From: an uncultured Bacteroidales bacterium
Lineage (GTDB): Bacteria; Bacteroidota; Bacteroidia; Bacteroidales; Muribaculaceae
Length of the DNA: 64,000 nt
NCBI GenBank assembly: GCA_902760865.1
Contig: CACWID010000002.1
Span: 1 to 64,000 of the forward strand
Direction of reading: 5' to 3'
Every line of letters starts with the position of its first letter. The first letter of the stretch is position 1. Of the stretch, positions 1 through 64,000 are shown piece by piece. The position numbers were made by a program, and so were the translations under genes. The notes beneath the pieces are model-generated. The model did no database searches. It saw only the letters and a program-made list of their open reading frames with translations, and was not told the DNA's origin.

Positions 1-23
1 CTCTAAAAACCTAACACCTAATA

Positions 24-55
24 TTTGATATTTATTAAAAAATGACTATATTTGC
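24..55 (+). promoter_or_regulatory. Bacteroidetes-type promoter for the BspA-like gene
   Basis: A -7 box TATATTTGC at 47-55 fits the Bacteroidetes consensus TAnnTTTG. A TTTG at 24-27 lies 19 bases upstream of it, the spacing expected for the -33 element. The start codon at 87 follows after a short A-rich leader. This is a match to a known consensus, not a mapped start site. Confidence 0.7.
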
Positions 56-86
56 AGCAGTTATTAACTATTAAAACCAAATTACT

Positions 87-2243
87 ATGAAAAAGAAATC
101 ATTACTCCTCCGTTTGGTCGTCCTGGTGACGGCCATGATGTGTGCCCTCGGCGCCGCCGCTGCCGAGGCCTACGCCTGCTACACGCCGTCGAACACGACG
201 CTGACGTTCTACTACGACAACTACCGCAGCAGCCGCACAGGCACGATCTACGACATGAACACGGGCAACGACAGTCCCGGTTGGTACACTGACGGCATCA
301 ATGCCAATGTGACCAAGGTGGTCTTTAACTCCTCGTTTGCCGATGCCCGCCCGACGACCACTTTCGGTTGGTTCAGTGGCATGCAGAATCTTCAATCCAT
401 CACGGGTATGAATGAATACCTGAACACCAGCGAGGTCACCAAAATGGGTAATATGTTTATGGATTGTGGAAATTTGACGATCCTTGACTTGAGCGGTTTC
501 AACACGTCCAAGGTGACCAGTATGAATTGGATGTTCGGTCGGTGCAATAACCTGCGCACCATCTATGTGGGCAATGGATGGAGCACCGCATCCGTGGCCT
601 ATTCCAATTATATGTTCAACGGCTGCACCAGCCTGGTGGGCGGCCAGGGGACGACCTACGATTCCAGCCATACGAATGCCACCTACGCCCACATCGACGG
701 CGGCCCCAGCAACCCGGGCTACTTCACCGAAAAGGTGACCGAGGCCTATGCCTGCTACACGTCCTCGAACACGACGCTGACGTTCTACTACGACGGCCAG
801 CGCAGCTCCCGCACGGGCACGACCTACGACTTGAACACGGGCGACAACGATACCGGTTGGGAGAACGACGGTACCAATGCCAATGTGACTCAGGTGGTCT
901 TTGACCCCTCGTTCGCCAATGCCCGCCCGACGACTACCTATAGTTGGTTCTACAACATGAGGAATCTTCAATCCATCACGGGCCTGAGTTACCTGAACAC
1001 CAGCGAGGTGACCAATATGGGTTGGATGTTTACGAATTGTAATCAACTTACGAGCCTTGATGTAAGCCACTTCAACACGTCCAAGGTGATATATATGAAT
1101 CAATTGTTCTCTGGCTGCACTGGCTTAACGAGCCTTGATTTGAGCAGTTTCAACACGTCCAACGTGACCATAAAGATGAGTAGCATGTTCTATAACTGCT
1201 ACAATCTGCAGACCATCTATGTGGGCAGTGGTTGGAGCACTGCGGCTGTGATGTCCTCGACTAATATGTTCCTTAACTGCTCGAGCCTGGTGGGCGGCCA
1301 GGGCACGACCTGGAACGAATCCAACCCGACGGACAAGACCTATGCCCATATCGACGGCGGCACGAGCAACCCTGGCTACTTCACCGACAAGAATGCGCCT
1401 GTGCCCTATGCCTGCTACACGTCCTCGAACACGACGCTGACGTTCTACTACGACAACCAGCGCAGCAGCCGCACGGGCACGACCTACGACCTGAACACGG
1501 GCACCAATTTTACCGATTGGCACAACGACGGCACCAATTATTATGTGACTCAGGTGGTCTTTGACCCCTCGTTCGCCAATGCCCGTCCGACGAGCACCAG
1601 TGATTGGTTCGATAGCATGACGAACCTCGAATCCATCACGGGCATGAATTACCTGAACACCAGCGAGGTGACCAGTATGGCATGGATGTTCTTAGGCTGT
1701 AGAAAGCTTACAAGCCTTGATGTGAGCCACTTCAACACGTCCAAGGTGATATATATGACTCAAATGTTCTATAGATGCATTGGTTTGACGAGCCTTGACT
1801 TGAGCAGTTTCAATACGTCCAAGGTGATAGATATGCAGTCTATGTTCGAGGAGAGCAATAAACTGCAGACCATCTATGTGGGCAGTGGTTGGAGCACTGC
1901 GGCTGTGACGTCCTCGACTAATATGTTCAATAACTGCACCAGCCTGGTGGGTGGCCAGGGCACGACCTATAGCTCCTCGAACCCGATGGACAAGACCTAC
2001 GCCCACATCGACGGCGGCACGAGCAACCCGGGCTACTTCACCGCAAAGAACGCTGGCCTGCGTGGCGACGTGAACGGCGACGGCAACGTGAACATCAGCG
2101 ACGTGACCGCCCTGATCAACTACCTGCTCTCGCACAACGCCACCGGACTGAATCTCCAGAACGCCAACTGCAACCAGAACAGCACGATCAACATCAGCGA
2201 CGTGACGGCACTGATCAATTATCTGCTCAGCCACTCGTGGTAG
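87..2243 (+). CDS. BspA-like (DUF285) surface protein with dockerin-like C-terminus
   Basis: This is a predicted exported surface protein of 718 residues. Residues 1-26 form a signal peptide ending in AAAA before EAYACY. Three homologous modules of roughly 200 residues follow, each opening with a variant of YACYT.SNTTLTFYYD. Each contains BspA/DUF285 leucine-rich units such as TSLDVSHFNTSKV and MFxxC, and each ends near AHIDGG.SNPGYFT. The last ~62 residues are two dockerin-like repeats (GDVNGDGNVNISDV, then NISDVTALINYLL), the first with the Asp/Asn pattern of an EF-hand-like calcium loop. Proteins of this family are cell-surface adhesins or ligand binders; the ligand cannot be told from sequence. 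The near-identical module DNA suggests duplication and continuing recombination. Confidence 0.88.
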   Translation: MKKKSLLLRLVVLVTAMMCALGAAAAEAYACYTPSNTTLTFYYDNYRSSRTGTIYDMNTGNDSPGWYTDGINANVTKVVFNSSFADARPTTTFGWFSGMQNLQSITGMNEYLNTSEVTKMGNMFMDCGNLTILDLSGFNTSKVTSMNWMFGRCNNLRTIYVGNGWSTASVAYSNYMFNGCTSLVGGQGTTYDSSHTNATYAHIDGGPSNPGYFTEKVTEAYACYTSSNTTLTFYYDGQRSSRTGTTYDLNTGDNDTGWENDGTNANVTQVVFDPSFANARPTTTYSWFYNMRNLQSITGLSYLNTSEVTNMGWMFTNCNQLTSLDVSHFNTSKVIYMNQLFSGCTGLTSLDLSSFNTSNVTIKMSSMFYNCYNLQTIYVGSGWSTAAVMSSTNMFLNCSSLVGGQGTTWNESNPTDKTYAHIDGGTSNPGYFTDKNAPVPYACYTSSNTTLTFYYDNQRSSRTGTTYDLNTGTNFTDWHNDGTNYYVTQVVFDPSFANARPTSTSDWFDSMTNLESITGMNYLNTSEVTSMAWMFLGCRKLTSLDVSHFNTSKVIYMTQMFYRCIGLTSLDLSSFNTSKVIDMQSMFEESNKLQTIYVGSGWSTAAVTSSTNMFNNCTSLVGGQGTTYSSSNPMDKTYAHIDGGTSNPGYFTAKNAGLRGDVNGDGNVNISDVTALINYLLSHNATGLNLQNANCNQNSTINISDVTALINYLLSHSW

Positions 2244-2262
2244 CTGTTAGCCTTTAGCCTTT

Positions 2263-2453
2263 AGCTGGCATCCGCGTTTGTTATTTAAACGCTGATTACG
2301 CGAATTACACGAATTATTTAAATAATCAGCGATAATCCGCGTAATCAGCGTTCATTTATGAAAGAAGCATCCGCATTCCAGTTAAACGGAACGCGGATAC
2401 CAATTTGGTTAATTCGTATCATTCGCCGACAGCTAAAATCGCGGATGCCAGCT
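2263..2453. repeat. Nested inverted repeats in the 2244-2580 intergenic region
   Basis: The outer arms are 14 bases (AGCTGGCATCCGCG at 2263-2276, its complement at 2440-2453). Inside them lies a second inverted pair of about 20 bases, 2288-2352, with arms beginning AACGCTGATTACGCG and ending CGCGTAATCAGCGTT. A further short hairpin around ATCCGC/GCGGAT lies near 2370-2400. The rest of 2244-2580 shows no gene. It ends in a T-rich stretch that includes TTTAGCGTCTTTGCGGC, which looks like another interspersed intergenic sequence. The function is unknown: it could be an interspersed palindromic element, or a transcript end for the upstream gene. Confidence 0.6.
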
Positions 2454-2580
2454 TAAAAATTTTAGCGTCTTTGCGGCTTAGCGTGAGACGTAGCCCGGAT
2501 GGCATTGTTTTTATTGTATTTATTTTCATTTAGTGAATTTTGTTTGCTCGCAAGGCCGATTAAACATTGAGTTACGATTT

Positions 2581-3402
2581 ATGAAAAGAACAACCAGATT
2601 ATTAGTATTGCTCATCCTCATCGCCTGGTGTGCTGGTGGGCTCGCGCAAGGTTACCAGCAGGTCAACGACATCCCCTATACCGTCAAGACCGACGCCTAC
2701 TCGCTCGAGCGCCTGAAACTTGACGTGTATCATCCCGAGAAAGGCGGCAACCACCCCGTCATCGTCTGGTTCCATGGCGGAGGCCTGGAGGGCGGCAACA
2801 AAGAGATTCCTGAACAACTCAAGGAAAAGGACTTGGTGGTTGTAGGGGTGAACTACAGGCTATTGCCACATGTGAGCGTCGAGGAGACGCTGGATGATGC
2901 CGCCGAGGCCGTGGCATGGGTATTCAGGAACATCCCGAAGTATGGCGGCGACCCGCGCAAGATTGTCGTGACCGGCCACTCGGCTGGCGGCTACATCTCC
3001 ATGATGCTGTGCCTCGACAAAAAGTGGCTGGCGACCTATGCCATCGATGCCAACGACGTGATGATGTATGTCCCCTTCAGCGGACAGGCCATCACCCACT
3101 ACAATGTGCGTAAGATGCAGGGCATCCCGCCCCTGCAGCCCACCATCGACAAGTATGCACCGCTCTACTGGGTGCGTGGCGACTGCCCGCCGCTGGTACT
3201 GATCTGCGGTGACCGCGAGCTGGAACTCTACGGCCGCTATGACGAGAACCAGTACCTTGCCCGCATGATGAAACTCGCCGGCCACCAGCAGACCTACCTC
3301 TACGAGATTGACGGCCACGGCCACGGCAGCATGGTCGCTCCCGGCTTCCACATCCTCGAGACCCACCTCCGCCAGATGCTCGGTCTTCCCGTCTATCCAT
3401 AA
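2581..3402 (+). CDS. Secreted alpha/beta-hydrolase, esterase/lipase type
   Basis: The protein has 273 residues from the ATG at 2581. This start is preferred over an upstream in-frame GTG at 2533 because it gives a clean signal peptide (MKRTTRLLVLLILIAWCAGG). The fold is alpha/beta-hydrolase of the carboxylesterase / hormone-sensitive-lipase kind: an oxyanion-hole HGGG motif lies in VWFHGGGLEGG, the nucleophile elbow is GHSAGG, and a late DGHGHGSM supplies the likely catalytic His. Such enzymes in Bacteroidales often deacetylate or de-esterify carbohydrates or small esters; the substrate is not evident. It is followed by a repeat element and then convergent genes. Confidence 0.82.
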   Translation: MKRTTRLLVLLILIAWCAGGLAQGYQQVNDIPYTVKTDAYSLERLKLDVYHPEKGGNHPVIVWFHGGGLEGGNKEIPEQLKEKDLVVVGVNYRLLPHVSVEETLDDAAEAVAWVFRNIPKYGGDPRKIVVTGHSAGGYISMMLCLDKKWLATYAIDANDVMMYVPFSGQAITHYNVRKMQGIPPLQPTIDKYAPLYWVRGDCPPLVLICGDRELELYGRYDENQYLARMMKLAGHQQTYLYEIDGHGHGSMVAPGFHILETHLRQMLGLPVYP

Positions 3403-3484
3403 TCCCCTATTGCAAAGACAATTCCCACCACTACGACAGGGTCCCCTATGGGGTTGTTGCAAAACTCAATAGACACTACAAGTT

Positions 3485-3594
3485 ATCGGCCTACGGCCGA
3501 GAAATTAAACAAAAATTTGTATATAAATTAAACAAAATGATTTTTATTTTAATTTTATTTATAATTTTGTTAAATTTCTCGCGCGTAGCGCGAT
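3485..3594. repeat. Hairpin-bounded A/T-rich repeat, copy 1
   Basis: The left end is ATCGGCCTACGGCCGAG, a small G/C hairpin, then AAATTAAACAAAA motifs. The right end is the mirror image: TTTCTC followed by GCGCGTAGCGCGAT, again a small G/C hairpin. The G/C stems of the two ends differ in sequence (GGCC against GCGC) but keep the same shape. Related copies lie at 23008 (left half) and 40591 (complete). There is no open reading frame inside and no clear target-site duplication. Confidence 0.75.
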
Positions 3595-3666
3595 CATATA
3601 ATTTTTAGGTGTTAGTTTCGCAACAAACCTCCCATTCTATCAAACCCCATCACTCCCTATCCACCA

Positions 3667-3699
3667 GAAAAACGGGCTGGAGCGCTTTGCCCCAGCCCG
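3667..3699 (-). terminator. Intrinsic terminator of the PPC-like gene
   Basis: On the minus strand an 8-bp stem (CGGGCTGG paired with CCAGCCCG, 3673-3699) is followed by a run of five T (complement of 3668-3672). It sits about 85 bases past the stop codon of the minus-strand gene ending at 3783. Confidence 0.75.
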
Positions 3700-3782
3700 C
3701 ATCATCTTATACTGCATCAATCCGTTTTAGTCTCAATACATTCTTTTTTAGAGCTTAAAGATTTAGCTTGAGCACCTGAGAA

Positions 3783-5600
3783 TCAATGCCCGCTCAACAG
3801 CATATTGATGAGAGCGGTCACATCGGCGATGTTCACTTGGCCCTCACCGTCAACATCGGCATCCTCTGGAGCGGAGCCCTGAGCATTGCCTCTCAACAGT
3901 ATATTAATGAGGGCGGTCACGTCGGCGATGTTCACACTGTTATCACCGTCAACATCACCCGTCTTGGTGGGACCGTTATAGGTCAAACGATAGCCACCGC
4001 TGCCACCATAGCGGTAAACCTTGACATAATAAGTGCCCTTTTCAACATCATTGGCATGGAAGGTGATCGTATCAGAGCCATAGTTTGAGGTTGAGGCCGA
4101 GAAACTGCCCATGGAATAGGTGGTGCCATCACTTCTCAAACCGTAAACACAAGAATTAGTGCGGTATAACAACAAGTTCTCGGTGCCTGTTACTGTTAAT
4201 TCGATAGAACCTTTCTTGGTAACAGTGAATCTGTACCAGTCCTGATTATCGGTAACGTCATCCGAAGTGCGGTAACCTAATCTGCCTTGCTTGGTCGGGC
4301 CGCTGGGCAGCCAACCGGCGTGCTCGTAATCCTCATTGGGCTCTGCATCATTGGCCAGCGGGCATCGGGTGAACTTATAATACAGCTTGTAGCCGCCGCC
4401 ACCGGTACTGTTATAGCGGTTGATGTGGATGTAATAGGTGCCGGGACCCACGTCGGTGGCTTTGAATGTCATGGTATCAGTCTGAGAGGCGGAGATGGTA
4501 TTTCCCGTAAAACAGCCTCGGCTATAAATGTCATTGTTCTTGTAGCCATTAACGGTGCTGTATTGGGGATAGAATCTCACCGTCCCGGTGGCGGTGGCCA
4601 TGAGTTCAATCTGCCCTTCCTCGGGAACAACGATTTTGTACCAGTCATCGGTGTCGGTGACGTCATCCGATGTGCGATAGCCTAACCTGCCCTCCACGGT
4701 GCGGCCGCTTACAAGCAGGCTGGAGTGCTCATAGTCGTTGTTGGGCTCTGGGTCAGCTGCAAGCGCACAAGGAGTAAACTTGTAATACAACTTGTAGCCG
4801 CCGCCACCGGTACTGTTATAGCGGTTGATGCGGATGTAATAGGTGCCTACGCCCACGTCGGTGGCTTTGAATGTCATGGTATCAGTCTGAGAGGCGGAGA
4901 TGGTATTTCCCGTAAAAGAGCCCCGACTATAAATGTCACCGTTCTTGTAGCCATTAACGGTGCTGTAGTAGGGATAGAATCTCACCGTCCCGGTGGCGGT
5001 GGCCATGAGTTCAATCTGCCCTTCCTCGGGAACAACGATTTTGTACCAATCCTCGGTATCGGTGACGTCATCCGATGTGCGGTAGCCTAACCTGCCCTCC
5101 ACGGTGCTGCCGCTTGCAAGCAGGCTGGAGTGCTCATAGTCGTTATTGGGCTCCGGGTCATTGGCCAGCGAGCAGGGGGTAAACTTGTAATACAGCCTGA
5201 AAGTTCCGGGACCTGTACCATCATAGCTTCTGAGCTTGATGTAATAGTTGCCTACGCCCACGTCGCTGGCTTTGAATGTGATGGTATCAGATTTGGAACC
5301 AGGACCAGGAAGGAGATTCCCCGTAAAATGGCCTCGGTCATAAATGTCACCGTTCTTGTAGCCATAAACGATGCAATAATAGGCATAGAAGTTCACACCC
5401 TCGGCAAAGCCTTGGAACTCAATCTGTCCCTCCTCGGGAACGACAATTTTGTACCATACCTCGCTGTCGTTGCCCCCGAACGTGCCGGTCTTGGTCGCTC
5501 CGCTGTTGATTAGCGTGGCGGTCTGCCACGAACTGCCTTGTGCCAGCAGGCCCATCGAGGTCGCCAGCATTACTGCAAATAGTAAAAATAATTTCTTCAT
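3783..5600 (-). CDS. Secreted protein with four PPC-like domains and dockerin-like C-terminus
   Basis: The protein has 605 residues. The signal peptide is MKKLFLLFAVMLATSMGLLAQ. Four repeats of about 125 residues follow. They share EVWYKIVVPEEGQIEF or a variant (DWYKIVVPEEGQIEL), a DTxTFKATDVG.GTYYI core and a C.LAxDPEPNNDYEHS linker, which together resemble the bacterial pre-peptidase C-terminal (PPC) beta-sandwich. The last ~59 residues are two dockerin-like repeats (GDVDGDNSVNIADV and DVDGEGQVNIADV). No catalytic domain is present, so it is probably a binding or structural surface protein. Repeats 2 and 3 are nearly identical in DNA, a sign of recent duplication. Confidence 0.85.
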   Translation of the reverse strand: MKKLFLLFAVMLATSMGLLAQGSSWQTATLINSGATKTGTFGGNDSEVWYKIVVPEEGQIEFQGFAEGVNFYAYYCIVYGYKNGDIYDRGHFTGNLLPGPGSKSDTITFKASDVGVGNYYIKLRSYDGTGPGTFRLYYKFTPCSLANDPEPNNDYEHSSLLASGSTVEGRLGYRTSDDVTDTEDWYKIVVPEEGQIELMATATGTVRFYPYYSTVNGYKNGDIYSRGSFTGNTISASQTDTMTFKATDVGVGTYYIRINRYNSTGGGGYKLYYKFTPCALAADPEPNNDYEHSSLLVSGRTVEGRLGYRTSDDVTDTDDWYKIVVPEEGQIELMATATGTVRFYPQYSTVNGYKNNDIYSRGCFTGNTISASQTDTMTFKATDVGPGTYYIHINRYNSTGGGGYKLYYKFTRCPLANDAEPNEDYEHAGWLPSGPTKQGRLGYRTSDDVTDNQDWYRFTVTKKGSIELTVTGTENLLLYRTNSCVYGLRSDGTTYSMGSFSASTSNYGSDTITFHANDVEKGTYYVKVYRYGGSGGYRLTYNGPTKTGDVDGDNSVNIADVTALINILLRGNAQGSAPEDADVDGEGQVNIADVTALINMLLSGH

Positions 5601-5699
5601 AATGTACTCATGGGTTTAAAAAGTTAATAATATATGTGAATTAAATTCATTCATGGAAATGTAAATATATAGAACATATAATGGGCAAAAATACTTGTT

Positions 5700-5708
5700 G
5701 CAAAGTTA
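5700..5708 (-). promoter_or_regulatory. Candidate -7 promoter box for the PPC-like gene
   Basis: Read on the minus strand, 5708-5700 is TAACTTTGC, a match to TAnnTTTG. It lies about 100 bases upstream of the start at 5600. No well-spaced -33 TTTG is seen. Confidence 0.45.
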
Positions 5709-5743
5709 GTTCAACAATGCTACTGGGGGCCTCTCAAAAAAGT

Positions 5744-5781
5744 AAAAACGACTCTCAAAAATATTTTTGGGAGTCGTTTTT
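5744..5781 (-). terminator. Strong terminator hairpin after the kelch/AraC gene
   Basis: AAAAACGACTC and GAGTCGTTTTT pair in an almost perfect ~18-bp stem with an A/T-rich tip. The A and T runs at the two ends would let it work in both directions. It follows the stop of the minus-strand regulator gene (5846) by about 65 bases. Confidence 0.85.
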
Positions 5782-5845
5782 CGTATATTTACCACTGTAA
5801 CAATATTTTTTATGAATTATGGAGATTTCATCAAGCTTGTTGAGA

Positions 5846-7564
5846 TTAAGAATTAGTGGTTTTCCAATCGTTGGGCGTAGTGCCGGTGATGGATTTGAAG
5901 ATGCGATAGAACGATGATTCACTAGAAAAACCTGCCGCAGTCCACACTTCCGTCAACTTGATGTCGGGGGAACAACTGAGCATTTGTTGAGCAAACTTCA
6001 CACGATAGGTGTTGACAAACTGAGGGAAGGTGCAGTTGTGGCGTGACTTGATGCAATTGGATAAGACAATGCGGTTTGTACCCAAAGCATTGGCGATATC
6101 GGTAACCTTCAGGTCTGGGTTCAAGAAAGGACGCTCCTCCTCCATCATCTGGAGAAGACGACGCATAAGTTCGGCACAATCCTCACCATCGTCAGTTGCC
6201 TCCAAATCCTCGGCTAGGGGGGCGGTAAGAGTTTCCGCATCGGGCAATTCAATGGGCGGCATTTCATCTGTTTGTCCCATTTTCTTTCGCCTGAACAGCA
6301 AGGCCATCAGAGCGGCCACGGCAGCGATAGTCAGAACAAGAAGAGCCCACTTCCACAGCGGCCAACCTGTTGCCGCGGCCTTGCTGTGTGGGCTGACGTG
6401 AATCAGCCACGTGGCAGCGGTGGGTTTGAAGAATGAGGATTTAGGCACGCCACCTATCAGCATCAAGTCTCCGTCGGCGTTCAGAAGTGGAAACGTGACG
6501 TCCACATCGGTCAGCACGTCGGTGAAACAAAAAGTCAGACGGGCCGGTGTGGGGGCATAGTCGATAGCGACAACATACACGTGTGTTGAGTCACATGGCG
6601 ATACGGAACTGGAATCACAACCGATAAGATATGCCCGCTGACGCTGACGGTCAACAAGGAAGCTGATGCTGTAGTGGATTTCACCCCATTGATACGACCT
6701 GGGGATGGGCACATCAGTAGCCAGCAACGAGAATTCTCCATTGGTGACGCGGGCAATGGCTGGCTGTCCATCATCATTTTTGATCGGTAACAGATAGGAA
6801 TAGTCCCCTTTAGACTTATCGCCGATAAAAACAGTGGATGACGGCCAGAACGTGAATCCCGGGAGGATCCTCCACTCCTCGAGCAATGGCACATGGTATG
6901 GTTCACCCTTCAGGCGGTCGACCACTGGCTGAGTGATTTCATGACCTACCGTGTCCCGTCCACCGATGATTATGGCATTATCATTAGCCGTTTGCAGTAT
7001 GTACGGGGTGCATCGGCCGACACTCACCCCCTTCACCGGCAAGAAACTGATCTTACCGTCATAGATTTCGATGGCATCCTCATGGTGCCAGTTGCCGGCA
7101 ATGACGGCACGGCCATCGTCCAACGCCAAGGACGATGCCAAAGCTCGCTTGGTGTCGAGACTGGCAAATCCTTCTGACGTGCGAGTTAACGGATCATAGA
7201 GTTCGGCCTCAAAACTTTGCCCGACGCCCAGATTCTCGCTGTGTCCTCCAGCGATGAGCACTTTACCTGTCGTCAGTTCAACGGCAAAGCCGTCATCATG
7301 GTTGAATGCGGTCGGCACCAAATGCCACTTGCCGTCCTTATAATATTCGAGGGTAGGCGTCGGCACGAAGTTGGTGGTGTGCCCGCCAATTGCCGTCGGC
7401 TCACCGTTCAGCAGCAACACCGTATGTCCATAACGAGGCACGTTCATGTCTGCCAGCCGCTCTGCCTCAACTTTCACGACGGGACATTGCATCCCAGCGC
7501 TACCTTGCTGAGCAGCAAGTGGCAGCAGCACTATAAGGCTATATAATAGGAGAAGGTATCTCAT
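5846..7564 (-). CDS. Membrane-anchored kelch-propeller AraC-type regulator
   Basis: The protein has 572 residues from the ATG at 7564. That start gives a signal sequence (MRYLLLLYSLIVLLPLAAQQ); a longer in-frame start at 7639 would bury it. Residues ~30-395 form a predicted periplasmic region with kelch / galactose-oxidase-like blades (NVPRYGHTVLLLNGEPTAIGGH, KVLIAGGH, NAIIIGGR, LMLIGGV). Residues ~403-424 are a transmembrane helix followed by RRKK. Residues ~475-570 form an AraC/XylS helix-turn-helix domain (KVTDIANALGTNRIVLSNCI, then AGFSSESSFYRIFKSITG). No histidine kinase or receiver lies between, so it is not a standard hybrid two-component system. It probably senses a periplasmic ligand and controls nearby surface genes; that role is inferred from position. 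Confidence 0.85.
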   Translation of the reverse strand: MRYLLLLYSLIVLLPLAAQQGSAGMQCPVVKVEAERLADMNVPRYGHTVLLLNGEPTAIGGHTTNFVPTPTLEYYKDGKWHLVPTAFNHDDGFAVELTTGKVLIAGGHSENLGVGQSFEAELYDPLTRTSEGFASLDTKRALASSLALDDGRAVIAGNWHHEDAIEIYDGKISFLPVKGVSVGRCTPYILQTANDNAIIIGGRDTVGHEITQPVVDRLKGEPYHVPLLEEWRILPGFTFWPSSTVFIGDKSKGDYSYLLPIKNDDGQPAIARVTNGEFSLLATDVPIPRSYQWGEIHYSISFLVDRQRQRAYLIGCDSSSVSPCDSTHVYVVAIDYAPTPARLTFCFTDVLTDVDVTFPLLNADGDLMLIGGVPKSSFFKPTAATWLIHVSPHSKAAATGWPLWKWALLVLTIAAVAALMALLFRRKKMGQTDEMPPIELPDAETLTAPLAEDLEATDDGEDCAELMRRLLQMMEEERPFLNPDLKVTDIANALGTNRIVLSNCIKSRHNCTFPQFVNTYRVKFAQQMLSCSPDIKLTEVWTAAGFSSESSFYRIFKSITGTTPNDWKTTNS

Positions 7565-7788
7565 CGGCTGAGCGGGTTTAGAGTGCAAATATCGCCATAA
7601 TCCCTGAGCCGTGCAAGCACACCACCATAATACTACCATTCTCCGCCAGCCACACCGCGACAGGATAATGTTGCAAGAATACTGGCAGAGGGCATCAGAA
7701 TACCCTGTCCCAAGGAAAAAACAGAAGAATAAAAAGGCTGATGATAAATAAACTAGCGACTAGGGGGCAGAAACTAGAAACTTATTAC

Positions 7789-7797
7789 TAATTTTGC
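7789..7797 (+). promoter_or_regulatory. Candidate -7 promoter box for rlmN
   Basis: TAATTTTGC fits TAnnTTTG and lies 30 bases upstream of the rlmN start codon. No clear -33 element is visible. Confidence 0.5.
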
Positions 7798-7827
7798 AGT
7801 TTGAACAAATACTAAATCTTTCTTGAC

Positions 7828-8868
7828 ATGAGCAACGACAAGACGAAGCAGCCGCTGGCCGGCATGACACTCGAGGAGATTCAGGATGCGGTAACCGCAT
7901 TGGGTATGCCACGTTTTGTGGCTAAACAGCTGGCACAGTGGATTTACCAGAAGCGTGTGAACGACTTTGAGCAGATGCTCAACATCTCCAAGGCCAACCG
8001 CGAACTGCTGGCAAGCCGCTACTGCGTGGGCCTGTACCCGCCCAGCCAGGCAGCGAGCAGCGAGGACGGCACCGTCAAGTACCTGTTCGACGTGGGTTCT
8101 GGACAGGCCATCGAGTCGGTCTATATTCCCGAGGAAGACCGCGCCACGCTGTGCATTTCGTCCCAGAAGGGGTGCAGGATGAACTGCTACTTCTGCATGA
8201 CAGGGCGTCAGGGCTTCCACGGCAATCTCACGTCCAACCAGATCATCAACCAGGTGCTGAGCATTCCCGACAGCGAGAAACTGACCAACGTCGTGTTCAT
8301 GGGCATGGGCGAGCCGCTGGACAACCTCGACGAGGTGCTGCGCGTCATCGCCATCCTCACCGAGCCTTGGGGACTGGCATGGAGCCCGAAGCGCGTCACC
8401 GTCTCGACCGTGGGCAAGAAGCCCGAGCTGAAGATCCTGTGTGAGCAGACCAGTGTCCACATCGCCGTGAGCATCCACAACGCCGTTCAGGAGGAGCGCT
8501 CCTCGATGATGCCCATCGAGCGCATCTACCCCATCGCCGATATTATGGAGATGCTCGGCAACTACGACTTTGCCCACCAGCGCCGCCTGTCGGTGGAATA
8601 CATCTGCTGGCAGTGGTTCAACGACGACATCCAGCACGCCGAGAAGCTCCGTGAGTTGTTGCCCAACGAGCACGTGCGCGTCAACCTCATCCGCTACCAC
8701 ATGGTTCCCGGCATCGAGAAACTGCGCACCAGCAGCGATGAGCGCATGACCTACTTCCGCGACTACCTCAACGGCAAGGGCATCACCTGCACCATCCGGC
8801 GCAGCCGTGGCGAGGACATCGCGGCAGCCTGCGGCCAACTCGCCGGCCAGGTACGCAAGAAGAAATAA
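7828..8868 (+). CDS. rlmN: 23S rRNA (adenine(2503)-C(2))-methyltransferase
   Basis: This radical-SAM enzyme methylates C2 of A2503 in 23S rRNA and C2 of A37 in some tRNAs. The protein has 346 residues, normal for the family. The iron-sulfur cluster motif CRMNCYFC (Cys116, Cys120, Cys123) is present, followed by FMGMGEPLDN. A C-terminal Cys (about residue 335, in AAACGQL) matches the second catalytic cysteine that carries the methyl group. It has its own promoter box. The following nuclease gene starts 46 bases on, so co-transcription is possible but functionally unrelated. Confidence 0.96.
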   Translation: MSNDKTKQPLAGMTLEEIQDAVTALGMPRFVAKQLAQWIYQKRVNDFEQMLNISKANRELLASRYCVGLYPPSQAASSEDGTVKYLFDVGSGQAIESVYIPEEDRATLCISSQKGCRMNCYFCMTGRQGFHGNLTSNQIINQVLSIPDSEKLTNVVFMGMGEPLDNLDEVLRVIAILTEPWGLAWSPKRVTVSTVGKKPELKILCEQTSVHIAVSIHNAVQEERSSMMPIERIYPIADIMEMLGNYDFAHQRRLSVEYICWQWFNDDIQHAEKLRELLPNEHVRVNLIRYHMVPGIEKLRTSSDERMTYFRDYLNGKGITCTIRRSRGEDIAAACGQLAGQVRKKK

Positions 8869-8877
8869 GGCGCCATC

Positions 8878-8910
8878 AACTGTCAACTGAAAACTGCCAA
8901 CTGAAAACTG
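8878..8910. repeat. Short 14-base tandem repeat
   Basis: Two units of the type TCAACTGAAAACTG stand in tandem between rlmN and the nuclease gene. The same 14-base unit recurs at 17774-17814. Confidence 0.7.
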
Positions 8911-8914
8911 AGAT

Positions 8915-10717
<1,803 letters not shown>

Positions 10718-10843
10718 CTCCCGACAAACCGACAGAAACAGACAGCCCGTTGACAACCCTCAATCCTCCATAAACTGTGGGTGACTCACAACAGGCTGTT
10801 TTTATTTCATTCAAAACACATCAACATTAACCTATCATTTCAA

Positions 10844-13204
10844 ATGAAAAAAGTCTATTTGACCTTAACCCTTGTGGTCATGGCACTGGCAGCGATGGCC
10901 AAGGATCCGACGCCATGCCCGAGCGACTACTATGTCAACGCCTTGAACCACAGCGACCAGGCATTGCTCACCGCGTTGCACAACATCATCACGAGCCACA
11001 CCAACATCGGCTACGATGGTCTGTGGGACGCCTATGCTGACACCGACACCGACCCTAACGGGTACTACATCGACATGTACAGCACCTACGACAAGTACAC
11101 CTACAGCGACAAGTGCGGCAGCTACAGCAACATCGGCGACTGCATCAACCGCGAGCACAGCATTCCCAAGAGCTGGTGGGGCGGCGGCAAGCAGCCGCAG
11201 TACAGCGACATCTTCAACATCGTGCCCACCGACGGCTATGTCAACAATCAGCGCTCCAACTACCCCTACGGCGTGTGCGAGGGCGGTACCCGCCTGACCA
11301 ACGGCCAGTATGTCGCTAAAGGGCGCAAAGGCACCAGCACGCATGCAGGTTACACAGGAGTCGTGTTCGAGCCCGACGACGAGTACAAGGGCGACTTTGC
11401 CCGAGCCTACTTCTATATGGCGGCCTGTTACAACGACGTCATCAGCAACTGGACACAAGCCAACGGAAGCGTATTCTTTGCGGGTAACAGCTACCCCGTG
11501 TTCACGGCCTATGCCATCGACCTGCTCATGGAGTGGCACCGCCTGGACCCCGTGAGCGATAAAGAGACCACCCGCAACTGCTATGCCCACTCGTGGCAGG
11601 GCAACCGCAACCCCTTCATCGACCATCCCGAACTGGCCGAGCACATCTGGGGCAACATGCAGGGCCAGCCGTGGACGGGCGACGGTACGGTGGTCACCAT
11701 TCCCGTCCTCACCCAACCGGCTAACGGCGAGAACATCAATGTCGGCATGGTAGAACTCGAAGGCACCAGCGTGAGCAAGACCGTCACTGTCAAGGGAGCC
11801 AACCTGACGCAGGAACTGAGCGTGAGCGTGAGCGGTGAGGGCTTCAGCGTCACGCCTGCCAGCTTGAGCGCCGATGCCGTCAACAACGGCACGACGGTCA
11901 TCGTGACCTATAGCGGCGACGCCGAGGCTGCCTCGGGCACAATGACCATCTCCAGCAGCGAAGTGAGCCGCACCTGCAACCTCACGGCACGCAAGCAGCA
12001 ACCGGGCGACGACCCCGTCAACCCCGACGACCCCATCACGCCGACCGGCGAGAGCGTTATCGAGGACTGGGAAGGCTGTGAGAGCGGCGGCTACTGGGTG
12101 AAGGAGGTACAGGGTGCCGCCTTCAGGTGGTACTTCAGCAATGCCGGCATCTTTGCCCAGAGCAACGACCACTGGAACGGCAGTATCGGCTGCCGATTCG
12201 GCAAGACCTCCACTTCCTCCATCGAGATGCTGCAAGATGTCACCGGCACATCAGGCATCTCATTCTATGCCGCCACCTACGGCACGACCGAGGCCGACGC
12301 CACCATCCAGGTGCTCTACAGTACTAACGGCGGCACGACCTGGACCCTGCTCAAGGAATTGGCACTGACCCACACGCTCACTCAATACACCTACGGACTC
12401 AACGTGACCGACAACGTGCGCTTCAAGTTCCAGCAGACCGTCGGTGCACGCGTGAACATCGACGACATCGCCGTCTATGCAGCCCAGCAGCCTGCCGAGC
12501 CGCAGATCTATTTTGAAGGAGCCATCGAGGCGATGACCGCCCAATTCAACGAAGAATCCACCATCAGCGAGGTTACCGTCATCACCGAGGACAACGACCA
12601 GCCCGTGACCGTCACCGTTGACAATAATTTCGAGTTGAGCCTTGACCAGCAGAACTGGTCATCGGCACTGACCCTCGATGCCGGTGGCGAGACCTTCTAC
12701 GTGCGTCTGGCCGATACCAGTGTGGACGGGTACTATGAAGGCACAATCACAGCCACTACAGGCGTAGTGACGGCCTATGCTGACGTGGAAGGCGAGGTTT
12801 ATGCCCAGGAGGTGCCGCCTTCAGTCCGCATCGGCGACGTGAATATGGACGGCAAAGTCAACATCAGCGACGTGACGGCCCTCGTCAACTACCTGCTGAG
12901 CAGCAATGCCGATGGTATCGATTTACTTGCTGCCGACGTCAACCAGGACACCAAGGTCACCATCAGTGACGTGACGGCCCTGATCAACATGCTGCTGACA
13001 GGAGATACAGCCGAGGCCATGTGGAATGCACTGCCCGATGATGGCGGAATCCGCGTGTACAACCCGGCAGCAGAGACCCTCGAAGTCTTTGACCTCGATG
13101 CCAATCTGGTGCTCACCACCGATGCCACGGGCGCCATCAGCCTGCCCAAGGGCATCTACATCGTCACCAGCGACACCCGCTCCCGCAAGGTTGTCGTGAA
13201 GTGA
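10844..13204 (+). CDS. Second secreted endonuclease I-family nuclease, dockerin plus sorting-like tail
   Basis: The protein has 786 residues from the ATG at 10844, which gives the signal peptide MKKVYLTLTLVVMALAAMA; an in-frame ATG 63 bases upstream does not. The nuclease domain is paralogous to the preceding gene: INREHSIPKSWWGG (residues ~101-114), IVPTD and RNPFIDHPELAEHIWG. Ig-like and beta-sandwich modules follow, with an extra domain at ~555-650. A dockerin-like pair comes next (GDVNMDGKVNISDV, DVNQDTKVTISDV). Unlike its neighbour, the protein then continues into ~60 residues (GIRVYNPAAETLEVFDLDA to KGIYIVTSDTRSRKVVVK) that resemble a T9SS type A sorting domain. Confidence 0.9.
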   Translation: MKKVYLTLTLVVMALAAMAKDPTPCPSDYYVNALNHSDQALLTALHNIITSHTNIGYDGLWDAYADTDTDPNGYYIDMYSTYDKYTYSDKCGSYSNIGDCINREHSIPKSWWGGGKQPQYSDIFNIVPTDGYVNNQRSNYPYGVCEGGTRLTNGQYVAKGRKGTSTHAGYTGVVFEPDDEYKGDFARAYFYMAACYNDVISNWTQANGSVFFAGNSYPVFTAYAIDLLMEWHRLDPVSDKETTRNCYAHSWQGNRNPFIDHPELAEHIWGNMQGQPWTGDGTVVTIPVLTQPANGENINVGMVELEGTSVSKTVTVKGANLTQELSVSVSGEGFSVTPASLSADAVNNGTTVIVTYSGDAEAASGTMTISSSEVSRTCNLTARKQQPGDDPVNPDDPITPTGESVIEDWEGCESGGYWVKEVQGAAFRWYFSNAGIFAQSNDHWNGSIGCRFGKTSTSSIEMLQDVTGTSGISFYAATYGTTEADATIQVLYSTNGGTTWTLLKELALTHTLTQYTYGLNVTDNVRFKFQQTVGARVNIDDIAVYAAQQPAEPQIYFEGAIEAMTAQFNEESTISEVTVITEDNDQPVTVTVDNNFELSLDQQNWSSALTLDAGGETFYVRLADTSVDGYYEGTITATTGVVTAYADVEGEVYAQEVPPSVRIGDVNMDGKVNISDVTALVNYLLSSNADGIDLLAADVNQDTKVTISDVTALINMLLTGDTAEAMWNALPDDGGIRVYNPAAETLEVFDLDANLVLTTDATGAISLPKGIYIVTSDTRSRKVVVK

Positions 13205-13224
13205 CACCATCTCATCACTCTTAT

Positions 13225-13267
13225 AAACAAGCAGGACTGCCACTTGACGTGGCAGTCCTACTTGTTT
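13225..13267. terminator. Bidirectional terminator between convergent genes
   Basis: AAACAAG, one mismatch, AGGACTGCCAC pairs with GTGGCAGTCCT, one mismatch, CTTGTTT around a 5-base loop. It sits between the plus-strand nuclease gene (stop 13204) and minus-strand rpiB (stop 13289) and can serve both. Confidence 0.85.
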
Positions 13268-13288
13268 AAACGATTTATTATCAATGAT

Positions 13289-13747
13289 TTACTTGAAGGG
13301 GATCTTGTCGATGCGGCGCTGGTGGCGACCTCCCTCAAAGGGCGTCGACAGGAAGGCGGCGACCATCATGATGGCCTCCTCGTCGGTTACGAAGCGGCCC
13401 GGCATAGCGATGACATTGGCATCGTTGTGCTGACGGGCCAGACGTGCCACCGCCAGGCGCCAGCACAGGGCCGAGCGGATGCCCTGGTGCTTGTTCAGCG
13501 TGATGTTGATGCCCTCGCCGCTGCCACACACGGCGATGCCGGGATAGCATTCGCCCTGCTCGACCGCTGTGGCGCACAAGTGGGCAAAATCAGGATAGTC
13601 ACAGCTCTCCTCGCTGTGGGTACCGAAGTCCTTATAGGCAATACCCTCAGCTTCAAGCCATTGCTTAATAGCCTCCTTGACGGGATATCCGGCATGGTCG
13701 CTGCACAGGGCCACGGGAATGCCCGGTTTCAATATTGATTTTTCCAT
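13289..13747 (-). CDS. rpiB: Ribose-5-phosphate isomerase B
   Basis: The enzyme interconverts ribose 5-phosphate and ribulose 5-phosphate in the non-oxidative pentose phosphate pathway. The protein has 152 residues from the ATG at 13747, the usual RpiB length; the longer in-frame start would lie inside the upstream terminator. Family signatures are SDHAG near the N-terminus, AVCGSGEGINI for phosphate binding, the catalytic Cys in RSALCW, and RQHNDANVIAMPGR. It lies 48 bases downstream of valS, but an intrinsic terminator separates the two, so expression must come from read-through or a nearby start. Confidence 0.95.
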   Translation of the reverse strand: MEKSILKPGIPVALCSDHAGYPVKEAIKQWLEAEGIAYKDFGTHSEESCDYPDFAHLCATAVEQGECYPGIAVCGSGEGINITLNKHQGIRSALCWRLAVARLARQHNDANVIAMPGRFVTDEEAIMMVAAFLSTPFEGGRHQRRIDKIPFK

Positions 13748-13760
13748 ATTATACTTTTTA

Positions 13761-13785
13761 AAAAAAGGCCGTGGCAGAGCCACGG
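13761..13785 (-). terminator. Intrinsic terminator of valS
   Basis: On the minus strand a 7-bp stem (CCGTGGC/GCCACGG, 13769-13785) is followed by a run of T (complement of 13761-13766). It starts about 10 bases after the valS stop and ends only 13 bases before the rpiB start codon. Confidence 0.85.
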
Positions 13786-13795
13786 CACAGGGAAC

Positions 13796-16510
13796 TTATT
13801 TCTTCAAGGCCTTGAGTGCCTGCTCCATCGTAGCGATTTTGCTCTCGGCATCGGCCTTCTTCTTCCGTTCACCAGCAACGACAGCCTCAGGGGCATTGGC
13901 GACGAAGCGCTCGTTGCTCAGCTTCTTCTCCACGCTGGCCAGGAAGCCACGGGTATATTCCAGATCGGCTTCCAGCTTCTTGATTTCCTCCTCCACATTG
14001 ATGCTGCCGGCCACGGGCACAGCAAACTCGGCGGTGCCGACCATGAAGGCGGCAGCGGTGGAATCCTTCTCGGTCACGGCCTCGACCTTGTCGAGTCCGG
14101 CGAGCTTGATGATGATGGCCTCGAAGGGATTGTTCAAGCCACCGACAGCCAGGAGCGTCAGCTGCTCCTTGTTGGGCAGGTTCTTCTGCTTGCGGACGTT
14201 GCGGACGCCACCCACGATTTCCTTGACATCTGCCATGGCCTTGAGCAACGCCTGATCGGCCTGCTCGGGCTCGGGGATGCGGGCATACATGATGCTCTCA
14301 CCGTCCTTACGCTCGGCCAGATGCTGCCACAGCTCCTCGGTGATGAAAGGCATGAACGGATGCAGCAGACGCAGCAGCACGTCGAAGAACTCGAGCGTGG
14401 CAGCCATCGTGGCACGGTCCATCGGCTGGCCGAAGGCGGGCTTCACGGCCTCGAGATACCAAGCCGAGAACTCCTCCCAGAACAGGCGATAGAGCACCAT
14501 CATGGCGTCGCTCAGGCGGAACTTGCTGAAGTGATCCTTGACGGTTGCCAAGGCATCGTTGAGCTGGTGGCGGAACCACTCTACAGCCTGGCGGCTGGCC
14601 TCGGGCTGCTCGACGTCGGCTACCTCCCAACCCTTGACGAGACGGAAGGCGTTCCAGATCTTGTTGTTGAAGTTGCGGCCCTGCTCACACAACGCATCAT
14701 CATAGAGGATGTCGTTGCCGGCGGGAGCGGCAAGCATCAGACCCATGCGGACACCGTCGGCACCGAACTTCTCGATGAGGCCCAGCGGATCGGGCGAGTT
14801 GCCCAGCGACTTGGACATCTTGCGACCCAACTTGTCGCGCACGACGCCCGTGAAATAGACATTGCGGAAAGGCATGTCGCCCATGTACTCATAACCCGAC
14901 ATGATCATGCGAGCCACCCAGAAGAAGATGATATCAGGAGCGGTCACCAGGTCGTTGGTGGGATAGTAGTACTTGATTTCCTCGTTGCCGGGGTTGTTGA
15001 TACCGTCAAACAGCGAGATGGGCCACAGCCACGAGCTGAACCACGTGTCGAGGGCGTCCTCGTCGTGGCGCAGCTGGCTGGCCTCGATGTTCTCGTAGCC
15101 AGGGATTTTGCGGGCCTTCTCAAGGGCCTCTTCCTCGTTCATGGCTACTACATAAACCTCCTTCTCCTCGTCATCGGTGGGCAAGAAGTAGGCAGGAATG
15201 CGATGGCCCCACCACAGCTGACGCGAGATGCACCAGTCCTGGATGTCCTCGAGCCATGCCTTGTAGGTGTTCTTGTATTTGGGAGGATAGAACTTGAGTT
15301 CGTCGTTCATCACGCAAGGCAGGGCGATGTCAGCAAAGTGCCTCATCTTCAGGAACCACTGCATGCACAGGCGCGGCTCGACAGCGGTGTCGCTGTTGCG
15401 CTCGCTGTAGCCCACCTTGTTGTCATAGTCCTCAATCTTCTCGACCAAGCCGGCTGCCTGCAGGTCAACAACGATCTGCTTGCGGCAGGCCATGCGGTCC
15501 ATGCCGACGTAGAGCGGCGACTGCTCGCTGATGGTGGCATCGGCGTTGAAGATGTCAATGGTCTCCAGGTTGTGCGTCTTGCCCAGGACGTAGTCGTTGG
15601 GATCATGGGCGGGAGTCACCTTCAAGCAACCCGTACCGAACTCGATCTCTACATAGCGGTCCTCAATGACGTTGATCACGCGGCCAACCAGGGGCACGAT
15701 GACCTTGCGGCCCTTGAGCCACTGGTTCTTAGGATCCTTGGGGTTGATGCACATGGCGGTATCGCCCATGATGGTCTCGGGGCGGGTGGTGGCAACGACG
15801 GCATAGTAGCCCTTCTCATCCTTGTGGATGATGTTGCCCTCGGCACGCAGCTGCTCCTCGTTCTCGAGCGTCTGCAGCCCGTCAACATAGTACTTGAGGT
15901 AATACAGGTGGCTCTTCTCCTCGTGGTAGATTACCTCCTCGTTGCTCAGTGCGGTCTGGGCCTTGGGGTCCCAGTTCACCATGCGCAGGCCACGGTAGAT
16001 GTAACCCTTGTCATAGAGGTCCACGAAGACCTTCAGCACGCTCTTGCTGCGCGTCTCGTCCATCGTGAAGGCCGTGCGGCTCCAGTCACAGGAGGCACCC
16101 AGCTTGCGCAACTGCTGCAGGATGATGCCGCCGTGCTCGTGCGTCCAGTCCCAAGCATGCTTGAGGAACTCGTCGCGCGTGAGGTCACGCTTGCGGATAC
16201 CCTGCTCGGCCAGGCGCTTCACCACCTTGGCCTCGGTAGCGATGGATGCATGGTCGGTACCGGGCACCCACAGGGCGTTCTTGCCCTCCATGCGCGCGCG
16301 GCGGATGAGGATGTCCTGGATGGTGTTGTTGAGCATGTGGCCCATGTGCAGCACACCCGTCACATTGGGGGGCGGGATGACGATGCAATAGGGTTCACGC
16401 TCATCGGGCACGCTCTTGAACAGGTCGTGCGATTCCCAATACTTATACCACTTGTCCTCGACCTCTTTAGGGTCGTATTTCGTAGCCAGTGTATTCTCTT
16501 TCTCGCTCAT
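13796..16510 (-). CDS. valS: Valyl-tRNA synthetase
   Basis: This class I aminoacyl-tRNA synthetase charges tRNA-Val in the cytoplasm. The protein has 904 residues, typical for bacterial ValS. The N-terminus [21 protein letters not shown] is family-like. The HIGH motif appears as VLHMGHMLN (about residue 54 on) and the KMSKS motif as [17 protein letters not shown]. An editing (CP1) domain lies between them. The C-terminal ~70 residues ([17 protein letters not shown] onward) form the ValS coiled-coil arm that binds tRNA. A terminator follows the stop codon. Confidence 0.98.
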
Positions 16511-16579
16511 TGTTTTTGGTTATAAACCGCCAAACCGCCAAACTGCGCGGCGGTTTTTAGTCGTTAGCATACAAGGAAA

Positions 16580-16612
16580 GCGGCTGAATTGCCTGAGGAA
16601 CAATTCAGCCGC
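16580..16612 (-). terminator. Terminator of the hypothetical exported-protein gene
   Basis: A 12-bp perfect stem (GCGGCTGAATTG/CAATTCAGCCGC) with a 9-base loop lies 34 bases past the stop at 16646. The following T-run on the minus strand is weak. Confidence 0.65.
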
Positions 16613-16645
16613 GTGCATTTGATTAAAGTGATATTGGAATGGTTT

Positions 16646-17554
16646 TTACTCTTCTAAGCCATATTGAAATGAAAAGCGCTTGGTTTCGGGCACATATTCA
16701 TTATCGATGAACAACACTTTCCAGGGGCGGATGTTCATCAGCGCCGCTTTGACATCCTGTGACAACCTGTCTTTCAGCTCATCATTGCCGCCCTTAAGAT
16801 AGATTTTCACTCTGCAATCCAGCAGATTTCCCAAGGAGTCCACCTGAATGTCGGCTATATCGACCACGAATCCTTTTATTTCATCCAGCTCTGGATAATT
16901 CTCGACTGGAATGGGTATCAGCTGACGTATCTTTTCACGGGATTCCGAATCTTGCTTTCTGTGCTTGTAATTGAATTCCTCAATCGAGAAGCCATTAACT
17001 GCAATCCTGTTGTGGTAGGAAACGCAGTCGGTCACTCGTCCCTGATTGATGGTGAAGTGCTGTTCGTGTTCAAGCTTGCGCAGATACCCCTGATGTACGT
17101 ATTTGACCGCATGGCCTCTTGCGACTCTTACTTCACCGGTTATCCATGACGCCAGGATTTCGCCATTGGCATAGTAGTCATGGAAGACCTCGAGCATATC
17201 ATCGGCAGGGACAAACGGGGGTATTTCTTTACCATCCTTATTCTTCGCCGGGAATATCGAGGTTGCCATAACTGAAGAATCGAAGTCAAAGCCAACCCGG
17301 ATGCTGTCCAGGTAAAGTTGCCCGTCACGGATACTCCAATACCCGGTATAGCCTTGCCAATTGCCGGAACTAATCCTTCGTTCTTTGGGCAAGACATCCA
17401 GTAAGTGATGGAAAAGGGCAGAGTCTCTCTCTATCGGTTGCCCCATCAAGGTCCACTTCTCGCCATCAATATAGATGACGTCGCCCTGATAAGCCGAAGC
17501 CAATGAACTGACGGCAATACCCAACACAAATATACATAAAATAAAACGTTTCAT
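16646..17554 (-). CDS. Hypothetical exported protein
   Basis: I do not recognise the family. The protein has 302 residues with a clear signal peptide (MKRFILCIFVLGIAVSSLASA). The mature part contains phrases such as GEKWTLMGQPIERDS and GNWQGYTGYWSIRDGQLYLDSI, where a sentence-like beta-rich core reports an input object. The C-terminal ~100 residues (EIKGFVVDIADIQVDSLGNLLDCRVKIYL, then ALMNIRPWKVLFIDNEYVP) resemble the periplasmic C-terminal domain of TonB-like or energy-transducer proteins in pattern only. No transmembrane anchor or Pro-rich linker is present. It is a single-gene unit with its own promoter box and terminator. Confidence 0.7.
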   Translation of the reverse strand: MKRFILCIFVLGIAVSSLASAYQGDVIYIDGEKWTLMGQPIERDSALFHHLLDVLPKERRISSGNWQGYTGYWSIRDGQLYLDSIRVGFDFDSSVMATSIFPAKNKDGKEIPPFVPADDMLEVFHDYYANGEILASWITGEVRVARGHAVKYVHQGYLRKLEHEQHFTINQGRVTDCVSYHNRIAVNGFSIEEFNYKHRKQDSESREKIRQLIPIPVENYPELDEIKGFVVDIADIQVDSLGNLLDCRVKIYLKGGNDELKDRLSQDVKAALMNIRPWKVLFIDNEYVPETKRFSFQYGLEE

Positions 17555-17583
17555 AACGCCAAAGTTTTATTGATTTGTCTGCT

Positions 17584-17592
17584 GCAAAATTA
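17584..17592 (-). promoter_or_regulatory. Candidate -7 promoter box
   Basis: On the minus strand 17592-17584 reads TAATTTTGC, matching TAnnTTTG, about 30 bases upstream of the start at 17554. No clear -33 element is seen. Confidence 0.5.
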
Positions 17593-17773
17593 GAACAAAA
17601 AAACGAAAAACGGCCAGCATTTAAAGGTCATTCTTCATTTGATAATATATTGATTTTCAGTTACTTAAAAAACAAAAAGGTCATTTTGAGGTCATTCGAT
17701 TTTCGGCGACAATTCTTAGAGGGCAAAAAGCGTTGATTTCATCAATTTTGACATCGCGCAATGACCAAAAACG

Positions 17774-17814
17774 ACAACTGAAAACTGACAACTGAAAACT
17801 GACAACTGAAAACT
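17774..17814. repeat. 14-base tandem repeat, nearly three units
   Basis: The unit ACAACTGAAAACTG is repeated almost three times just upstream of the marC promoter box. The same unit type lies at 8878-8910. The remainder of the 17555-17853 gap is A/T-rich and holds only the two promoter boxes. Confidence 0.8.
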
Positions 17815-17820
17815 ATTTCG

Positions 17821-17829
17821 TACCTTTGC
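17821..17829 (+). promoter_or_regulatory. Candidate -7 promoter box for the marC-family gene
   Basis: TACCTTTGC matches TAnnTTTG and lies 24 bases before the ATG at 17854. The -33 region would fall inside the 14-base tandem repeat, which has no TTTG. Confidence 0.55.
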
Positions 17830-17853
17830 AACGCAAAATAAAACCGCCAAATT

Positions 17854-18432
17854 ATGGGAACGATTAATTTTACGCAGATTCTGAGTGCAACGCTGGTATT
17901 GCTGAGTATTATCGACATCGTGGGCTCGATACCCATTATCCTGCAGTTGAGGGATAAGGGGCGGCATGTTGACGCCACCAAGGCCACCCTCTACTCCACC
18001 CTGCTGATGGTGGGCTTCTACTATGGCGGCCACTGGTTGCTGCGCATCTTCAACTGCGATATCCACTCGTTTGCCACGGCGGGCGGTTTCCTGATGTTCC
18101 TGATGGCACTGGAGATGATCCTTGACGTGGAAATCTTCAAGAACAACACGCCCAACAAGGGGGCGACGATGGTACCGATGGTGTTCCCGCTGATTGCGGG
18201 CGCGGGCGTGCTGACGACGCTCATCTCGCTCAAGGCGATGTACGACGACATCAACATCTTTATCGGGCTGGCCATCAACATGATATGGGTGTTCTTGGTC
18301 ATCAAGAGCACCGGCAAGATCCAGAAACTGCTGGGCGAGGGCGGCATGATGTTCTCGCGCAAGTTCTTCGGCATCATCCTGCTGGCGATGAGCGTGAAGA
18401 TGATGACGGAGAACATTGCTCATTTGTTCTAG
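17854..18432 (+). CDS. MarC-family integral membrane protein
   Basis: The protein has 192 residues, mostly hydrophobic, with about six predicted membrane helices. The N-terminal pattern ATLVLLSIIDIVGSIPIIL and the middle GGFLMFLMALEMILD are typical of the MarC / UPF0056 family, as is VFPLIAGAGVLTTLISL. The family's biochemical function is not settled; early links to multiple antibiotic resistance were not upheld. It is transcribed alone, with a promoter box just upstream and hairpins at its end. Confidence 0.88.
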   Translation: MGTINFTQILSATLVLLSIIDIVGSIPIILQLRDKGRHVDATKATLYSTLLMVGFYYGGHWLLRIFNCDIHSFATAGGFLMFLMALEMILDVEIFKNNTPNKGATMVPMVFPLIAGAGVLTTLISLKAMYDDINIFIGLAINMIWVFLVIKSTGKIQKLLGEGGMMFSRKFFGIILLAMSVKMMTENIAHLF

Positions 18433-18447
18433 CAAATGAGCAATGTT
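18412..18447 (+). terminator. Hairpin overlapping the marC stop codon
   Basis: AACATTGCTCATTTG pairs perfectly with CAAATGAGCAATGTT around a short loop that contains the stop codon TAG. The following bases are not T-rich, so it may protect the mRNA 3' end rather than terminate. Confidence 0.6.
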
Positions 18448-18488
18448 GATTAGAGATTAGTGATTAGAGATTAGTGAACAATACAAGT

Positions 18489-18520
18489 CGACAGCCGTCC
18501 CGTGAGTGGGGCGGCTGTCG
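18489..18520. terminator. Bidirectional terminator between convergent genes
   Basis: CGACAGCCG and CGGCTGTCG flank a short CCC/GGG-containing tip. The hairpin lies between the marC-family gene (+) and the glycosidase-like gene ending at 18549 (-). Confidence 0.7.
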
Positions 18521-18548
18521 TCTTGGTTGGGATATGAGAGGGAGTGGG

Positions 18549-20060
18549 TTATTTCCAGGCGGGGTCGCTCTCGTTCCAGCAGCGGTCGAGGGCGGTGACG
18601 GCATATTGCCAGTTGCCCTTGCCGTTGTCGGGCAGTACGTAGGTGGTCTCGCCGGTGATGGCGAGGATATTCGCCGCATTGTCAAGGTGACCTTTCTTGC
18701 CCTTGGGGAAGCGGTAGATGACGTAGCGGACGACCTGCTGCATCGGGTCATCGGTGCCGTGAGCGCGCCACACGAGGCACTTCTTGCCATTTACCTTCTT
18801 GATGTTGAGATCCTGTACACGGTGAGGCTTCTCGTTATCAATCCAGGTGTAGGCGGGGATAAGGGCGGGCCAGGAGGTCTGGTTGTTCTCCAGCGAGTCG
18901 AGCACGCCCTTGAAATTGCCGGTAATGCTGTAGCCGGGCCACCAGGTCACGCCGTGAACATCGTCCATCGCACGCTGCAGGCGCAGCTTGTGGTCGAGCT
19001 GGGTAGGATTGGCGGGGTCGCCGCCCTCGTCGGCGATGTCCTGATGGGACATCACGTTGTTGACGGCCTGGCCGTAGTACATGTGGCGGCCGTTGGCATG
19101 GGCGTTCCACCAGTGCATGAGCACGAGGTCACTGGCCAATTTGTGCTCCAGTTCCCAATAGAGCTGGGGCACCATGTAGTCCACCCACCCCTCGGTAGTC
19201 CACTTGAGGCAGTCGGCATAGAGCGCGTCGTAGCACTGCAGGCCGTTGGTCTCGCTGCCGTCGGGGTCACTGGCCTTGTTACGCCAGATGCCGAACGGGC
19301 TGATGCCGAAGCGCACCCAGGGCTTTACTTCCTGGATGGTGTTGTGCAGCTGCTCGATGAGCAGATCGACATTGTGGCGGCGCCAGTCATTCTTGTCCCA
19401 GCCGATACCGTACATGTCATAGGAAGCCGTGTCGGGGAACTCGGCCTCCTTGACGGGATAGGGATAGAAGTAGTCGTCCATGTGGAGGGCGTCGATGTCA
19501 TAGCGCTTGAGGATGTCCCTGACCACCGTGTCGATGAAGTCGCGGCTCTCAGGCAGGCCCGGGTCGAAATACAGTTTGCCGTCGGCATACTTGAGGAACC
19601 ACTCGGGATGCTCGTAGTAGATGTGGCCCGGGGCGGGCTGGTCCTCCTCGCTGCTGGTCACGCGGTAAGGATTAATCCAGGCATGCAACTCCATGCCGCG
19701 CTTGTGCGACTCATCGATCATGAACTGCAAGGGGTCCCACACGGGATTGGGCGCCTTGCCCGGCTCGCCCGTGAGCCATCGAGTCCAAGGCTCCAGATCG
19801 CTCTTGTAGGCGGCATCGGCCTGCGGACGTATCTGCCAGATGATGGCGTTGCAGTTGGCGCGCTGCAGCAGGTCCAACTGCTTGATGAGGTACTGGCGCG
19901 TCTGCTCGGGCGTCATCTCGGCATACTGTTTCTGCCCGATGATGTGCATCCACGCGCCGCGGAACTCATGCTTGGGCAGACGTGATGAAGCATATTCCTG
20001 AGCGGTGACACAGCTTGCCAGCATCACGACCAGCAATGACAAGAGTAGTAAGCGTTTCAT
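18549..20060 (-). CDS. Glycoside hydrolase family 10-like (GHL10/DUF187) lipoprotein
   Basis: The protein has 503 residues from the ATG at 20060, preferred over 20072 because it gives a lipoprotein signal (MKRLLLLSLLVVMLASC, with a lipobox LASC). The body matches the GHL10 family: EFRGAWMHIIGQKQY, then CNAIIWQIRPQADAAYKS, ELHAWINPYRV, and the acidic DIDALHMDDYFYPYP block expected to hold catalytic residues. PSIAGLGISPFG-type text appears as VRFGISPFGIWRN. The C-terminus carries a beta-rich domain (KCLVWRAHGTDDPMQQVVRYVIYRF). Such proteins are thought to hydrolyse cell-wall or polysaccharide glycosidic bonds at the cell surface. Confidence 0.87.
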   Translation of the reverse strand: MKRLLLLSLLVVMLASCVTAQEYASSRLPKHEFRGAWMHIIGQKQYAEMTPEQTRQYLIKQLDLLQRANCNAIIWQIRPQADAAYKSDLEPWTRWLTGEPGKAPNPVWDPLQFMIDESHKRGMELHAWINPYRVTSSEEDQPAPGHIYYEHPEWFLKYADGKLYFDPGLPESRDFIDTVVRDILKRYDIDALHMDDYFYPYPVKEAEFPDTASYDMYGIGWDKNDWRRHNVDLLIEQLHNTIQEVKPWVRFGISPFGIWRNKASDPDGSETNGLQCYDALYADCLKWTTEGWVDYMVPQLYWELEHKLASDLVLMHWWNAHANGRHMYYGQAVNNVMSHQDIADEGGDPANPTQLDHKLRLQRAMDDVHGVTWWPGYSITGNFKGVLDSLENNQTSWPALIPAYTWIDNEKPHRVQDLNIKKVNGKKCLVWRAHGTDDPMQQVVRYVIYRFPKGKKGHLDNAANILAITGETTYVLPDNGKGNWQYAVTALDRCWNESDPAWK

Positions 20061-20211
20061 ATATACTATCATTGATTAAATAAAGAGAGTTCGATGAAAA
20101 TAAGTTACTGATAATCAATTCCTCCCCTAAAATAGGAAAGGTGGCGCCTAGCGCCGGAGGAGTATGATTTACCATCAAAGCACTTTCTCTTGGGGTATCA
20201 ACGCCCCCCAG

Positions 20212-20233
20212 CCCCCTCTAATCTTAGAGGGGG
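20212..20233. repeat. Perfect hairpin within the 20061-20347 intergenic region
   Basis: CCCCCTCTAA and TTAGAGGGGG form a 10-bp stem with a 2-base loop, set in a G/C-rich context (CCCCCCAGCCCC...). The same gap contains GGTGGCGCCTAGCGCCGG near 20142 and repeated AAGGTCCTTAAGG/ACTTTAAGGAC words near 20288-20324. These are intergenic palindromes with no gene. They could end the transcript of the lipoprotein gene that stops at 20348, but no T-run follows. Confidence 0.6.
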
Positions 20234-20347
20234 AGTTACTAACGCACTGATTGACAATTAATAACTCCGCCGAACACACGTTAAATAAAGGTCCTTAAGG
20301 TCATTAGGGACTTTAAGGACTTTAGAGATTTCAAATTATTCCAAGGG

Positions 20348-21832
20348 CTAATCCTCGTCGTCTTCGGGGACATTAATCCAGACGTAGGCGCCGAGGTCAA
20401 GGGCGCCCCTATCGAAGCGGTCGTTGCCATAGCGGTCGTATCGGGCCTCGTCGGGACACAAGACGGGATTGCCCTTGCCGATGGCATCGCTCTCGTTGCC
20501 CAGGCGGTAGTCGAACAGATAATCATCACGCACTGTGAGGAATGCGGGTTCACCCTCCCACACACAGTTGATGAAGTGGGCGTTGTCGGTGCCCGCACTC
20601 TTGAACAGGCAGTAGCGCATATACACGTCAAACCCGTCGAGCATGAGTACGTTATTCTCGAGGATGGTGTCGTTAGGGAAATTGAGCAAACCCGCACTCA
20701 ACTCGGTGCAGAGGCCGTGAAGGATGCAGTTGTCAAAATAAGCCCTGATCTTGTCGAAATAACCTTGTTCAAAATCGACATTGAAGACCTGAACGATCGG
20801 TAGCGAGGGAGACGAGAACAGATAATTGTTGGCGAAGGTGCATTGACGCATCATCACCTTTCCGCCGAGGAGATAGCACACTTCCTCGGCCGCGTCGCTG
20901 AACTCGGTGCCGATGGCCTCGACATAGCAGCCCTGGGTCACCAGACAGGTCGAGGCCGAGTTGGTGAGGACACAGTTGACGAGTTTGAGGGCACACCGCA
21001 CGGTGTCGTTCTTATAGTTGCTGCTGCAGTGCATGCCGATGGTGCTGCCCTTCATCACCACGTGCTTCAGGACATTGCCCGTCGTGGGCGGGGTGAAAAT
21101 GATGCCGCCCCACTGGCCTGACATGATGTCGAAGCTCGTCTCGCCGACGATACGGTCCAGGCGGTCGCCGCGGAAGGTGATCGGCTCCTCGACAGTGCCA
21201 TTGGCGAGCATACGGCCCGCACAGCGCATGACAGCCTTGTCGTGGAACAGGAGCGTCGTGCCGGGATCCAGCGTCAGCGTCACGTCACGAGCGACAAACA
21301 TCGTGTCATAGATGAGGTAGGGCTTGTTGCCGGTGAAGCGGGTGTCGCTGTCGATGGTGTCGCCGTTGATGCGAATCACGTCCTGGCCCCAGGCGCTCAG
21401 CGTCACGCTCTGCGTCACACCGTTGGTCACAAAGTCCAGACGATCCTCGAGATAGACGGGCTCGTCATCATTCATCTCGTCGAGTTTGGCCTCGATGAAG
21501 ATGTAAATCGAGTCGTTGCCACGTATCTCCACGTTCTGGAACGCATCGCCGCGGACGCCATCCACATTGAGGTGGAAATGTCCCTTGCTGGCGAGGCCTG
21601 CCACATTGATGGACGAGATGTTGATCTGCTTCTTGCTGCGGTTATACACCACCATCTGCTTGGTCGCAGTGCCCTGGAGGGTGATGACCGTGTCGAAGGC
21701 CACCGTGTCCCTGTTGAAGGCCAGCACGTCGCTCGACGAGGTGGTGAAACCGTCCTCTATGCATGATGTGGACATCGCCATGAGCATCATCATGCCCACG
21801 GCCAGCCACAAGAAATGTCTCATATTCGTCAT
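20348..21832 (-). CDS. Outer-membrane lipoprotein with right-handed beta-helix
   Basis: The protein has 494 residues from the ATG at 21832 (an ATG three codons later is equally possible). The signal ends in a lipobox-like MAMSTSC, so it is probably a lipoprotein. The middle shows the pectin-lyase-like pattern of a parallel beta-helix: PITFRGDRLDRIVGET, GQWGGIIFTPPTTGNVLKHV, SASTCLVTQGCYVEAIGTEF and FANNYLFSSPSL. It ends with FDRGALDLGAYVWI, a phrase common in choice-of-anchor and right-handed helix proteins. Its partner or substrate is unknown. It lies 69 bases downstream of the next gene, so the two may be co-transcribed. Confidence 0.78.
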   Translation of the reverse strand: MTNMRHFLWLAVGMMMLMAMSTSCIEDGFTTSSSDVLAFNRDTVAFDTVITLQGTATKQMVVYNRSKKQINISSINVAGLASKGHFHLNVDGVRGDAFQNVEIRGNDSIYIFIEAKLDEMNDDEPVYLEDRLDFVTNGVTQSVTLSAWGQDVIRINGDTIDSDTRFTGNKPYLIYDTMFVARDVTLTLDPGTTLLFHDKAVMRCAGRMLANGTVEEPITFRGDRLDRIVGETSFDIMSGQWGGIIFTPPTTGNVLKHVVMKGSTIGMHCSSNYKNDTVRCALKLVNCVLTNSASTCLVTQGCYVEAIGTEFSDAAEEVCYLLGGKVMMRQCTFANNYLFSSPSLPIVQVFNVDFEQGYFDKIRAYFDNCILHGLCTELSAGLLNFPNDTILENNVLMLDGFDVYMRYCLFKSAGTDNAHFINCVWEGEPAFLTVRDDYLFDYRLGNESDAIGKGNPVLCPDEARYDRYGNDRFDRGALDLGAYVWINVPEDDED

Positions 21833-21901
21833 TGTGAAAATCAGTTTGCCTTTTATATCAAGAACGGAAAAAGCAAGCATTTAGTGTATCGTGTCCCTTC
21901 T

Positions 21902-22957
21902 TTACCGTTCAAAGACCGCCACCAGCGGGTAGTGGTCGCTGTCACCCGCCTTGTCGCGCCGGCAGGACAGGGCCTTCATGTCACCGCGATAGAGGATGTG
22001 GTCGATTTTTACATACATGTGGTGGGCGTTGAAGGTGTAGGTAGGTCCGAAGCCCGTTTCGGCCCACGCGTCGCGCATATCGTCGCCACAGACCGTGCGG
22101 TAGGTGAACGAGCCCGGGGTGTCGTTCATGTCGCCCATGACGATGACATCGCCGGGGGTATCGTCCAGCACCTGCCTGATGGCCTGGGCCTGACGCACAT
22201 GGTTACGGAAGCCGACATCCAGCTTGCTGGCCACCGACTTGATGCGGCCCTTGCGGTCGGAGGGCACATTCATCGACTCGATGACCTTGGTGTCGTTATG
22301 GGTGAACCGCAGCGAGCTCAGGTGCATGTTGATGACACGCAGGTCACCACCCGGGGCCTCCACATCCCACACCTTGATGAAATAGCCCAAGGTGTCCTGA
22401 GTGAGGACGGGCGGCGTCAACTCGGTGAAGGGATACTTTGACAGGATGCCCACGTCATAGAAATGCTTCTTGCGGTAAGGATATTTCTTGTAGAGTTCCT
22501 CGAGCATCGGCTTGACCGGAGCAAGCTGCTCGAAGGGGAAATAGACCAGGCCCTCCTGAATCACGACAATGTCGGCATTCTGGTCCAGGATGTAGCGCAG
22601 CGACTCGCTCGGCTTGCCGTCGTTGCGATTCCAGTTGAACTCGGTGACGTTCATCGTCAGCACCGAGAGCTGGGTTTTGCCCTCTTCGGCAGTCGGTTGA
22701 ATCAGGGTAAAAGGCGATATCAGGCGCAGCGTGGGCCAGGAGAGCATCAAGGCACCAACGACGAGAACAGCGGCGCGCCACTGCTTGAAAAGGGCCATCA
22801 GCGCCAGGGCCGCCAGGGCTACCAGCGTAACGACAGGCAGCGCCAACGACGCGAGTGAAGGCAGCGTCCATATCGTGGGGTCGACGCGTCCGCCATAGGC
22901 GGCAAACAGCAGCGCAAAGGCGACGATGATTGAGATGAATCTAAAGATGTGTTTCAT
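21902..22957 (-). CDS. Endonuclease/exonuclease/phosphatase-family membrane protein
   Basis: The protein has 351 residues. The first ~80 residues contain three hydrophobic helices (FISIIVAFALLFAAYGG, then LPVVTLVALAALALMALF and AVLVVGALMLSW). The rest is an EEP-fold domain: LSVLTMNVTEFNWNRN, VIQEGLVYFP (metal-binding Glu), VIVMGDMNDTPGSF and the C-terminal SDHYPLVAVF (catalytic Asp-His). The active site probably faces the periplasm. Substrates in this family include DNA, phospholipids and phosphoesters; which applies is not evident. Confidence 0.85.
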   Translation of the reverse strand: MKHIFRFISIIVAFALLFAAYGGRVDPTIWTLPSLASLALPVVTLVALAALALMALFKQWRAAVLVVGALMLSWPTLRLISPFTLIQPTAEEGKTQLSVLTMNVTEFNWNRNDGKPSESLRYILDQNADIVVIQEGLVYFPFEQLAPVKPMLEELYKKYPYRKKHFYDVGILSKYPFTELTPPVLTQDTLGYFIKVWDVEAPGGDLRVINMHLSSLRFTHNDTKVIESMNVPSDRKGRIKSVASKLDVGFRNHVRQAQAIRQVLDDTPGDVIVMGDMNDTPGSFTYRTVCGDDMRDAWAETGFGPTYTFNAHHMYVKIDHILYRGDMKALSCRRDKAGDSDHYPLVAVFER

Positions 22958-23007
22958 TGCATTAACAAAAAGCCAGATGCGACGAAAAATGCTATTTCTT
23001 GTTTTTT

Positions 23008-23070
23008 ATCGGCCTGCGGCCGAGAAATTAAACAAAAATTATGTATAAAAATTAAACAAAAAATAATTAT
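23008..23070. repeat. Hairpin-bounded A/T-rich repeat, copy 2 (left half)
   Basis: ATCGGCCTGCGGCCGAGAAA (left hairpin and start of arm) is followed by two AATTAAACAAAA motifs spaced as in copy 1. The mirror-image right end is missing; the A/T-rich stretch runs into the 3' end of the acyltransferase gene at 23084. It lies between two minus-strand genes. Confidence 0.7.
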
Positions 23071-23083
23071 ATTCTTTTCTATT

Positions 23084-24103
23084 TCAGAGTTTCCAGCCGT
23101 CTTTGAAGAAGGGTTTTTGGGCGGTAAAACGGGGGAAATAGGTTTTCAGGAGCCAGATCAGAGGCCACTCGAGGAGCATTGTCAACGTGAAGACTGTCAA
23201 CGTCAGGGCAACGCCCGGTTCCATGCCCAAACGGAGGATGCACACGCTGCGCAACGGCAGGAAAAACAACGGATGTGTTCCCAGAATAATGAGCGAATAG
23301 CGGCCGTAATGGCACATCACGGGAACATGCGGCAACGGCTTGCAGGCCCAAAAGAGCGCCCAGATTGCCATGAAAGGCAAGGCATATAGTTTCCAATAGG
23401 CAGGCAGAATCTGGAAATGCAGATTCAAGTAATCGCTGCAGTAGTAGATGGGAATCATCACAAGCACCAGGGCAAGCAGGCCCCAACGGTCCCACCGCGA
23501 CGGGGAAAGGACGCCCAGGCGTTTCATGCCCCAGCCCAAGACGAAATAGGGCAAAGCCACCAGCGAGGTGTCGAGCATGAGCGGCAACTCCACCTTGTTG
23601 ACACTCAACTCATAGCCCACCACCGACAAAGCCACTGTCACGCCCAAGAGCGCCCACAACGGCTTAATCCAACGCTGTAAGGCATAGAAGATGATGTTGA
23701 CCCAGAAAAGGCTGAGCAGGAACCACAACGGAGTGGAAATCGCCCAGTAACGTTGCGTGAAAGGCGCATACAGCAGCGAGAAGTCGAGCGCTATCGGGTC
23801 GGAACCGGCGACCAGGCGGAGACCATACTCAAGCAAGTGATAGCCAAAAGCCAAAAGCACGAAAATAACAAACGGCACAAGGATGTTATTGACCTTGCGC
23901 CGCGTGAAATCGGCATAGCCGTCATACAACTTGAAGAAGATGCCGGAGATGAAATAATACATCGGCAGGCGGAAAGCCTGGAGCGCGTCATTGAGGTGAG
24001 GAGCCAAATAGTTAAAGAACTCATGGTCAATGTGGTACATCACGATGAGCATGATGCACAGACACTTCATGAAGTCTATGTAGGCTATGCGAGGCTTCTC
24101 CAC
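23084..24103 (-). CDS. Acyltransferase family 3 membrane protein
   Basis: This is an integral-membrane O-acyltransferase of the Acyl_transf_3 (OafA/NodX-like) family, 339 residues with about ten membrane helices. The N-terminal RIAYIDFMKCLCIMLIVMYHIDHEF contains the family's catalytic-region His; FRLPMYYFISGIFFK is the next signature. The start is a GTG at 24103 preceded by a strong G-rich ribosome-binding site (GAGGGGGGAG). An ATG 11 codons later is less likely because it would cut the first helix. It is the last gene of the minus-strand locus and lies just after the FkbH-ACP pair, so it may transfer the group carried by that ACP to a glycan. Confidence 0.88.
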   Translation of the reverse strand: MEKPRIAYIDFMKCLCIMLIVMYHIDHEFFNYLAPHLNDALQAFRLPMYYFISGIFFKLYDGYADFTRRKVNNILVPFVIFVLLAFGYHLLEYGLRLVAGSDPIALDFSLLYAPFTQRYWAISTPLWFLLSLFWVNIIFYALQRWIKPLWALLGVTVALSVVGYELSVNKVELPLMLDTSLVALPYFVLGWGMKRLGVLSPSRWDRWGLLALVLVMIPIYYCSDYLNLHFQILPAYWKLYALPFMAIWALFWACKPLPHVPVMCHYGRYSLIILGTHPLFFLPLRSVCILRLGMEPGVALTLTVFTLTMLLEWPLIWLLKTYFPRFTAQKPFFKDGWKL

Positions 24104-24124
24104 CGGTCTCCCCCCTCACTGAGG

Positions 24125-24349
24125 TTACATCTTGGACTTCAGCATCCCGATGACGCGGTCATAGTCGGTCATCTCGGCGATTTCCTCGGGCTCCAGCTCG
24201 ATGTCAAACTCCTCCTCAAGCTCAGAGGCGAGCGTCAAGTGGCGCAGCGAGTCCCAACGGGGACAGTTCTTCTGGGTGGTATCGGTCGAAACATCGTCCA
24301 TCTCAAACACCTCACGCATGATGGCCAAAACTTTGTCTTCTAAATTCAT
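24125..24349 (-). CDS. Acyl carrier protein paired with the FkbH-like gene
   Basis: The protein has 74 residues and is acidic. The phosphopantetheine site is in PRWDSLRHL (Ser of DSL), followed by the usual helix ASELEEEFDIELEPEE. Its start codon overlaps the FkbH-like stop by four bases (ATGA), so the two are translationally coupled. In glyceryl-ACP systems the FkbH enzyme loads its own small ACP, which fits this arrangement. A fatty-acid-synthesis ACP is less likely, because it is not next to fab genes. Confidence 0.88.
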   Translation of the reverse strand: MNLEDKVLAIMREVFEMDDVSTDTTQKNCPRWDSLRHLTLASELEEEFDIELEPEEIAEMTDYDRVIGMLKSKM

Positions 24350-25938
24350 AACACTCTGATATTGTAATAATTCTTGATTTCACAAACTTGGTTCAGCTCC
24401 ATCTCATAGTGCTTGGCACCGTCGGGCGCGGTGCTGACGCAGGTCATGCCCATGCGGTCAAAAAAGTCAGACGTCTGACCATTCTTGGCCGTGGGCAGGT
24501 AGTCGGCCGTCACGCGGCGGTAGCCATCGAGCCTCAACAAGTTGAGCACCGTCTTGAAGAAGGCCTCCTCGATGCCTTTGCCCAGGATGCGGCAACTGAG
24601 CAGCAGCGTGTCGATGTTCACCGTCACGTCGTCCACGTCCTCGAGGAACATCGTGGCCGTGATGCCGTTGTCGCCGAAGCGGTCAGACACGCTCATGCAA
24701 TAGATGTGCCAGCCGGCTTCCAGGCGCTGACGGACGTCTGCTTCGTTATAGCGCCTCGTCGTCAGGTTGAACTGATTGGTCTTCTGGGTCATCTGGGCGA
24801 TGCGCGGCAGGTTGTGGCTGTCGGCGGGCATGATGTCCAGCTGCAGGTCCAGGCTGTAGAGGTAGCTCTCCATGTCGGCAAAGCGGGACTGCTCGGCCTG
24901 TCGCATGGCATTGGCACGGTACTGCTCCGCCTTGGCGCGGTCCTCGGCAGTCACCTGGTAGATGCGGAAGTATTTCTCCACCAGCTGTTTGAAGAAAGGC
25001 ATCAGCTGATAGGGCTTGGCAGGGAAATCAGGCACTTCGACCTGAGGAAGCATCTGGCGGATGAGCTCGCGCTCGGCAGGATTGTCATCGACAAAGACCA
25101 TGCTATCCAGGCCGATGTTGAGTTCGGCGGCCAGCTCGCGCAGATTGGTTGCCTTGTCCTGCCAGTTGATGCGGCGTGCGCTGAAGTTCTCCCCGCGCAG
25201 CACCATGTTGGGATTCTGAGACCAAGCCTCGAGCACGTCGGCCTCATTGTTCTTGCTGCAGACAGCCAAGATCACACCCATGCCGGAGAGCTGCAGAAGC
25301 GCTTGCTGCCAGTAAGTATAGGCCTTGCCGGGATAGTCGCCGCCCAGCTTGATGCCGTCGATGCCGTCCTCGCCCAGCACCCCACCCCACAGGGTGTTGT
25401 CCAGGTCGAGCACGAGACACTTCTTGCGCATCAAGGCCAGTTCGCCTTCCAGCCGTTGCCACCATGCCTGGAAATCGCGTGCCAGCTTGGGGTTGAGCAG
25501 CGTCTGCGACATGAGGTAGTATTTCCAGTCGAGCAGCGTTGCCGCATCATAGCGCGACGTGAACTCGCTGAAGTCCACCAGCTTGACATTGGGACGGGAC
25601 ATCGCCAGCTGCGCGGCATGACGGTTGAACTCGGCCACCGACTCGGCGACAGCCGTCTCGTTCCCGGCCAAGCGCAGCACGAAGGTATTGACCAGTGTGA
25701 AAACGATGAACTGCTTGCCCGAGTCAACCGATGACAGCACCAGGTCCAGGCGGTCACGATAGGAGTCCAACTCCTCGGCCAGGCGGCCACTGTCGGCATT
25801 GACCGGCACCTGGTAGAACCAGATGTAGCGGTCGGCATCGGCCGGCACCACACTGATGTCGCCATAGCCCGAATAGGCCATGCCATCATAGCCGAAGAAG
25901 GGCTCAACCGTCTGATTGCGAAAGACAAAAGTCGTCAT
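24346..25938 (-). CDS. FkbH-like HAD-IIIC enzyme (glyceryl-ACP synthase type)
   Basis: The protein has 530 residues from the ATG at 25938. The longer frame upstream runs into the neighbouring gene. The HAD catalytic motif is LDLDNTLWGG (Asp178, Asp180), then CSKNNEADV (about 227-235) and FVDDNPAERE (about 282-291). This is the pattern of HAD-superfamily IIIC / FkbH proteins. The C-terminal third resembles a GNAT-like acyltransferase fold (NQFNLTTRRYNEADV, SDRFGDNGITATMFLED, LLSCRILGKGIEEAFF). Characterised relatives take D-1,3-bisphosphoglycerate, dephosphorylate it and load a glyceryl group on an ACP. Here it is coupled to an ACP and next to a glycosyltransferase, so the glyceryl unit may end up on the polysaccharide. 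Confidence 0.87.
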   Translation of the reverse strand: MTTFVFRNQTVEPFFGYDGMAYSGYGDISVVPADADRYIWFYQVPVNADSGRLAEELDSYRDRLDLVLSSVDSGKQFIVFTLVNTFVLRLAGNETAVAESVAEFNRHAAQLAMSRPNVKLVDFSEFTSRYDAATLLDWKYYLMSQTLLNPKLARDFQAWWQRLEGELALMRKKCLVLDLDNTLWGGVLGEDGIDGIKLGGDYPGKAYTYWQQALLQLSGMGVILAVCSKNNEADVLEAWSQNPNMVLRGENFSARRINWQDKATNLRELAAELNIGLDSMVFVDDNPAERELIRQMLPQVEVPDFPAKPYQLMPFFKQLVEKYFRIYQVTAEDRAKAEQYRANAMRQAEQSRFADMESYLYSLDLQLDIMPADSHNLPRIAQMTQKTNQFNLTTRRYNEADVRQRLEAGWHIYCMSVSDRFGDNGITATMFLEDVDDVTVNIDTLLLSCRILGKGIEEAFFKTVLNLLRLDGYRRVTADYLPTAKNGQTSDFFDRMGMTCVSTAPDGAKHYEMELNQVCEIKNYYNIRVL

Positions 25939-25949
25939 TTTCCTACTGA

Positions 25950-26957
25950 TTATGATTTCTTTAACACACGATAAGCCTTGCTCATCATGGACCACAAGCC
26001 AGGACGCATCATCAAGGCATGGATGACTTTCCACTTCATGCCGTGGTAGTTGCTCTCGGGCCCTACACACGGGAAGGGGTAGATTCCGCTCTGGCGCATG
26101 CGCTGCACGGCATCATCGACGCAGCCGCAGGTCAACGCCTTGGTCATGGCAAAGAAGAGATACACGTTTCTCAGGCCAGGGACGCTGGCGGGAGCCTTGC
26201 GGCTATTCTCCGCCTCGTAGCGGCGGATGGTGGCGTCAATCATCGCGGCAGAGTCAATCTGGCTGAAGATGCGGCGCTTCAGGTGCTGAACATCGACATT
26301 GTGCATCGCGCTGTCATCGCGCTTGACGTAGCAATAGGGCGCAGCGGCGGTGCAAACCATGCGACCGGCAGCGAGCATGAACTCGGCAATCAGCGCCCCG
26401 TCCTCACAGACGATGAGCGACGTGTCAAAGCGCCAATGGTGCGATTCCAGATAGGAACGCTTGACCAGGAAGCGCCAGACATAAGGGGTCAGACTGTGTC
26501 CCTCGAGATACTCAGCTCCGGTCATTACCGCGCCTGACGCATCGGCGGCCTCGCTGCCAGGCGAGACGGCGCCCATGGCGTCAATGCTCTTGTAGCCGAA
26601 CTGCAGCACGTCCAGGTCCTCGTCCACTGCCTGACGGAGCAGTGAGGACATCGCGCCATGCTCCAGGTAGTCGTCACTGTCGACAAACTGCACATAGCGG
26701 CCGTGGGCCTCGTCGAGCGCGTGGTTGCGCGCTGCACTGACGCCGGCATTGTCCTGGATGATGAGATGAACCTGGGGATGGAGCAGCGTGAAGGCCGCCA
26801 CCCGGTCGCGGCTACCGTCGGTCGAGCCATCGTCCACCACCAGCACCTCGTAGGCGTCATCGGGCAGCCCCTGAGCAATAATCGAGCTCAAGCAGCGATC
26901 CAGATAACCCTCTGTATTATAGACAGGGACGATGTATGTCAGCAGCAGTTCACTCAT
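25950..26957 (-). CDS. Glycosyltransferase family 2
   Basis: The protein has 335 residues with an N-terminal GT-A domain: LTYIVPVYNTEGYLDRCL, VLVVDDGSTDGS, and the DXD-type metal site in YVQFVDSDDYLE. It is an inverting sugar transferase acting at the cytoplasmic face on a lipid-linked glycan. Its start overlaps the stop of the VOC-fold gene by 8 bases and it precedes the FkbH-like gene by 12 bases, so it belongs to the acyl-modification operon. Donor and acceptor are unknown. Confidence 0.92.
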   Translation of the reverse strand: MSELLLTYIVPVYNTEGYLDRCLSSIIAQGLPDDAYEVLVVDDGSTDGSRDRVAAFTLLHPQVHLIIQDNAGVSAARNHALDEAHGRYVQFVDSDDYLEHGAMSSLLRQAVDEDLDVLQFGYKSIDAMGAVSPGSEAADASGAVMTGAEYLEGHSLTPYVWRFLVKRSYLESHHWRFDTSLIVCEDGALIAEFMLAAGRMVCTAAAPYCYVKRDDSAMHNVDVQHLKRRIFSQIDSAAMIDATIRRYEAENSRKAPASVPGLRNVYLFFAMTKALTCGCVDDAVQRMRQSGIYPFPCVGPESNYHGMKWKVIHALMMRPGLWSMMSKAYRVLKKS

Positions 26958-27369
26958 GGTTTGCGGCAGTCTCTACCAGCTCGATGAGTCCGGTATGCTT
27001 CTGGAACAAAAAGATGACCCTGCGACCGTTCATGGCACAGGCAGGCACAGCCGGCTTCACCGGCAAGAAACGCTGGCGACGCAGGTCGCTGACAGCGGCG
27101 TCCAGGTCGTCCACCTCATAGCACAGGTGATAGGGCGACACGCCGACAGCCTGGAGCGTCCTCGACACCGGGCTCTGCTCGTCAAGCGGTTCCAACAGTT
27201 CCACCCGCGGCGCCCCGTCCTTGTCCAGGAAGCAGACACGGACGTGCTGCAACGGGTCGTCGATGACCGCCGAAGCCTTGTAGCCCATCGCCGTATAGAA
27301 GGTCTGGGTCTTGGCGATGTCACGGCAAGCGATGCCGATGTGGTGGAAGGAGAGTCCAGCAGTGTCCAT
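26950..27369 (-). CDS. VOC-fold protein, methylmalonyl-CoA epimerase / glyoxalase-like
   Basis: The protein has 139 residues from the ATG at 27369; an in-frame TTG at 27378 overlaps the previous stop. The vicinal-oxygen-chelate pattern is complete: HHIGIACRD (His10) and VELLEP (Glu57/60) in the first half, YHLCYEVDDLD (His81) and GLIELVE (Glu130) in the second. This matches a metal site with two His and two acidic ligands, as in methylmalonyl-CoA epimerase. It follows a KASIII-like gene by 6 bases and overlaps the next gene. The likely role is enolisation or epimerisation at the alpha carbon of an ACP- or CoA-bound acyl chain; this is inferred from context. Confidence 0.75.
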   Translation of the reverse strand: MDTAGLSFHHIGIACRDIAKTQTFYTAMGYKASAVIDDPLQHVRVCFLDKDGAPRVELLEPLDEQSPVSRTLQAVGVSPYHLCYEVDDLDAAVSDLRRQRFLPVKPAVPACAMNGRRVIFLFQKHTGLIELVETAANHE

Positions 27370-27374
27370 CGTCG

Positions 27375-28424
27375 TCAATAGTCAATAACGGGCGAGACCT
27401 TGCAGTCATTCATGTCAAGCATGGCAGCCGCCCAACTCAGTCCGGCGCCGAATGCGCTCAGCACCACCGTTGACCTGCCGTCGAGCTTGCCGACCAGTTC
27501 ACTGGATATAGTCAAGGGCACCGACGCGCTGCTCGTGTTGCCGTACTTGTTGATGCAGAAAGGCACCCTCGAAGGGTCGGCCTTAAGTTTCTTGACAAAG
27601 AAGTCCATCATGAAGCGGTTGGCCTGGTGGAAGACCAGGTAGTCCACGTCATCGATGGTCTTGTCGGTTACCTTGAGCAGCTGCTTGATGCTCTTGGGGA
27701 CCTTGCTGATGGCAAAGTTGAAGACATCCATGCCGTCCATGAACACCTCCAGGTCACTGCGGATGTTGCCCTCTTCCTGCTCGCGCTCCACACACGACTC
27801 AGGCGTGATGGGATGGCGCATGCCAGCCTCAATCTTGAGGACATTCTCGCCGCTGCCGTCGGTGTAGAACATGAACGTGGAATCGCCAAAGTCGCCCTTC
27901 TCGACGAGCGTGGCCGTACCCGCGTCGCCGTAGAGCGGCCAGTCCACCTTGTCGCGGCGGTTGACAATCTTGGAGAACGTCTCGCCGTCGAGCAGCAGCA
28001 CGCGGTTCACACCCGGCATCGAAGCGTAGGCATAGGCCGTGCTCAGCGCGAAGAGATAGCCCGAACAGCCCAGCGAGATGTCAAAGCACAACGTCTCGCG
28101 CGGCAGTCCCAGCCGGTGCTGCAACAGGCACGACGTGGCAGGGATGCGGTAGTCGGCCGTCTGACTCATGAACAGGAGCACGTCGATGCTCCCGGGCTCG
28201 ATGTCATTGTCGGCCATGAGCTGCAGCGCAGCCTTATAGCACAGGTCACTCGCCGTCACATCGCTCGCAGCGATGCGTCGCTGCTCGATGCCGATGTTAT
28301 GGATCGTCTTCTCTATTTCCTCCTCCGGGATGAGATATCCCAGGTCCTTATTGTACACGACATCAGGCGGGACGCAGGCGCTAATCGCCTTGATGCCCAC
28401 CCCGTGAAAAGTCAATGTTGCCAT
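27375..28424 (-). CDS. KASIII-like (FabH-type) ketoacyl-ACP synthase A
   Basis: The protein has 349 residues with the catalytic triad of the family: Cys120 in SLGCSGY, His266 in VFHQANR and Asn296 in KYGNTSS. It catalyses a Claisen-type condensation or acyl transfer from CoA/ACP. It is longer than housekeeping FabH (~320) and lies outside any fab cluster. Its partner ACP (28515-28757) is just upstream, and the second KASIII-like protein at 32551 is a paralogue. Homologues in tetronate pathways join a glyceryl-ACP to a ketoacyl chain, and others make hydroxyacyl groups for sugar N-acylation; either would fit here. Confidence 0.92.
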   Translation of the reverse strand: MATLTFHGVGIKAISACVPPDVVYNKDLGYLIPEEEIEKTIHNIGIEQRRIAASDVTASDLCYKAALQLMADNDIEPGSIDVLLFMSQTADYRIPATSCLLQHRLGLPRETLCFDISLGCSGYLFALSTAYAYASMPGVNRVLLLDGETFSKIVNRRDKVDWPLYGDAGTATLVEKGDFGDSTFMFYTDGSGENVLKIEAGMRHPITPESCVEREQEEGNIRSDLEVFMDGMDVFNFAISKVPKSIKQLLKVTDKTIDDVDYLVFHQANRFMMDFFVKKLKADPSRVPFCINKYGNTSSASVPLTISSELVGKLDGRSTVVLSAFGAGLSWAAAMLDMNDCKVSPVIDY

Positions 28425-28514
28425 ACAGACAAACGATTAATGCATTGATATAACAAAATACAAAACAGCCTGCCATCATCACAAGGCAAGCCGTCAACAG
28501 CTATCGAAGGTGTG

Positions 28515-28757
28515 TTATTCCTCTTCCTCCATCCTGGCCATGGCAATGTGATACAGGTCCTCGACAGTAGAGCTGTTGCGAATATCGTCACCTCGAAATT
28601 CGACATCATACTCCTCGTCGATCATTGCGATTACCGACAATGCAACGAGTGAAGACCATTCCTCCAAGTCCTTGAACCGGGTCGTGGCTGTTATCGTGTC
28701 AGAGTCTGTCTCATCAAACAGCTCTGCGAAATTCTCTATGAATTGTTCCAAATCCAT
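28515..28757 (-). CDS. Acyl carrier protein, WSSL type (A)
   Basis: The protein has 80 residues and is acidic. The phosphopantetheine region is EEWSSLVALSVIAMIDEEYD: the usual DSL is SSL, but the modifiable Ser is kept. The N-terminus MDLEQFIENFAELFDETDSD is close to the ACP at 35333 (MNIEEFIENFASQLDETAPE), so the two are paralogues. It is placed 90 bases before the KASIII-like gene and follows a promoter box. Confidence 0.88.
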   Translation of the reverse strand: MDLEQFIENFAELFDETDSDTITATTRFKDLEEWSSLVALSVIAMIDEEYDVEFRGDDIRNSSTVEDLYHIAMARMEEEE

Positions 28758-28812
28758 TACGTACGTCTCTATAACGATAACGTAAAAAATCTAAAGATAT
28801 TTTTTACGGCCC

Positions 28813-28821
28813 GCAAAATTA
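28813..28821 (-). promoter_or_regulatory. Candidate -7 promoter box for the ACP-KASIII operon
   Basis: On the minus strand 28821-28813 reads TAATTTTGC, matching TAnnTTTG, 56 bases before the ACP start at 28757. It lies in a 148-base A/T-rich gap, the natural start of the operon running to 23084. No -33 TTTG at the right spacing is seen. Confidence 0.5.
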
Positions 28822-28905
28822 CATAAAAAAAATTATCGGCGCACCATTTTAGACATTTTTATTACCAAATGTAGATTCTTGACGCAGGTGCGGCGCCCGA
28901 TGGCC

Positions 28906-29547
28906 TCAAAAATCGAACTTGCGAGCCGGCACACCCAGGTAGGTGCTATTGTTGCGCGGCGTGGTCATGAGCACGCTGTTGGCGCCCAGCGTCACCCCGT
29001 CGCCGATGGTCATACCCTGGAGCACCACGCAGGCCGCTCCCAGCAGGTTGTTGTTGCCGATGGTGATGCCGCCCGAGAGGTGGGCACCCGGCATCAACCC
29101 ATTGAAATCACCGATGGTGTTGTCGTGGCCCACGACGACATGGTCGTTGATCAGGTTGAAACTGCCGATGGTCACGTCACACGAGATCATGCAGTGGTTC
29201 TGGATGATGTTGCCCTCGCCCATCTTGACCGTGTCGCGATCGACCCAGAAGAGCGACGGGTCAATCAGGTTGGGGAAGGTGATGAGCGGATTGCTGATGC
29301 TCTCACGGATGCGGCGCACGGCCCTGTTCTCGTTGATGGCGATGGCCACGGCCAGCGGCTCGGAAGCCTTGGTGAGCAGTTCCATGCCACCCAATACCGT
29401 TCCATAGCTCGACACCTGGGTGCCCGCAGGCTTGGTGTCGTCACAGAAACCGATCAGATGCCAGTCACCGCCAGCGGCATTGATGCGGCGAATCAGGCAC
29501 GCCACCTCCTTGCCGAAACCACCGGCTCCATATATTGCAATGTTCAT
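28906..29547 (-). CDS. NeuD/PglD-like hexapeptide acyltransferase
   Basis: The protein has 213 residues. The N-terminal Rossmann-like part IAIYGAGGFGKEVACLI binds the nucleotide sugar. The C-terminal left-handed beta-helix has hexapeptide repeats (GNIIQNHCMISCDVTIGSFN onward) and ends in GVPARKFDF. It keeps the first His of the PglD active site (VVGHDNTIGDF), but the second His position is Asn (FNGLMPG). It is very similar to the second half of the fused protein at 36463-37737. It lies directly downstream of the aminotransferase, the classical order for N-acylating a 4-amino sugar. Confidence 0.88.
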   Translation of the reverse strand: MNIAIYGAGGFGKEVACLIRRINAAGGDWHLIGFCDDTKPAGTQVSSYGTVLGGMELLTKASEPLAVAIAINENRAVRRIRESISNPLITFPNLIDPSLFWVDRDTVKMGEGNIIQNHCMISCDVTIGSFNLINDHVVVGHDNTIGDFNGLMPGAHLSGGITIGNNNLLGAACVVLQGMTIGDGVTLGANSVLMTTPRNNSTYLGVPARKFDF

Positions 29548-29597
29548 TTCAGTTCAGTTAATCATTATACTTGAATTCGCCACTACTCTTTCTGTCT

Positions 29598-30740
29598 TCA
29601 CTTGCAGCAAGAGATGATTTCCCTGGCCACACGCTCGACATCCTCGTCGCTCACCCAGGGACCGCTGGGCAGGCACAAGCCCATCGTGAACAGCTTCTCG
29701 CTGACGCCGTTGACATAGGCCGGGGCACCGCTGAACACGGGCTGGGTGTGCATCGGCTTCCACAGCGGGCGAGACTCGATATTGCAGGACTCCAGATGCA
29801 GGCGGATGGTGTCGTAGTCAGTGCCCGTCTTCACGGGATCAACCAGGATGGTGTTGAGCCAGTAGTTGGCGTCGCAGCGCTCGTCGGGGTTGGTGTGAAC
29901 CGTGATGCCATCGACGCCAGCAAAGAGTTCCACATAGCGGCCACACAGGTGCTTGTGGTGTGCCAGGTGCTCGTCCAGGACGGTCATCTGTCCGCGTCCG
30001 ATGCCGGCACAGATGTTGCTCATGCGGTAATTGTAGCCGATTTCCTTGTGGAGGTAGTAAGGCATGGGTTCGCGCGACTGAGTGGCATAGAACATGGTCT
30101 TCTTCTTGGTCGCCTCGTCGGGGCAGATGAGGGCGCCACCGCCACTGGTAGTGATCATCTTGTTGCCGTTGAAGCTCATGATACCGAAGTCGCCGAAGGT
30201 GCCGCACAGTTGCCCACGGTAGCGCGAGCCAAAGGCCTCGGCCGAATCCTCCACGACAGGAATCTCGTAGCGGCGAGCAATCTCCATGATGTCGTCAATC
30301 CTGGCGGGCATGCCATAGAGATAGACGGGGATGATGGCCTTGGGTTTGCGGCCCGTCTTGGCGATGCGGTCCTTGATGGCCTCCTCGAGCAGGTTGGGGT
30401 CTATGTTCCAGCTATCAGGCTCACTGTCGACGAACACGGGCACGCCACCTTGATAAACGACCGGGTTGGCACTGGCCGAGAACGTCATCGACTGGCAGAT
30501 CACCTCGTCGTCGCGGCCAACGCCCAGGTTGACCAACGCCAGGTGGATTGCCGCAGTGCCCGAACTGAGCGCCACGACATACTTGCCCTCGCCGCACAGC
30601 TGCTCTAGGTCCTGTTCAAAGCCGTTGACATTCGGTCCCAAGGGTACTACCCAGTTGGTGTCGAAAGCCTCTTGGATATATTTCATCTCCTGGCCGCTCA
30701 TGTGGGCCAGACAAAGTAAAATCCTGTTATTGTTTGCCAT
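29598..30740 (-). CDS. DegT/DnrJ/EryC1 sugar aminotransferase, PglE-like
   Basis: This PLP-dependent enzyme aminates a keto-sugar nucleotide, typically at C4 of a UDP-4-keto-6-deoxy sugar. The protein has 380 residues, normal for the family. Signatures are ILLCLAHMSGQEMKYIQEAF at the N-terminus, ALSSGTAAIHLAL for cofactor phosphate binding, VVEDSAEAFGS, and the PLP-binding Lys194 in SFNGNKMITTSGGG. The next gene is a PglD-like acyltransferase. The 4,6-dehydratase that would supply the keto sugar is not in this window. Confidence 0.92.
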   Translation of the reverse strand: MANNNRILLCLAHMSGQEMKYIQEAFDTNWVVPLGPNVNGFEQDLEQLCGEGKYVVALSSGTAAIHLALVNLGVGRDDEVICQSMTFSASANPVVYQGGVPVFVDSEPDSWNIDPNLLEEAIKDRIAKTGRKPKAIIPVYLYGMPARIDDIMEIARRYEIPVVEDSAEAFGSRYRGQLCGTFGDFGIMSFNGNKMITTSGGGALICPDEATKKKTMFYATQSREPMPYYLHKEIGYNYRMSNICAGIGRGQMTVLDEHLAHHKHLCGRYVELFAGVDGITVHTNPDERCDANYWLNTILVDPVKTGTDYDTIRLHLESCNIESRPLWKPMHTQPVFSGAPAYVNGVSEKLFTMGLCLPSGPWVSDEDVERVAREIISCCK

Positions 30741-30751
30741 ATATCTTGCTT

Positions 30752-31336
30752 TTAAATCATTGATTCACTTTCAGATGCGTGTCCGGCATAGACCCTGCGG
30801 CCTACTGCCAAATCGCGGATGAGCACCTCGCTCACTGCTGCCTGTTCCTTGTCGGAGTGCGGCACATTGGTCACCGTCTTCACTCCGGGAATAAAGCTGT
30901 CGCCGGTGAACAGCGCGTCACCGATGACCCAGGTCACACACGACGGGCTGTGGCCTGGCGTGAAGACCGCACGGGCCGCGATGCCGTCGAACAGCGGCAC
31001 CTCGTCCCCGTCCTCGACCAGGCGGACGACTTCGGTGTCATCGAGCACAAACGGCTCGCCATAATACTTCGAGAAGTTCAGTTTGTCGCTGAGCAACTCC
31101 TCCTTGCCGGCCCGGGTGGTATAAACCAGTGCCTTAGGGAACATGGCCGCCAGCACATTCAGGCCGTAGATATGGTCAAAGTGGGCATGAGTGAGCAGCA
31201 CGCCGCAGAGGGGGCCGTCAATCATCGGCAGGATGCGGTCCACGTCGCCACAATCCACCAGCCACGATTTGCCCTCATGGACAATCACATAGCTGCATGA
31301 CTTGAACACCGTATTAACGACCTGCCTGATTTCCAC
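30752..31336 (-). CDS. Metallo-beta-lactamase-fold hydrolase
   Basis: The protein has 194 residues. The metal-binding motif is LLTHAHFDHIYGL (HxHxDH), followed by VFTPGHSPSCVTWVIGDALFTGDSF. It starts with GTG at 31336, since the next ATG would remove the first strands of the fold. MBL-fold proteins hydrolyse lactones, thioesters or glutathione conjugates. In an ACP cluster a thioesterase role (releasing a wrong or finished acyl chain) is a reasonable guess, but nothing in the sequence fixes the substrate. Confidence 0.85.
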   Translation of the reverse strand: MEIRQVVNTVFKSCSYVIVHEGKSWLVDCGDVDRILPMIDGPLCGVLLTHAHFDHIYGLNVLAAMFPKALVYTTRAGKEELLSDKLNFSKYYGEPFVLDDTEVVRLVEDGDEVPLFDGIAARAVFTPGHSPSCVTWVIGDALFTGDSFIPGVKTVTNVPHSDKEQAAVSEVLIRDLAVGRRVYAGHASESESMI

Positions 31337-31416
31337 TCAATCAATCTTTATTAACTCTTTATATAAAGAACGTTAACTGGCGTAAAATATTGCACACGCC
31401 TACTCAACAGAGTCCA

Positions 31417-32517
31417 TTACCTCGCGTGGAGGTAGAAAACAGAGCCCTTGGGATAGACCTTCTTGTTGGTCTGGACCTTGGAACATTGGCCCTGGCGAGC
31501 GCGCTCCACGACCTCGTCAAGATGCTCGGCGAACATGGGACCGGCCATGAGCTGCGGCCCCTCGATGGCCGGGACGAGGTTGAACTCGATGAAGAGCGGT
31601 TCCCCGTCGGGGTCGACCGTGACGTCCCACCCCACATAGTCGAAATAGGGCAGCTTGCTGTGCATCGCCAGCAGGGTATCTATCACCTTGTGGTAGCAGG
31701 GCACGACCAGGTTCTCGACGCCCGTCTCGCGCTTGAGCGACGAAATCTCCATGTGCTTGAAGCGGAAGACGCGGTCATCCACATGGCCGTCGCGGTCGAT
31801 CAGGCAGGTGCCGCCGCCCTTCGACGTGTTGTCCTTGACGGCGCCCTTGCCGCCGAAGCGTAGCATCGAATAGGGGTACAGGAACTCACACTTGCCCTCG
31901 AGCGTGCGATAAGTGTAGAGACGCATCGAGTTGAGCGACGTGGGATTGACACGCTGCAGCTCGGGGTGCTGACGCGCCTTTTCCTGGACGATGAAGTTGA
32001 TGTCATAGCGCGAGAAGAGGGCGTTCAGGCTGTCGGCACGGGTGTCGGTGATCTGGTCCACGCCGTCGCCGTTGCACGTCTCGACAGTGGGCTTGATCAT
32101 CATCTCGCCCGAGTAGTTCCTCACGGCCTCGATGGCCTCGTCGCGCGAAATCTCCTGGCCCTCACGGTAGAAGTGGCCGTGCATATTCTTGACCACCGTC
32201 AGCGGCTGCCGCACCATGGGGAACAAGTCGCTGTAGATGTTCTTGTCGAGATAGGCGTTGATGAAGTCATAGCGGTTGAGCGCCGGCACGACGAAGAAAT
32301 AGTACACGTCCATCGACAGGTAGCGGTCGCTCTCGACACCGCTCAGGCGCGAGAAGTAGTCGGCAAACATCATCGACACCTTGAAACCGCGCTCGGCATA
32401 GTAGGGCGACAATTCCTTCTTGCGGGCCTTGTAGTCAAAGTCGGGGGGCATCACATGATCCTTGAAATACCAGTCACCCCAATAAAACTCCTTGTTTGTA
32501 TTGATATATTCAGCCAT
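31417..32517 (-). CDS. ATP-grasp protein of the sugar-transfer-associated family
   Basis: The protein has 366 residues from the ATG at 32517; the frame also opens at a TTG two codons earlier. The body fits the ATP-grasp family linked to sugar transfer: GEMMIKPTVETCNGDGV (nucleotide-binding Lys), NFIVQEKARQHPELQRVNP, SLNSMRLYTYRT and YVGWDVTVDPDGEPLFIEFN with the metal-binding Glu-Phe-Asn. ATP-grasp enzymes join a carboxylate to an amine or thiol through an acyl phosphate. Here it could couple an amino acid or hydroxy-acid to an amino sugar. It lies between the two halves of the acyl cluster. Confidence 0.8.
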   Translation of the reverse strand: MAEYINTNKEFYWGDWYFKDHVMPPDFDYKARKKELSPYYAERGFKVSMMFADYFSRLSGVESDRYLSMDVYYFFVVPALNRYDFINAYLDKNIYSDLFPMVRQPLTVVKNMHGHFYREGQEISRDEAIEAVRNYSGEMMIKPTVETCNGDGVDQITDTRADSLNALFSRYDINFIVQEKARQHPELQRVNPTSLNSMRLYTYRTLEGKCEFLYPYSMLRFGGKGAVKDNTSKGGGTCLIDRDGHVDDRVFRFKHMEISSLKRETGVENLVVPCYHKVIDTLLAMHSKLPYFDYVGWDVTVDPDGEPLFIEFNLVPAIEGPQLMAGPMFAEHLDEVVERARQGQCSKVQTNKKVYPKGSVFYLHAR

Positions 32518-32550
32518 CCTCAATCACTATTAACAAATCATACAAAAACA

Positions 32551-33615
32551 CTAGTAGTCCAGAACGTCAACCATCGTCATGCCGCCGGCATAGAACTCCA
32601 TGCTGGCCCATGCCAGCCCCACGCCGAAGCCACAGGCCAGGCAGTGGCGCTCGCCCGCCGCCGACAGTTGCTCACCGCAGCGGGTCACCATCGTCAAGGG
32701 AATCGACGCACTGGTAACGTTGCCATATTCCTCCAGGCAATAGGGGGTCTTCTCGGCAGGAATCTTCACCGCCTTGCGAATCTTCTCGTCGATGAACTTA
32801 TTGGCCTGGTGGAGCAACAGCAGGTCAACGCTCTCAACATCGATGTTGAAGGTCTCGATGAGTTCCTTCAACGAGCGGGGCGGCTGCTTGATGGCAAAGC
32901 CGAACACATCCATGCCGTTGACAATCATGTCCACGCCGCGACGATAGGTGCCGGGCGACACCTCTTTCTCCTCGAGCGCCTCGGTCGTGACCGGATTGCG
33001 GATGCCCCCATAGGGAGCCCACACGGCGTCAAAGCCGCTGCCGTCCACACCGAACATGAAGTTCATCGGGCGCGCGCTGTCAGGGGCATACTCAAGAGCC
33101 GTCGCCGTGGCGGCGTCACCGAACAGGGGCCGTACCGACGGATCACGCGGGTTGCGGTTGCGCGTGTTGGTCTCGGCGGCGACCAGGATGGCGCGCTTGA
33201 ACGTGCCGTGTGACATGAGCGAAGCGACGATGCTCATGCCATAGACCCATCCCGAGCAGCCGAAGGGGAGGTCAAACACGCAGCAGTCACTGCGCAGTTG
33301 CAAGCGGTCCTGCAGGATGCACGCCGTCTGGGGCGCGATGTAGTCACGCGAGGTGCAGACATAGGCGAAGCAATCGACCTCCTGGGCCGTCCAGCCCATC
33401 TTCTCGAGGAGAGCCTCTACAGCCTTGACCGTGAGGTCAGAAGCCGTGGTCTGATCGTCCACCTTGTGGTGGCGCTCGATACCCGTCGAAGCGATTACCT
33501 TGAGGGCATCGTTCTCGTCCTTGTAGATGGGAAGCGTGCGGTTGTCCTCGACGGTCGACGGCACACAGGCACTCATGCCCGCCAGACGCACATGATTGAT
33601 GGTTAATTGTGACAT
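32551..33615 (-). CDS. KASIII-like (FabH-type) ketoacyl-ACP synthase B
   Basis: The protein has 354 residues, paralogous to the synthase at 27375. The catalytic residues are intact: Cys120 in PFGCSGW, His269 in LLHQANK and Asn299 in EYGNVTS. It lies 5 bases after the acyl ligase gene and is followed by the ATP-grasp gene. With the ligase and two ACPs upstream it forms a loading-and-condensing unit. Whether it condenses with malonyl-ACP or acts as an acyltransferase, as some KASIII-like proteins do, cannot be decided from sequence. Confidence 0.92.
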   Translation of the reverse strand: MSQLTINHVRLAGMSACVPSTVEDNRTLPIYKDENDALKVIASTGIERHHKVDDQTTASDLTVKAVEALLEKMGWTAQEVDCFAYVCTSRDYIAPQTACILQDRLQLRSDCCVFDLPFGCSGWVYGMSIVASLMSHGTFKRAILVAAETNTRNRNPRDPSVRPLFGDAATATALEYAPDSARPMNFMFGVDGSGFDAVWAPYGGIRNPVTTEALEEKEVSPGTYRRGVDMIVNGMDVFGFAIKQPPRSLKELIETFNIDVESVDLLLLHQANKFIDEKIRKAVKIPAEKTPYCLEEYGNVTSASIPLTMVTRCGEQLSAAGERHCLACGFGVGLAWASMEFYAGGMTMVDVLDY

Positions 33616-33620
33616 ATTCT

Positions 33621-35087
33621 CTATGATTTGAGTTTCAAACGTTGCACTTTGCCCGATGCCGTGCGGGGTATCTCATCGACCCACTCCCACAGCACGGGAA
33701 TCTCGTGGGGCGGCAGCATGCCCGCCAGACGGGACTTGATATCGGCAATCTCCAGCGCCGACTTGCCGCGGACCAGATAGGCCTTGGGCACCTCGCCCAG
33801 CACGCCCTGGGGGTCGGCGACGGCGACACAGGCACAGTCGGCAATGCCCAGCGCCAGGATGGCGTCCTCGATGGTCTGCGGAGCGACTTTCTCACCGCCC
33901 ACGTTGATAAGTTCCTTCTTGCGGCCTGTCAGGTAGTAGTTGCCGTCCTCGTCGCGGTGGCCCCAGTCACCGGTGCGGAACCAGTCGCCGTGGAAAGCAT
34001 CCACGTTATCCTGGGGCAGGAAATAGGACCGGCATACCATGTTGCCGCGCACACAGATCTCGCCGTCAATGCCGGGAGCTAACGGATGGCCCTGCTCGTC
34101 CATGACACAGGCCTCCACCAGACCGGAGGAGGGACGTCCCACGCTCTGCAGCACCGCCGCGGCACTGTGGAACTCGGTGAACAGCGCACGCGAAGCCTCG
34201 GTCAGCCCGTAGTGCATGCACAGGCGTGTCGTCGGGAACAGTTCCATGAGGAGCTGTTTGTCCTCGACTGGGAGCGCGGCGCTGCCCATTTCAATATAAT
34301 GCAGCTGGTCGGCAAACTTCGCGATGCGCCGGCCGCTCAGGCGCTTGATGTACTGCCACACCGCCGGCACCATGCCGAAGCCCGTCACCCGCTCGCTCTC
34401 AAGGACCGAGAAGAACGACTTGAGGTTGGCAAAATTGCCCACCAGCACCAGGGTGCCGCCCGCCGTGAGCACGCAGCGCAGCCGTCCCAAGCCGAAGGAG
34501 TGGCTCAACGGCAGCGCCAGAGCCTCGACGTCGTCGCTGCAAGTGCCGATAAAGCCGTTGGTGTTCGCTGCCGAGCCCGCGATATTGGCATGAGAGAGGC
34601 AGACCCCCTTGGGCGCCCCTGTCGTGCCTGTGGTGAACATCACGTCGGCAACATCAGTCGCCGCCAGCGAGCGATTGACGGCAGCCGGGACATCGGTGTC
34701 GCCGAGAGCCATTTCCTCAAAACGAATGGCCCGGCACCCGCCGTCCACCTGACGGCTGCCAAACGACACCCGCGGCTTGACGATGCCAGCGATATAGTCC
34801 AGGCGCTCCTGGGGCGAGGCGGCATCGACCACGACATTGACAATGCCCAGGACGTGGGCGGCAAAGTAGAGATAAACGAACTCCACCTCCTTCTCGGCCG
34901 TCAAGAGGATGCGGTCGCCCGCACTCAGGCCGAGCGACTGCAGATAGACAGCAGTCGCCCCTATCATCGACACCAGGCGGGCATAAGACACACGCTGAGT
35001 GCCGTCAACAAGGGCAATTTTGTCGGGCGTGCATTGCGCATGTCCGACAATTTCACACAGCACGGGGCTGTGGGGAGTGTCAATCAT
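33621..35087 (-). CDS. AMP-forming acyl-CoA/acyl-ACP ligase
   Basis: This adenylate-forming enzyme activates a carboxylic acid and passes it to CoA or an ACP. The protein has 488 residues. The P-loop motif is FTTGTTGAPKGV (151-162), then MHYGLTEASRALFTEF, RTGDWGHRDEDGNYYLTGRKKELI, and the C-terminal catalytic Lys in RTASGKVQRLKLKS. The gene's start overlaps the end of the ACP gene upstream by 8 bases. This coupling strongly suggests that the ACP is its acceptor. The substrate acid is unknown. Confidence 0.92.
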   Translation of the reverse strand: MIDTPHSPVLCEIVGHAQCTPDKIALVDGTQRVSYARLVSMIGATAVYLQSLGLSAGDRILLTAEKEVEFVYLYFAAHVLGIVNVVVDAASPQERLDYIAGIVKPRVSFGSRQVDGGCRAIRFEEMALGDTDVPAAVNRSLAATDVADVMFTTGTTGAPKGVCLSHANIAGSAANTNGFIGTCSDDVEALALPLSHSFGLGRLRCVLTAGGTLVLVGNFANLKSFFSVLESERVTGFGMVPAVWQYIKRLSGRRIAKFADQLHYIEMGSAALPVEDKQLLMELFPTTRLCMHYGLTEASRALFTEFHSAAAVLQSVGRPSSGLVEACVMDEQGHPLAPGIDGEICVRGNMVCRSYFLPQDNVDAFHGDWFRTGDWGHRDEDGNYYLTGRKKELINVGGEKVAPQTIEDAILALGIADCACVAVADPQGVLGEVPKAYLVRGKSALEIADIKSRLAGMLPPHEIPVLWEWVDEIPRTASGKVQRLKLKS

Positions 35088-35316
35088 TTGACGGGGTGAG
35101 TTTGTTCACTTCGGCGACAATCGACTCGACGGACGTCAAGTCAAAAAGGTCCTCGAGGGGGAACTCGACTTGCAGTTCCTCCTCAAGCGTGCTGATAATC
35201 GCCAGATTGCCCACAGAATCCCACTCGGGGATGTCCCCCGACGACAACTCATCGGTGATGACGTCGAGAGGCACGTTCAGCACGCGGGCAATGATTTCCT
35301 TGACACGAGATTCCAT
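35080..35316 (-). CDS. Acyl carrier protein, WDSV type, coupled to the acyl ligase
   Basis: The protein has 78 residues from the ATG at 35316; longer readings run into the previous ACP gene. The phosphopantetheine Ser is in IPEWDSVGNLAIISTLEEEL, with MESRVKEIIARVLNVPLDVI at the N-terminus. It lies 16 bases after the WSSL-type ACP and overlaps the acyl ligase by 8 bases. Confidence 0.88.
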   Translation of the reverse strand: MESRVKEIIARVLNVPLDVITDELSSGDIPEWDSVGNLAIISTLEEELQVEFPLEDLFDLTSVESIVAEVNKLTPSND

Positions 35317-35332
35317 CAATCGGCTACAGGGA

Positions 35333-35566
35333 TTAACGGCGTTTTTTCTCAACGACAGCAAACAGGTCCTGAATCGTGTCGGACTTGAGGATGTCGTTGC
35401 CCTTGATGATGACGTCATACTCGTCGTCAACCATCGCGATGATGGACAGCGCGGTCAACGATGACCACTCATCCAGCTCCTTGAACCGCGTTTCAGCAGT
35501 AATTTCCTCTGGGGCCGTCTCGTCGAGTTGAGACGCGAAGTTCTCGATAAATTCTTCGATATTCAT
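35333..35566 (-). CDS. Acyl carrier protein, WSSL type (B)
   Basis: The protein has 77 residues. The carrier site is DEWSSLTALSIIAMVDDEYD, with SSL in place of DSL as in the paralogue at 28515. It is the first gene after a well-formed promoter and so opens the operon containing a second ACP, the acyl ligase and KASIII B. Confidence 0.9.
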   Translation of the reverse strand: MNIEEFIENFASQLDETAPEEITAETRFKELDEWSSLTALSIIAMVDDEYDVIIKGNDILKSDTIQDLFAVVEKKRR

Positions 35567-35636
35567 AACTATAAAATGAGATCTGATAAATGAGCTTGCC
35601 GCCGACTTTGATCACACTAGAATACATTTCAGGCAG

Positions 35637-35670
35637 GCAAAAGTACACAGATTATTTAAAAAACGGCAAA
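35637..35670 (-). promoter_or_regulatory. Bacteroidetes-type promoter for the ACP/ligase/KASIII operon
   Basis: On the minus strand TTTG (35670-35667) is followed after 21 bases by TACTTTTGC (35645-35637), fitting TTTG-N19-21-TAnnTTTG. It lies about 70 bases upstream of the first ACP start (35566), in the gap left after the SDR gene. This is the best promoter match inside the polysaccharide locus. Confidence 0.7.
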
Positions 35671-35682
35671 AATGCAGACTTA

Positions 35683-36435
35683 TTATATGGAAAAACCGCC
35701 ATCGATGACCAAATCATGCCCCGTGAGCCAGCTCGAGGCGTCACTGAGCAGATAGATAGCGCCATTGGCGATGTCATCGGGACGTCCATAACGTCCCAAG
35801 GGGTATTTCTTGGCGTCCTCGGCCAGCTGCTCCTCGGTGATGGTGCCACGATGGATCAGCGGTGTGTCCACCATGCCGGGGCAGATGCTGTTGACGCGGA
35901 TGCGGCGCGGCGAGAACTCGCGTGCGGCATAGCGCATGACAGAGTTGAGCGCGGCCTTGGAAGCGCCATACACGCCATTGCCGGGCATGAAGCTGTGCGT
36001 GCCGCCGATGGAGGCCAACAGCACCACAGAGGCCCCCTTCTGGAGCAGTTTCTTCTTGAAGAGCAGGCGCATCAGTTCCACAGGGGCGAAGAAATTGACG
36101 TCGAACATCTCGTCGAACTTCTCGCGGGTGCCGAACTGAATGGGCAGCGTAGTCGAGTTGCCGGCACACAGCACGGCGCCGTTCAGCGGAGGCAATGCTG
36201 CCAGCAGTTGTTTCACCTGGTCATCATCGGTCAGGTCGGCAGTGACCATTGCGGCGGGCGGTGTCGCCAGCTGCTGGGCGGTCTCTTGCAGGCGGCCCTC
36301 GTCACGCGCCGTGATGGCCACGGCAGCGCCCATGCGAGAACAGGCAATGGCGGTCTCGCGTCCTATGCCTGACGACGCACCGGTCACCAGGATGGTCTTC
36401 CCCTCGAGCGAGAAGGGATTGAAAGTCGCTTCCAT
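35683..36435 (-). CDS. Short-chain dehydrogenase/reductase (ketoacyl-ACP reductase-like)
   Basis: The protein has 250 residues. The NAD(P) motif is ILVTGASSGIGRETA. Catalytic residues are Ser142 (LLASIGG) and Tyr156/Lys160 (YGASKAAL). The C-terminus DASSWLTGHDLVIDGGFSI is typical of FabG-type SDRs. With KASIII-like enzymes and ACPs in the next operon it most likely reduces a beta-ketoacyl-ACP to the hydroxyacyl form. Reduction of a sugar intermediate is the alternative. It lies 27 bases after the fused acyltransferase. Confidence 0.88.
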   Translation of the reverse strand: MEATFNPFSLEGKTILVTGASSGIGRETAIACSRMGAAVAITARDEGRLQETAQQLATPPAAMVTADLTDDDQVKQLLAALPPLNGAVLCAGNSTTLPIQFGTREKFDEMFDVNFFAPVELMRLLFKKKLLQKGASVVLLASIGGTHSFMPGNGVYGASKAALNSVMRYAAREFSPRRIRVNSICPGMVDTPLIHRGTITEEQLAEDAKKYPLGRYGRPDDIANGAIYLLSDASSWLTGHDLVIDGGFSI

Positions 36436-36462
36436 CTTGTTGTATCTTAACTTATTAGTAGT

Positions 36463-37737
36463 TTATTTGAAATCAAACTTCTTGGCAGGCACGCCGATAT
36501 AGGTCATGCCATCCTTGGGCTTGGTCATCAGCACACTGCCAGCGCCCAGGGTGACATGGCTGCCGATCTGGACCTTCTGCAGCACGACGCTGTCCACGCC
36601 CAAGAGGTTGCAGTGGCCCATCTGCACCGATCCCGACAAACGCACGCCGGGCATCAGCACATTGAAGTCGCCCACAATCACGTCATGGCCCAGCACGTTG
36701 GAACCGTTGAGCACGTTGAAGCTGCCGACCACCACGTCGCAGGTGGCGCTGCACCCGTCCTGGATGATGTTGCCCTGCCCCATCGTGAAGGTCTCGTCGT
36801 CGAGCACCTTGAAGGACGGCGCTATCAGGTTGGGGAAGGTGATGAGCGGATTGTTGATGCGCTCATGGATGAGCTTGCGTGACATCGGGTCGCCCACGGC
36901 GATGGCGAGTGCCAGCGGCTCACTGACGGCGTTGAGTTCCTCCATGCCGCCCAGCACATAGCCGTAGTGGGAGACCGGCGAGCCGACCTCCTTGCTGTCA
37001 TCATAGAAACCGACCATGTTCCAGCGCTCACCACAAGAGTTGTTGATGCGCCTGATGCCGCCGGCCACCTCGCGTCCCAGTCCGCCGGCGCCATAGATGG
37101 CGATATTGCGTACGCCTTGTCGGCTACGGGAAGAGCTGGAGTGATTCTGGGAAGAGTTGCGCGTTATCACGCGGCACGGGTTGCCATAGGCCACCACGCC
37201 GTCGGGGATGTCGTGCAGCACGACACTGCCGGCGCCGACGATGCTCCACCGCCCGACTTTCACACCCGGGATCACGACTGCCGACGCACCGATCCAGGCG
37301 CCCTCGCCGATGTGGACATTGCCGCACAGCGTGGCCTGGGGCGAGATGTGGACATAGTCGCCCAGGCTGCACTCGTGGTCGATTGTCGCACCCGTGTTGA
37401 TAATGCAGTGCCGCCCTACCCTCGCGTCGCTCTGGATGATGGCACCCTGCATGATGACAGAGCCCTCGCCGATGGAGGCAAAGGGAGACACCATGGCCGA
37501 CGGGTGCTGGGCCGTGATGAATTCACACCCCAACCGCTCGACGATCTGCTTGCGGTAGACATTATTGCCGACGCTCACCAGCACCGGCGACTCCCCGTTC
37601 CACTTGTGCAGAACGGGTATGGATAACAGGTCATTGATTGCGGGATCATCATCAAACAGGGCGTCAACCTTCACGCCCGCCGCCTGCAAGACGTCGATGA
37701 TGACTTTTGCGTGTCCGCTTGCTCCGTAGAGGTACAT
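36463..37737 (-). CDS. Fusion of two PglD/NeuD-like sugar acyltransferases
   Basis: The protein has 424 residues, twice the usual length. Residues 1-193 are a complete PglD-like enzyme: YLYGASGHAKVIIDVL, then ATIDHECSLGDYVHISPQA with both active-site His (121 and 130), ending GNPCRVITR. Residues 194-209 are a Ser-rich linker (NSSQNHSSSSRSRQG). Residues 210-424 are a second complete Rossmann plus hexapeptide unit (IAIYGAGGLGREVAGGIRR to IGVPAKKFDF), close to the separate protein at 28906. In that half only the first His is kept (VLGHDVIVGDF). The ATG overlaps the stop of the PglC-like gene (TGATG), so translation is coupled. Confidence 0.9.
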   Translation of the reverse strand: MYLYGASGHAKVIIDVLQAAGVKVDALFDDDPAINDLLSIPVLHKWNGESPVLVSVGNNVYRKQIVERLGCEFITAQHPSAMVSPFASIGEGSVIMQGAIIQSDARVGRHCIINTGATIDHECSLGDYVHISPQATLCGNVHIGEGAWIGASAVVIPGVKVGRWSIVGAGSVVLHDIPDGVVAYGNPCRVITRNSSQNHSSSSRSRQGVRNIAIYGAGGLGREVAGGIRRINNSCGERWNMVGFYDDSKEVGSPVSHYGYVLGGMEELNAVSEPLALAIAVGDPMSRKLIHERINNPLITFPNLIAPSFKVLDDETFTMGQGNIIQDGCSATCDVVVGSFNVLNGSNVLGHDVIVGDFNVLMPGVRLSGSVQMGHCNLLGVDSVVLQKVQIGSHVTLGAGSVLMTKPKDGMTYIGVPAKKFDFK

Positions 37738-38354
37738 CAGTTATTTCCGTTAAAAGCTTCCATTGTTGCTTGACCCTCCTGGGATATTCCATCCCTGGCG
37801 ATCACCTTCTTGATAGTAGAGAAAATGACTTTCACGTCGTTGGCGAAAGTGCAGTGGTCCACATACCACACGTCGAGCCTGAACTTCTCACTCCACGACA
37901 GCGTGTTGCGTCCGTGGCATTGCGCCCACCCGGTGATGCCGGGCCGCACCTCATGGCGTCGGGCCTGTTCAGGGGAATAGAGCGGCAGGTACTGGACCAG
38001 CAGAGGACGGGGGCCGATCAATGCCATGTCCCCCTTGAGCACATTGAACAACTGGGGCAGCTCGTCGATGCTCGTCGATCGCACGAAGCGGCCCACCCTG
38101 GTGAGGCGAGCCTCGTCGGGCAAGAGGTTGCCCTCGGCATCACGCTCATCAGTCATTGTCTTGTATTTGACGATCTTGAAGATCTTGCCGCCACGGCCTG
38201 GACGCTCCTGGAAGAAGAACGCACCGGCGCCCTTGTTGGCGAAGTGCAGCCAGACGGTCACCACCAGCAACAGCGGCGACAAGCAGACGATGGCCAGCAG
38301 CGACAACGTGAAGCCCAGCCAGCGCTTGGCATGATCTCGATAAAAATTACTCAT
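37737..38354 (-). CDS. PglC-like initiating sugar-phosphate transferase
   Basis: This monotopic phosphoglycosyl transferase moves a sugar 1-phosphate from a UDP-sugar to undecaprenyl phosphate and so starts the glycan. The protein has 205 residues from the ATG at 38354, the short PglC form without the long N-terminal domain of WbaP. The N-terminal membrane segment is FTLSLLAIVCLSPLLLVVTVWL. Family motifs are FFFQERPGRGGKIFKIVKYKTM, RSTSIDELPQLFNVLKGDM, LIGPRPLL and VRPGITGWAQCHGRN. It is followed by a PglD-like fusion and preceded by a PglA-like transferase. Confidence 0.94.
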   Translation of the reverse strand: MSNFYRDHAKRWLGFTLSLLAIVCLSPLLLVVTVWLHFANKGAGAFFFQERPGRGGKIFKIVKYKTMTDERDAEGNLLPDEARLTRVGRFVRSTSIDELPQLFNVLKGDMALIGPRPLLVQYLPLYSPEQARRHEVRPGITGWAQCHGRNTLSWSEKFRLDVWYVDHCTFANDVKVIFSTIKKVIARDGISQEGQATMEAFNGNN

Positions 38355-38357
38355 CAC

Positions 38358-39491
38358 TTAGACATTCAGGATTTCGTGGTAGAAGTCATACAGGCAGCGG
38401 CGCACGTAGCCCTGCTCGAAGCGCGACGCGATGAGCGGGCGCGCCTGGGTAGCCAGGGCCTTGACCAACTCGGGCTTCTCGACAAAGTCCTTCATCGCCC
38501 GGTAGAGCGCCTCCTCGTCCTGCGGAGGAACGATGACGCCGTTCTGACCGTCGATGATAATCTCGCGAGCGCCGTTGATGTCGGTGACAATGCTGGGGAG
38601 ACCCATTGCGCCGGCCTCGATCACCACGTTAGGGAATCCCTCGCGGTAGCTGGGGAATACCAGTGCATCGGCAGCGGCATAGAAGGGCCTCACGTCGCGC
38701 TGACTGCCGACGGCCTCGATGCCCTCGCCACGGTTGATGCGCTGGGTGGTTGACGGCAGGACGGGGTCCAGGTCATCCTCGCGCGGTCCCACGAGGACCA
38801 GGCGGATGTCGCCATGCTCCTGATGGAGGCGGTCGAAGGCCGCCACCAGCTCGTTGATGCCCTTGTCGCGGACGATGCGCCCCACAAAGACGAACGTGAA
38901 GCCCGCACCAGCGGGACGGTCGGGCACGTCGATGCTCTCGAGGCTGTAGTGCGTCATGTCGATGCCGCGCACGTTGCCATAGCCCAGCACCCGGATGGGC
39001 TTGCGGGTGATGCCGTGGTTGAGCAGGTCGCTCTTCACGCCCTCGCCCTCGGGGATGACGTGGGTCGCACAGGCACACGTCAGCCAGTCGGTGGCCATCA
39101 GTACACGGCGCTTGAAGCCCGTCGTGGTGGGCCACACCAGGCCCGTGAACGTGTGTACCCGTCGCGGCACCCGAGCGAGCCAGCCCGCCATCATGCACAT
39201 CAGGCCGGCCTTGGGGGTCATCGAGTGGACCATGTCGGGGCGCTCACGGCGCATCACGCGCCACATCCGCCACAGCGAACGCAAGTCGTTCATCAGCGAG
39301 ATGTGACGTTCCATCGGGACGGCAACGGTGCGCACGCCCTCGCGCTGCGCCACCTGGTCCAGTCCCTCGCCAGGCGATGAGACGGCGACCACCTCATATT
39401 CTTCGGACAGTTCCCTCAGCATCCCGTTGCAGAAGGCGTTGAGCGACTGGGGCACCGTCGTCGCACGTATAATCTTTTTCTTTTTTCTCAT
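38358..39491 (-). CDS. Glycosyltransferase family 4, PglA-like
   Basis: The protein has 377 residues from the ATG at 39491; the frame opens at a TTG just upstream. GT-B features are ATTVPQSLNAFCNGMLREL at the N-terminus, VHSMTPKAGLMCMMAGWLA, FVFVGRIVRDKGINELVAAF and the donor-site VFPSYREGFPNVVIEAGAMG. The KAGLM and FTGLVWP phrases resemble transferases that add the second sugar onto an undecaprenyl-diphosphate-linked bacillosamine-type sugar. It lies 3 bases before the PglC-like gene, which supports that role. Confidence 0.9.
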   Translation of the reverse strand: MRKKKKIIRATTVPQSLNAFCNGMLRELSEEYEVVAVSSPGEGLDQVAQREGVRTVAVPMERHISLMNDLRSLWRMWRVMRRERPDMVHSMTPKAGLMCMMAGWLARVPRRVHTFTGLVWPTTTGFKRRVLMATDWLTCACATHVIPEGEGVKSDLLNHGITRKPIRVLGYGNVRGIDMTHYSLESIDVPDRPAGAGFTFVFVGRIVRDKGINELVAAFDRLHQEHGDIRLVLVGPREDDLDPVLPSTTQRINRGEGIEAVGSQRDVRPFYAAADALVFPSYREGFPNVVIEAGAMGLPSIVTDINGAREIIIDGQNGVIVPPQDEEALYRAMKDFVEKPELVKALATQARPLIASRFEQGYVRRCLYDFYHEILNV

Positions 39492-39507
39492 AACTGGCAA
39501 ACTGTTT

Positions 39508-40554
39508 TCAATAGGTCTTCTTGGCGCCGAATATCCAGTGGGCCAACACGGGGCTCAGACGGATGATGTTGCCGATGAGCAAGCACATGGCCATGATCAG
39601 GAGCGCGATAACGGTCGATGTGGCGAACTCAATGATCGGCATCGGATGGTCGCGGAAGACGGTGACCACTTCCTTCAATCCGGAGGGGATGAGGAAGAAG
39701 TGGATCAGGTAGATGTCAAGCGTGCGGCGGCCGGTGTACTGGAAGACGCGTCCCAGACGAGTCTCGCTGGAGAAGAGCGCCCGCTTCTGCCTGAAGAAGG
39801 AGAACAGGATGACGAGGCCCATGAGGGACATCGGCAGGCCGGTGATGTTGCCATTGATGTGGAGAAGGTCAAAGAACGGTATCTCTAGGAAGAACAGCAG
39901 GATGCAGCAGGTCAGCAGCCACTTGCTGTCGAGCCATCGCTGGACGGTATCAAAATGCTTCCTCAGCAGCGTTCCCAGCACAAAGAAGAGGTAATAGTGC
40001 CAATGCTGGAAACTGAAGAAGTCGAGTATCTCGTTAGGGATGGGGATCGCGTCCTTGATGGCGGGCCACGAGAACGGGTAGAAACACAGACCCATAATCA
40101 CGAGAATCCAGTCGCTCCACTTGCTGCGGAAGACGGCACTCACCGCAATGTAGAACATGAAGTACTCAAACAGCACAAACGTGAACCAGTAGCCCTGCTT
40201 GGGGCCGTCGAAGATGCCGTGATACAGGTCGATGTTGTGGACGTGGAGATAGACCAGATAGAACAACAGGGGGCTGAGCAGCTGCACCGGGATTTTCTTC
40301 TTGAGGAAGGCGACAATGGTCTCCATGTTCCAGACCCTGCCGGCCTTGTAGAAGACGAAACCGCTGATCAAGAAGAACATGGGCATGCGCACGATCATCA
40401 AGATGTCGTGGAAGGAGCCTTCGGGCGGGTCAAAACATATACCGCTGACATGCATTACCACCACAAGGAACATGGTGAACCCGCGCAGCGCGTCGATATA
40501 CTCAATGCGCTTGGTGCCCCCCGCCGCCGGTGTTGTCGTCACGTGATTATCCAT
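39508..40554 (-). CDS. Acyltransferase family 3 membrane protein (G/C-rich paralogue)
   Basis: The protein has 348 residues with about ten membrane helices. It opens with KRIEYIDALRGFTMFLVVVMHV (family His) and continues with VRMPMFFLISGFVFYK. It is closely similar over its whole length to the protein at 56584-57591, but its DNA is much richer in G and C. Family members move acetyl or other acyl groups onto glycan hydroxyls. It stands just upstream of the PglA-like gene in the same direction; a hairpin-bounded repeat precedes it. Confidence 0.88.
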   Translation of the reverse strand: MDNHVTTTPAAGGTKRIEYIDALRGFTMFLVVVMHVSGICFDPPEGSFHDILMIVRMPMFFLISGFVFYKAGRVWNMETIVAFLKKKIPVQLLSPLLFYLVYLHVHNIDLYHGIFDGPKQGYWFTFVLFEYFMFYIAVSAVFRSKWSDWILVIMGLCFYPFSWPAIKDAIPIPNEILDFFSFQHWHYYLFFVLGTLLRKHFDTVQRWLDSKWLLTCCILLFFLEIPFFDLLHINGNITGLPMSLMGLVILFSFFRQKRALFSSETRLGRVFQYTGRRTLDIYLIHFFLIPSGLKEVVTVFRDHPMPIIEFATSTVIALLIMAMCLLIGNIIRLSPVLAHWIFGAKKTY

Positions 40555-40590
40555 TATTGATATAGAAATAGTATTGTTTCTAGATTGTTG

Positions 40591-40700
40591 ATCGGCCTGG
40601 CGGCCGAAAAATTAAACAAAATTATTAATAAAATTAATAGAAGTGCTATCTTGTTTATTTTTTATATAAATTTTTGTTTAATTTCTCCGTGCAAGCACGG
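40591..40700. repeat. Hairpin-bounded A/T-rich repeat, copy 3
   Basis: The left end is ATCGGCCTGGCGGCCGAA, then AAATTAAACAAAA. The right end is TTTGTTTAATTTCTC followed by the hairpin CCGTGC-AA-GCACGG (40687-40700). It has the same mirror-image layout as copy 1, but the right stem sequence differs. It fills most of the 195-base gap upstream of the acyltransferase gene. Confidence 0.75.
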
Positions 40701-40749
40701 ACATCAATACAGGCTTGAATCATGACACAGCCTCAGTTACTGGCAAGGG

Positions 40750-41784
40750 TCAGTTATTTTTGCCCTGCAGCAAGATCGGCTTGATGATCGGATTAAAGAT
40801 ATAACGATAAAGGAATGACATCAGCCAAAAGCAGACCGGATGCCTCATCAAGGAATCCAACAGCCGGTGAAACCTGCTCGTCGCACCGTATTGGGAGAAG
40901 GGGAACAAATGGGCCTCTTGCCCCCGCCTGATATAATCCCTTGTCGCACGATAAGAAGCGTTTAACGACAGTAACCGGGTCGCTATCACATGCGCGCGGC
41001 TCAACAGCCTCTTACGTTTAAAGTCAGGCAAGTCATAGGCATCAAAAAGCCGGATAAAGTCGGGCGTTTTCTCGATGACATTGTCCAGAAGCCGCCTGAG
41101 TTTCTTGCGTTCATAGCACAATGTAACGCTCTGGGGGTTGCAATAGTAGCCATAGATGCAGGCATCGGTATAGACAACCATGTCGGCATGGGCATAGACC
41201 CTTAAATTAAAGTTCACATCCTCGGCCCAAAGGACATCGTCATCAAAACGGATATCATGCCCCTTCAGCAACTGGGCATTAAATGCCACGGGACCGATAA
41301 AGCCATCAAACTTTGAGTTCTCACACGCTTCACGGCCCGTACCCCGGAACGAGACCTTGACTTTATCCAAGTTATAATAGTCGCTCAAGTTCTCCTTATC
41401 GGGGTCAAATAATCTCACCATCGAGAAGCACAGGACATCGACGCGCCCGCCAGCCTCCCTTATCAGATTGAAAAGGCACTCATAGCTATCGTTAAACAGC
41501 AGGAAGTCATCGCTGTCCAGGAAATGGATATAGTCGCCTGTGGCTATCTCAATGCCCCGATTTCTGGCGGCCGAGACCCCTTGATTCTGCTGATGGAAGA
41601 CTCTGACGTTATCAAACTTGTCGGCATAGCCATCGGCAATCGCACCGCTATTATCGGTCGAGCCATCGTCAATGATGATGACTTCGACACTGTCGCTGGA
41701 CAACTGCTGCCCCAACGCCGATTTCAAACAACGTTCAAGGCATCGGTCACAATTATATACGGGAATAATTACCGAAAGTTTCAT
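40750..41784 (-). CDS. Glycosyltransferase family 2
   Basis: The protein has 344 residues. The GT-A domain shows SVIIPVYNCDRCLERCL, VIIIDDGSTDNSG and YIHFLDSDDFLLF (metal-binding DSDD). The C-terminal ~100 residues carry a Tyr/Arg-rich segment and an amphipathic or hydrophobic end (FWLMSFLYRYIFNPIIKPIL) that may hold it at the membrane. It is probably the last gene of the upstream group before the repeat element. Confidence 0.9.
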   Translation of the reverse strand: MKLSVIIPVYNCDRCLERCLKSALGQQLSSDSVEVIIIDDGSTDNSGAIADGYADKFDNVRVFHQQNQGVSAARNRGIEIATGDYIHFLDSDDFLLFNDSYECLFNLIREAGGRVDVLCFSMVRLFDPDKENLSDYYNLDKVKVSFRGTGREACENSKFDGFIGPVAFNAQLLKGHDIRFDDDVLWAEDVNFNLRVYAHADMVVYTDACIYGYYCNPQSVTLCYERKKLRRLLDNVIEKTPDFIRLFDAYDLPDFKRKRLLSRAHVIATRLLSLNASYRATRDYIRRGQEAHLFPFSQYGATSRFHRLLDSLMRHPVCFWLMSFLYRYIFNPIIKPILLQGKNN

Positions 41785-41845
41785 AACTCAATAATGTCCG
41801 TCTCTGCAAAAAGTCTTTTTGTCTGATGATGAGCAGATATAGTCA

Positions 41846-43114
41846 TCACAACTTCAGAGACTTAATAATCTCATTGTACATATTCAGTCCTACATCTGGC
41901 CCATTCTCCGGTAGCAAATACTGCTGGAAAAACTGTTCACGCTTTTCCCTCATGGTATCCTCTCCCTTCAAAACCATTGCAACAAAATTCTTGATATCTT
42001 CAACGTTTTGGCCAATATAGTGACACTCTATCGCCCGTCTACTGATTTCGGTGGCATCATTTTCTGTTTTCTGCTGCATGACAAACATCACAGGCTTATT
42101 AACATATAGATACTCTATCTGAAACGATGAACTGTCATGTACCATCGCATCTGATGATTTGAACAAGTCAATAAAAGAGCCTGTTTCCAGTTGTGTATTG
42201 GGCATCTGCGCCCAGAATCTATAATACTCATCTGCCTTTTCTTTGCCCCAATCAGGATGCTGATAGAGCTTTGTGCGAAGTTTGGGATGAGGTTTAAAAG
42301 CGATCTGCAAAGAGCCTTGATACTGTTTAGCAATATCAACCATCAAATCTGCCATCCACAAGAAATTGGACATATACACTTCATCACCCTCTTCAAAGAT
42401 ACTATAATGAGGAGCCCAAATCAATCGTTTCACGCCATGGCTCTTATCTTTCCAGACATCTTTATGTCCGGGGGAAAGGTATTCTGTCATATTAGGATAT
42501 CCAGTTACAACAACATTTCTACCTTTATTATATGCTTCATTTCTAGCTATCTTTAAGTCCAAGTCATTAGCATAGAATAACTTCCATGCTATATTTTGGA
42601 ACTCTGTATCATAATACCAACTAGATTCGGTTGTAGATAGAGCGTATGGGCAGAAGCACAATAACGAATTCAAGAAATTGCGGTAACAATGACTAGAGAC
42701 ATGAACACTCTTATATTGCTGAGGGTAAAAAATGATGTCAGGTTTTATGTCCTCACGTATGTCAATAACAGAATTACAACGAGAATCGTCCCAGTCAATA
42801 TAAGAGACTCCCATTGATTGAAAGAAATCTCGTAGTTCTTGAACACATCTTTTCTGTTCAACCTCATCCCATAAACACGAGGGAGATAACACAACATAAA
42901 CATCAAAGCGCTCATCGTTTTTAAACCTTTCATATACTGACTGGTATCTCCACATTGCCAAGTTCATAGCAAAAAAACATATCTTGATTTTATTGCCTTT
43001 CTTAGCTCTAGACCTCAGCTTAGCAATCAGGAATTGATTGTGCAATGGAATATAGAAAACGACTGCAAATCTATAAATAGCCTTATAAATTATGCTCTTA
43101 ATCCACGCCATCAT
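41846..43114 (-). CDS. CDP-glycerol glycerophosphotransferase-like protein A
   Basis: The protein has 422 residues with a GT-B-like fold. Signatures are ICFFAMNLAMWRYQSVYERF, IIFYPQQYKSVH, VVVTGYPNMTEYLSP, LIWAPHYSIFEEGD, FKPHPKLRTKLY and MVHDSSSFQIEYLYVNKPVMF, matching the CDP-glycerol:poly(glycerophosphate) glycerophosphotransferase family. It would transfer a polyol phosphate from a CDP donor to a glycan. A paralogue (43939) lies upstream with one gene between. This gene and that intervening gene are more A/T-rich than most of the locus. Confidence 0.85.
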   Translation of the reverse strand: MMAWIKSIIYKAIYRFAVVFYIPLHNQFLIAKLRSRAKKGNKIKICFFAMNLAMWRYQSVYERFKNDERFDVYVVLSPSCLWDEVEQKRCVQELRDFFQSMGVSYIDWDDSRCNSVIDIREDIKPDIIFYPQQYKSVHVSSHCYRNFLNSLLCFCPYALSTTESSWYYDTEFQNIAWKLFYANDLDLKIARNEAYNKGRNVVVTGYPNMTEYLSPGHKDVWKDKSHGVKRLIWAPHYSIFEEGDEVYMSNFLWMADLMVDIAKQYQGSLQIAFKPHPKLRTKLYQHPDWGKEKADEYYRFWAQMPNTQLETGSFIDLFKSSDAMVHDSSSFQIEYLYVNKPVMFVMQQKTENDATEISRRAIECHYIGQNVEDIKNFVAMVLKGEDTMREKREQFFQQYLLPENGPDVGLNMYNEIIKSLKL

Positions 43115-43235
43115 AAGAAAGTATCGTTATATCTTTTCGGTAAAAAACTGCTCTGAACAGAAACTAAATCAGAACAAAATGCACAATCCGAAAAAGTGAA
43201 GGTTTAATCGAGAAAATCAGATGTCACTCTCATTC

Positions 43236-43877
43236 TCATTTACCGACAAGCTTGCGCAACTTGTCCAACAACCATAAAGCCCCTTTCATTAGTCGGGTAA
43301 GATTACCATTCTCATGATAACATAGTCTGCACTTCAATGATGACAACCAGAAACATAGTTTGTTGAAAATAGCATTTTCCCACCAAAAATCATTTGCCAG
43401 TTGCTTCCTAAAAACGTAGGAATAATAATTAGTATTTGTCCAAGATTTTAGGCCTACAATTCTAAATCCATTTTTCAAGTGCCAATGGACAGAGCTTTTA
43501 GCGCCAACAGCAGTATCTGAAATGATGTATTCACATCCATGCTCTTTCACTATTTCAACACCTTTCTGAAGCAGTTGTGTTGCAATACCATAATGCTTGT
43601 ATTGAGGCCTAACTGCAAGATTATAGTGATAAGCCCTCTTATCCTTTTTCTTGGAATTAATTTCAAAAGAAACTGTTCCTGCCAGTATATTGTCATCAGT
43701 ATCAACTGCGACTAGAACCACATCTCCATTACTCTGCGTCTCTAAATCATTAGCCGTTAGATAAGAACAAGAAAAGTGCAAACCTTGCTGCAATCGTTCT
43801 TGAAACGATTCATGCAATAAATCTGCAAGATCGTCCCATGAGATATCATCGCCTTTACGACAGATCGTGATGTTCAT
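43236..43877 (-). CDS. GNAT-family N-acetyltransferase
   Basis: The protein has 213 residues. The acetyl-CoA-binding core is AVRPQYKHYGIATQLLQKGVEI, within AGTVSFEINSKKK..YHYNLAVRP, and is followed by VGAKSSVHWHLKNGFRIVGL, a typical GNAT beta4-alpha4 and C-terminal layout. The last 40 residues are hydrophobic or basic and may touch the membrane. The DNA is A/T-rich compared with neighbours, suggesting recent acquisition. It sits between two glycerophosphotransferase-like paralogues, so it may acetylate an aminated substituent. Confidence 0.82.
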   Translation of the reverse strand: MNITICRKGDDISWDDLADLLHESFQERLQQGLHFSCSYLTANDLETQSNGDVVLVAVDTDDNILAGTVSFEINSKKKDKRAYHYNLAVRPQYKHYGIATQLLQKGVEIVKEHGCEYIISDTAVGAKSSVHWHLKNGFRIVGLKSWTNTNYYSYVFRKQLANDFWWENAIFNKLCFWLSSLKCRLCYHENGNLTRLMKGALWLLDKLRKLVGK

Positions 43878-43938
43878 GATGCTAAAAGCAATTGCAATTC
43901 AATAACAAGGAGTATAATCATATATCATGAACACCTAG

Positions 43939-45273
43939 TCACGAGACACTGCAACCGATTGGCTCCAATCGCAATGTGGTTGTTATATCGTTGTACATAT
44001 TCAGTCCTACATCTGGCCCATTCTCCGGCAGCAAATACTGCCGGTAATATTGTTCGCGCTTTTCCCTCATGGTATCCTCTCCATCGAAAACCATGTCGAT
44101 AAAGCGTCGAATGTCATCCATGTTTTTTCCGATATAATGGCATTCCAGCGCTTTTTCACTTATGTCAGTGATGTCCTCATCGATTTTCTTCCGCAAGACA
44201 TACATTACCGGCTTGTTAACATACAGATATTCAATCTGGAAAGATGCGCTGTCGTGCACCATCGCATCTGATGTCTTGAACAAATCAATGAATTGGCCTG
44301 TCTCCAGTTGAGTATTGGGCATTTCGGCCCACAACCGATAATACTCGTCAGTCTTTTCTCGTCCCCACAGCGGATGTTCATATAACCTGGTCCTCAACTT
44401 AGGATGAGGCTTGAATGCAATCTGCAGACGGTCAGCGTATTGCTTGGCAATCTTGACCATCTCATCTGCCATCCATAAAAAGTTGGACCGGTATAATTCA
44501 TCCCCCTCCGGATTGATGCTATAATGAGGGGCCCATATCAGCCGTTTAACATGTGGCTCCCTAATCTTCCAAACATCGTTTTGGTTAGGAGACAAATACT
44601 CGGTCATGTTGGGATAGCCAGTGATGACGACATTCCGGCCTTTATTATCAGCAAGCCTTTTAGCAGCCTTGAGCTCCGATTGGTTATTATAGAACAATTT
44701 CCAGGCGATGTTCAGGAACTCTGTATTATAAAACCGGGCATCCTCATACACCGACATTCCATACATGCACCAGCAGAACAGTTTGTTCATGAACCGCCGA
44801 TAACAATGGTCATGGAAATGAACCGACTTATACTGCTGGGGATAGAACAGGATATCAGGATTTATCTCCCTGCGGACATCAACCGATGAGTTTTGAGCCT
44901 TCGCGTCCCAATCGATAAACGGGACGCCCTTAGCGTTGAAGAAGTGACGCAATTCGCTCAAGTTTCTCTCCCGCTCGGCAGCATCCCACAGACGTGATGG
45001 CGACAACACGACATAGACCTTAAACCGCTTGTCGCTCATCAATCTCTCGTAAACAGATTGATACCTCCACATGGCCAAACTCATCGCGAAGAAACAGACC
45101 CTGACACGTCCCCCCTTCTTGACTCTGGCCCTCAATTTAGCCTCTTGAAATCTGATATTTAACGGAATCCAACAATTGACTGATGACTTGTAAATGGCCT
45201 TATAGGCAACGCTTTTCAGCCAATCTGCAGATGATAAAACACGTCTCTTTGTTGAATGCATCGGTCCCGTCAT
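43939..45273 (-). CDS. CDP-glycerol glycerophosphotransferase-like protein B
   Basis: The protein has 444 residues, homologous over its whole length to the protein at 41846 (shared VCFFAMSLAMWRYQSVYERL, VVITGYPNMTEYLSP, LIWAPHYSINPEGDE, FKPHPKLRTRLY, MVHDSASFQIEYLYVNKPVM). An ATG four codons downstream is an alternative start. It probably transfers a CDP-activated polyol phosphate, perhaps the product of the cytidylyltransferase fusion encoded just upstream. Two homologous copies may add two phosphate-linked units to different acceptors. Confidence 0.85.
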   Translation of the reverse strand: MTGPMHSTKRRVLSSADWLKSVAYKAIYKSSVNCWIPLNIRFQEAKLRARVKKGGRVRVCFFAMSLAMWRYQSVYERLMSDKRFKVYVVLSPSRLWDAAERERNLSELRHFFNAKGVPFIDWDAKAQNSSVDVRREINPDILFYPQQYKSVHFHDHCYRRFMNKLFCWCMYGMSVYEDARFYNTEFLNIAWKLFYNNQSELKAAKRLADNKGRNVVITGYPNMTEYLSPNQNDVWKIREPHVKRLIWAPHYSINPEGDELYRSNFLWMADEMVKIAKQYADRLQIAFKPHPKLRTRLYEHPLWGREKTDEYYRLWAEMPNTQLETGQFIDLFKTSDAMVHDSASFQIEYLYVNKPVMYVLRKKIDEDITDISEKALECHYIGKNMDDIRRFIDMVFDGEDTMREKREQYYRQYLLPENGPDVGLNMYNDITTTLRLEPIGCSVS

Positions 45274-45322
45274 GGTATGGTAGATCTATAAAACTAACGG
45301 CCTGTGTACTTCGCGCATTGCG

Positions 45323-46657
45323 CTAGGCCAGGATGGTTGCCTCCCGGTGATAAAACCCTTGGATGGTTTTGATGATTGAAACTGAAATGTCCTCTGACAG
45401 ATACGGGCTCTTCCTGTGTGTCTGGATAGCCTTGATAAAGGAGACGATCTCATAGCGGATGCCCTCGCCGTCAAGCTTATAGAAGTAGCGCTTGTTGTCG
45501 GCAGGATTCTCGTAGCGGACTTCGAAATAGTCGGTTTTCCACCAGGGAGCAGGAACGTAGATATAACCTTTGGTACCCGATATGATCAGCTCGCCCTCGG
45601 ACTTCACGCCGACACCGACCTTGATGGAGGCCACGGCATGGGGATAAGTGAAGGCAATCTTGGTGAAGATGTCGAAATCGCTATCGGGCTTATAGAGCCG
45701 GGTAGAGATATCTGCCCGCTTGTAGTCCGTTCCCAGGAGGTGGAAAATGGGCAACATGGCCGTCGGCCCCCAGGCAGTGATGCTGTTCCACACCTTGGTC
45801 TTGTCCTCGTGACGCTGGAAATCAAACATGCTTGTGCACACGGCGTCCACTGATACGATATCACCGATGCGTCCGCTCTTGGCCAGCACAATCAGTCGGT
45901 CATAGGCCGTAGCATAGGCCGTCTTGATGCCGTCCATGAGTATAAGGTCCTTTTCCTGTGCCAAACGGCTCAATTCCTCAAACTCATTGATGCTGAGAGT
46001 TATCGGAGACTCGCACAGGACGTGCTTGCCTGATTCCAGGGCGCGCTTGATATGGTCATAGTGCTCATGGGGCTGTGAGATGATATAGACGGCGTCACAC
46101 ATGCCGAGCATGTCATCATAACTGCCAGCCAGGGGGATGGCCCTTAAGGCATCAGAGAAGTCGGCATCATCCCTGGTATAGACAGCTGAGATCGTTACCC
46201 CGTTGACAAAGTGGCTCTCACGCTCAAATTTATTGAGGATTGTTGATTCGCCCACAAGGCCGATGCGCACTTCGCGTTTCTCGGCCCTTAATTCCGAGCT
46301 TGATACGCCCTGGGTGCGCTCCAGATAGACCACCTCGCAATACTCCTTGAGGTAGTCGAACTTGCCCAGCCAGTCGCTGCCGATGGCAAAGATATCGACA
46401 TCCATGCGGCGGATATCGTCGATCTTCTGTCCCTCGTATTCCTCGATGATGATCTCGTCGGCCAGGCCCGTTGCGCGCACCGCATCGATGCGCTCCATCA
46501 ACGACTGCTGGACATTGATTTTGCCCCTTGCAAGGTCAAAATTCTCGGCAGTTACTCCGACAATCAGATAGTCCCCCAAGGCCTTAGCGCGCTCCAACAA
46601 GCGGATGTGGCCATAGTGCAACAGGTCGTAGGTTCCGTAAGTGATAACTTTTTTCAT
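45323..46657 (-). CDS. Fused cytidylyltransferase (TagD-like) and Gfo/Idh/MocA oxidoreductase
   Basis: The protein has 444 residues in two enzyme domains. Residues 1-~126 are a TagD-like nucleotidyltransferase: KVITYGTYDLLHYGHIRLLE with the HxGH motif at 14-17, and ERTQGVSSSEL (113-123) as the second signature. Residues ~129-444 are a Gfo/Idh/MocA-type NAD(P) oxidoreductase: VRIGLVGESTILNKFE, then HYDHIKRALESGKHVLCESPI, where the usual EKP is ESP. Relatives of domain 1 make CDP-glycerol from glycerol phosphate. A joined dehydrogenase suggests that a CDP- or phospho-polyol is also oxidised. The PLP aminotransferase that follows 22 bases upstream in the sense direction fits an amination step. 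Confidence 0.88.
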   Translation of the reverse strand: MKKVITYGTYDLLHYGHIRLLERAKALGDYLIVGVTAENFDLARGKINVQQSLMERIDAVRATGLADEIIIEEYEGQKIDDIRRMDVDIFAIGSDWLGKFDYLKEYCEVVYLERTQGVSSSELRAEKREVRIGLVGESTILNKFERESHFVNGVTISAVYTRDDADFSDALRAIPLAGSYDDMLGMCDAVYIISQPHEHYDHIKRALESGKHVLCESPITLSINEFEELSRLAQEKDLILMDGIKTAYATAYDRLIVLAKSGRIGDIVSVDAVCTSMFDFQRHEDKTKVWNSITAWGPTAMLPIFHLLGTDYKRADISTRLYKPDSDFDIFTKIAFTYPHAVASIKVGVGVKSEGELIISGTKGYIYVPAPWWKTDYFEVRYENPADNKRYFYKLDGEGIRYEIVSFIKAIQTHRKSPYLSEDISVSIIKTIQGFYHREATILA

Positions 46658-46679
46658 GGGTTAGGTGAAATCTACTATA

Positions 46680-47753
46680 TTAGATAAGGCCTCTGCGTTG
46701 CAAATCTTTAAAAGCATCGACCAGAGTCGTATTGTCATCAGGGGTGAGGCATCCGATATGGCCGACGCGGAAGACGCGGTCCTTGAGATCACCGCCATTG
46801 GGGCAGATCCAGATGCCGTATTCGTCCTTTAGCGTCAGGAAGATCTGGTGGGCCGAGGCATTGACCGGGTGCAATGACGTGACCGCATTGGACGGGGCGT
46901 CAGTAAAGAGCTCAAAGGGCAGGGCTGCGATCTTGCTGCGGAAGTCGCTGGCCAACGAAGCCGTGCGTGCGACCTCGGCCTCAACGCCACCGTTTGCCTG
47001 GATTTCTTTTAAGCGGGCATGTATCTGCCTGATGACACTCACAGCAGGAGTGAATGGCGTCTGTCCCCGCTCGCCGTTCTTGAGCGCATTGTTCAGGTCA
47101 AAGTACATGCTGCGCACTTTATTGTTCTGGACACGCTCCACGGCCTCGGGAGAGAGCACGATGATGGACACGCCAGGAGGGCAAGCGAGGGCCTTCTGGG
47201 AGCCGGTGATCATGACCTGGGCATGCAGCTGCTGCATGTTGAACGGGTCGGCAAGAAATGAGCTGATGGCATCCACTGCGAGAAAGAGGTGATTGCGCTT
47301 GCAGAAGTCACTGACGAGCTGCATATCATAGAGCACACCTGTCGATGTCTCATGCTCATTGATCAGGAAGCCAGTATAGCCCTTGTTCTCGTAGGGTTGC
47401 AGGTGCTCGGCGGTCAACGGCTGGCCTAACTCAAGATCTATCGACGTGCAAGGAACATCGTGTATCTGACACAGCTCCACAAAACGATGACCGAAGCTGC
47501 CGCCATTCACCACAAGCACTTTGTCCTGGGGTGTAAAGACATTCATCACAACGGCCTCCATCGAGGCAGTACCAGAGCCCGTGATAAAAATTGAGCGTGC
47601 ATCTTCTTGAGCCCCTGCAAATTGCTTGAGCAGTTGCTCAGACTCCAGCACAAGAGCAGAGAACTCAGCAGTCCTGAAATAGGGGACCTGTTCCTTACCT
47701 ATAGAGAGAACCATGTCACTTGACATGACAGGGCCGACAGTGAAATTAAGCAT
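46680..47753 (-). CDS. Class V PLP-dependent aminotransferase
   Basis: The protein has 357 residues. The N-terminus [11 protein letters not shown] resembles the alanine-glyoxylate / 2-aminoethylphosphonate aminotransferase group. Cofactor features are [36 protein letters not shown] and the PLP Lys187 in [13 protein letters not shown]. It is encoded between LicD and the cytidylyltransferase-oxidoreductase fusion. It could aminate the keto product of that oxidoreductase. A phosphonate pathway is less likely because no phosphoenolpyruvate mutase or decarboxylase is in the window. Confidence 0.87.
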
Positions 47754-47800
47754 GATTATTGAGTTTTTAGATGATAATTGTCAGAATATTGAAAAACGGG

Positions 47801-48724
47801 TCAGAATCCTTTTCGGTGAAGCAGCTCGTCGATGAGAATCTTGATTGACAGAGGGCTTGCCTCGCTGTCAGACAAATCGCCTTTCTGCTTCATCTCGGCC
47901 AGAATCTCTTTGGATGTCAGTTTTTTGTTCAGGTTCTTATAGAAATAGTGATGACCTTCCTTTCTCTTATCGGGAGGCGGAGGCGTCATGTAATCGCCGA
48001 ACTCATAGGTCAGATATTCGTCATAACAAGCAGGGCAAAGGATTGTCGTGTCCTCGAACTGAACAGGGACCGCCTCGGCGAACCACTGCTTCTCACAAAT
48101 CCTCTTTATCGGTTCATTCCAGTCCTTGAGATAGGGGCCTTGAACCGTCTGGGACAAATCAATCATCGACATTGCCTTCTTGAAGAATCTGCGTTTGAAA
48201 GGAGAATAAAAACACTTCTTGACCAGTTTGATAAATCCATTCATGCCATTGAGATGGATGATGTCGTGCCATATCTCGCCCCAAGTCTGTACTGAAAGCG
48301 CTTTACGATAGTTCCAGATAGCATAGTGGCAGTCGTTGTAGATCTTGCTGCACTCCTCGCTATCGTTCCACTCATCGAGGGGGAAAATGTCAATCCATGG
48401 GCCGATGATGAACTGAAACTGCCTCATCTCCCATACCGAACAGTCAGTAGAATAAAATTTACCGAACGTGTAGGGATGCTCACCGTCCCTGATGTCAGAA
48501 ATCCGGTAAATCGTTCCTGCCAGCGAATCCCTCAACTGCAGCATCCGTTCATAATCATCGCGCTTCATGAAAACGTCGATATCGTCATCCCAGGGGATAA
48601 AGCCGTGATGGCGGACGGCGCCCAGGCATGTGCCGTAGGCGGCGTAATATGTCAAGTTGTTTTCCTTGCAGAACTTGGAAAATTCCTTAAAAGTCTGCAA
48701 CAATTTCTCTTGAAACTCAGTCAT
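47801..48724 (-). CDS. LicD-family phosphotransferase
   Basis: The protein has 307 residues. The LicD signature is clear: FCKENNLTYYAAYGTCLGAV, RHHGFIPWDDDIDVFMKR with the metal-binding Asp cluster, then IGPWIDIFPLDEW. LicD proteins transfer phosphocholine or related groups from a CDP donor to a sugar. Together with the aminotransferase and cytidylyltransferase fusion downstream it forms a likely CDP-amino-compound synthesis and transfer set. The named donor is inferred. Confidence 0.92.
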   Translation of the reverse strand: MTEFQEKLLQTFKEFSKFCKENNLTYYAAYGTCLGAVRHHGFIPWDDDIDVFMKRDDYERMLQLRDSLAGTIYRISDIRDGEHPYTFGKFYSTDCSVWEMRQFQFIIGPWIDIFPLDEWNDSEECSKIYNDCHYAIWNYRKALSVQTWGEIWHDIIHLNGMNGFIKLVKKCFYSPFKRRFFKKAMSMIDLSQTVQGPYLKDWNEPIKRICEKQWFAEAVPVQFEDTTILCPACYDEYLTYEFGDYMTPPPPDKRKEGHHYFYKNLNKKLTSKEILAEMKQKGDLSDSEASPLSIKILIDELLHRKGF

Positions 48725-48787
48725 GATCGTTATGAAGTTGTATCAAAATATTCATTATTTAATCAGCATACCTGAAGGCTGCACAAG

Positions 48788-49762
48788 TCATCTGGGCAGG
48801 ATGTAGTTGGGGAGCTGGCGATATTCCTGTGAGCGGATGGCTTTCAGGCCGTCGAGGGTGCCTGAGACGTAGTAGGTGAGGACCTTGAGGGAGCGCAGGA
48901 AGATGGCTGAGGCCATGTGCACGGGCAAGAGCCACAGGGCCTTGAACGTGAAGGTGGCGGCGGCCCACAACTTCTTGCCCCGCGAGAGGCCGTCGAGGTT
49001 GTAGCAGCTGCGGTGCCAAATCATCAGCGAGGCCATCGAGCGGGTGTAGAACTTGTGGTTGTCGCTCTGGAACAGGGCGCTGGTGGAGCGGCCGTCCAGG
49101 TTGGCGATTCCGCTATTGTAGTGCACGCCCAAGCGGTAGCCGTTCTTGTATAACTTGTTGAAGGTCAAGCCGTCGTCGCCATAGGCGAAGCCGAACTTGT
49201 CAAGCCACAGCTCGTGCTCGATGTGGAGATCGAGGAAGACCTGCTTCTTCCACAGGGATGCGGGCCCGGCTGCGCTCTGGGAGTCATAGACATCCCTGGT
49301 GATGTGCTGGTTGTAGCTGAAGCTGCCGTTGCTGTGGAACTTGAAGGCCCACTTCTTGCTCCAGTGGGGGAAGACCAGGTTGGTCACAGCGGCATAGATG
49401 CGGATGGCGAGGGGCCGCTTGTGGTCGCACATGGTGTCGGCGGCGATGCAGTCCAGGTTATGCTCCTCCATCGCCTTGATCATCCTCTCGGCACTGTCGG
49501 GCTCGAGTTCCACATCATCGTCGAGCATCATCAGCAGGGGGCTGTCAATCTCGCTGTAGGAGAGGGCCCGCTGTGCGACCATCCCCTTCTTGACCCAGAC
49601 GTACTCCTCCTTGCCGATGGTGTACCGGGGGCGCTCGTAGCCCTCGGCGATGTAGATGACCACCTTGTCGGGCTGGACGGTCTGTCGCTTGATGGACTCC
49701 AGTTCGCGGACAAATTTCTCGCCTGAGGTGCCCAGCGTGCGGATGGCAATCGAGTAGTTCAT
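48788..49762 (-). CDS. Glycosyltransferase family 2 (tandem paralogue 1)
   Basis: The protein has 324 residues. It opens YSIAIRTLGTSGEKFVRELE; the metal site is in MMLDDDVELEPD. It is the same length as the next upstream protein and closely similar to it throughout, so the two arose by tandem duplication. The gap between the genes is a single base. The C-terminus contains two hydrophobic stretches (ALWLLPVHMASAIFL) likely to contact the membrane. Confidence 0.88.
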   Translation of the reverse strand: MNYSIAIRTLGTSGEKFVRELESIKRQTVQPDKVVIYIAEGYERPRYTIGKEEYVWVKKGMVAQRALSYSEIDSPLLMMLDDDVELEPDSAERMIKAMEEHNLDCIAADTMCDHKRPLAIRIYAAVTNLVFPHWSKKWAFKFHSNGSFSYNQHITRDVYDSQSAAGPASLWKKQVFLDLHIEHELWLDKFGFAYGDDGLTFNKLYKNGYRLGVHYNSGIANLDGRSTSALFQSDNHKFYTRSMASLMIWHRSCYNLDGLSRGKKLWAAATFTFKALWLLPVHMASAIFLRSLKVLTYYVSGTLDGLKAIRSQEYRQLPNYILPR

Positions 49763-49763
49763 A

Positions 49764-50738
49764 TCAGCGTTTCAGGATATAGTTGGGCAGGCTGCGGAAC
49801 TCCTTGGAGCGTGTCATCCGATATCCGTCGCGCAGGCCGGACAGGTAGTAGCCGACCACATTGAACGAACGCAGATAGACCGACGAGGCCAGGTGAATCA
49901 ACAGCAGCCAGAAGGCCTTGAAACCGAAGCCAAACAACGCCCAGCACTTGGAAAGCAGCGATGCGCCGTCCAGGTTGTAGCAGATGCGGTACCAAATCAG
50001 CAGTGAGGCCATCGAGCGGGTGTGAAAGCGCTGCAGGTTGCGCTGGAAGGCGCCACTCGACGACTGGCCGTTGAGGTGCTTCACGCCACAGGTGTAATGC
50101 GTGCCCAACCGATAACCGTTCTTGTACAACTTGTTGAACATCAGCACATCCTCACCGAAGGCGAACCTCAGGTTGTCCAGCCAGAGCTCGTCCTCGTAGT
50201 GCATGTCAAGGAAGGCCTGTTTGCGCCACAGGGCACACGGGCCGGCCGCACTCTGGGTGAGATAGACGTCACGCTTGATGTTGTTCTTGTAGCTGAAGCT
50301 GCCATTGCTGTGGACCATCACGCCCCAGGTCTTGCTCCAGTTCGGGAAGACCAGGTTGGTCACCGCTGCATAGAGTTTGCCCGATAGCGGCATCTTGTAG
50401 TTGCGGAATGTCTCGGCAGCGATGCAGTCCAGATGATTCTCTTCGAGGCCCTCCATCATCCGCTCCACGCAATCGTCGGCCAGGCGCACGTCATCGTCGA
50501 GGAGCAGAATCAGCGGGGTGTCGATCTCGTCATAGCGGAGGACGCGCTGCCGCATCATCCCCTTCTTGACCCACACATACTCTTCCTTGCCGATGGTGTA
50601 GTCGGGGCGCTCATAGCCCTCGGCGATGTAGATAATCACCTTCTCGGGCTGAACGGTCTGCCGCTTGATGGACTCCAGCTCGGCGACGAACTTCTCGCCC
50701 GAGGTGCCCAGCGTGCGGATGGCTATTGAATACTTCAT
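49764..50738 (-). CDS. Glycosyltransferase family 2 (tandem paralogue 2)
   Basis: The protein has 324 residues from the ATG at 50738. That start aligns exactly with its paralogue's (MKYSIAIRTLGTSGEKFVAE against MNYSIAIRTLGTSGEKFVRE) and overlaps the upstream stop by four bases. An earlier in-frame start is therefore rejected. The metal site is LLLDDDVRLADD. It likely adds a sugar different from that of paralogue 1, since both copies are intact. Confidence 0.88.
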   Translation of the reverse strand: MKYSIAIRTLGTSGEKFVAELESIKRQTVQPEKVIIYIAEGYERPDYTIGKEEYVWVKKGMMRQRVLRYDEIDTPLILLLDDDVRLADDCVERMMEGLEENHLDCIAAETFRNYKMPLSGKLYAAVTNLVFPNWSKTWGVMVHSNGSFSYKNNIKRDVYLTQSAAGPCALWRKQAFLDMHYEDELWLDNLRFAFGEDVLMFNKLYKNGYRLGTHYTCGVKHLNGQSSSGAFQRNLQRFHTRSMASLLIWYRICYNLDGASLLSKCWALFGFGFKAFWLLLIHLASSVYLRSFNVVGYYLSGLRDGYRMTRSKEFRSLPNYILKR

Positions 50739-51664
50739 TGCTTTGCTTTGTGACGGATGAAACGGCTCAATACGAATCCTACCGGCCATGCCGCCAGGAC
50801 AAGCCCCTTGCGGGGCGCCTGACGCAGCCAGTTCTTGTCGCCGGCAATCAGACAGCTGGAGACGTAGTGCACGGCTGCACGCAGGCGGTGCAGCGGCGTG
50901 TTGCGTTTCAGCTGCATCTCGAGCAGGCGCAGCTTGGCGAAACTGCGGGGGCTGTTCATATACTGGCGGTAAATGCCGCGCGACATGCTGTCGTCCTGCT
51001 GATACTCAACGATGCACAGATTCTCGTTGAGCACAATCAGCGGGTAGTCATCACACACCTGGAGCAGCATGTAGACGGGGTTAAAATTCTTCTCACCCTC
51101 AAAGCCCACCTGCGGGGCCACCTTCTTCATCAGCTCGGTGCGCATGACCTCCTTGGTGTCGGCCTTGTGGATGTTCTTGATGTACATGTCCAGGAAGTAG
51201 GTCTCCTTCAAGTCCTCGGGGAAATAACCGCCCAGCGGCTTGCCCTCAGTGTCAAAGTCGAGACCCATGATGCCGGCATAGCGGTCACAGCCCCGCTCGC
51301 GCCAGCAGCGCATGATCTTCTCCACGGCATCGTCGGGCATCCAGTCATCGCTGTCGATGCAGACGATGAGCTCGGTAACGGCGTGGGCATATGCGGTGTT
51401 GTAGCCCGTATGCAGGCCGCCATTCTCTTTCCAGATATAAGTGACCTTGAAGCCCTCCGGACTATTGCCCACGAAGGTATTCTCGTCCACGTCTTGTATG
51501 TCCTGGAGCCACGAGCGCACCAGCTCACGGGTGTTGTCGGTGCTGCCGTCGTCCACGACGAGCCATTCAAAGTCCTTGTCGCTCTGCCGGCACAGGCTCT
51601 CGTAAGTGCGCCAGATGGTATGTGCCCGGTTATAGGCCGGAGTGAAAACTGTCAGTGTCGCCAT
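50735..51664 (-). CDS. Glycosyltransferase family 2
   Basis: The protein has 309 residues. Motifs are LTVFTPAYNRAHTIWRTYES, LVVDDGSTDNTREL and the metal-binding ELIVCIDSDDWMPD. Its DAVEKIMRCWRERGCDRYAG and C-terminal half are like capsular GT2 enzymes that lack a transmembrane anchor. Its stop overlaps the following gene's start (ATGA), so it is coupled to the tandem pair. Confidence 0.91.
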   Translation of the reverse strand: MATLTVFTPAYNRAHTIWRTYESLCRQSDKDFEWLVVDDGSTDNTRELVRSWLQDIQDVDENTFVGNSPEGFKVTYIWKENGGLHTGYNTAYAHAVTELIVCIDSDDWMPDDAVEKIMRCWRERGCDRYAGIMGLDFDTEGKPLGGYFPEDLKETYFLDMYIKNIHKADTKEVMRTELMKKVAPQVGFEGEKNFNPVYMLLQVCDDYPLIVLNENLCIVEYQQDDSMSRGIYRQYMNSPRSFAKLRLLEMQLKRNTPLHRLRAAVHYVSSCLIAGDKNWLRQAPRKGLVLAAWPVGFVLSRFIRHKAKQ

Positions 51665-51718
51665 GCTAAATTCTTTTCAATTACAACAAGTATTATGGAG
51701 TCGGGGCATTGGGGGGTA

Positions 51719-52795
51719 TCACTTGATGTGACACAGTCGCTTGTACAGGTCCAGATACCTGTTCACGGTCACCGAGATGTCATACTGGCGCGCCTTTTCC
51801 TGGCAGCGTTGTGCGACCTCACGGTACTCGTCGGGGTGCTCACACAGGTGCACGATCTTGCTGGCAAGTTCTTCGTCATCACCATGCTTGAAGAGTACAC
51901 CGGCACCGCCCACCATCTCGCGCAGGCCGTCAACGTCGCTCGCGATGAACGGGCGACCGGATGCCATGCCCTCAATGCTCGACAGAGACAGACCCTCCCA
52001 GTGTGACGAGAGGAGCACGATGTCACTCTGTTCAAGGATGTCGGGTACATCCAGCCTAACGCCCATGAAATCAACACGCTCGGTGATGCCCAACTCGGCA
52101 CACATCTGCCTGAGGCTCTCCTCCTTGACACCGCCGCCCACCAACTGCAGGCGGTAATTAGCGGGCAGGCGCTTGATGGCGCGCAGCACAGTCTCGTGGT
52201 CCTTCTCGACACGCAGGCCTGCCACCATGGTGATGACAAACTCGGTTTGACCCGTAATGTCCTTCACGGGACGGATGAAGCGCTCGGTATCCACACCATT
52301 GGGAATGGTCATGATATTGCGCTTCTTGCCGATATGTTCCTCCAGGTTGCGGCGGGGCTTGTCGGCGATGCACACCACAGCGGCATAGCGGTTATACATC
52401 CAGCGGTCGAGCGGATGCAGCCACCACTTGCCGCGACGGCGGTTGTTGGAGCTGTGCTCGGTCGTCACCAGGGGTTTGCGGGCAAAACTGAACATCTTGG
52501 CCCACGGAGCAAAGAGCTGGCACGCCGTGTTGTGGGTATGGATGATGTCATACTGCACGATGTAACGCGTCATCCTGAAGATATTCAACGGATTATATAC
52601 GCAACCGCCCAGCGACAACTTATGTATCTTGATCCCCTTCTCTTGCAAAACCTCCATGAAGGGCGTTTGACGTCCGTTGAACACCAGCAACTCAACACTG
52701 TTGCGGCCGCTTGCGCGCAGGCGCGGCAACAGGTCAACCAGCAGGTGCTCGGCACCGCCTGTCTGCAACGAAGTAATCACATGGAGAATTCTCAT
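51719..52795 (-). CDS. Glycosyltransferase family 4
   Basis: The protein has 358 residues from the ATG at 52795 (MRILHVITSLQTGGAEHLLV, a classical GT4 start); a longer frame upstream is rejected. Other features are TTEHSSNNRRRGKWW, TIPNGVDTERF, GLRVEKDHETVLRAI, and the donor-binding SSHWEGLSLSSIEGMASGRPF. It is a retaining transferase with GT-B fold acting in the cytoplasm. Confidence 0.93.
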   Translation of the reverse strand: MRILHVITSLQTGGAEHLLVDLLPRLRASGRNSVELLVFNGRQTPFMEVLQEKGIKIHKLSLGGCVYNPLNIFRMTRYIVQYDIIHTHNTACQLFAPWAKMFSFARKPLVTTEHSSNNRRRGKWWLHPLDRWMYNRYAAVVCIADKPRRNLEEHIGKKRNIMTIPNGVDTERFIRPVKDITGQTEFVITMVAGLRVEKDHETVLRAIKRLPANYRLQLVGGGVKEESLRQMCAELGITERVDFMGVRLDVPDILEQSDIVLLSSHWEGLSLSSIEGMASGRPFIASDVDGLREMVGGAGVLFKHGDDEELASKIVHLCEHPDEYREVAQRCQEKARQYDISVTVNRYLDLYKRLCHIK

Positions 52796-52831
52796 AGAAC
52801 TCACTATTATGATTTTACTATTAAATGACAA

Positions 52832-53920
52832 TCAGAAGATATGTGTCAATATATCAACGATCAACTTTTTGGCTTTATACTTAGCAGAACCGTACAAGTT
52901 TACACTCTCCTCACACGCAAACTGATACATACCCTCGAAGTCGCGTGCCAACAGAAGTTTTACGGTCCTCTTATTGTTCTCTTGTTGTGAATAGTGCTCC
53001 ATCAATCGGGGCATCAGTTCCCGGCGGTCCATCTCTTGCTTGAAGAAATCAATAACAACTTGTTTATCGGCCTTCTTGTAATGTATCAGCTGAGCTGCAT
53101 GGTGATAGAAGCAAGCGACATACTCGGCAAACAACGGCTTGTACCCCTGAGTGTAGTTGAACTTGTCAAGCAGTTTCAGACGCTTATCAGACGACTCAAA
53201 CAATTCGGGGAAATGCCTGTTGAAACCGAATGTACCACCGCCATAGCGATAGATATATACCGACTCGTCAATACGGTACATTGAGCGCAAATAGGGGAAC
53301 AGCATCAGGTTAAAATACTGGTCCTCTCCCATGAAGCGGATGTCACGGGTATAGAGCTCGACCTCAGCAAAAGCCTTGTCGATAATACATTTTCTATAAA
53401 TTTTTGCACAAGCCGAAGCGGGGAACAATCCGTTATTGAAAAATCCCAAGTAGTACTTGTCAAACAACTCAGGCTGAGTGACTACCTGGTTGAACGGGAA
53501 AGCGTAGCCTCTGTCGGCCTTATGCTGTGTAATAAAGCCCAACTTTTTATCATAGAGGCCCATTACCACATCAACATCTTTTTCCAGAATGTTCTTCAAC
53601 AGGACTTCGATGGCAACCGGCGGCAGCATATCGTCGCTGTCAAAAAATACGACAAATTCGCCCGTTGCATGAAGATAGCCTTCACGTCTCGCAAACGCAG
53701 GACCGTCATTCTGCTTATCAATAACCTTGACCCTATTGTCTTGAGCAGCCCACTTTCTTGCCATCTGAGGACTCTTGTCCGTCGAGCCGTCATTAACAAT
53801 AATAATCTCAAGATTCTTGTATGTCTGTGAGACAACAGAGCGCATACAGGATTTGAAATAACGCTCTTGATTATATAGCGGAATCAAGACACTAACCAAA
53901 GGTTGAACAGTATTGTCCAT
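52832..53920 (-). CDS. Glycosyltransferase family 2
   Basis: The protein has 362 residues. The GT-A motifs are SVLIPLYNQERYFKSCM, IIIVNDGSTDKSP and EFVVFFDSDDMLPP. The remaining half has Tyr-rich and charged segments and no clear membrane anchor. It is part of the continuous minus-strand gene row, 61 bases downstream of an acyltransferase gene. Confidence 0.91.
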   Translation of the reverse strand: MDNTVQPLVSVLIPLYNQERYFKSCMRSVVSQTYKNLEIIIVNDGSTDKSPQMARKWAAQDNRVKVIDKQNDGPAFARREGYLHATGEFVVFFDSDDMLPPVAIEVLLKNILEKDVDVVMGLYDKKLGFITQHKADRGYAFPFNQVVTQPELFDKYYLGFFNNGLFPASACAKIYRKCIIDKAFAEVELYTRDIRFMGEDQYFNLMLFPYLRSMYRIDESVYIYRYGGGTFGFNRHFPELFESSDKRLKLLDKFNYTQGYKPLFAEYVACFYHHAAQLIHYKKADKQVVIDFFKQEMDRRELMPRLMEHYSQQENNKRTVKLLLARDFEGMYQFACEESVNLYGSAKYKAKKLIVDILTHIF

Positions 53921-53981
53921 TGATAAACAATTAATTGATTTGAATTTGCCAGTAAAAAAAGGATGTCTGCCAACAAAGTCG

Positions 53982-55031
53982 TTACGGTACTTTGATGAGG
54001 TCCTTCTGGGCTGTCACATGGGGCAGGAACCTCAGCATGAAAGGTATCAGCAGATGACAGATCAGCATGGTGAGCACAAATACTACCAACAGCAAGATGT
54101 TCTTGTCAAGACCAAAGCGATTAAGCGCAAACAACAGAGCCGTTGCTATCAGGAAATGGGTACACAATATCATGATTGAATAACGTCCCCAATAAGAGAC
54201 AATCCCCAGGCGACCGATGAATTTTGACAAGATCAGTACCATCATTGTACCGGATATGCCACAGAGGTAAACGACGCCAATCGATTGACGAGAGAAGTCA
54301 TTGCCGACCCATGATACAGGCACAGCTAAGAACCATAATACCAGGACGCATATCAACAGCAATGCAATATCTCTTACCGGTTGTACGGCGGCGGTCAAGA
54401 AATGAGTATGTCTGAACAACCACCATCCGAAAGCGAACAGCGGCAGTGCCGACATCGCTGTATCCACATAAAACGGGATAGAGAGATGATTCATACCCAT
54501 CAACAAGCCAGCGAAGCCGATGACCAATGAGCAAACGAGCACCAATGACGTCTTATACCTGGATGATATCCGGCCTGCAAGCCATTGTACTCCATAGAAC
54601 AGGATATTGACCTCGAACAAGCACAGCAGGAACCAAATCGGCTCATTCAGCATCACCAAACGTGTCCTGTACATATACTTGATCGGATAAGCATAAAAAC
54701 GACGGATGTCACTACCGATCAGTACCCAGTACGGGATGACGACTGTTGTCACGAAGAAGAAGAGGAAAGGTATCAGCAGCTTGTTGATTTTACGCTTCAG
54801 GAAGCCGACAAAGCCCTCATATTGCTTGAAAAACAATCCAGACAAGATGAAATATAGAGGCATCCTGAAGGCCCGGAGCTGGACATCAAGCGGGTAGCTA
54901 ATCTTCATCACGCTTGCAACATGATGAAAGACCACAAGCGTGATACAGATGCCCTTGGCCAGGTCGACCCACCCAATGCGCGGCTTATCACTCAACGGCG
55001 GTTGAACTTTCTGCACCTTGCTTTTGCTCAT
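53982..55031 (-). CDS. Acyltransferase family 3 membrane protein
   Basis: The protein has 349 residues with about ten membrane helices. The family start is RIGWVDLAKGICITLVVFHH (His), then LRAFRMPLYFILSGLFFK. It resembles the protein at 23084 in layout (ILCTHFLIATALLFALNRFG near the C-terminus). The predicted role is O-acylation of the glycan or its lipid-linked precursor. Confidence 0.89.
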   Translation of the reverse strand: MSKSKVQKVQPPLSDKPRIGWVDLAKGICITLVVFHHVASVMKISYPLDVQLRAFRMPLYFILSGLFFKQYEGFVGFLKRKINKLLIPFLFFFVTTVVIPYWVLIGSDIRRFYAYPIKYMYRTRLVMLNEPIWFLLCLFEVNILFYGVQWLAGRISSRYKTSLVLVCSLVIGFAGLLMGMNHLSIPFYVDTAMSALPLFAFGWWLFRHTHFLTAAVQPVRDIALLLICVLVLWFLAVPVSWVGNDFSRQSIGVVYLCGISGTMMVLILSKFIGRLGIVSYWGRYSIMILCTHFLIATALLFALNRFGLDKNILLLVVFVLTMLICHLLIPFMLRFLPHVTAQKDLIKVP

Positions 55032-55078
55032 ATTAAAACGACAACACTCAGGTATTAGATTACAGCGACGAGTTACGC

Positions 55079-56074
55079 TTAAGACAGCTTTAACAAGCTA
55101 TTCAGACGATTGGTTATAGGCTTTAACAAGCAAGCCGTCAAATAGGTTACCGTCACCCATGCGACCCAAATCAGCGCAGGCCAATGCAAAGGCTGGTAGT
55201 ACTCCTTGAACATGAAAGCACCAACGAAGCCCTGAACAAGCCACATCAACATCAGCTGATTTCCTAATGCGGAGAAGAATCGTGCAACTGGACGTGGCCA
55301 CTCAATATTCACAACCGCCAAGATCACGATGATAGCGAAGAACGGATTAAGAGCCGCCGAATGAATCTGACCGCGAAGGACATACAGCACAAGGAATATC
55401 AGCAGCACAAGCCAACTGCGGCCTTCAAAGAACGGAATCTTCAATGATTTGCCGCTCAAGACGATACGGGCCATAATCGCTCCGATGATCAGGCCAAACA
55501 GCGTCTGTGCCGCCAATACAATGTGATATATCAGGTAATGCTCGCGGAAATAAGTAATAAAGAACCTGCTAATCAGCCATGTAGAAACTATATACAGCGC
55601 AGCGCCGATGAAAAAGGAAATGATATTCCCCACCTTGTCTATCATCTTGAAGACAGCCTTTGAACTAAAGACCATCAACACATAGGGCAACAGGAACCAC
55701 GTGAAATTGCAGTAATCCCACCGCACACCCGAGAAATTAGTAATCAGTTTATACCAACTATACGAAAACCGGCCCGGGTATAACATAGAACCCAACAGCA
55801 CGGGGAAAATCAGCAAAATAAGCCAGAAAGCGATATACAGACGCAGTGAACGTTTGAACAAGTTGCTCCACGAGAGACGGCCTTTTTCATACACCAAATA
55901 CAGCCCGTATCCGCTGATAATCAGGCAGTAGTTAATCATGTGTGACGCATTGGTCAACGTATGGAAAAAAGCATTATTCAGATGCTCCCCACCAGAGACA
56001 AAATCAAGGTGACATATCATCATGAAAAGAATTCCAATCCCCTTGATGATTGCCGAATGTTCGCGAGACATCAT
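55079..56074 (-). CDS. Acyltransferase family 3-like membrane protein
   Basis: The protein has 331 residues and is almost entirely hydrophobic. The N-terminus HSAIIKGIGILFMMICHLDF has the family's conserved His region. It lacks the standard D.LRG opening and belongs to a more distant branch, like the proteins at 56107 and 57650 (MTNIVKGFAILFMLKLH). It starts with two ATGs in tandem. Confidence 0.8.
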   Translation of the reverse strand: MMSREHSAIIKGIGILFMMICHLDFVSGGEHLNNAFFHTLTNASHMINYCLIISGYGLYLVYEKGRLSWSNLFKRSLRLYIAFWLILLIFPVLLGSMLYPGRFSYSWYKLITNFSGVRWDYCNFTWFLLPYVLMVFSSKAVFKMIDKVGNIISFFIGAALYIVSTWLISRFFITYFREHYLIYHIVLAAQTLFGLIIGAIMARIVLSGKSLKIPFFEGRSWLVLLIFLVLYVLRGQIHSAALNPFFAIIVILAVVNIEWPRPVARFFSALGNQLMLMWLVQGFVGAFMFKEYYQPLHWPALIWVAWVTVTYLTACLLKPITNRLNSLLKLS

Positions 56075-56106
56075 ATCTCAATAGATTAAATAAATTAGTC
56101 TTTATC

Positions 56107-56493
56107 TTATGCCCTCTTGCCCGAGCCGCTCAACAAGTTGACAACACCATCAACAATGGTCTTGATCAGCCACGAGGCAAAGAACGTGAGCACAATGGCC
56201 CACAGCACGACAAGATTAACATCGCTGAATATCGTTATGGCTGGCTGATAAAACCAGCTGACGACCTTGGTGACAAATAAGGCATGGAAGAACCACATGT
56301 AAACGCTCACCTCGCCCAACTTTATCATCACAGCCTTGACAGGACGCCACTCAAACGTGTTGCCATTATATACTAGATGCGGCCCAAACGCAGTCATTAT
56401 CAAGTAAAAAAACGATAGCAACGAAAATATGCACAGATTATTAGCATAACAGAACGACATCGCTACGCCAGCAACACCTAATAATAGCAGCAT
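56107..56493 (-). pseudogene. 5'-truncated acyltransferase family 3 remnant
   Basis: The frame encodes 128 residues that correspond only to the last third of the family. The stretch RPVKAVMIKLGEVSVYMWFFHALFV...FYQPAITIFSDVNLVVLWA aligns with RPVMIKVGWASIYMWFLQALV...FYQPVITIFKDINLVAIWT near the C-terminus of the protein at 57650. Reading upstream, an in-frame stop comes 17 codons before the ATG, and no N-terminal half is found. The remnant ends where the A/T-rich acyltransferase gene begins to its left in the sense direction. It is probably the leftover of a gene replaced by recombination. Confidence 0.78.
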
Positions 56494-56583
56494 AGTTTTT
56501 ATGATACTAAATAACGAACCAGTAAGCGATACTCTTGATTATGGCAAATTAATCGTAGATTATCCATTTAAGACATTGATTCA

Positions 56584-57591
56584 TTAATATGCCTTCTTAG
56601 CTCCAAATATCCAATGAGCTAAAAAAGGGCTTAAACGTATTATATTGCCTATTAATAAGCACATTGCAATTATAAGAATTGCAATTATCGTTGAAACCAT
56701 GAACTCAATAATCGGCATTGAGTGATTATGAAAAACAGTAACAACCTCCCTTAATCTAAGAGGGACCAAGAAATAATGAATCAAATAAACATCAAGAGTT
56801 CGTCGTCCTACATATTGAAACAAAACTCCCAATCGTGTATCATGAGAAAAAAGTGCCTGTTTATTCCTAAAAAAAGAGAATAAAATAACTAACCCTATAA
56901 GAGACATCGGGAAACCAATAATAGCGCTATTAATGGGGATTACATTCTCAAAGGGTATTTCTAAAAAAAATATCAAAATACAAAATGGCAACAACCACTT
57001 GCTATCAAGCCATTTTTGTACTATGTCGAAATACTTTCGCATTAATGTTCCAAATACAAAAAATATAAAATAATGCCAATGTTGGAAGCTAAAGAATTCA
57101 AGTATATTGTTTGGTATTGGAAAGGCATCCATAATAGCCGGCCAAGAGAATGGGTAGAAACATGATCCCATTAAAAGTAGGACCAATTCACTCCATCTAT
57201 TTCGCATAAAAAAGCATACAAATGTATAAAAAACATAATACTCAAATAATACAAAGGTAAACCAATAACCATGTTTCGGACCATCAAATATTCCATTATA
57301 TAAACCGATTCTATGAACATGCAAATAGACCAAATAAAACAATAATGGGCTCAAGAGTTGTACTGGAATTTTCTTTTTGAAAAAACTGACAATTTGAGTC
57401 ATATTCCAAATTACAGAGACCTTATAAAACACAAAACCACTAATGAGAAAAAACATTGGCATCCTTACCAAACCCAAAATGCCATGGAAAGAGCCCTCTT
57501 GAGGTTCGAAGCATGAATTTCCCACATGCATTACCACTACTAAAAACATGGTAAAACCACGTAATGCATCAATATATTCTATGCGTTTCAT
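56584..57591 (-). CDS. Acyltransferase family 3 membrane protein (A/T-rich paralogue)
   Basis: The protein has 335 residues. It is strongly similar to the protein at 39508 from KRIEYIDALRGFTMFLVVVM to the end (LAHWIFGAKKAY against LAHWIFGAKKTY). Its DNA, however, is markedly A/T-rich with many AAA, AAT and ATA codons, unlike its neighbours. It lies beside a truncated acyltransferase. The most likely history is horizontal gain or import from a low-G/C relative, with damage to the resident gene. Confidence 0.9.
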   Translation of the reverse strand: MKRIEYIDALRGFTMFLVVVMHVGNSCFEPQEGSFHGILGLVRMPMFFLISGFVFYKVSVIWNMTQIVSFFKKKIPVQLLSPLLFYLVYLHVHRIGLYNGIFDGPKHGYWFTFVLFEYYVFYTFVCFFMRNRWSELVLLLMGSCFYPFSWPAIMDAFPIPNNILEFFSFQHWHYFIFFVFGTLMRKYFDIVQKWLDSKWLLPFCILIFFLEIPFENVIPINSAIIGFPMSLIGLVILFSFFRNKQALFSHDTRLGVLFQYVGRRTLDVYLIHYFLVPLRLREVVTVFHNHSMPIIEFMVSTIIAILIIAMCLLIGNIIRLSPFLAHWIFGAKKAY

Positions 57592-57649
57592 TCCTGATGT
57601 CTGTCTAAAATTACATTTCTTGATTAATTATAGATTAATATTATCTGAA

Positions 57650-58708
57650 CTAATAATTATCTCTACTTTTATTGGCAGCTAGGCCCTGGAGATAATCAAT
57701 GGCGCAGCGCAACAGCCAGCCGGCAAAGAACAAGACTACCGTCGTCCAGATTGCCACAAGGTTGATGTCCTTGAATATAGTAATCACCGGTTGGTAGAAC
57801 TCTCGCACGATGGGCGTGTGAACCAATGCCTGCAGGAACCACATGTATATGCTTGCCCACCCCACCTTGATCATGACAGGCCTAAGATAACGGAACTTGA
57901 ACTTGCTGAACAATAATGCAATAGCACCGATGGCAATGGGAGCATAGAAGAATTCGAAAAGGAATCCGCCGCCAAGCCTCAGTTTGCTGTCGATAAAGAT
58001 CATAAGGGCCAAAGTCAGCAATGAGCCAACCAGGACCAAAGGCTTTGACAGGTTGTCAACGCGGATGCGCTCATAATAACGCTCGTGAGCAAACAGATAT
58101 CCTAACAGAATCAAGGGGGTCAAGGAAACGCAATTATAAACCATATAGAACATTTCCTTGCTCATGTGAGGATAAACCCAGAAATGGGATGCGACCTGAA
58201 TCAAATAGAAACAGACCACACCAATAATGGTGTTGCGCAACGGTTTCTTGTCGATGAAACGTGAGAACAAAGGCATCACCAACATCGCATAAATGAACAC
58301 ATAGATGAACCAATTGTAATAATAAAATGATACATCAAGTCCCAACACCGTATAGAGCATCATCTGCCATCCCGAAGAGAAAAACTCCTTGTAATATACC
58401 GGCAACATGAACACAAAAAAGATGGCCAAGTAAGGAATCATCAGTTTCTTGATGTGCTGCCAGCCATAACGCAAATCTTTGGTCCTGGCGAAGGCATACC
58501 CGTAACCGATCATGAAGGCAAACATGCCCACACAAATGTTGAACCCCTCGTGAGCAAACATGAAAGCATGGTCGAAGTCCAAGGGCACCTCATACTTGTA
58601 GTCACTATAGCAATGTAACTTCAACATGAAAAGTATGGCAAAGCCCTTGACGATATTCGTCATGTCCTTGTCAAAACGCACATATTGCTTGAGATCACTC
58701 ATAGACAT
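57650..58708 (-). CDS. Acyltransferase family 3-like membrane protein
   Basis: The protein has 352 residues from the ATG at 58708. The frame also opens at a GTG at 58759 that would overlap the previous gene. The ATG is preferred because AGGA lies about 10 bases before it. The conserved N-terminal region is NIVKGFAILFMLKLHCYSDY, with about ten membrane helices after it. The C-terminal domain (YLRPVMIKVGWASIYMWFL) is the intact version of the truncated remnant at 56107. Confidence 0.82.
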   Translation of the reverse strand: MSMSDLKQYVRFDKDMTNIVKGFAILFMLKLHCYSDYKYEVPLDFDHAFMFAHEGFNICVGMFAFMIGYGYAFARTKDLRYGWQHIKKLMIPYLAIFFVFMLPVYYKEFFSSGWQMMLYTVLGLDVSFYYYNWFIYVFIYAMLVMPLFSRFIDKKPLRNTIIGVVCFYLIQVASHFWVYPHMSKEMFYMVYNCVSLTPLILLGYLFAHERYYERIRVDNLSKPLVLVGSLLTLALMIFIDSKLRLGGGFLFEFFYAPIAIGAIALLFSKFKFRYLRPVMIKVGWASIYMWFLQALVHTPIVREFYQPVITIFKDINLVAIWTTVVLFFAGWLLRCAIDYLQGLAANKSRDNY

Positions 58709-58749
58709 ACTTTTTAGTTCCTCATTATTAATGAAAGAACGGATCACGG

Positions 58750-59934
58750 TTACTTCCACCAGTACTGGTCGAAGCCCTTGAAACCTGTTGTACCGAAGTA
58801 GTAAACGAAGAACATAAAGAACGTGAATCCACTATAAGCGAAAAGGATAAGAGCCGTTCGGCGATCCTGATCCTTCCAAATGTTCATTCTCAATAGAGGG
58901 TAGGCAATCACCATCGGGTAGATGAACCATGACAGATAGGCAAATCGATTAGAATAAGCGGCCCTGATTACCATGATCCAGAATGCATTGCAGAACAAAT
59001 AGGTGTTGGCAATCAGATTGAAGGTCGGATTATTAAATCTGCGTATATGAGTCACATACCAAACCATGATTACCGGGAATGTACTATATAGCAAGAAGTC
59101 CCAACGGAAACCTGTATGGGAGAACCTGTCTGCGTTACTTTCATCGAACTGTGCATTACTATATCCACCCATGCGGTCGTCAAAACCCAGTGAGGCAAAA
59201 AAGTTCTCAACAGCATTACCAGCAACAAGTGAGATTGCAATTGAAGCAAGCCAGAACCGCAATGCAAACTTTGTGTCCTTAAAGAAAAAGAATGACAGCA
59301 ACGAAGCAACCGACGGCAACAATGTCGATCGGTGAATGCCCAATGCCATGAACATCAATATCAAGATACATAGCAATTTGGGTTTATTGCTCTTGTCCTC
59401 CATCAGACTGATGGCTATCAGCACAAGGCTACATCCCAAGCCATTGCGGATTCCATTGACAGCGAATGAGAAGGTCTGGAACGTCGTGCAGAAGAAAAGA
59501 ATTGATAGCCACAGGTTCCTGCCGGTCCATTTAATACTGCAAAAGAGCATTCCGCCAAAGAATCCAAATGCCACAACCGTGAAGAAATCGGTAGCATTCA
59601 TGCCCATGACAGTCCTGAAAAAAGTCTGCATATTACTCCATAGCCACTCTGTCTGGTAACTAACCGGCATGTATTCACGCATTACCTGATATCGGTTAGC
59701 ATAAGATTGTGTATCGCCAAAATCTCGCGTATATTGTCGAAGTCCCACAAAAAAGATCAACAATATCGTGAAAAAGATGGCTGCACCCTGAGAAGGATCA
59801 CTTTCGTGCTTATATAGCAGTTTCTGCCCGTTAGATCCTACATAATAGAGTGTTGTCGCCCAACTCAGAACTAGAAGCACGATATAATATACTGTACTGT
59901 AGTAGTAAGGAGCTATAAATTCAATAGGTTGCAT
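58750..59934 (-). CDS. EpsG-like polysaccharide polymerase (Wzy candidate)
   Basis: The protein has 394 residues with about ten to twelve membrane helices. The N-terminal IFFVGLRQYTRDFGDTQSYANRY is characteristic of EpsG-like polymerases, which join repeat units at the outer face of the inner membrane. LSILFFCTTFQTFSFAVNGIRNGLG is a second family feature. It is the only Wzy-type candidate in the window. A Wzx flippase is not present here and must lie outside. Confidence 0.85.
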   Translation of the reverse strand: MQPIEFIAPYYYSTVYYIVLLVLSWATTLYYVGSNGQKLLYKHESDPSQGAAIFFTILLIFFVGLRQYTRDFGDTQSYANRYQVMREYMPVSYQTEWLWSNMQTFFRTVMGMNATDFFTVVAFGFFGGMLFCSIKWTGRNLWLSILFFCTTFQTFSFAVNGIRNGLGCSLVLIAISLMEDKSNKPKLLCILILMFMALGIHRSTLLPSVASLLSFFFFKDTKFALRFWLASIAISLVAGNAVENFFASLGFDDRMGGYSNAQFDESNADRFSHTGFRWDFLLYSTFPVIMVWYVTHIRRFNNPTFNLIANTYLFCNAFWIMVIRAAYSNRFAYLSWFIYPMVIAYPLLRMNIWKDQDRRTALILFAYSGFTFFMFFVYYFGTTGFKGFDQYWWK

Positions 59935-59972
59935 AATCTCTTGATAGTCAATCTGTAATTAAAGATTGAAGA

Positions 59973-60887
59973 TTAATGGTTAGTAATGAGTGAGGCCAGG
60001 CGGTAGTGGCGAGAGATGAGCCAGGCATATAGGCTCATCTTCTTGCTCGAAATGCCCGTCTTATTGATTTTGGGTCCGTCACGACGGACCGTTTCCTGTA
60101 ACAGCTTGACGGAGTTGTCGCGCTTGTAGCCGCTCATAGCGGCGGCACGCAGCACCTGGGTCATCTCACAGGCGAACCGTGCATGGGCGATGTCGCTGAA
60201 TTGCGGCCAGGACTCGTCCACGTCACGACATATCATGTCCCACGCTGTATAAGAAGTAAATTTTTTGCCATTGAAGTGCTGACGTGACAGGCTATCCTCG
60301 TTCTCACGGTAGTGATAGAAAGCCTTGCCCAGCAAGCTTACCTGGCTGACACGCTGCAGCACCTGCCACACCATCATCGCATCCTCGCCATAGCTTACTG
60401 TTTGGTCAATCTTCAGCCCTTCAAGGAGTTGAGCCCTTATCAACTTGTTCCACAGAGAGCCGCGGAAGGAACGGTGTTCCAGAAACCGTTTGATGACCTC
60501 GTCCTGGTTCAAGTGCTCATCGTGCTGACGAGCTGCCCCGGACTGGAAGACAACCAGGTCATAGTCACGGCTCTGCTGCTCGCGCATCAGTGACTCGATG
60601 GTTTCAAGTTCAATCCAGTCGTCACTGTCCACGAACAGAACGAAGTCGCCGCGCACCTTGTCCAAGAGACGGTTGCGCGTTGCAGCAACACCGCTGTTAG
60701 GCTGGCTGTAGATCTCAATACGGCGGTCAGCACGGGCCAACTCCTGCATGATGCTCAATGAGTCATCGGTAGAGCCGTCATTGATGAGCACAATCTGCAG
60801 GTCGCTGTAGGTCTGACCTGTCAGCGAGTCCACACACTGCTTCAAAAAAGGAGCTGAATTATATACCGGAACTAGTATCGATACCAT
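59973..60887 (-). CDS. Glycosyltransferase family 2
   Basis: The protein has 304 residues from the ATG at 60887 (MVSILVPVYNSAPFLKQCVD); a TTG-start reading five codons longer is rejected. Motifs are IVLINDGSTDDSLS and FVLFVDSDDWIELE. The C-terminus is short and basic (LYAWLISRHYRLASLI). It lies directly upstream of the polymerase gene. Confidence 0.92.
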   Translation of the reverse strand: MVSILVPVYNSAPFLKQCVDSLTGQTYSDLQIVLINDGSTDDSLSIMQELARADRRIEIYSQPNSGVAATRNRLLDKVRGDFVLFVDSDDWIELETIESLMREQQSRDYDLVVFQSGAARQHDEHLNQDEVIKRFLEHRSFRGSLWNKLIRAQLLEGLKIDQTVSYGEDAMMVWQVLQRVSQVSLLGKAFYHYRENEDSLSRQHFNGKKFTSYTAWDMICRDVDESWPQFSDIAHARFACEMTQVLRAAAMSGYKRDNSVKLLQETVRRDGPKINKTGISSKKMSLYAWLISRHYRLASLITNH

Positions 60888-60952
60888 AGTTGTGTCTCGC
60901 AAGCCACGGGCTTGCTCACTTGATTGGCGATTAATGATACGTTATCTGATAG

Positions 60953-62158
60953 TTATTTAGCGGGATGATCGGCAAGCCATCGGCGCTGTGCCTCGAGCAG
61001 GTTGTTGAGCAGCGATTCGGCTGCGGCGGGGCCATTGAAGTGGGAGCGCACAAACTCGCAACCCGTCCTGGCAATGGTCTCCAGTTCCTGCTGGTGCTCA
61101 GGCTGCTGATAATAAGTAATTTTGGCTTTCAGGTCATCGAGCGTGCCGTCATAGCCGATGTAGTGGACGCCCTCCTTCATGCCATAATCCTCGTAGTAGC
61201 CCACAGTCTGCCCCAGATAGGCACACCCGCAGGCCATTCCCTCGACAAAGCCGATACCGGGCAGGCCGACGATTTCCTCGCCCACGATGCACATCTTGTA
61301 GTCGTTGAATTTCTCCACCATGTCAAAGGAGTAGTACTTCTTCTGGTGGCCGACAAAGAACTTATCGTGAAGGCGCTTGAAGGTCTTCACCAACTTGCTG
61401 TCATTGGCAGAGTGTTTCGACAGCTTGTCGTCCTCGAGATAATCGCTGTTGAAGCAATCGACCCAGGGTGTCAATTCTCGGGCATTGTCATAGACCTGTT
61501 TGCGCGCCGGCTGCAGACAGTTGTGGCCGTAGTACTTGATCAGATAGTCCGGGTAAGTCACTGTTCCGACCGACACAGCCTTGTTCTGGCGCTCGGCAAA
61601 GGGCTTGATGACCTTGAAGCGCGGCGCGAACACGAAGGGGATGACCATATACTGCTTGTGGAACCAGCCGAAATACTCGTTGAAGCCGACGAACCGCTGC
61701 TGCATGTTGCTCTCGTTGAACATCAAGTCGGGGTCCACCTTCTCCATCATCGCCGATGCGCTCAAGGCAAAGTGCAACTGACTGACAGCGATAAAGGCGT
61801 CAGGTCGCTTATCAAATTCAAACTGCGGCCCGAAAATCTGGTAAAGTATCACCAAGTCATCGTGACGGATCTCATCCTCATGTTTCAGCACCTTGATCTT
61901 GCTCATGGGGATGCCGTTCTTGTGCATCGTGATGCGATGATCCAGGAAGCGGAACGACTGCAGGAAGCGGTTGCGTGTCGAGTAGGACAACGACAGGCCC
62001 CGCTTATTAATAAACGAGCACACCTCCACATCGTCCCGTGAAAGCAGGTAATCAAGTATATACTTGTGCTTGATAGCAACCGACTGCTTGAAGATGAACT
62101 TGTTGAGTGTCTTTACCAGAAACTCGTTAGCATGCAGGTTGACAAATACTATTCGCAT
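60953..62158 (-). CDS. GT-B glycosyltransferase, GT1/GT4-like
   Basis: The protein has 401 residues. The N-terminus RIVFVNLHANEFLVKTLN lacks the usual GG motif. The C-terminal half has the GT-B donor site: MCIVGEEIVGLPGIGFVEGMACGCAYLG, followed by KEGVHYIGYDGTLDDLKAKI. It is therefore a glycosyltransferase of the GT4 or CotSA-like kind. The N-terminal domain does not point to a known acceptor. Confidence 0.82.
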   Translation of the reverse strand: MRIVFVNLHANEFLVKTLNKFIFKQSVAIKHKYILDYLLSRDDVEVCSFINKRGLSLSYSTRNRFLQSFRFLDHRITMHKNGIPMSKIKVLKHEDEIRHDDLVILYQIFGPQFEFDKRPDAFIAVSQLHFALSASAMMEKVDPDLMFNESNMQQRFVGFNEYFGWFHKQYMVIPFVFAPRFKVIKPFAERQNKAVSVGTVTYPDYLIKYYGHNCLQPARKQVYDNARELTPWVDCFNSDYLEDDKLSKHSANDSKLVKTFKRLHDKFFVGHQKKYYSFDMVEKFNDYKMCIVGEEIVGLPGIGFVEGMACGCAYLGQTVGYYEDYGMKEGVHYIGYDGTLDDLKAKITYYQQPEHQQELETIARTGCEFVRSHFNGPAAAESLLNNLLEAQRRWLADHPAK

Positions 62159-62210
62159 ATATAATTAAGTTTAGCAAGTCAATGACTTGCTTGAGATTAA
62201 TAATCAATGA

Positions 62211-62885
62211 TTATACGGTCAGCGTCCAGTCCTGATAGTCGTCGATCTGGATTGGACGGAATATCTTCTTGTCGAGTAGCATCAAGTAGATGACGTGTGA
62301 CAGGTAGAGGGGGCTGTAGTCCTTCAGGCGCTCATAGTAGCGGCAGAATTCACGTGCATCCTCGAAGCAATAGCCGCCGGCGCTGAAGAAGTGGCTCACT
62401 ACCCTCTTCTCGATGATGTTGGTCACATAGTACATGTCATCGACAGCGACATAACTCTTGTGCTGCGGATCGACGATGGGCAGGTTCTCCAGCGGATAGA
62501 TGGCCACGCCGTTTTGGGGCAGGATCTCGTCGGTCTTGAAGTAGCAGTCGGCATCCTTGATGAACACTACACCCTCGATGCCATTGAGTTCGATGGCACG
62601 CGCCACCGTCTCGGTTTGGCTGCCGGTGGGCTGGTCCAGCACGGTGACATGGGCGTTGGTCAGGTTGTGCTTGCGGAACTGCATCGAGAACATCTCGCTC
62701 AACATGAAACGCTCGTCATGCTCTCGCAGAATCACAAAATAGATGTCCTTGATCACATCCTTAGGCAGGCCGGTGATGGCCTTCACACACAGCATCGTGC
62801 CCTCGTCATCACAGCGGAAAGGCTGCGGCATCTTGTGGGCATACTCGGCGTTATTGGCCGCAATGGGAACTATCAATGTCATCAT
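62211..62885 (-). CDS. Predicted GT-A nucleotidyltransferase-like protein
   Basis: The protein has 224 residues. The N-terminus TLIVPIAANNAEYAHKMPQ is a sugar-nucleotidyltransferase-like opening, and VVFIKDADCYFKTDEILP supplies the Asp pair expected for metal binding. The rest (YVAVDDMYYVTNIIEKRVVSHFF) is as in small capsule-associated nucleotidyltransferases. It is followed in the sense direction by a glycosyltransferase gene and preceded, at 8 bases, by a kinase-like gene. The likely role is activation of a sugar or polyol phosphate; the substrate is unknown. Confidence 0.68.
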   Translation of the reverse strand: MMTLIVPIAANNAEYAHKMPQPFRCDDEGTMLCVKAITGLPKDVIKDIYFVILREHDERFMLSEMFSMQFRKHNLTNAHVTVLDQPTGSQTETVARAIELNGIEGVVFIKDADCYFKTDEILPQNGVAIYPLENLPIVDPQHKSYVAVDDMYYVTNIIEKRVVSHFFSAGGYCFEDAREFCRYYERLKDYSPLYLSHVIYLMLLDKKIFRPIQIDDYQDWTLTV

Positions 62886-62892
62886 GATGTTT

Positions 62893-63774
62893 TCAGTTTT
62901 TAGATTGGTTCAACACGGCTAACTGTCCAGAAATCACGCGCTTGAGGTAGGCAATCACCTTCTCGTCGTGTCCGTACTGGAGGATGCGCAGGAAGTTCAT
63001 CAGCTGCAGCGGCATGTAGTAGCGGCGATACCACTCATACTTACCCGTGAAATACTCGTCGATGGCGCTGTCGATCTTGTCGCTGATAATGCTCAGGCGC
63101 ACCTTGTCAAACGGCTTGTGGTACATCAGCGTGGACCACATGTAGGCCGTGTCCTGCCTAATCTTGACGATGTCGAGCAGGGGCGACTCGATGAACGAGT
63201 CCAGGAAGTCGATCAGGTAGTAGTTGTTGCCGTTGAACAGGATATTGCTGAAGGTCAGGTCGCCGTGGCATGTTCCGACGGGCATCTCCATGTCGCCCAC
63301 GGCATCCATCACCTCGCTGGAGAGGCGCACCAGTTCCTGGGCCTCGGCATCGTCCTTGAGGTGGATATTGTTTGCCACCTTACGTGCCACGTCGGCCATC
63401 TTGTCGGTCAAGATGTTAGCGGGCACCGTCTGCATTGTGGATGCGTTGATTTCGAGGTCGATAAAGTACTTGATGGCCCCAATCAGATACTTGATCTGTT
63501 CGAAGCCGGCACTCTCAAAATATTCCACAAAGTTCTTGGAGTAGATATACTCCATCTTGATGGTCGCATCGGTGGGAGACTGAACGACCTCAAAAATCTT
63601 GGGAACCCGTATGTGTTGATACTCCGTGCGGGAAGCAGCTATCTGTTTATTGGCCTGGTTGACAAGACGCGGCACATAGCCCGCATCGTGAGTGCTCTTG
63701 TGGATATGCAACTCGTTGTCCTCGGTCACGATGCAGATGTCGCAACCCGAATGGCCCTGAATGTCAAGTTTCAT
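62893..63774 (-). CDS. Aminoglycoside/choline kinase-like phosphotransferase
   Basis: The protein has 293 residues. The catalytic loop is VGTCHGDLTFSNILFN (HGD then N) and the metal site is YLIDFLDSF, the pattern of APH / choline kinase / homoserine kinase-like enzymes. It probably phosphorylates a small sugar or alcohol at the start of a nucleotide-activation route. Its neighbours are a nucleotidyltransferase-like protein (8 bases downstream) and a HAD phosphatase (upstream), which suggests a kinase-phosphatase-transferase route to a CDP- or NDP-sugar. Confidence 0.82.
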   Translation of the reverse strand: MKLDIQGHSGCDICIVTEDNELHIHKSTHDAGYVPRLVNQANKQIAASRTEYQHIRVPKIFEVVQSPTDATIKMEYIYSKNFVEYFESAGFEQIKYLIGAIKYFIDLEINASTMQTVPANILTDKMADVARKVANNIHLKDDAEAQELVRLSSEVMDAVGDMEMPVGTCHGDLTFSNILFNGNNYYLIDFLDSFIESPLLDIVKIRQDTAYMWSTLMYHKPFDKVRLSIISDKIDSAIDEYFTGKYEWYRRYYMPLQLMNFLRILQYGHDEKVIAYLKRVISGQLAVLNQSKN

Positions 63775-63882
63775 AGCGTTAGAAGAGTTAATCGTTAATA
63801 AAGAACAGTTTTTTTGAAGGGGGTTTTAGAGCAAGAAATGCCAAATGCTAAATCCCCGGCGTTAAAGCCTGAGACCCAGAGA

Positions 63883-64000
63883 CTATAGCCTCACTCGTAT
63901 GTAGTGTGCGCCGGCAGCCTCGGCAGCCTGCAGGCCCACGTTGGAATCTTCAAAGATGAGGGTCTCGCCGGGCGTGACACCCATACGAGACATCACCGTA
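63883..64000 (-). CDS. HAD-family hydrolase, C-terminal part (runs off the window)
   Basis: Only the last 38 residues are visible, ending at the stop at 63883; the 5' end lies beyond the right edge. The visible part contains MGVTPGETLIFEDSNVGLQA, the HAD motif IV region with its Asp pair (here Glu-Asp), followed by AAEAAGAHYIRVRL. This is typical of the beta-phosphoglucomutase / phosphoglycolate phosphatase-like subfamily. It would be the first step gene of the trio with the kinase-like and nucleotidyltransferase-like proteins. A 108-base gap separates it from the next gene. Confidence 0.75.
   Translation of the reverse strand, partial: TVMSRMGVTPGETLIFEDSNVGLQAAEAAGAHYIRVRL

Follow-up and report, generated by a model that had tools for sequence, protein, structure and literature searches.

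The DNA analysed here, a window of 64,000 nt taken from contig CACWID010000002.1 of the Muribaculaceae assembly GCA_902760865.1, comes from a rumen-type Bacteroidales bacterium, and the block of genes singled out by an initial annotation (24125-36435) sits inside a surface-sugar gene cluster. In Pfam and NCBIfam profile searches all the named genes of this block are intact and lie on one strand (minus); the inventory claimed for it is indeed present, including the interleaving with a sugar aminotransferase and a PglD/NeuD-type sugar acyltransferase. The four ACPs all match PF00550 above the cut-off: ACP1 (35333..35566; EWSSL), ACP2 (35080..35316; EWDSV), ACP3 (28515..28757; EWSSL), and ACP4 (24125..24349; RWDSL). 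The two KASIII, KASB (32551..33615) and KASA (27375..28424), carry both PF08541 and PF08545. The other members are an SDR, a probable 3-oxoacyl-ACP reductase and the only SDR of the block (35683..36435; PF13561), an AMP-forming carboxylic acid ligase, AMPL (33621..35087; PF00501/PF13193), a sugar-transfer-associated ATP-grasp protein, ATPg (31417..32523; PF14397), a putatively accessory MBL-fold hydrolase (30752..31336; PF00753), a DegT aminotransferase, probably acting at C4 of a UDP-4-keto sugar and presumably PglE-like (29598..30740; PF01041), the N-acyltransferase PglD3 (28906..29547), a methylmalonyl-CoA-epimerase-like VOC protein (26950..27378; PF13669), and an FkbH, a probable glyceryl-ACP synthase with the motifs DLDNT and CSKN (24346..25938; TIGR01686); a GT2 glycosyltransferase (25950..26957; PF00535) lies between the last two. 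Just beyond the range of the initial annotation, on the same strand, lies the gene for PglD1-PglD2, a fusion of two NeuD/PglD/VioB-type N-acyltransferases (36463..37737, 424 aa; PglD_N twice), and next to it that of a small PF02397 phosphoglycosyltransferase, which we take to be of PglC type (37737..38357, minus). On the opposite side a presumed EEP-type gene (21902..22957, minus), outside the pathway, serves as a syntenic boundary marker.

The Cys-His-Asn triads claimed for the two KASIII were found intact (C120/H266/N296 in KASA, C120/H269/N299 in KASB) and are kept in 145/145 related KASIII of an alignment of homologues, as expected of condensing enzymes, in which this triad is the decarboxylating one. 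KASIII-like acyltransferases that pass a ready-made acyl group on, with no C-C bond made, do exist in antibiotic pathways, but such a role in sugar acylation appears quite improbable here, given the conserved triad and the presence of three PglD domains and two membrane acyltransferases among the 20 proteins searched with Pfam and NCBIfam. The Ser-Tyr-Lys site attributed to the SDR is likewise kept (S142/Y156/K160; 90/90 aligned homologues). Membership of the FkbH family is indicated by 287 bits against TIGR01686 (cut-off 146.65), by the DxD pair D187/D189 (67/67 aligned homologues), and by the cysteine of CSKN, C236 (66/67); the stand-alone ACP expected beside an FkbH is provided by ACP4, whose gene overlaps that of FkbH by 4 bases.

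The VOC protein keeps its His/Glu residues in the alignment of homologues and also matches solved relatives in a structure-chain search; its best NCBIfam match, methylmalonyl-CoA epimerase TIGR03081, reaches 71.9 bits and stays below the cut-off of 114.95. PglD1-PglD2 scores 362.3 bits against TIGR03570 (over two stretches; cut-off 160.8) and PglD3, with 157.3 bits, falls just below that cut-off; the PglD histidines are conserved in aligned homologues (His121 in 30/31 and His351 in 69/69 for PglD1-PglD2, His141 in 76/76 for PglD3), and solved relatives of PglD3 are 4m9c, 4m98, and VioB 7txp. The best NCBIfam match of the DegT protein is the LegC family TIGR04181 (356.8 bits, below the cut-off of 420), and its closest solved chains, 1o61 and 4ztc, are both named aminotransferases. 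The predicted model of ATPg is poor (pLDDT 55). A PF02719 dehydratase is encoded elsewhere in the genome, in a 671-aa frame of a contig (C17) other than that of the block; its presence speaks for the two-line reading given below, its separate location against it.

As to the acid used by AMPL, amino acid adenylation domains usually carry an Asp in a motif position where AMPL, with HSFGLG, has none, and the AlphaFold model of AMPL (pLDDT 83) is nearest to aryl-, acyl-, feruloyl-, and malonyl-CoA ligases and to MenE; an amino acid starter may thus be less likely, although the best sequence match is an NRPS chain and NRPS adenylation proteins are also found among the structural matches. Another candidate, a methoxymalonyl-type extender unit, was rejected: its ACP-bound synthesis, as outlined in PMC7489565, calls for a pair of dehydrogenases plus an O-methyltransferase next to FkbH, while Pfam and NCBIfam scans of the 20 proteins returned no methyltransferase family and one SDR only. 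A simple N-hydroxybutyryl pathway, which needs neither FkbH nor ligase, is unlikely to be the whole story.

The arrangement of these genes suggests that the block consists of two separable modules of like layout, each with a PglD-type acyltransferase, a KASIII, an ACP with a WSS motif (ACP1 in module I, ACP3 in module II), which would serve extension and hand-off, and a putative starter loader paired with a separate WDS ACP. The loaders differ, being AMPL with ACP2 (genes overlapping by 8 bases) beside KASB in module I, and FkbH with ACP4, accompanied by the VOC protein, beside KASA and PglD3 in module II. Identities of 54.5% between ACP1 and ACP3, 58.7% between PglD2 and PglD3, and 35.7% between KASA and KASB point to two paralogous hand-off sets; ACP2 and ACP4 share 25% identity with one another and 19-23% with ACP1/ACP3. 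The Asp preceding the phosphopantetheine Ser occurs in 98/101 distinct loader-adjacent ACPs (66 distinct sequences, the window's included, adjoin an FkbH), while among the other ACPs it is absent from 109/126, present in 16, and unaligned in 1; 14 of these 16 belong to loci without FkbH, mostly without any loader. In two held-out Parabacteroides distasonis loci 4/4 ACPs fit this rule, which is broken inside FkbH loci in L131 and in an extra KASIII set of L049. In a Tannerella MAG (L121) a 299-aa PglD is joined to a WSS ACP in one protein, the sole such fusion found; it lies among genes for a PGT, an SDR, a KAS, a DegT protein, and a 671-aa frame resembling PglF, and ties the WSS ACP to N-acylation.

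An EEP ortholog (identity of at least 67%) is found in 38 of the 101 genomes of the genus and the block adjoins it in all 38, the present one included, which argues against a chance pile-up. Both KASIII and all four ACPs share one stretch in 33/38, so that their joint retention, proposed by the initial annotation as a check, is borne out, and these genomes are no case of KASIII and ACP genes never being kept together, the outcome it had set against its own proposal. Among the remainder, G002 keeps the six genes over two contigs, in G063 KASB runs off the contig end, and three genomes forming one nested clade (G044, G071, and G086) have module II without module I, which seems to have been lost in a single event, as a unit of five genes; ATPg went with it. 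PglD1-PglD2 persists in these three, so that PglD2 is not exclusive to module I. Within 3.5 kb of 68 distinct KASA-like proteins (at least 53% identity; not all independent, 37 being at least 77% identical to KASA) lie an FkbH in 66, a VOC protein in 62, and an ACP4-like gene in 63, and for the 31 more distant relatives the figures are 29, 25, and 26. FkbH is not near the KASA relatives of L108 and L121; no VOC match was found in three loci of KASA relatives (L117, L124, L137), and among the loci compared there was no MBL match in L038 and L040, and PglD3 is absent from its usual place in L050 and L158. FkbH itself is usually without a nearby KASIII of the KASA kind: besides the present genome, one was seen in at least 3/24 FkbH genomes of a phylum sample (33-35% identical to KASA) and in 1/27 of an order sample (KASIII threshold E 1e-60). 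All 34 KASB relatives have the ligase, ACP1, ACP2, and ATP-grasp genes, but as they are all more than 80% identical to KASB they count as one lineage; the AMPL-linked KASB rows fall in one set (99/89). Module I-like sets with no FkbH in the locus occur in G005, G144, and P. distasonis; conversely, Bacteroides fragilis Q1F2, B. fluxus, and MAGs of Treponema and Opitutales carry module II-like sets but no module I.

The dedicated acyl pathway of the initial annotation is supported, with the refinement that two separable lines are favoured over one. In a serial scheme both KASIII would extend one chain in turn, with the single SDR reducing after each step, as proposed in PMC6519341 for the 3,5-dihydroxyhexanoyl group of Flavobacterium psychrophilum, where two KAS (wfpC/wfpE), one ACP, one reductase, and one PglD are described; the sole SDR of the block speaks for this scheme and against two lines, and the two KASIII found with one FkbH line in L066-L068 and L071 fit serial extension. 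Since module II persists without module I, module I-like sets exist with no FkbH in the locus, and each KASIII is paired with a WSS ACP and a loader of its own, we nevertheless regard the serial scheme as unlikely.

The reading preferred here, which we consider slightly more likely than not, is that two parallel acyl lines supply the N-acyl substituents of 4-amino-4,6-dideoxy sugars in a lipid-linked glycan; what was observed is which genes are present, which residues are conserved, how the modules are linked and that they can be separated, and one fusion of PglD with an ACP, and from these we infer every reaction, substrate, and product. In each line the loader would charge a starter acid onto its own WDS ACP, AMPL acting on ACP2 in module I, and FkbH transferring glyceryl from 1,3-bisphosphoglycerate to ACP4 in module II, so that one line probably starts from glycerate. 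KASB or KASA would condense the starter with a malonyl unit on ACP1 or ACP3, the SDR would reduce the 3-oxo group, and a PglD domain would take the 3-hydroxyacyl group off the WSS ACP and attach it to the amino group that DegT installs; the PglC-type transferase would start the glycan with the acylated sugar, probably by loading it onto a lipid carrier. For module II, our best guess from the sequences is that glyceryl-ACP primes the KASIII to give a 3,4,5-trihydroxypentanoyl (2-deoxypentonoyl) amide, which would add 132.04 Da, the composition of a pentose. The VOC protein perhaps epimerises the carbon adjoining the ketone; the roles of the VOC, MBL, and ATP-grasp proteins are guesses.

It is improbable that module II gives glyceroyl only, with PglD transferring directly what FkbH loads and KASA acting elsewhere: PMC12871550 does list glyceroyl among the rare substituents of Bacteroidota O-glycans, and FkbH is proposed to need just an ACP (PMC7489565), but KASA, condensing triad intact, is linked to FkbH as counted above, and the PglD fusion involves a WSS ACP, not one of FkbH type. 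Even less credence is given to a lipid or secondary metabolite merely encoded within a polysaccharide cluster: polyketide pathways often contain AMP ligases, FkbH, and KASIII (for FkbH and FabH-like proteins, see PMC7489565), but in many relatives, also beyond the genus, PGT, PglD, DegT, or GT genes remain intermixed with those of the block, and the PglC-type PF02397 gene is near the cassette in many of them. The dedicated ACP-based route to an amino sugar proposed initially thus gains support from the conserved linkage, the fusion, and two pathways as published (PMC3927599, PMC6519341); of the two acceptors envisaged, an amino sugar, acylated by PglD on the nucleotide sugar, is likelier than the finished glycan.

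In the literature found on FkbH, KASIII, or ACP with glycans, polysaccharides, tetronates, or trihydroxypentanoyl groups, we found no description of this gene set or of a glycerate-started acyl line for surface sugars. The surface glycans that gut Bacteroidales display are important in recognition by the immune system and by phages. Tentatively, in Bacteroidota and some other bacteria glyceryl-ACP chemistry of the tetronate type, with FkbH and KASIII, might build a linear acid, 2-deoxypentonoyl, and place it on a surface-glycan amino sugar, beside a line with a second starter, exchangeable loaders diversifying the substituents and mass spectrometry mistaking the group for a pentose. If so, the loader gene beside the WDS ACP would reveal the starter acid placed on a strain's glycan, PglD with a WSS ACP would indicate an amino sugar as attachment site, glyceryl-ACP chemistry, described for polyketides, would extend to glycans, and a 132-Da "pentose" in the mass spectrum of a glycan may in some cases be an acyl group.

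Among the systems compared, the tetronate genes mad7/mad8/mad16 share an FkbH-like protein and a stand-alone ACP, proposed to supply glyceryl-ACP to a FabH-like enzyme, which, however, closes the tetronate on a polyketide, with no sugar transfer in that account (PMC7489565). Clostridium acetobutylicum CA_C2186-CA_C2199, for which a role in making a modified surface carbohydrate has been proposed, has ATP-grasp, glyoxylase, ACP, and acetyltransferase+HAD proteins, but its gene table lists no KASIII and has instead a peptidase-like DUF4910 protein and a NeuB-like synthase (PMC4000134). The P. distasonis loci (NZ_OY725812.1, NZ_OY725780.1) contain a PglD-type acetyltransferase, an Asp-less hand-off ACP, a WDS ACP, an AMP-binding protein, a KASIII, and an SDR, but are module I-like only, with ligases 25-27% identical to AMPL. 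The same logic is seen in the Pseudomonas syringae viosamine island vioA/vioS/vioB/vioR/acp, described with a KASIII, a reductase, an ACP, the VioB acyltransferase, and the VioA aminotransferase, but with one KASIII, one ACP, and no loader; its product is 3-hydroxybutyryl, on the flagellin glycan of a proteobacterium, and vioR and vioB mutants are without modified viosamine (PMC3927599, cited in turn by PMC3958885). F. psychrophilum wfpC-wfpG, likened to the block by its described gene content, comprises two 3-ketoacyl-ACP synthases, an ACP, a 3-ketoacyl-ACP reductase, and PglD and PglC homologues, and the R1-group of its O-polysaccharide, the 3,5-dihydroxyhexanoyl of known structure, is on N4 of a bacillosamine-type sugar; it has one ACP versus the four found here, and FkbH, AMP ligase, VOC, and ATP-grasp are not among the proteins it names (PMC6519341). 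The gene set expected of a VioS/WfpC-type ACP pathway for N-acyl 4-amino sugars, namely KASIII, reductase, ACP, PglD/VioB acyltransferase, and sugar aminotransferase, is present in our block in a single locus; the statement that its combination was not recognised therefore applies to the exact set, simpler relatives being known in vioS/vioR/vioB/acp and wfpC-G, of which the present set is a variant with loaders.

Each of the genes claimed by the initial annotation is present in the window and could be assigned with Pfam and NCBIfam, which confirms the observation; the window itself is part of contig 2 of a genome of 3.35 Mb in 61 contigs. All the genes of the finding run on the minus strand, several neighbours overlapping by 1-8 bases, and their order, in the direction of transcription, is PGT (a small phosphoglycosyltransferase, 37737-38357, minus), the fused N-acyltransferases PglD1-PglD2, SDR, ACP1, ACP2, the AMP-forming ligase AMPL, KASB, ATP-grasp and MBL, followed by the sugar aminotransferase DegT, PglD3, ACP3, KASA, VOC, GT2, FkbH, ACP4, a membrane acyltransferase (23084-24103, minus) and the EEP gene (21902-22957, minus), a syntenic boundary marker. 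ACP1, ACP2, AMPL, KASB and ATP-grasp make up module I, while PglD3, ACP3, KASA, VOC, FkbH and ACP4 make up module II. The predicted structure of AMPL (pLDDT 83) matches aryl/acyl ligases without pointing to one acid; that of ATP-grasp is poor. The genome has one more EEP-type gene (G000:C10:37171-38235), 38% identical to the marker.

The ACPs fall into two classes, starter (WDS) and hand-off (WSS), named by the residues at the phosphopantetheine serine. Of the 101 distinct sequences adjacent to a loader (AMPL or FkbH), 98 have Asp ahead of this serine and the other 3 have Asn; among the 126 ACPs not beside a loader, 109 are without Asp, 16 carry it and 1 is unaligned. Fourteen of these 16 belong to loci without FkbH, mostly simple loci without a loader, in which a single ACP presumably serves both jobs; the true exceptions inside FkbH loci are two ACPs, one in the extra KASIII set of stretch L049 and one in L131. 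In two module I-like loci of P. distasonis that lie outside the set used for the rule, 4/4 ACPs obey it. Within the window, ACP1 and ACP3 are 54.5% identical and PglD2 and PglD3 58.7%, whereas the starter ACPs share 19-23% with ACP1/ACP3. In a Tannerella MAG (L121, 1441-2337), a single frame of 299 aa joins PglD to a WSS ACP, and no second fusion of this kind was found across 4509 reading frames of at least 120 aa; this fusion ties the WSS ACP to the N-acyltransferase and offers a useful one-protein substrate for testing N-acylation.

An EEP ortholog at ≥67% identity is found in 38 of 101 genomes of the genus, own included (next match 46%), and in 38/38 of them KASA-VOC-FkbH-ACP4 adjoins it; module I occurs in 35/38, a count including G063, where a contig edge leaves only the KASB end and ATP-grasp, and G002, where the module is split across two contigs. 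The three genomes without module I (G044, G071 and G086), in which MBL directly follows SDR, form a single nested group in the midpoint-rooted EEP (99/95) and KASA+FkbH (100/99) trees; the economical reading is that ACP1-ACP2-AMPL-KASB-ATP-grasp would have been lost once, as a unit, the direction of change being read from their nested position. A KASB search of 150 relatives gave 60 matches at E≤1e-50, and the block genes were compared in 40 stretches, one from each of 40 KASB-matching genomes. The accessory genes differ between related stretches: MBL is without a match in L038 and L040, as is the 23084 acyltransferase in L041, L051, L053 and L062, and PglD3 is missing from L050 and L158. Next to the cassette of one congener (G032, L049:196-2519) stand an ACP and two additional KASIII genes, which form a branch of their own in the KASIII tree.

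Among the best 80 of 424 relatives in a KASA scan over named genomes, the order SDR-KASA-VOC-FkbH-ACP4, generally accompanied by PglD and a hand-off ACP, recurs in numerous Bacteroidales MAGs as well as in Opitutales/Verrucomicrobia MAGs and one Sedimentibacter-labelled MAG; one Treponema MAG, B. fluxus and B. fragilis Q1F2 carry a module II-type set without a VOC match, the first two, on short contigs, also without a PglD match, and Flavobacterium suaedae and B. faecichinchillae have a simpler PGT-PglD-ACP-KAS-SDR-DegT set. Of 145 distinct KASIII sequences, 68 are KASA-like, with FkbH (66/68), VOC (62/68) and an ACP4-like gene (63/68) within 3.5 kb; for the 31 that are <77% identical to KASA the counts are 29/31, 25/31 and 26/31. 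The 34 KASB relatives, all >80% identical and thus one lineage, are accompanied by AMPL, ACP1, ACP2 and ATP-grasp in 34/34 cases and by FkbH in 0/34. In the KASIII tree, one set (99/89) unites the five AMPL-labelled rows with L065, where a ligase is likewise nearby; KASB's half also contains seven FkbH-labelled rows, which are second KASIII genes of their own loci. In a random phylum sample FkbH is found in 25 of 296 genomes, and besides the own genome at least three of these (G354, G346, G413) have a same-profile KASIII, 33-35% identical to KASA, ≤6 kb away; in a random order sample it is found in 28 of 295, while KASA at ≥55% identity is found in 2 (own and G507), both adjoining FkbH. KASA therefore predicts FkbH, and FkbH does not predict KASA.

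The ACP-based acyl pathway proposed initially is supported and refined. What the sequences show is which genes are there, their residues and linkage, a clade lacking module I, and the fusion; the chemistry as a whole, which we infer, would run as follows. AMPL would put a free acid onto ACP2 and FkbH a glyceryl onto ACP4, as in the loading proposed for Mad7/Mad8 (PMC7489565); KASB and KASA would each join their starter to malonyl held on the WSS ACP, SDR would reduce the condensation product, and a PglD domain would move the acyl group to the amino sugar produced by DegT, PGT beginning the glycan. The 4,6-dehydratase required ahead of DegT is probably a PF02719 protein on contig 17. By our own arithmetic, the product of module II would be 3,4,5-trihydroxypentanoyl (C5H8O4, +132.04 Da), a mass that is also that of an anhydropentose; VOC, to judge from its epimerase-like family, might epimerise C4 adjoining the ketone, which is a guess.

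Several points count against this two-line reading: a single SDR would have to serve both, PglD1-PglD2 is kept where module I is lost, PglD3 is sometimes missing, KASA stands without a nearby FkbH in L108 and L121, and ATP-grasp and MBL are given no step. In L066-L068 and L071 two KASIII genes share one FkbH, an arrangement that would suit serial extension.

Elsewhere in the window, 45323-46657 encodes a cytidylyltransferase-GFO/IDH/MocA oxidoreductase fusion (CTP_transf_like and GFO_IDH_MocA), neighboured by a class V aminotransferase, a LicD protein and two glycerophosphotransferase-like proteins, which suggests a CDP-linked phospho-substituent; the start of a 430-aa frame in L108 (12238-13530) resembles that of this fusion. 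Outside the polysaccharide block, three large proteins (87-2243, 8915-10717 and 10781-13204) end in repeats such as GDVNGDGNVNISDVTALINYLL that look dockerin-like.

As for known systems, searches of open-access papers turned up no report of FkbH and KASIII together in a glycan locus; earlier work (PMC4000134) had drawn attention to a Clostridium neighbourhood that contains a glyoxylase, an ACP, an ATP-grasp and an acetyltransferase+HAD protein. For P. syringae, N-3-hydroxybutyryl viosamine has been ascribed to the genes vioS, vioR, acp, vioB and vioA, and vioR or vioB mutants are described as lacking it (PMC3927599); in F. psychrophilum, wfpC-G are the proposed makers of the known 3,5-dihydroxyhexanoyl group on Qui2NAc4N (PMC6519341), and glyceroyl is listed among the rare substituents of Bacteroidota O-glycans (PMC12871550).
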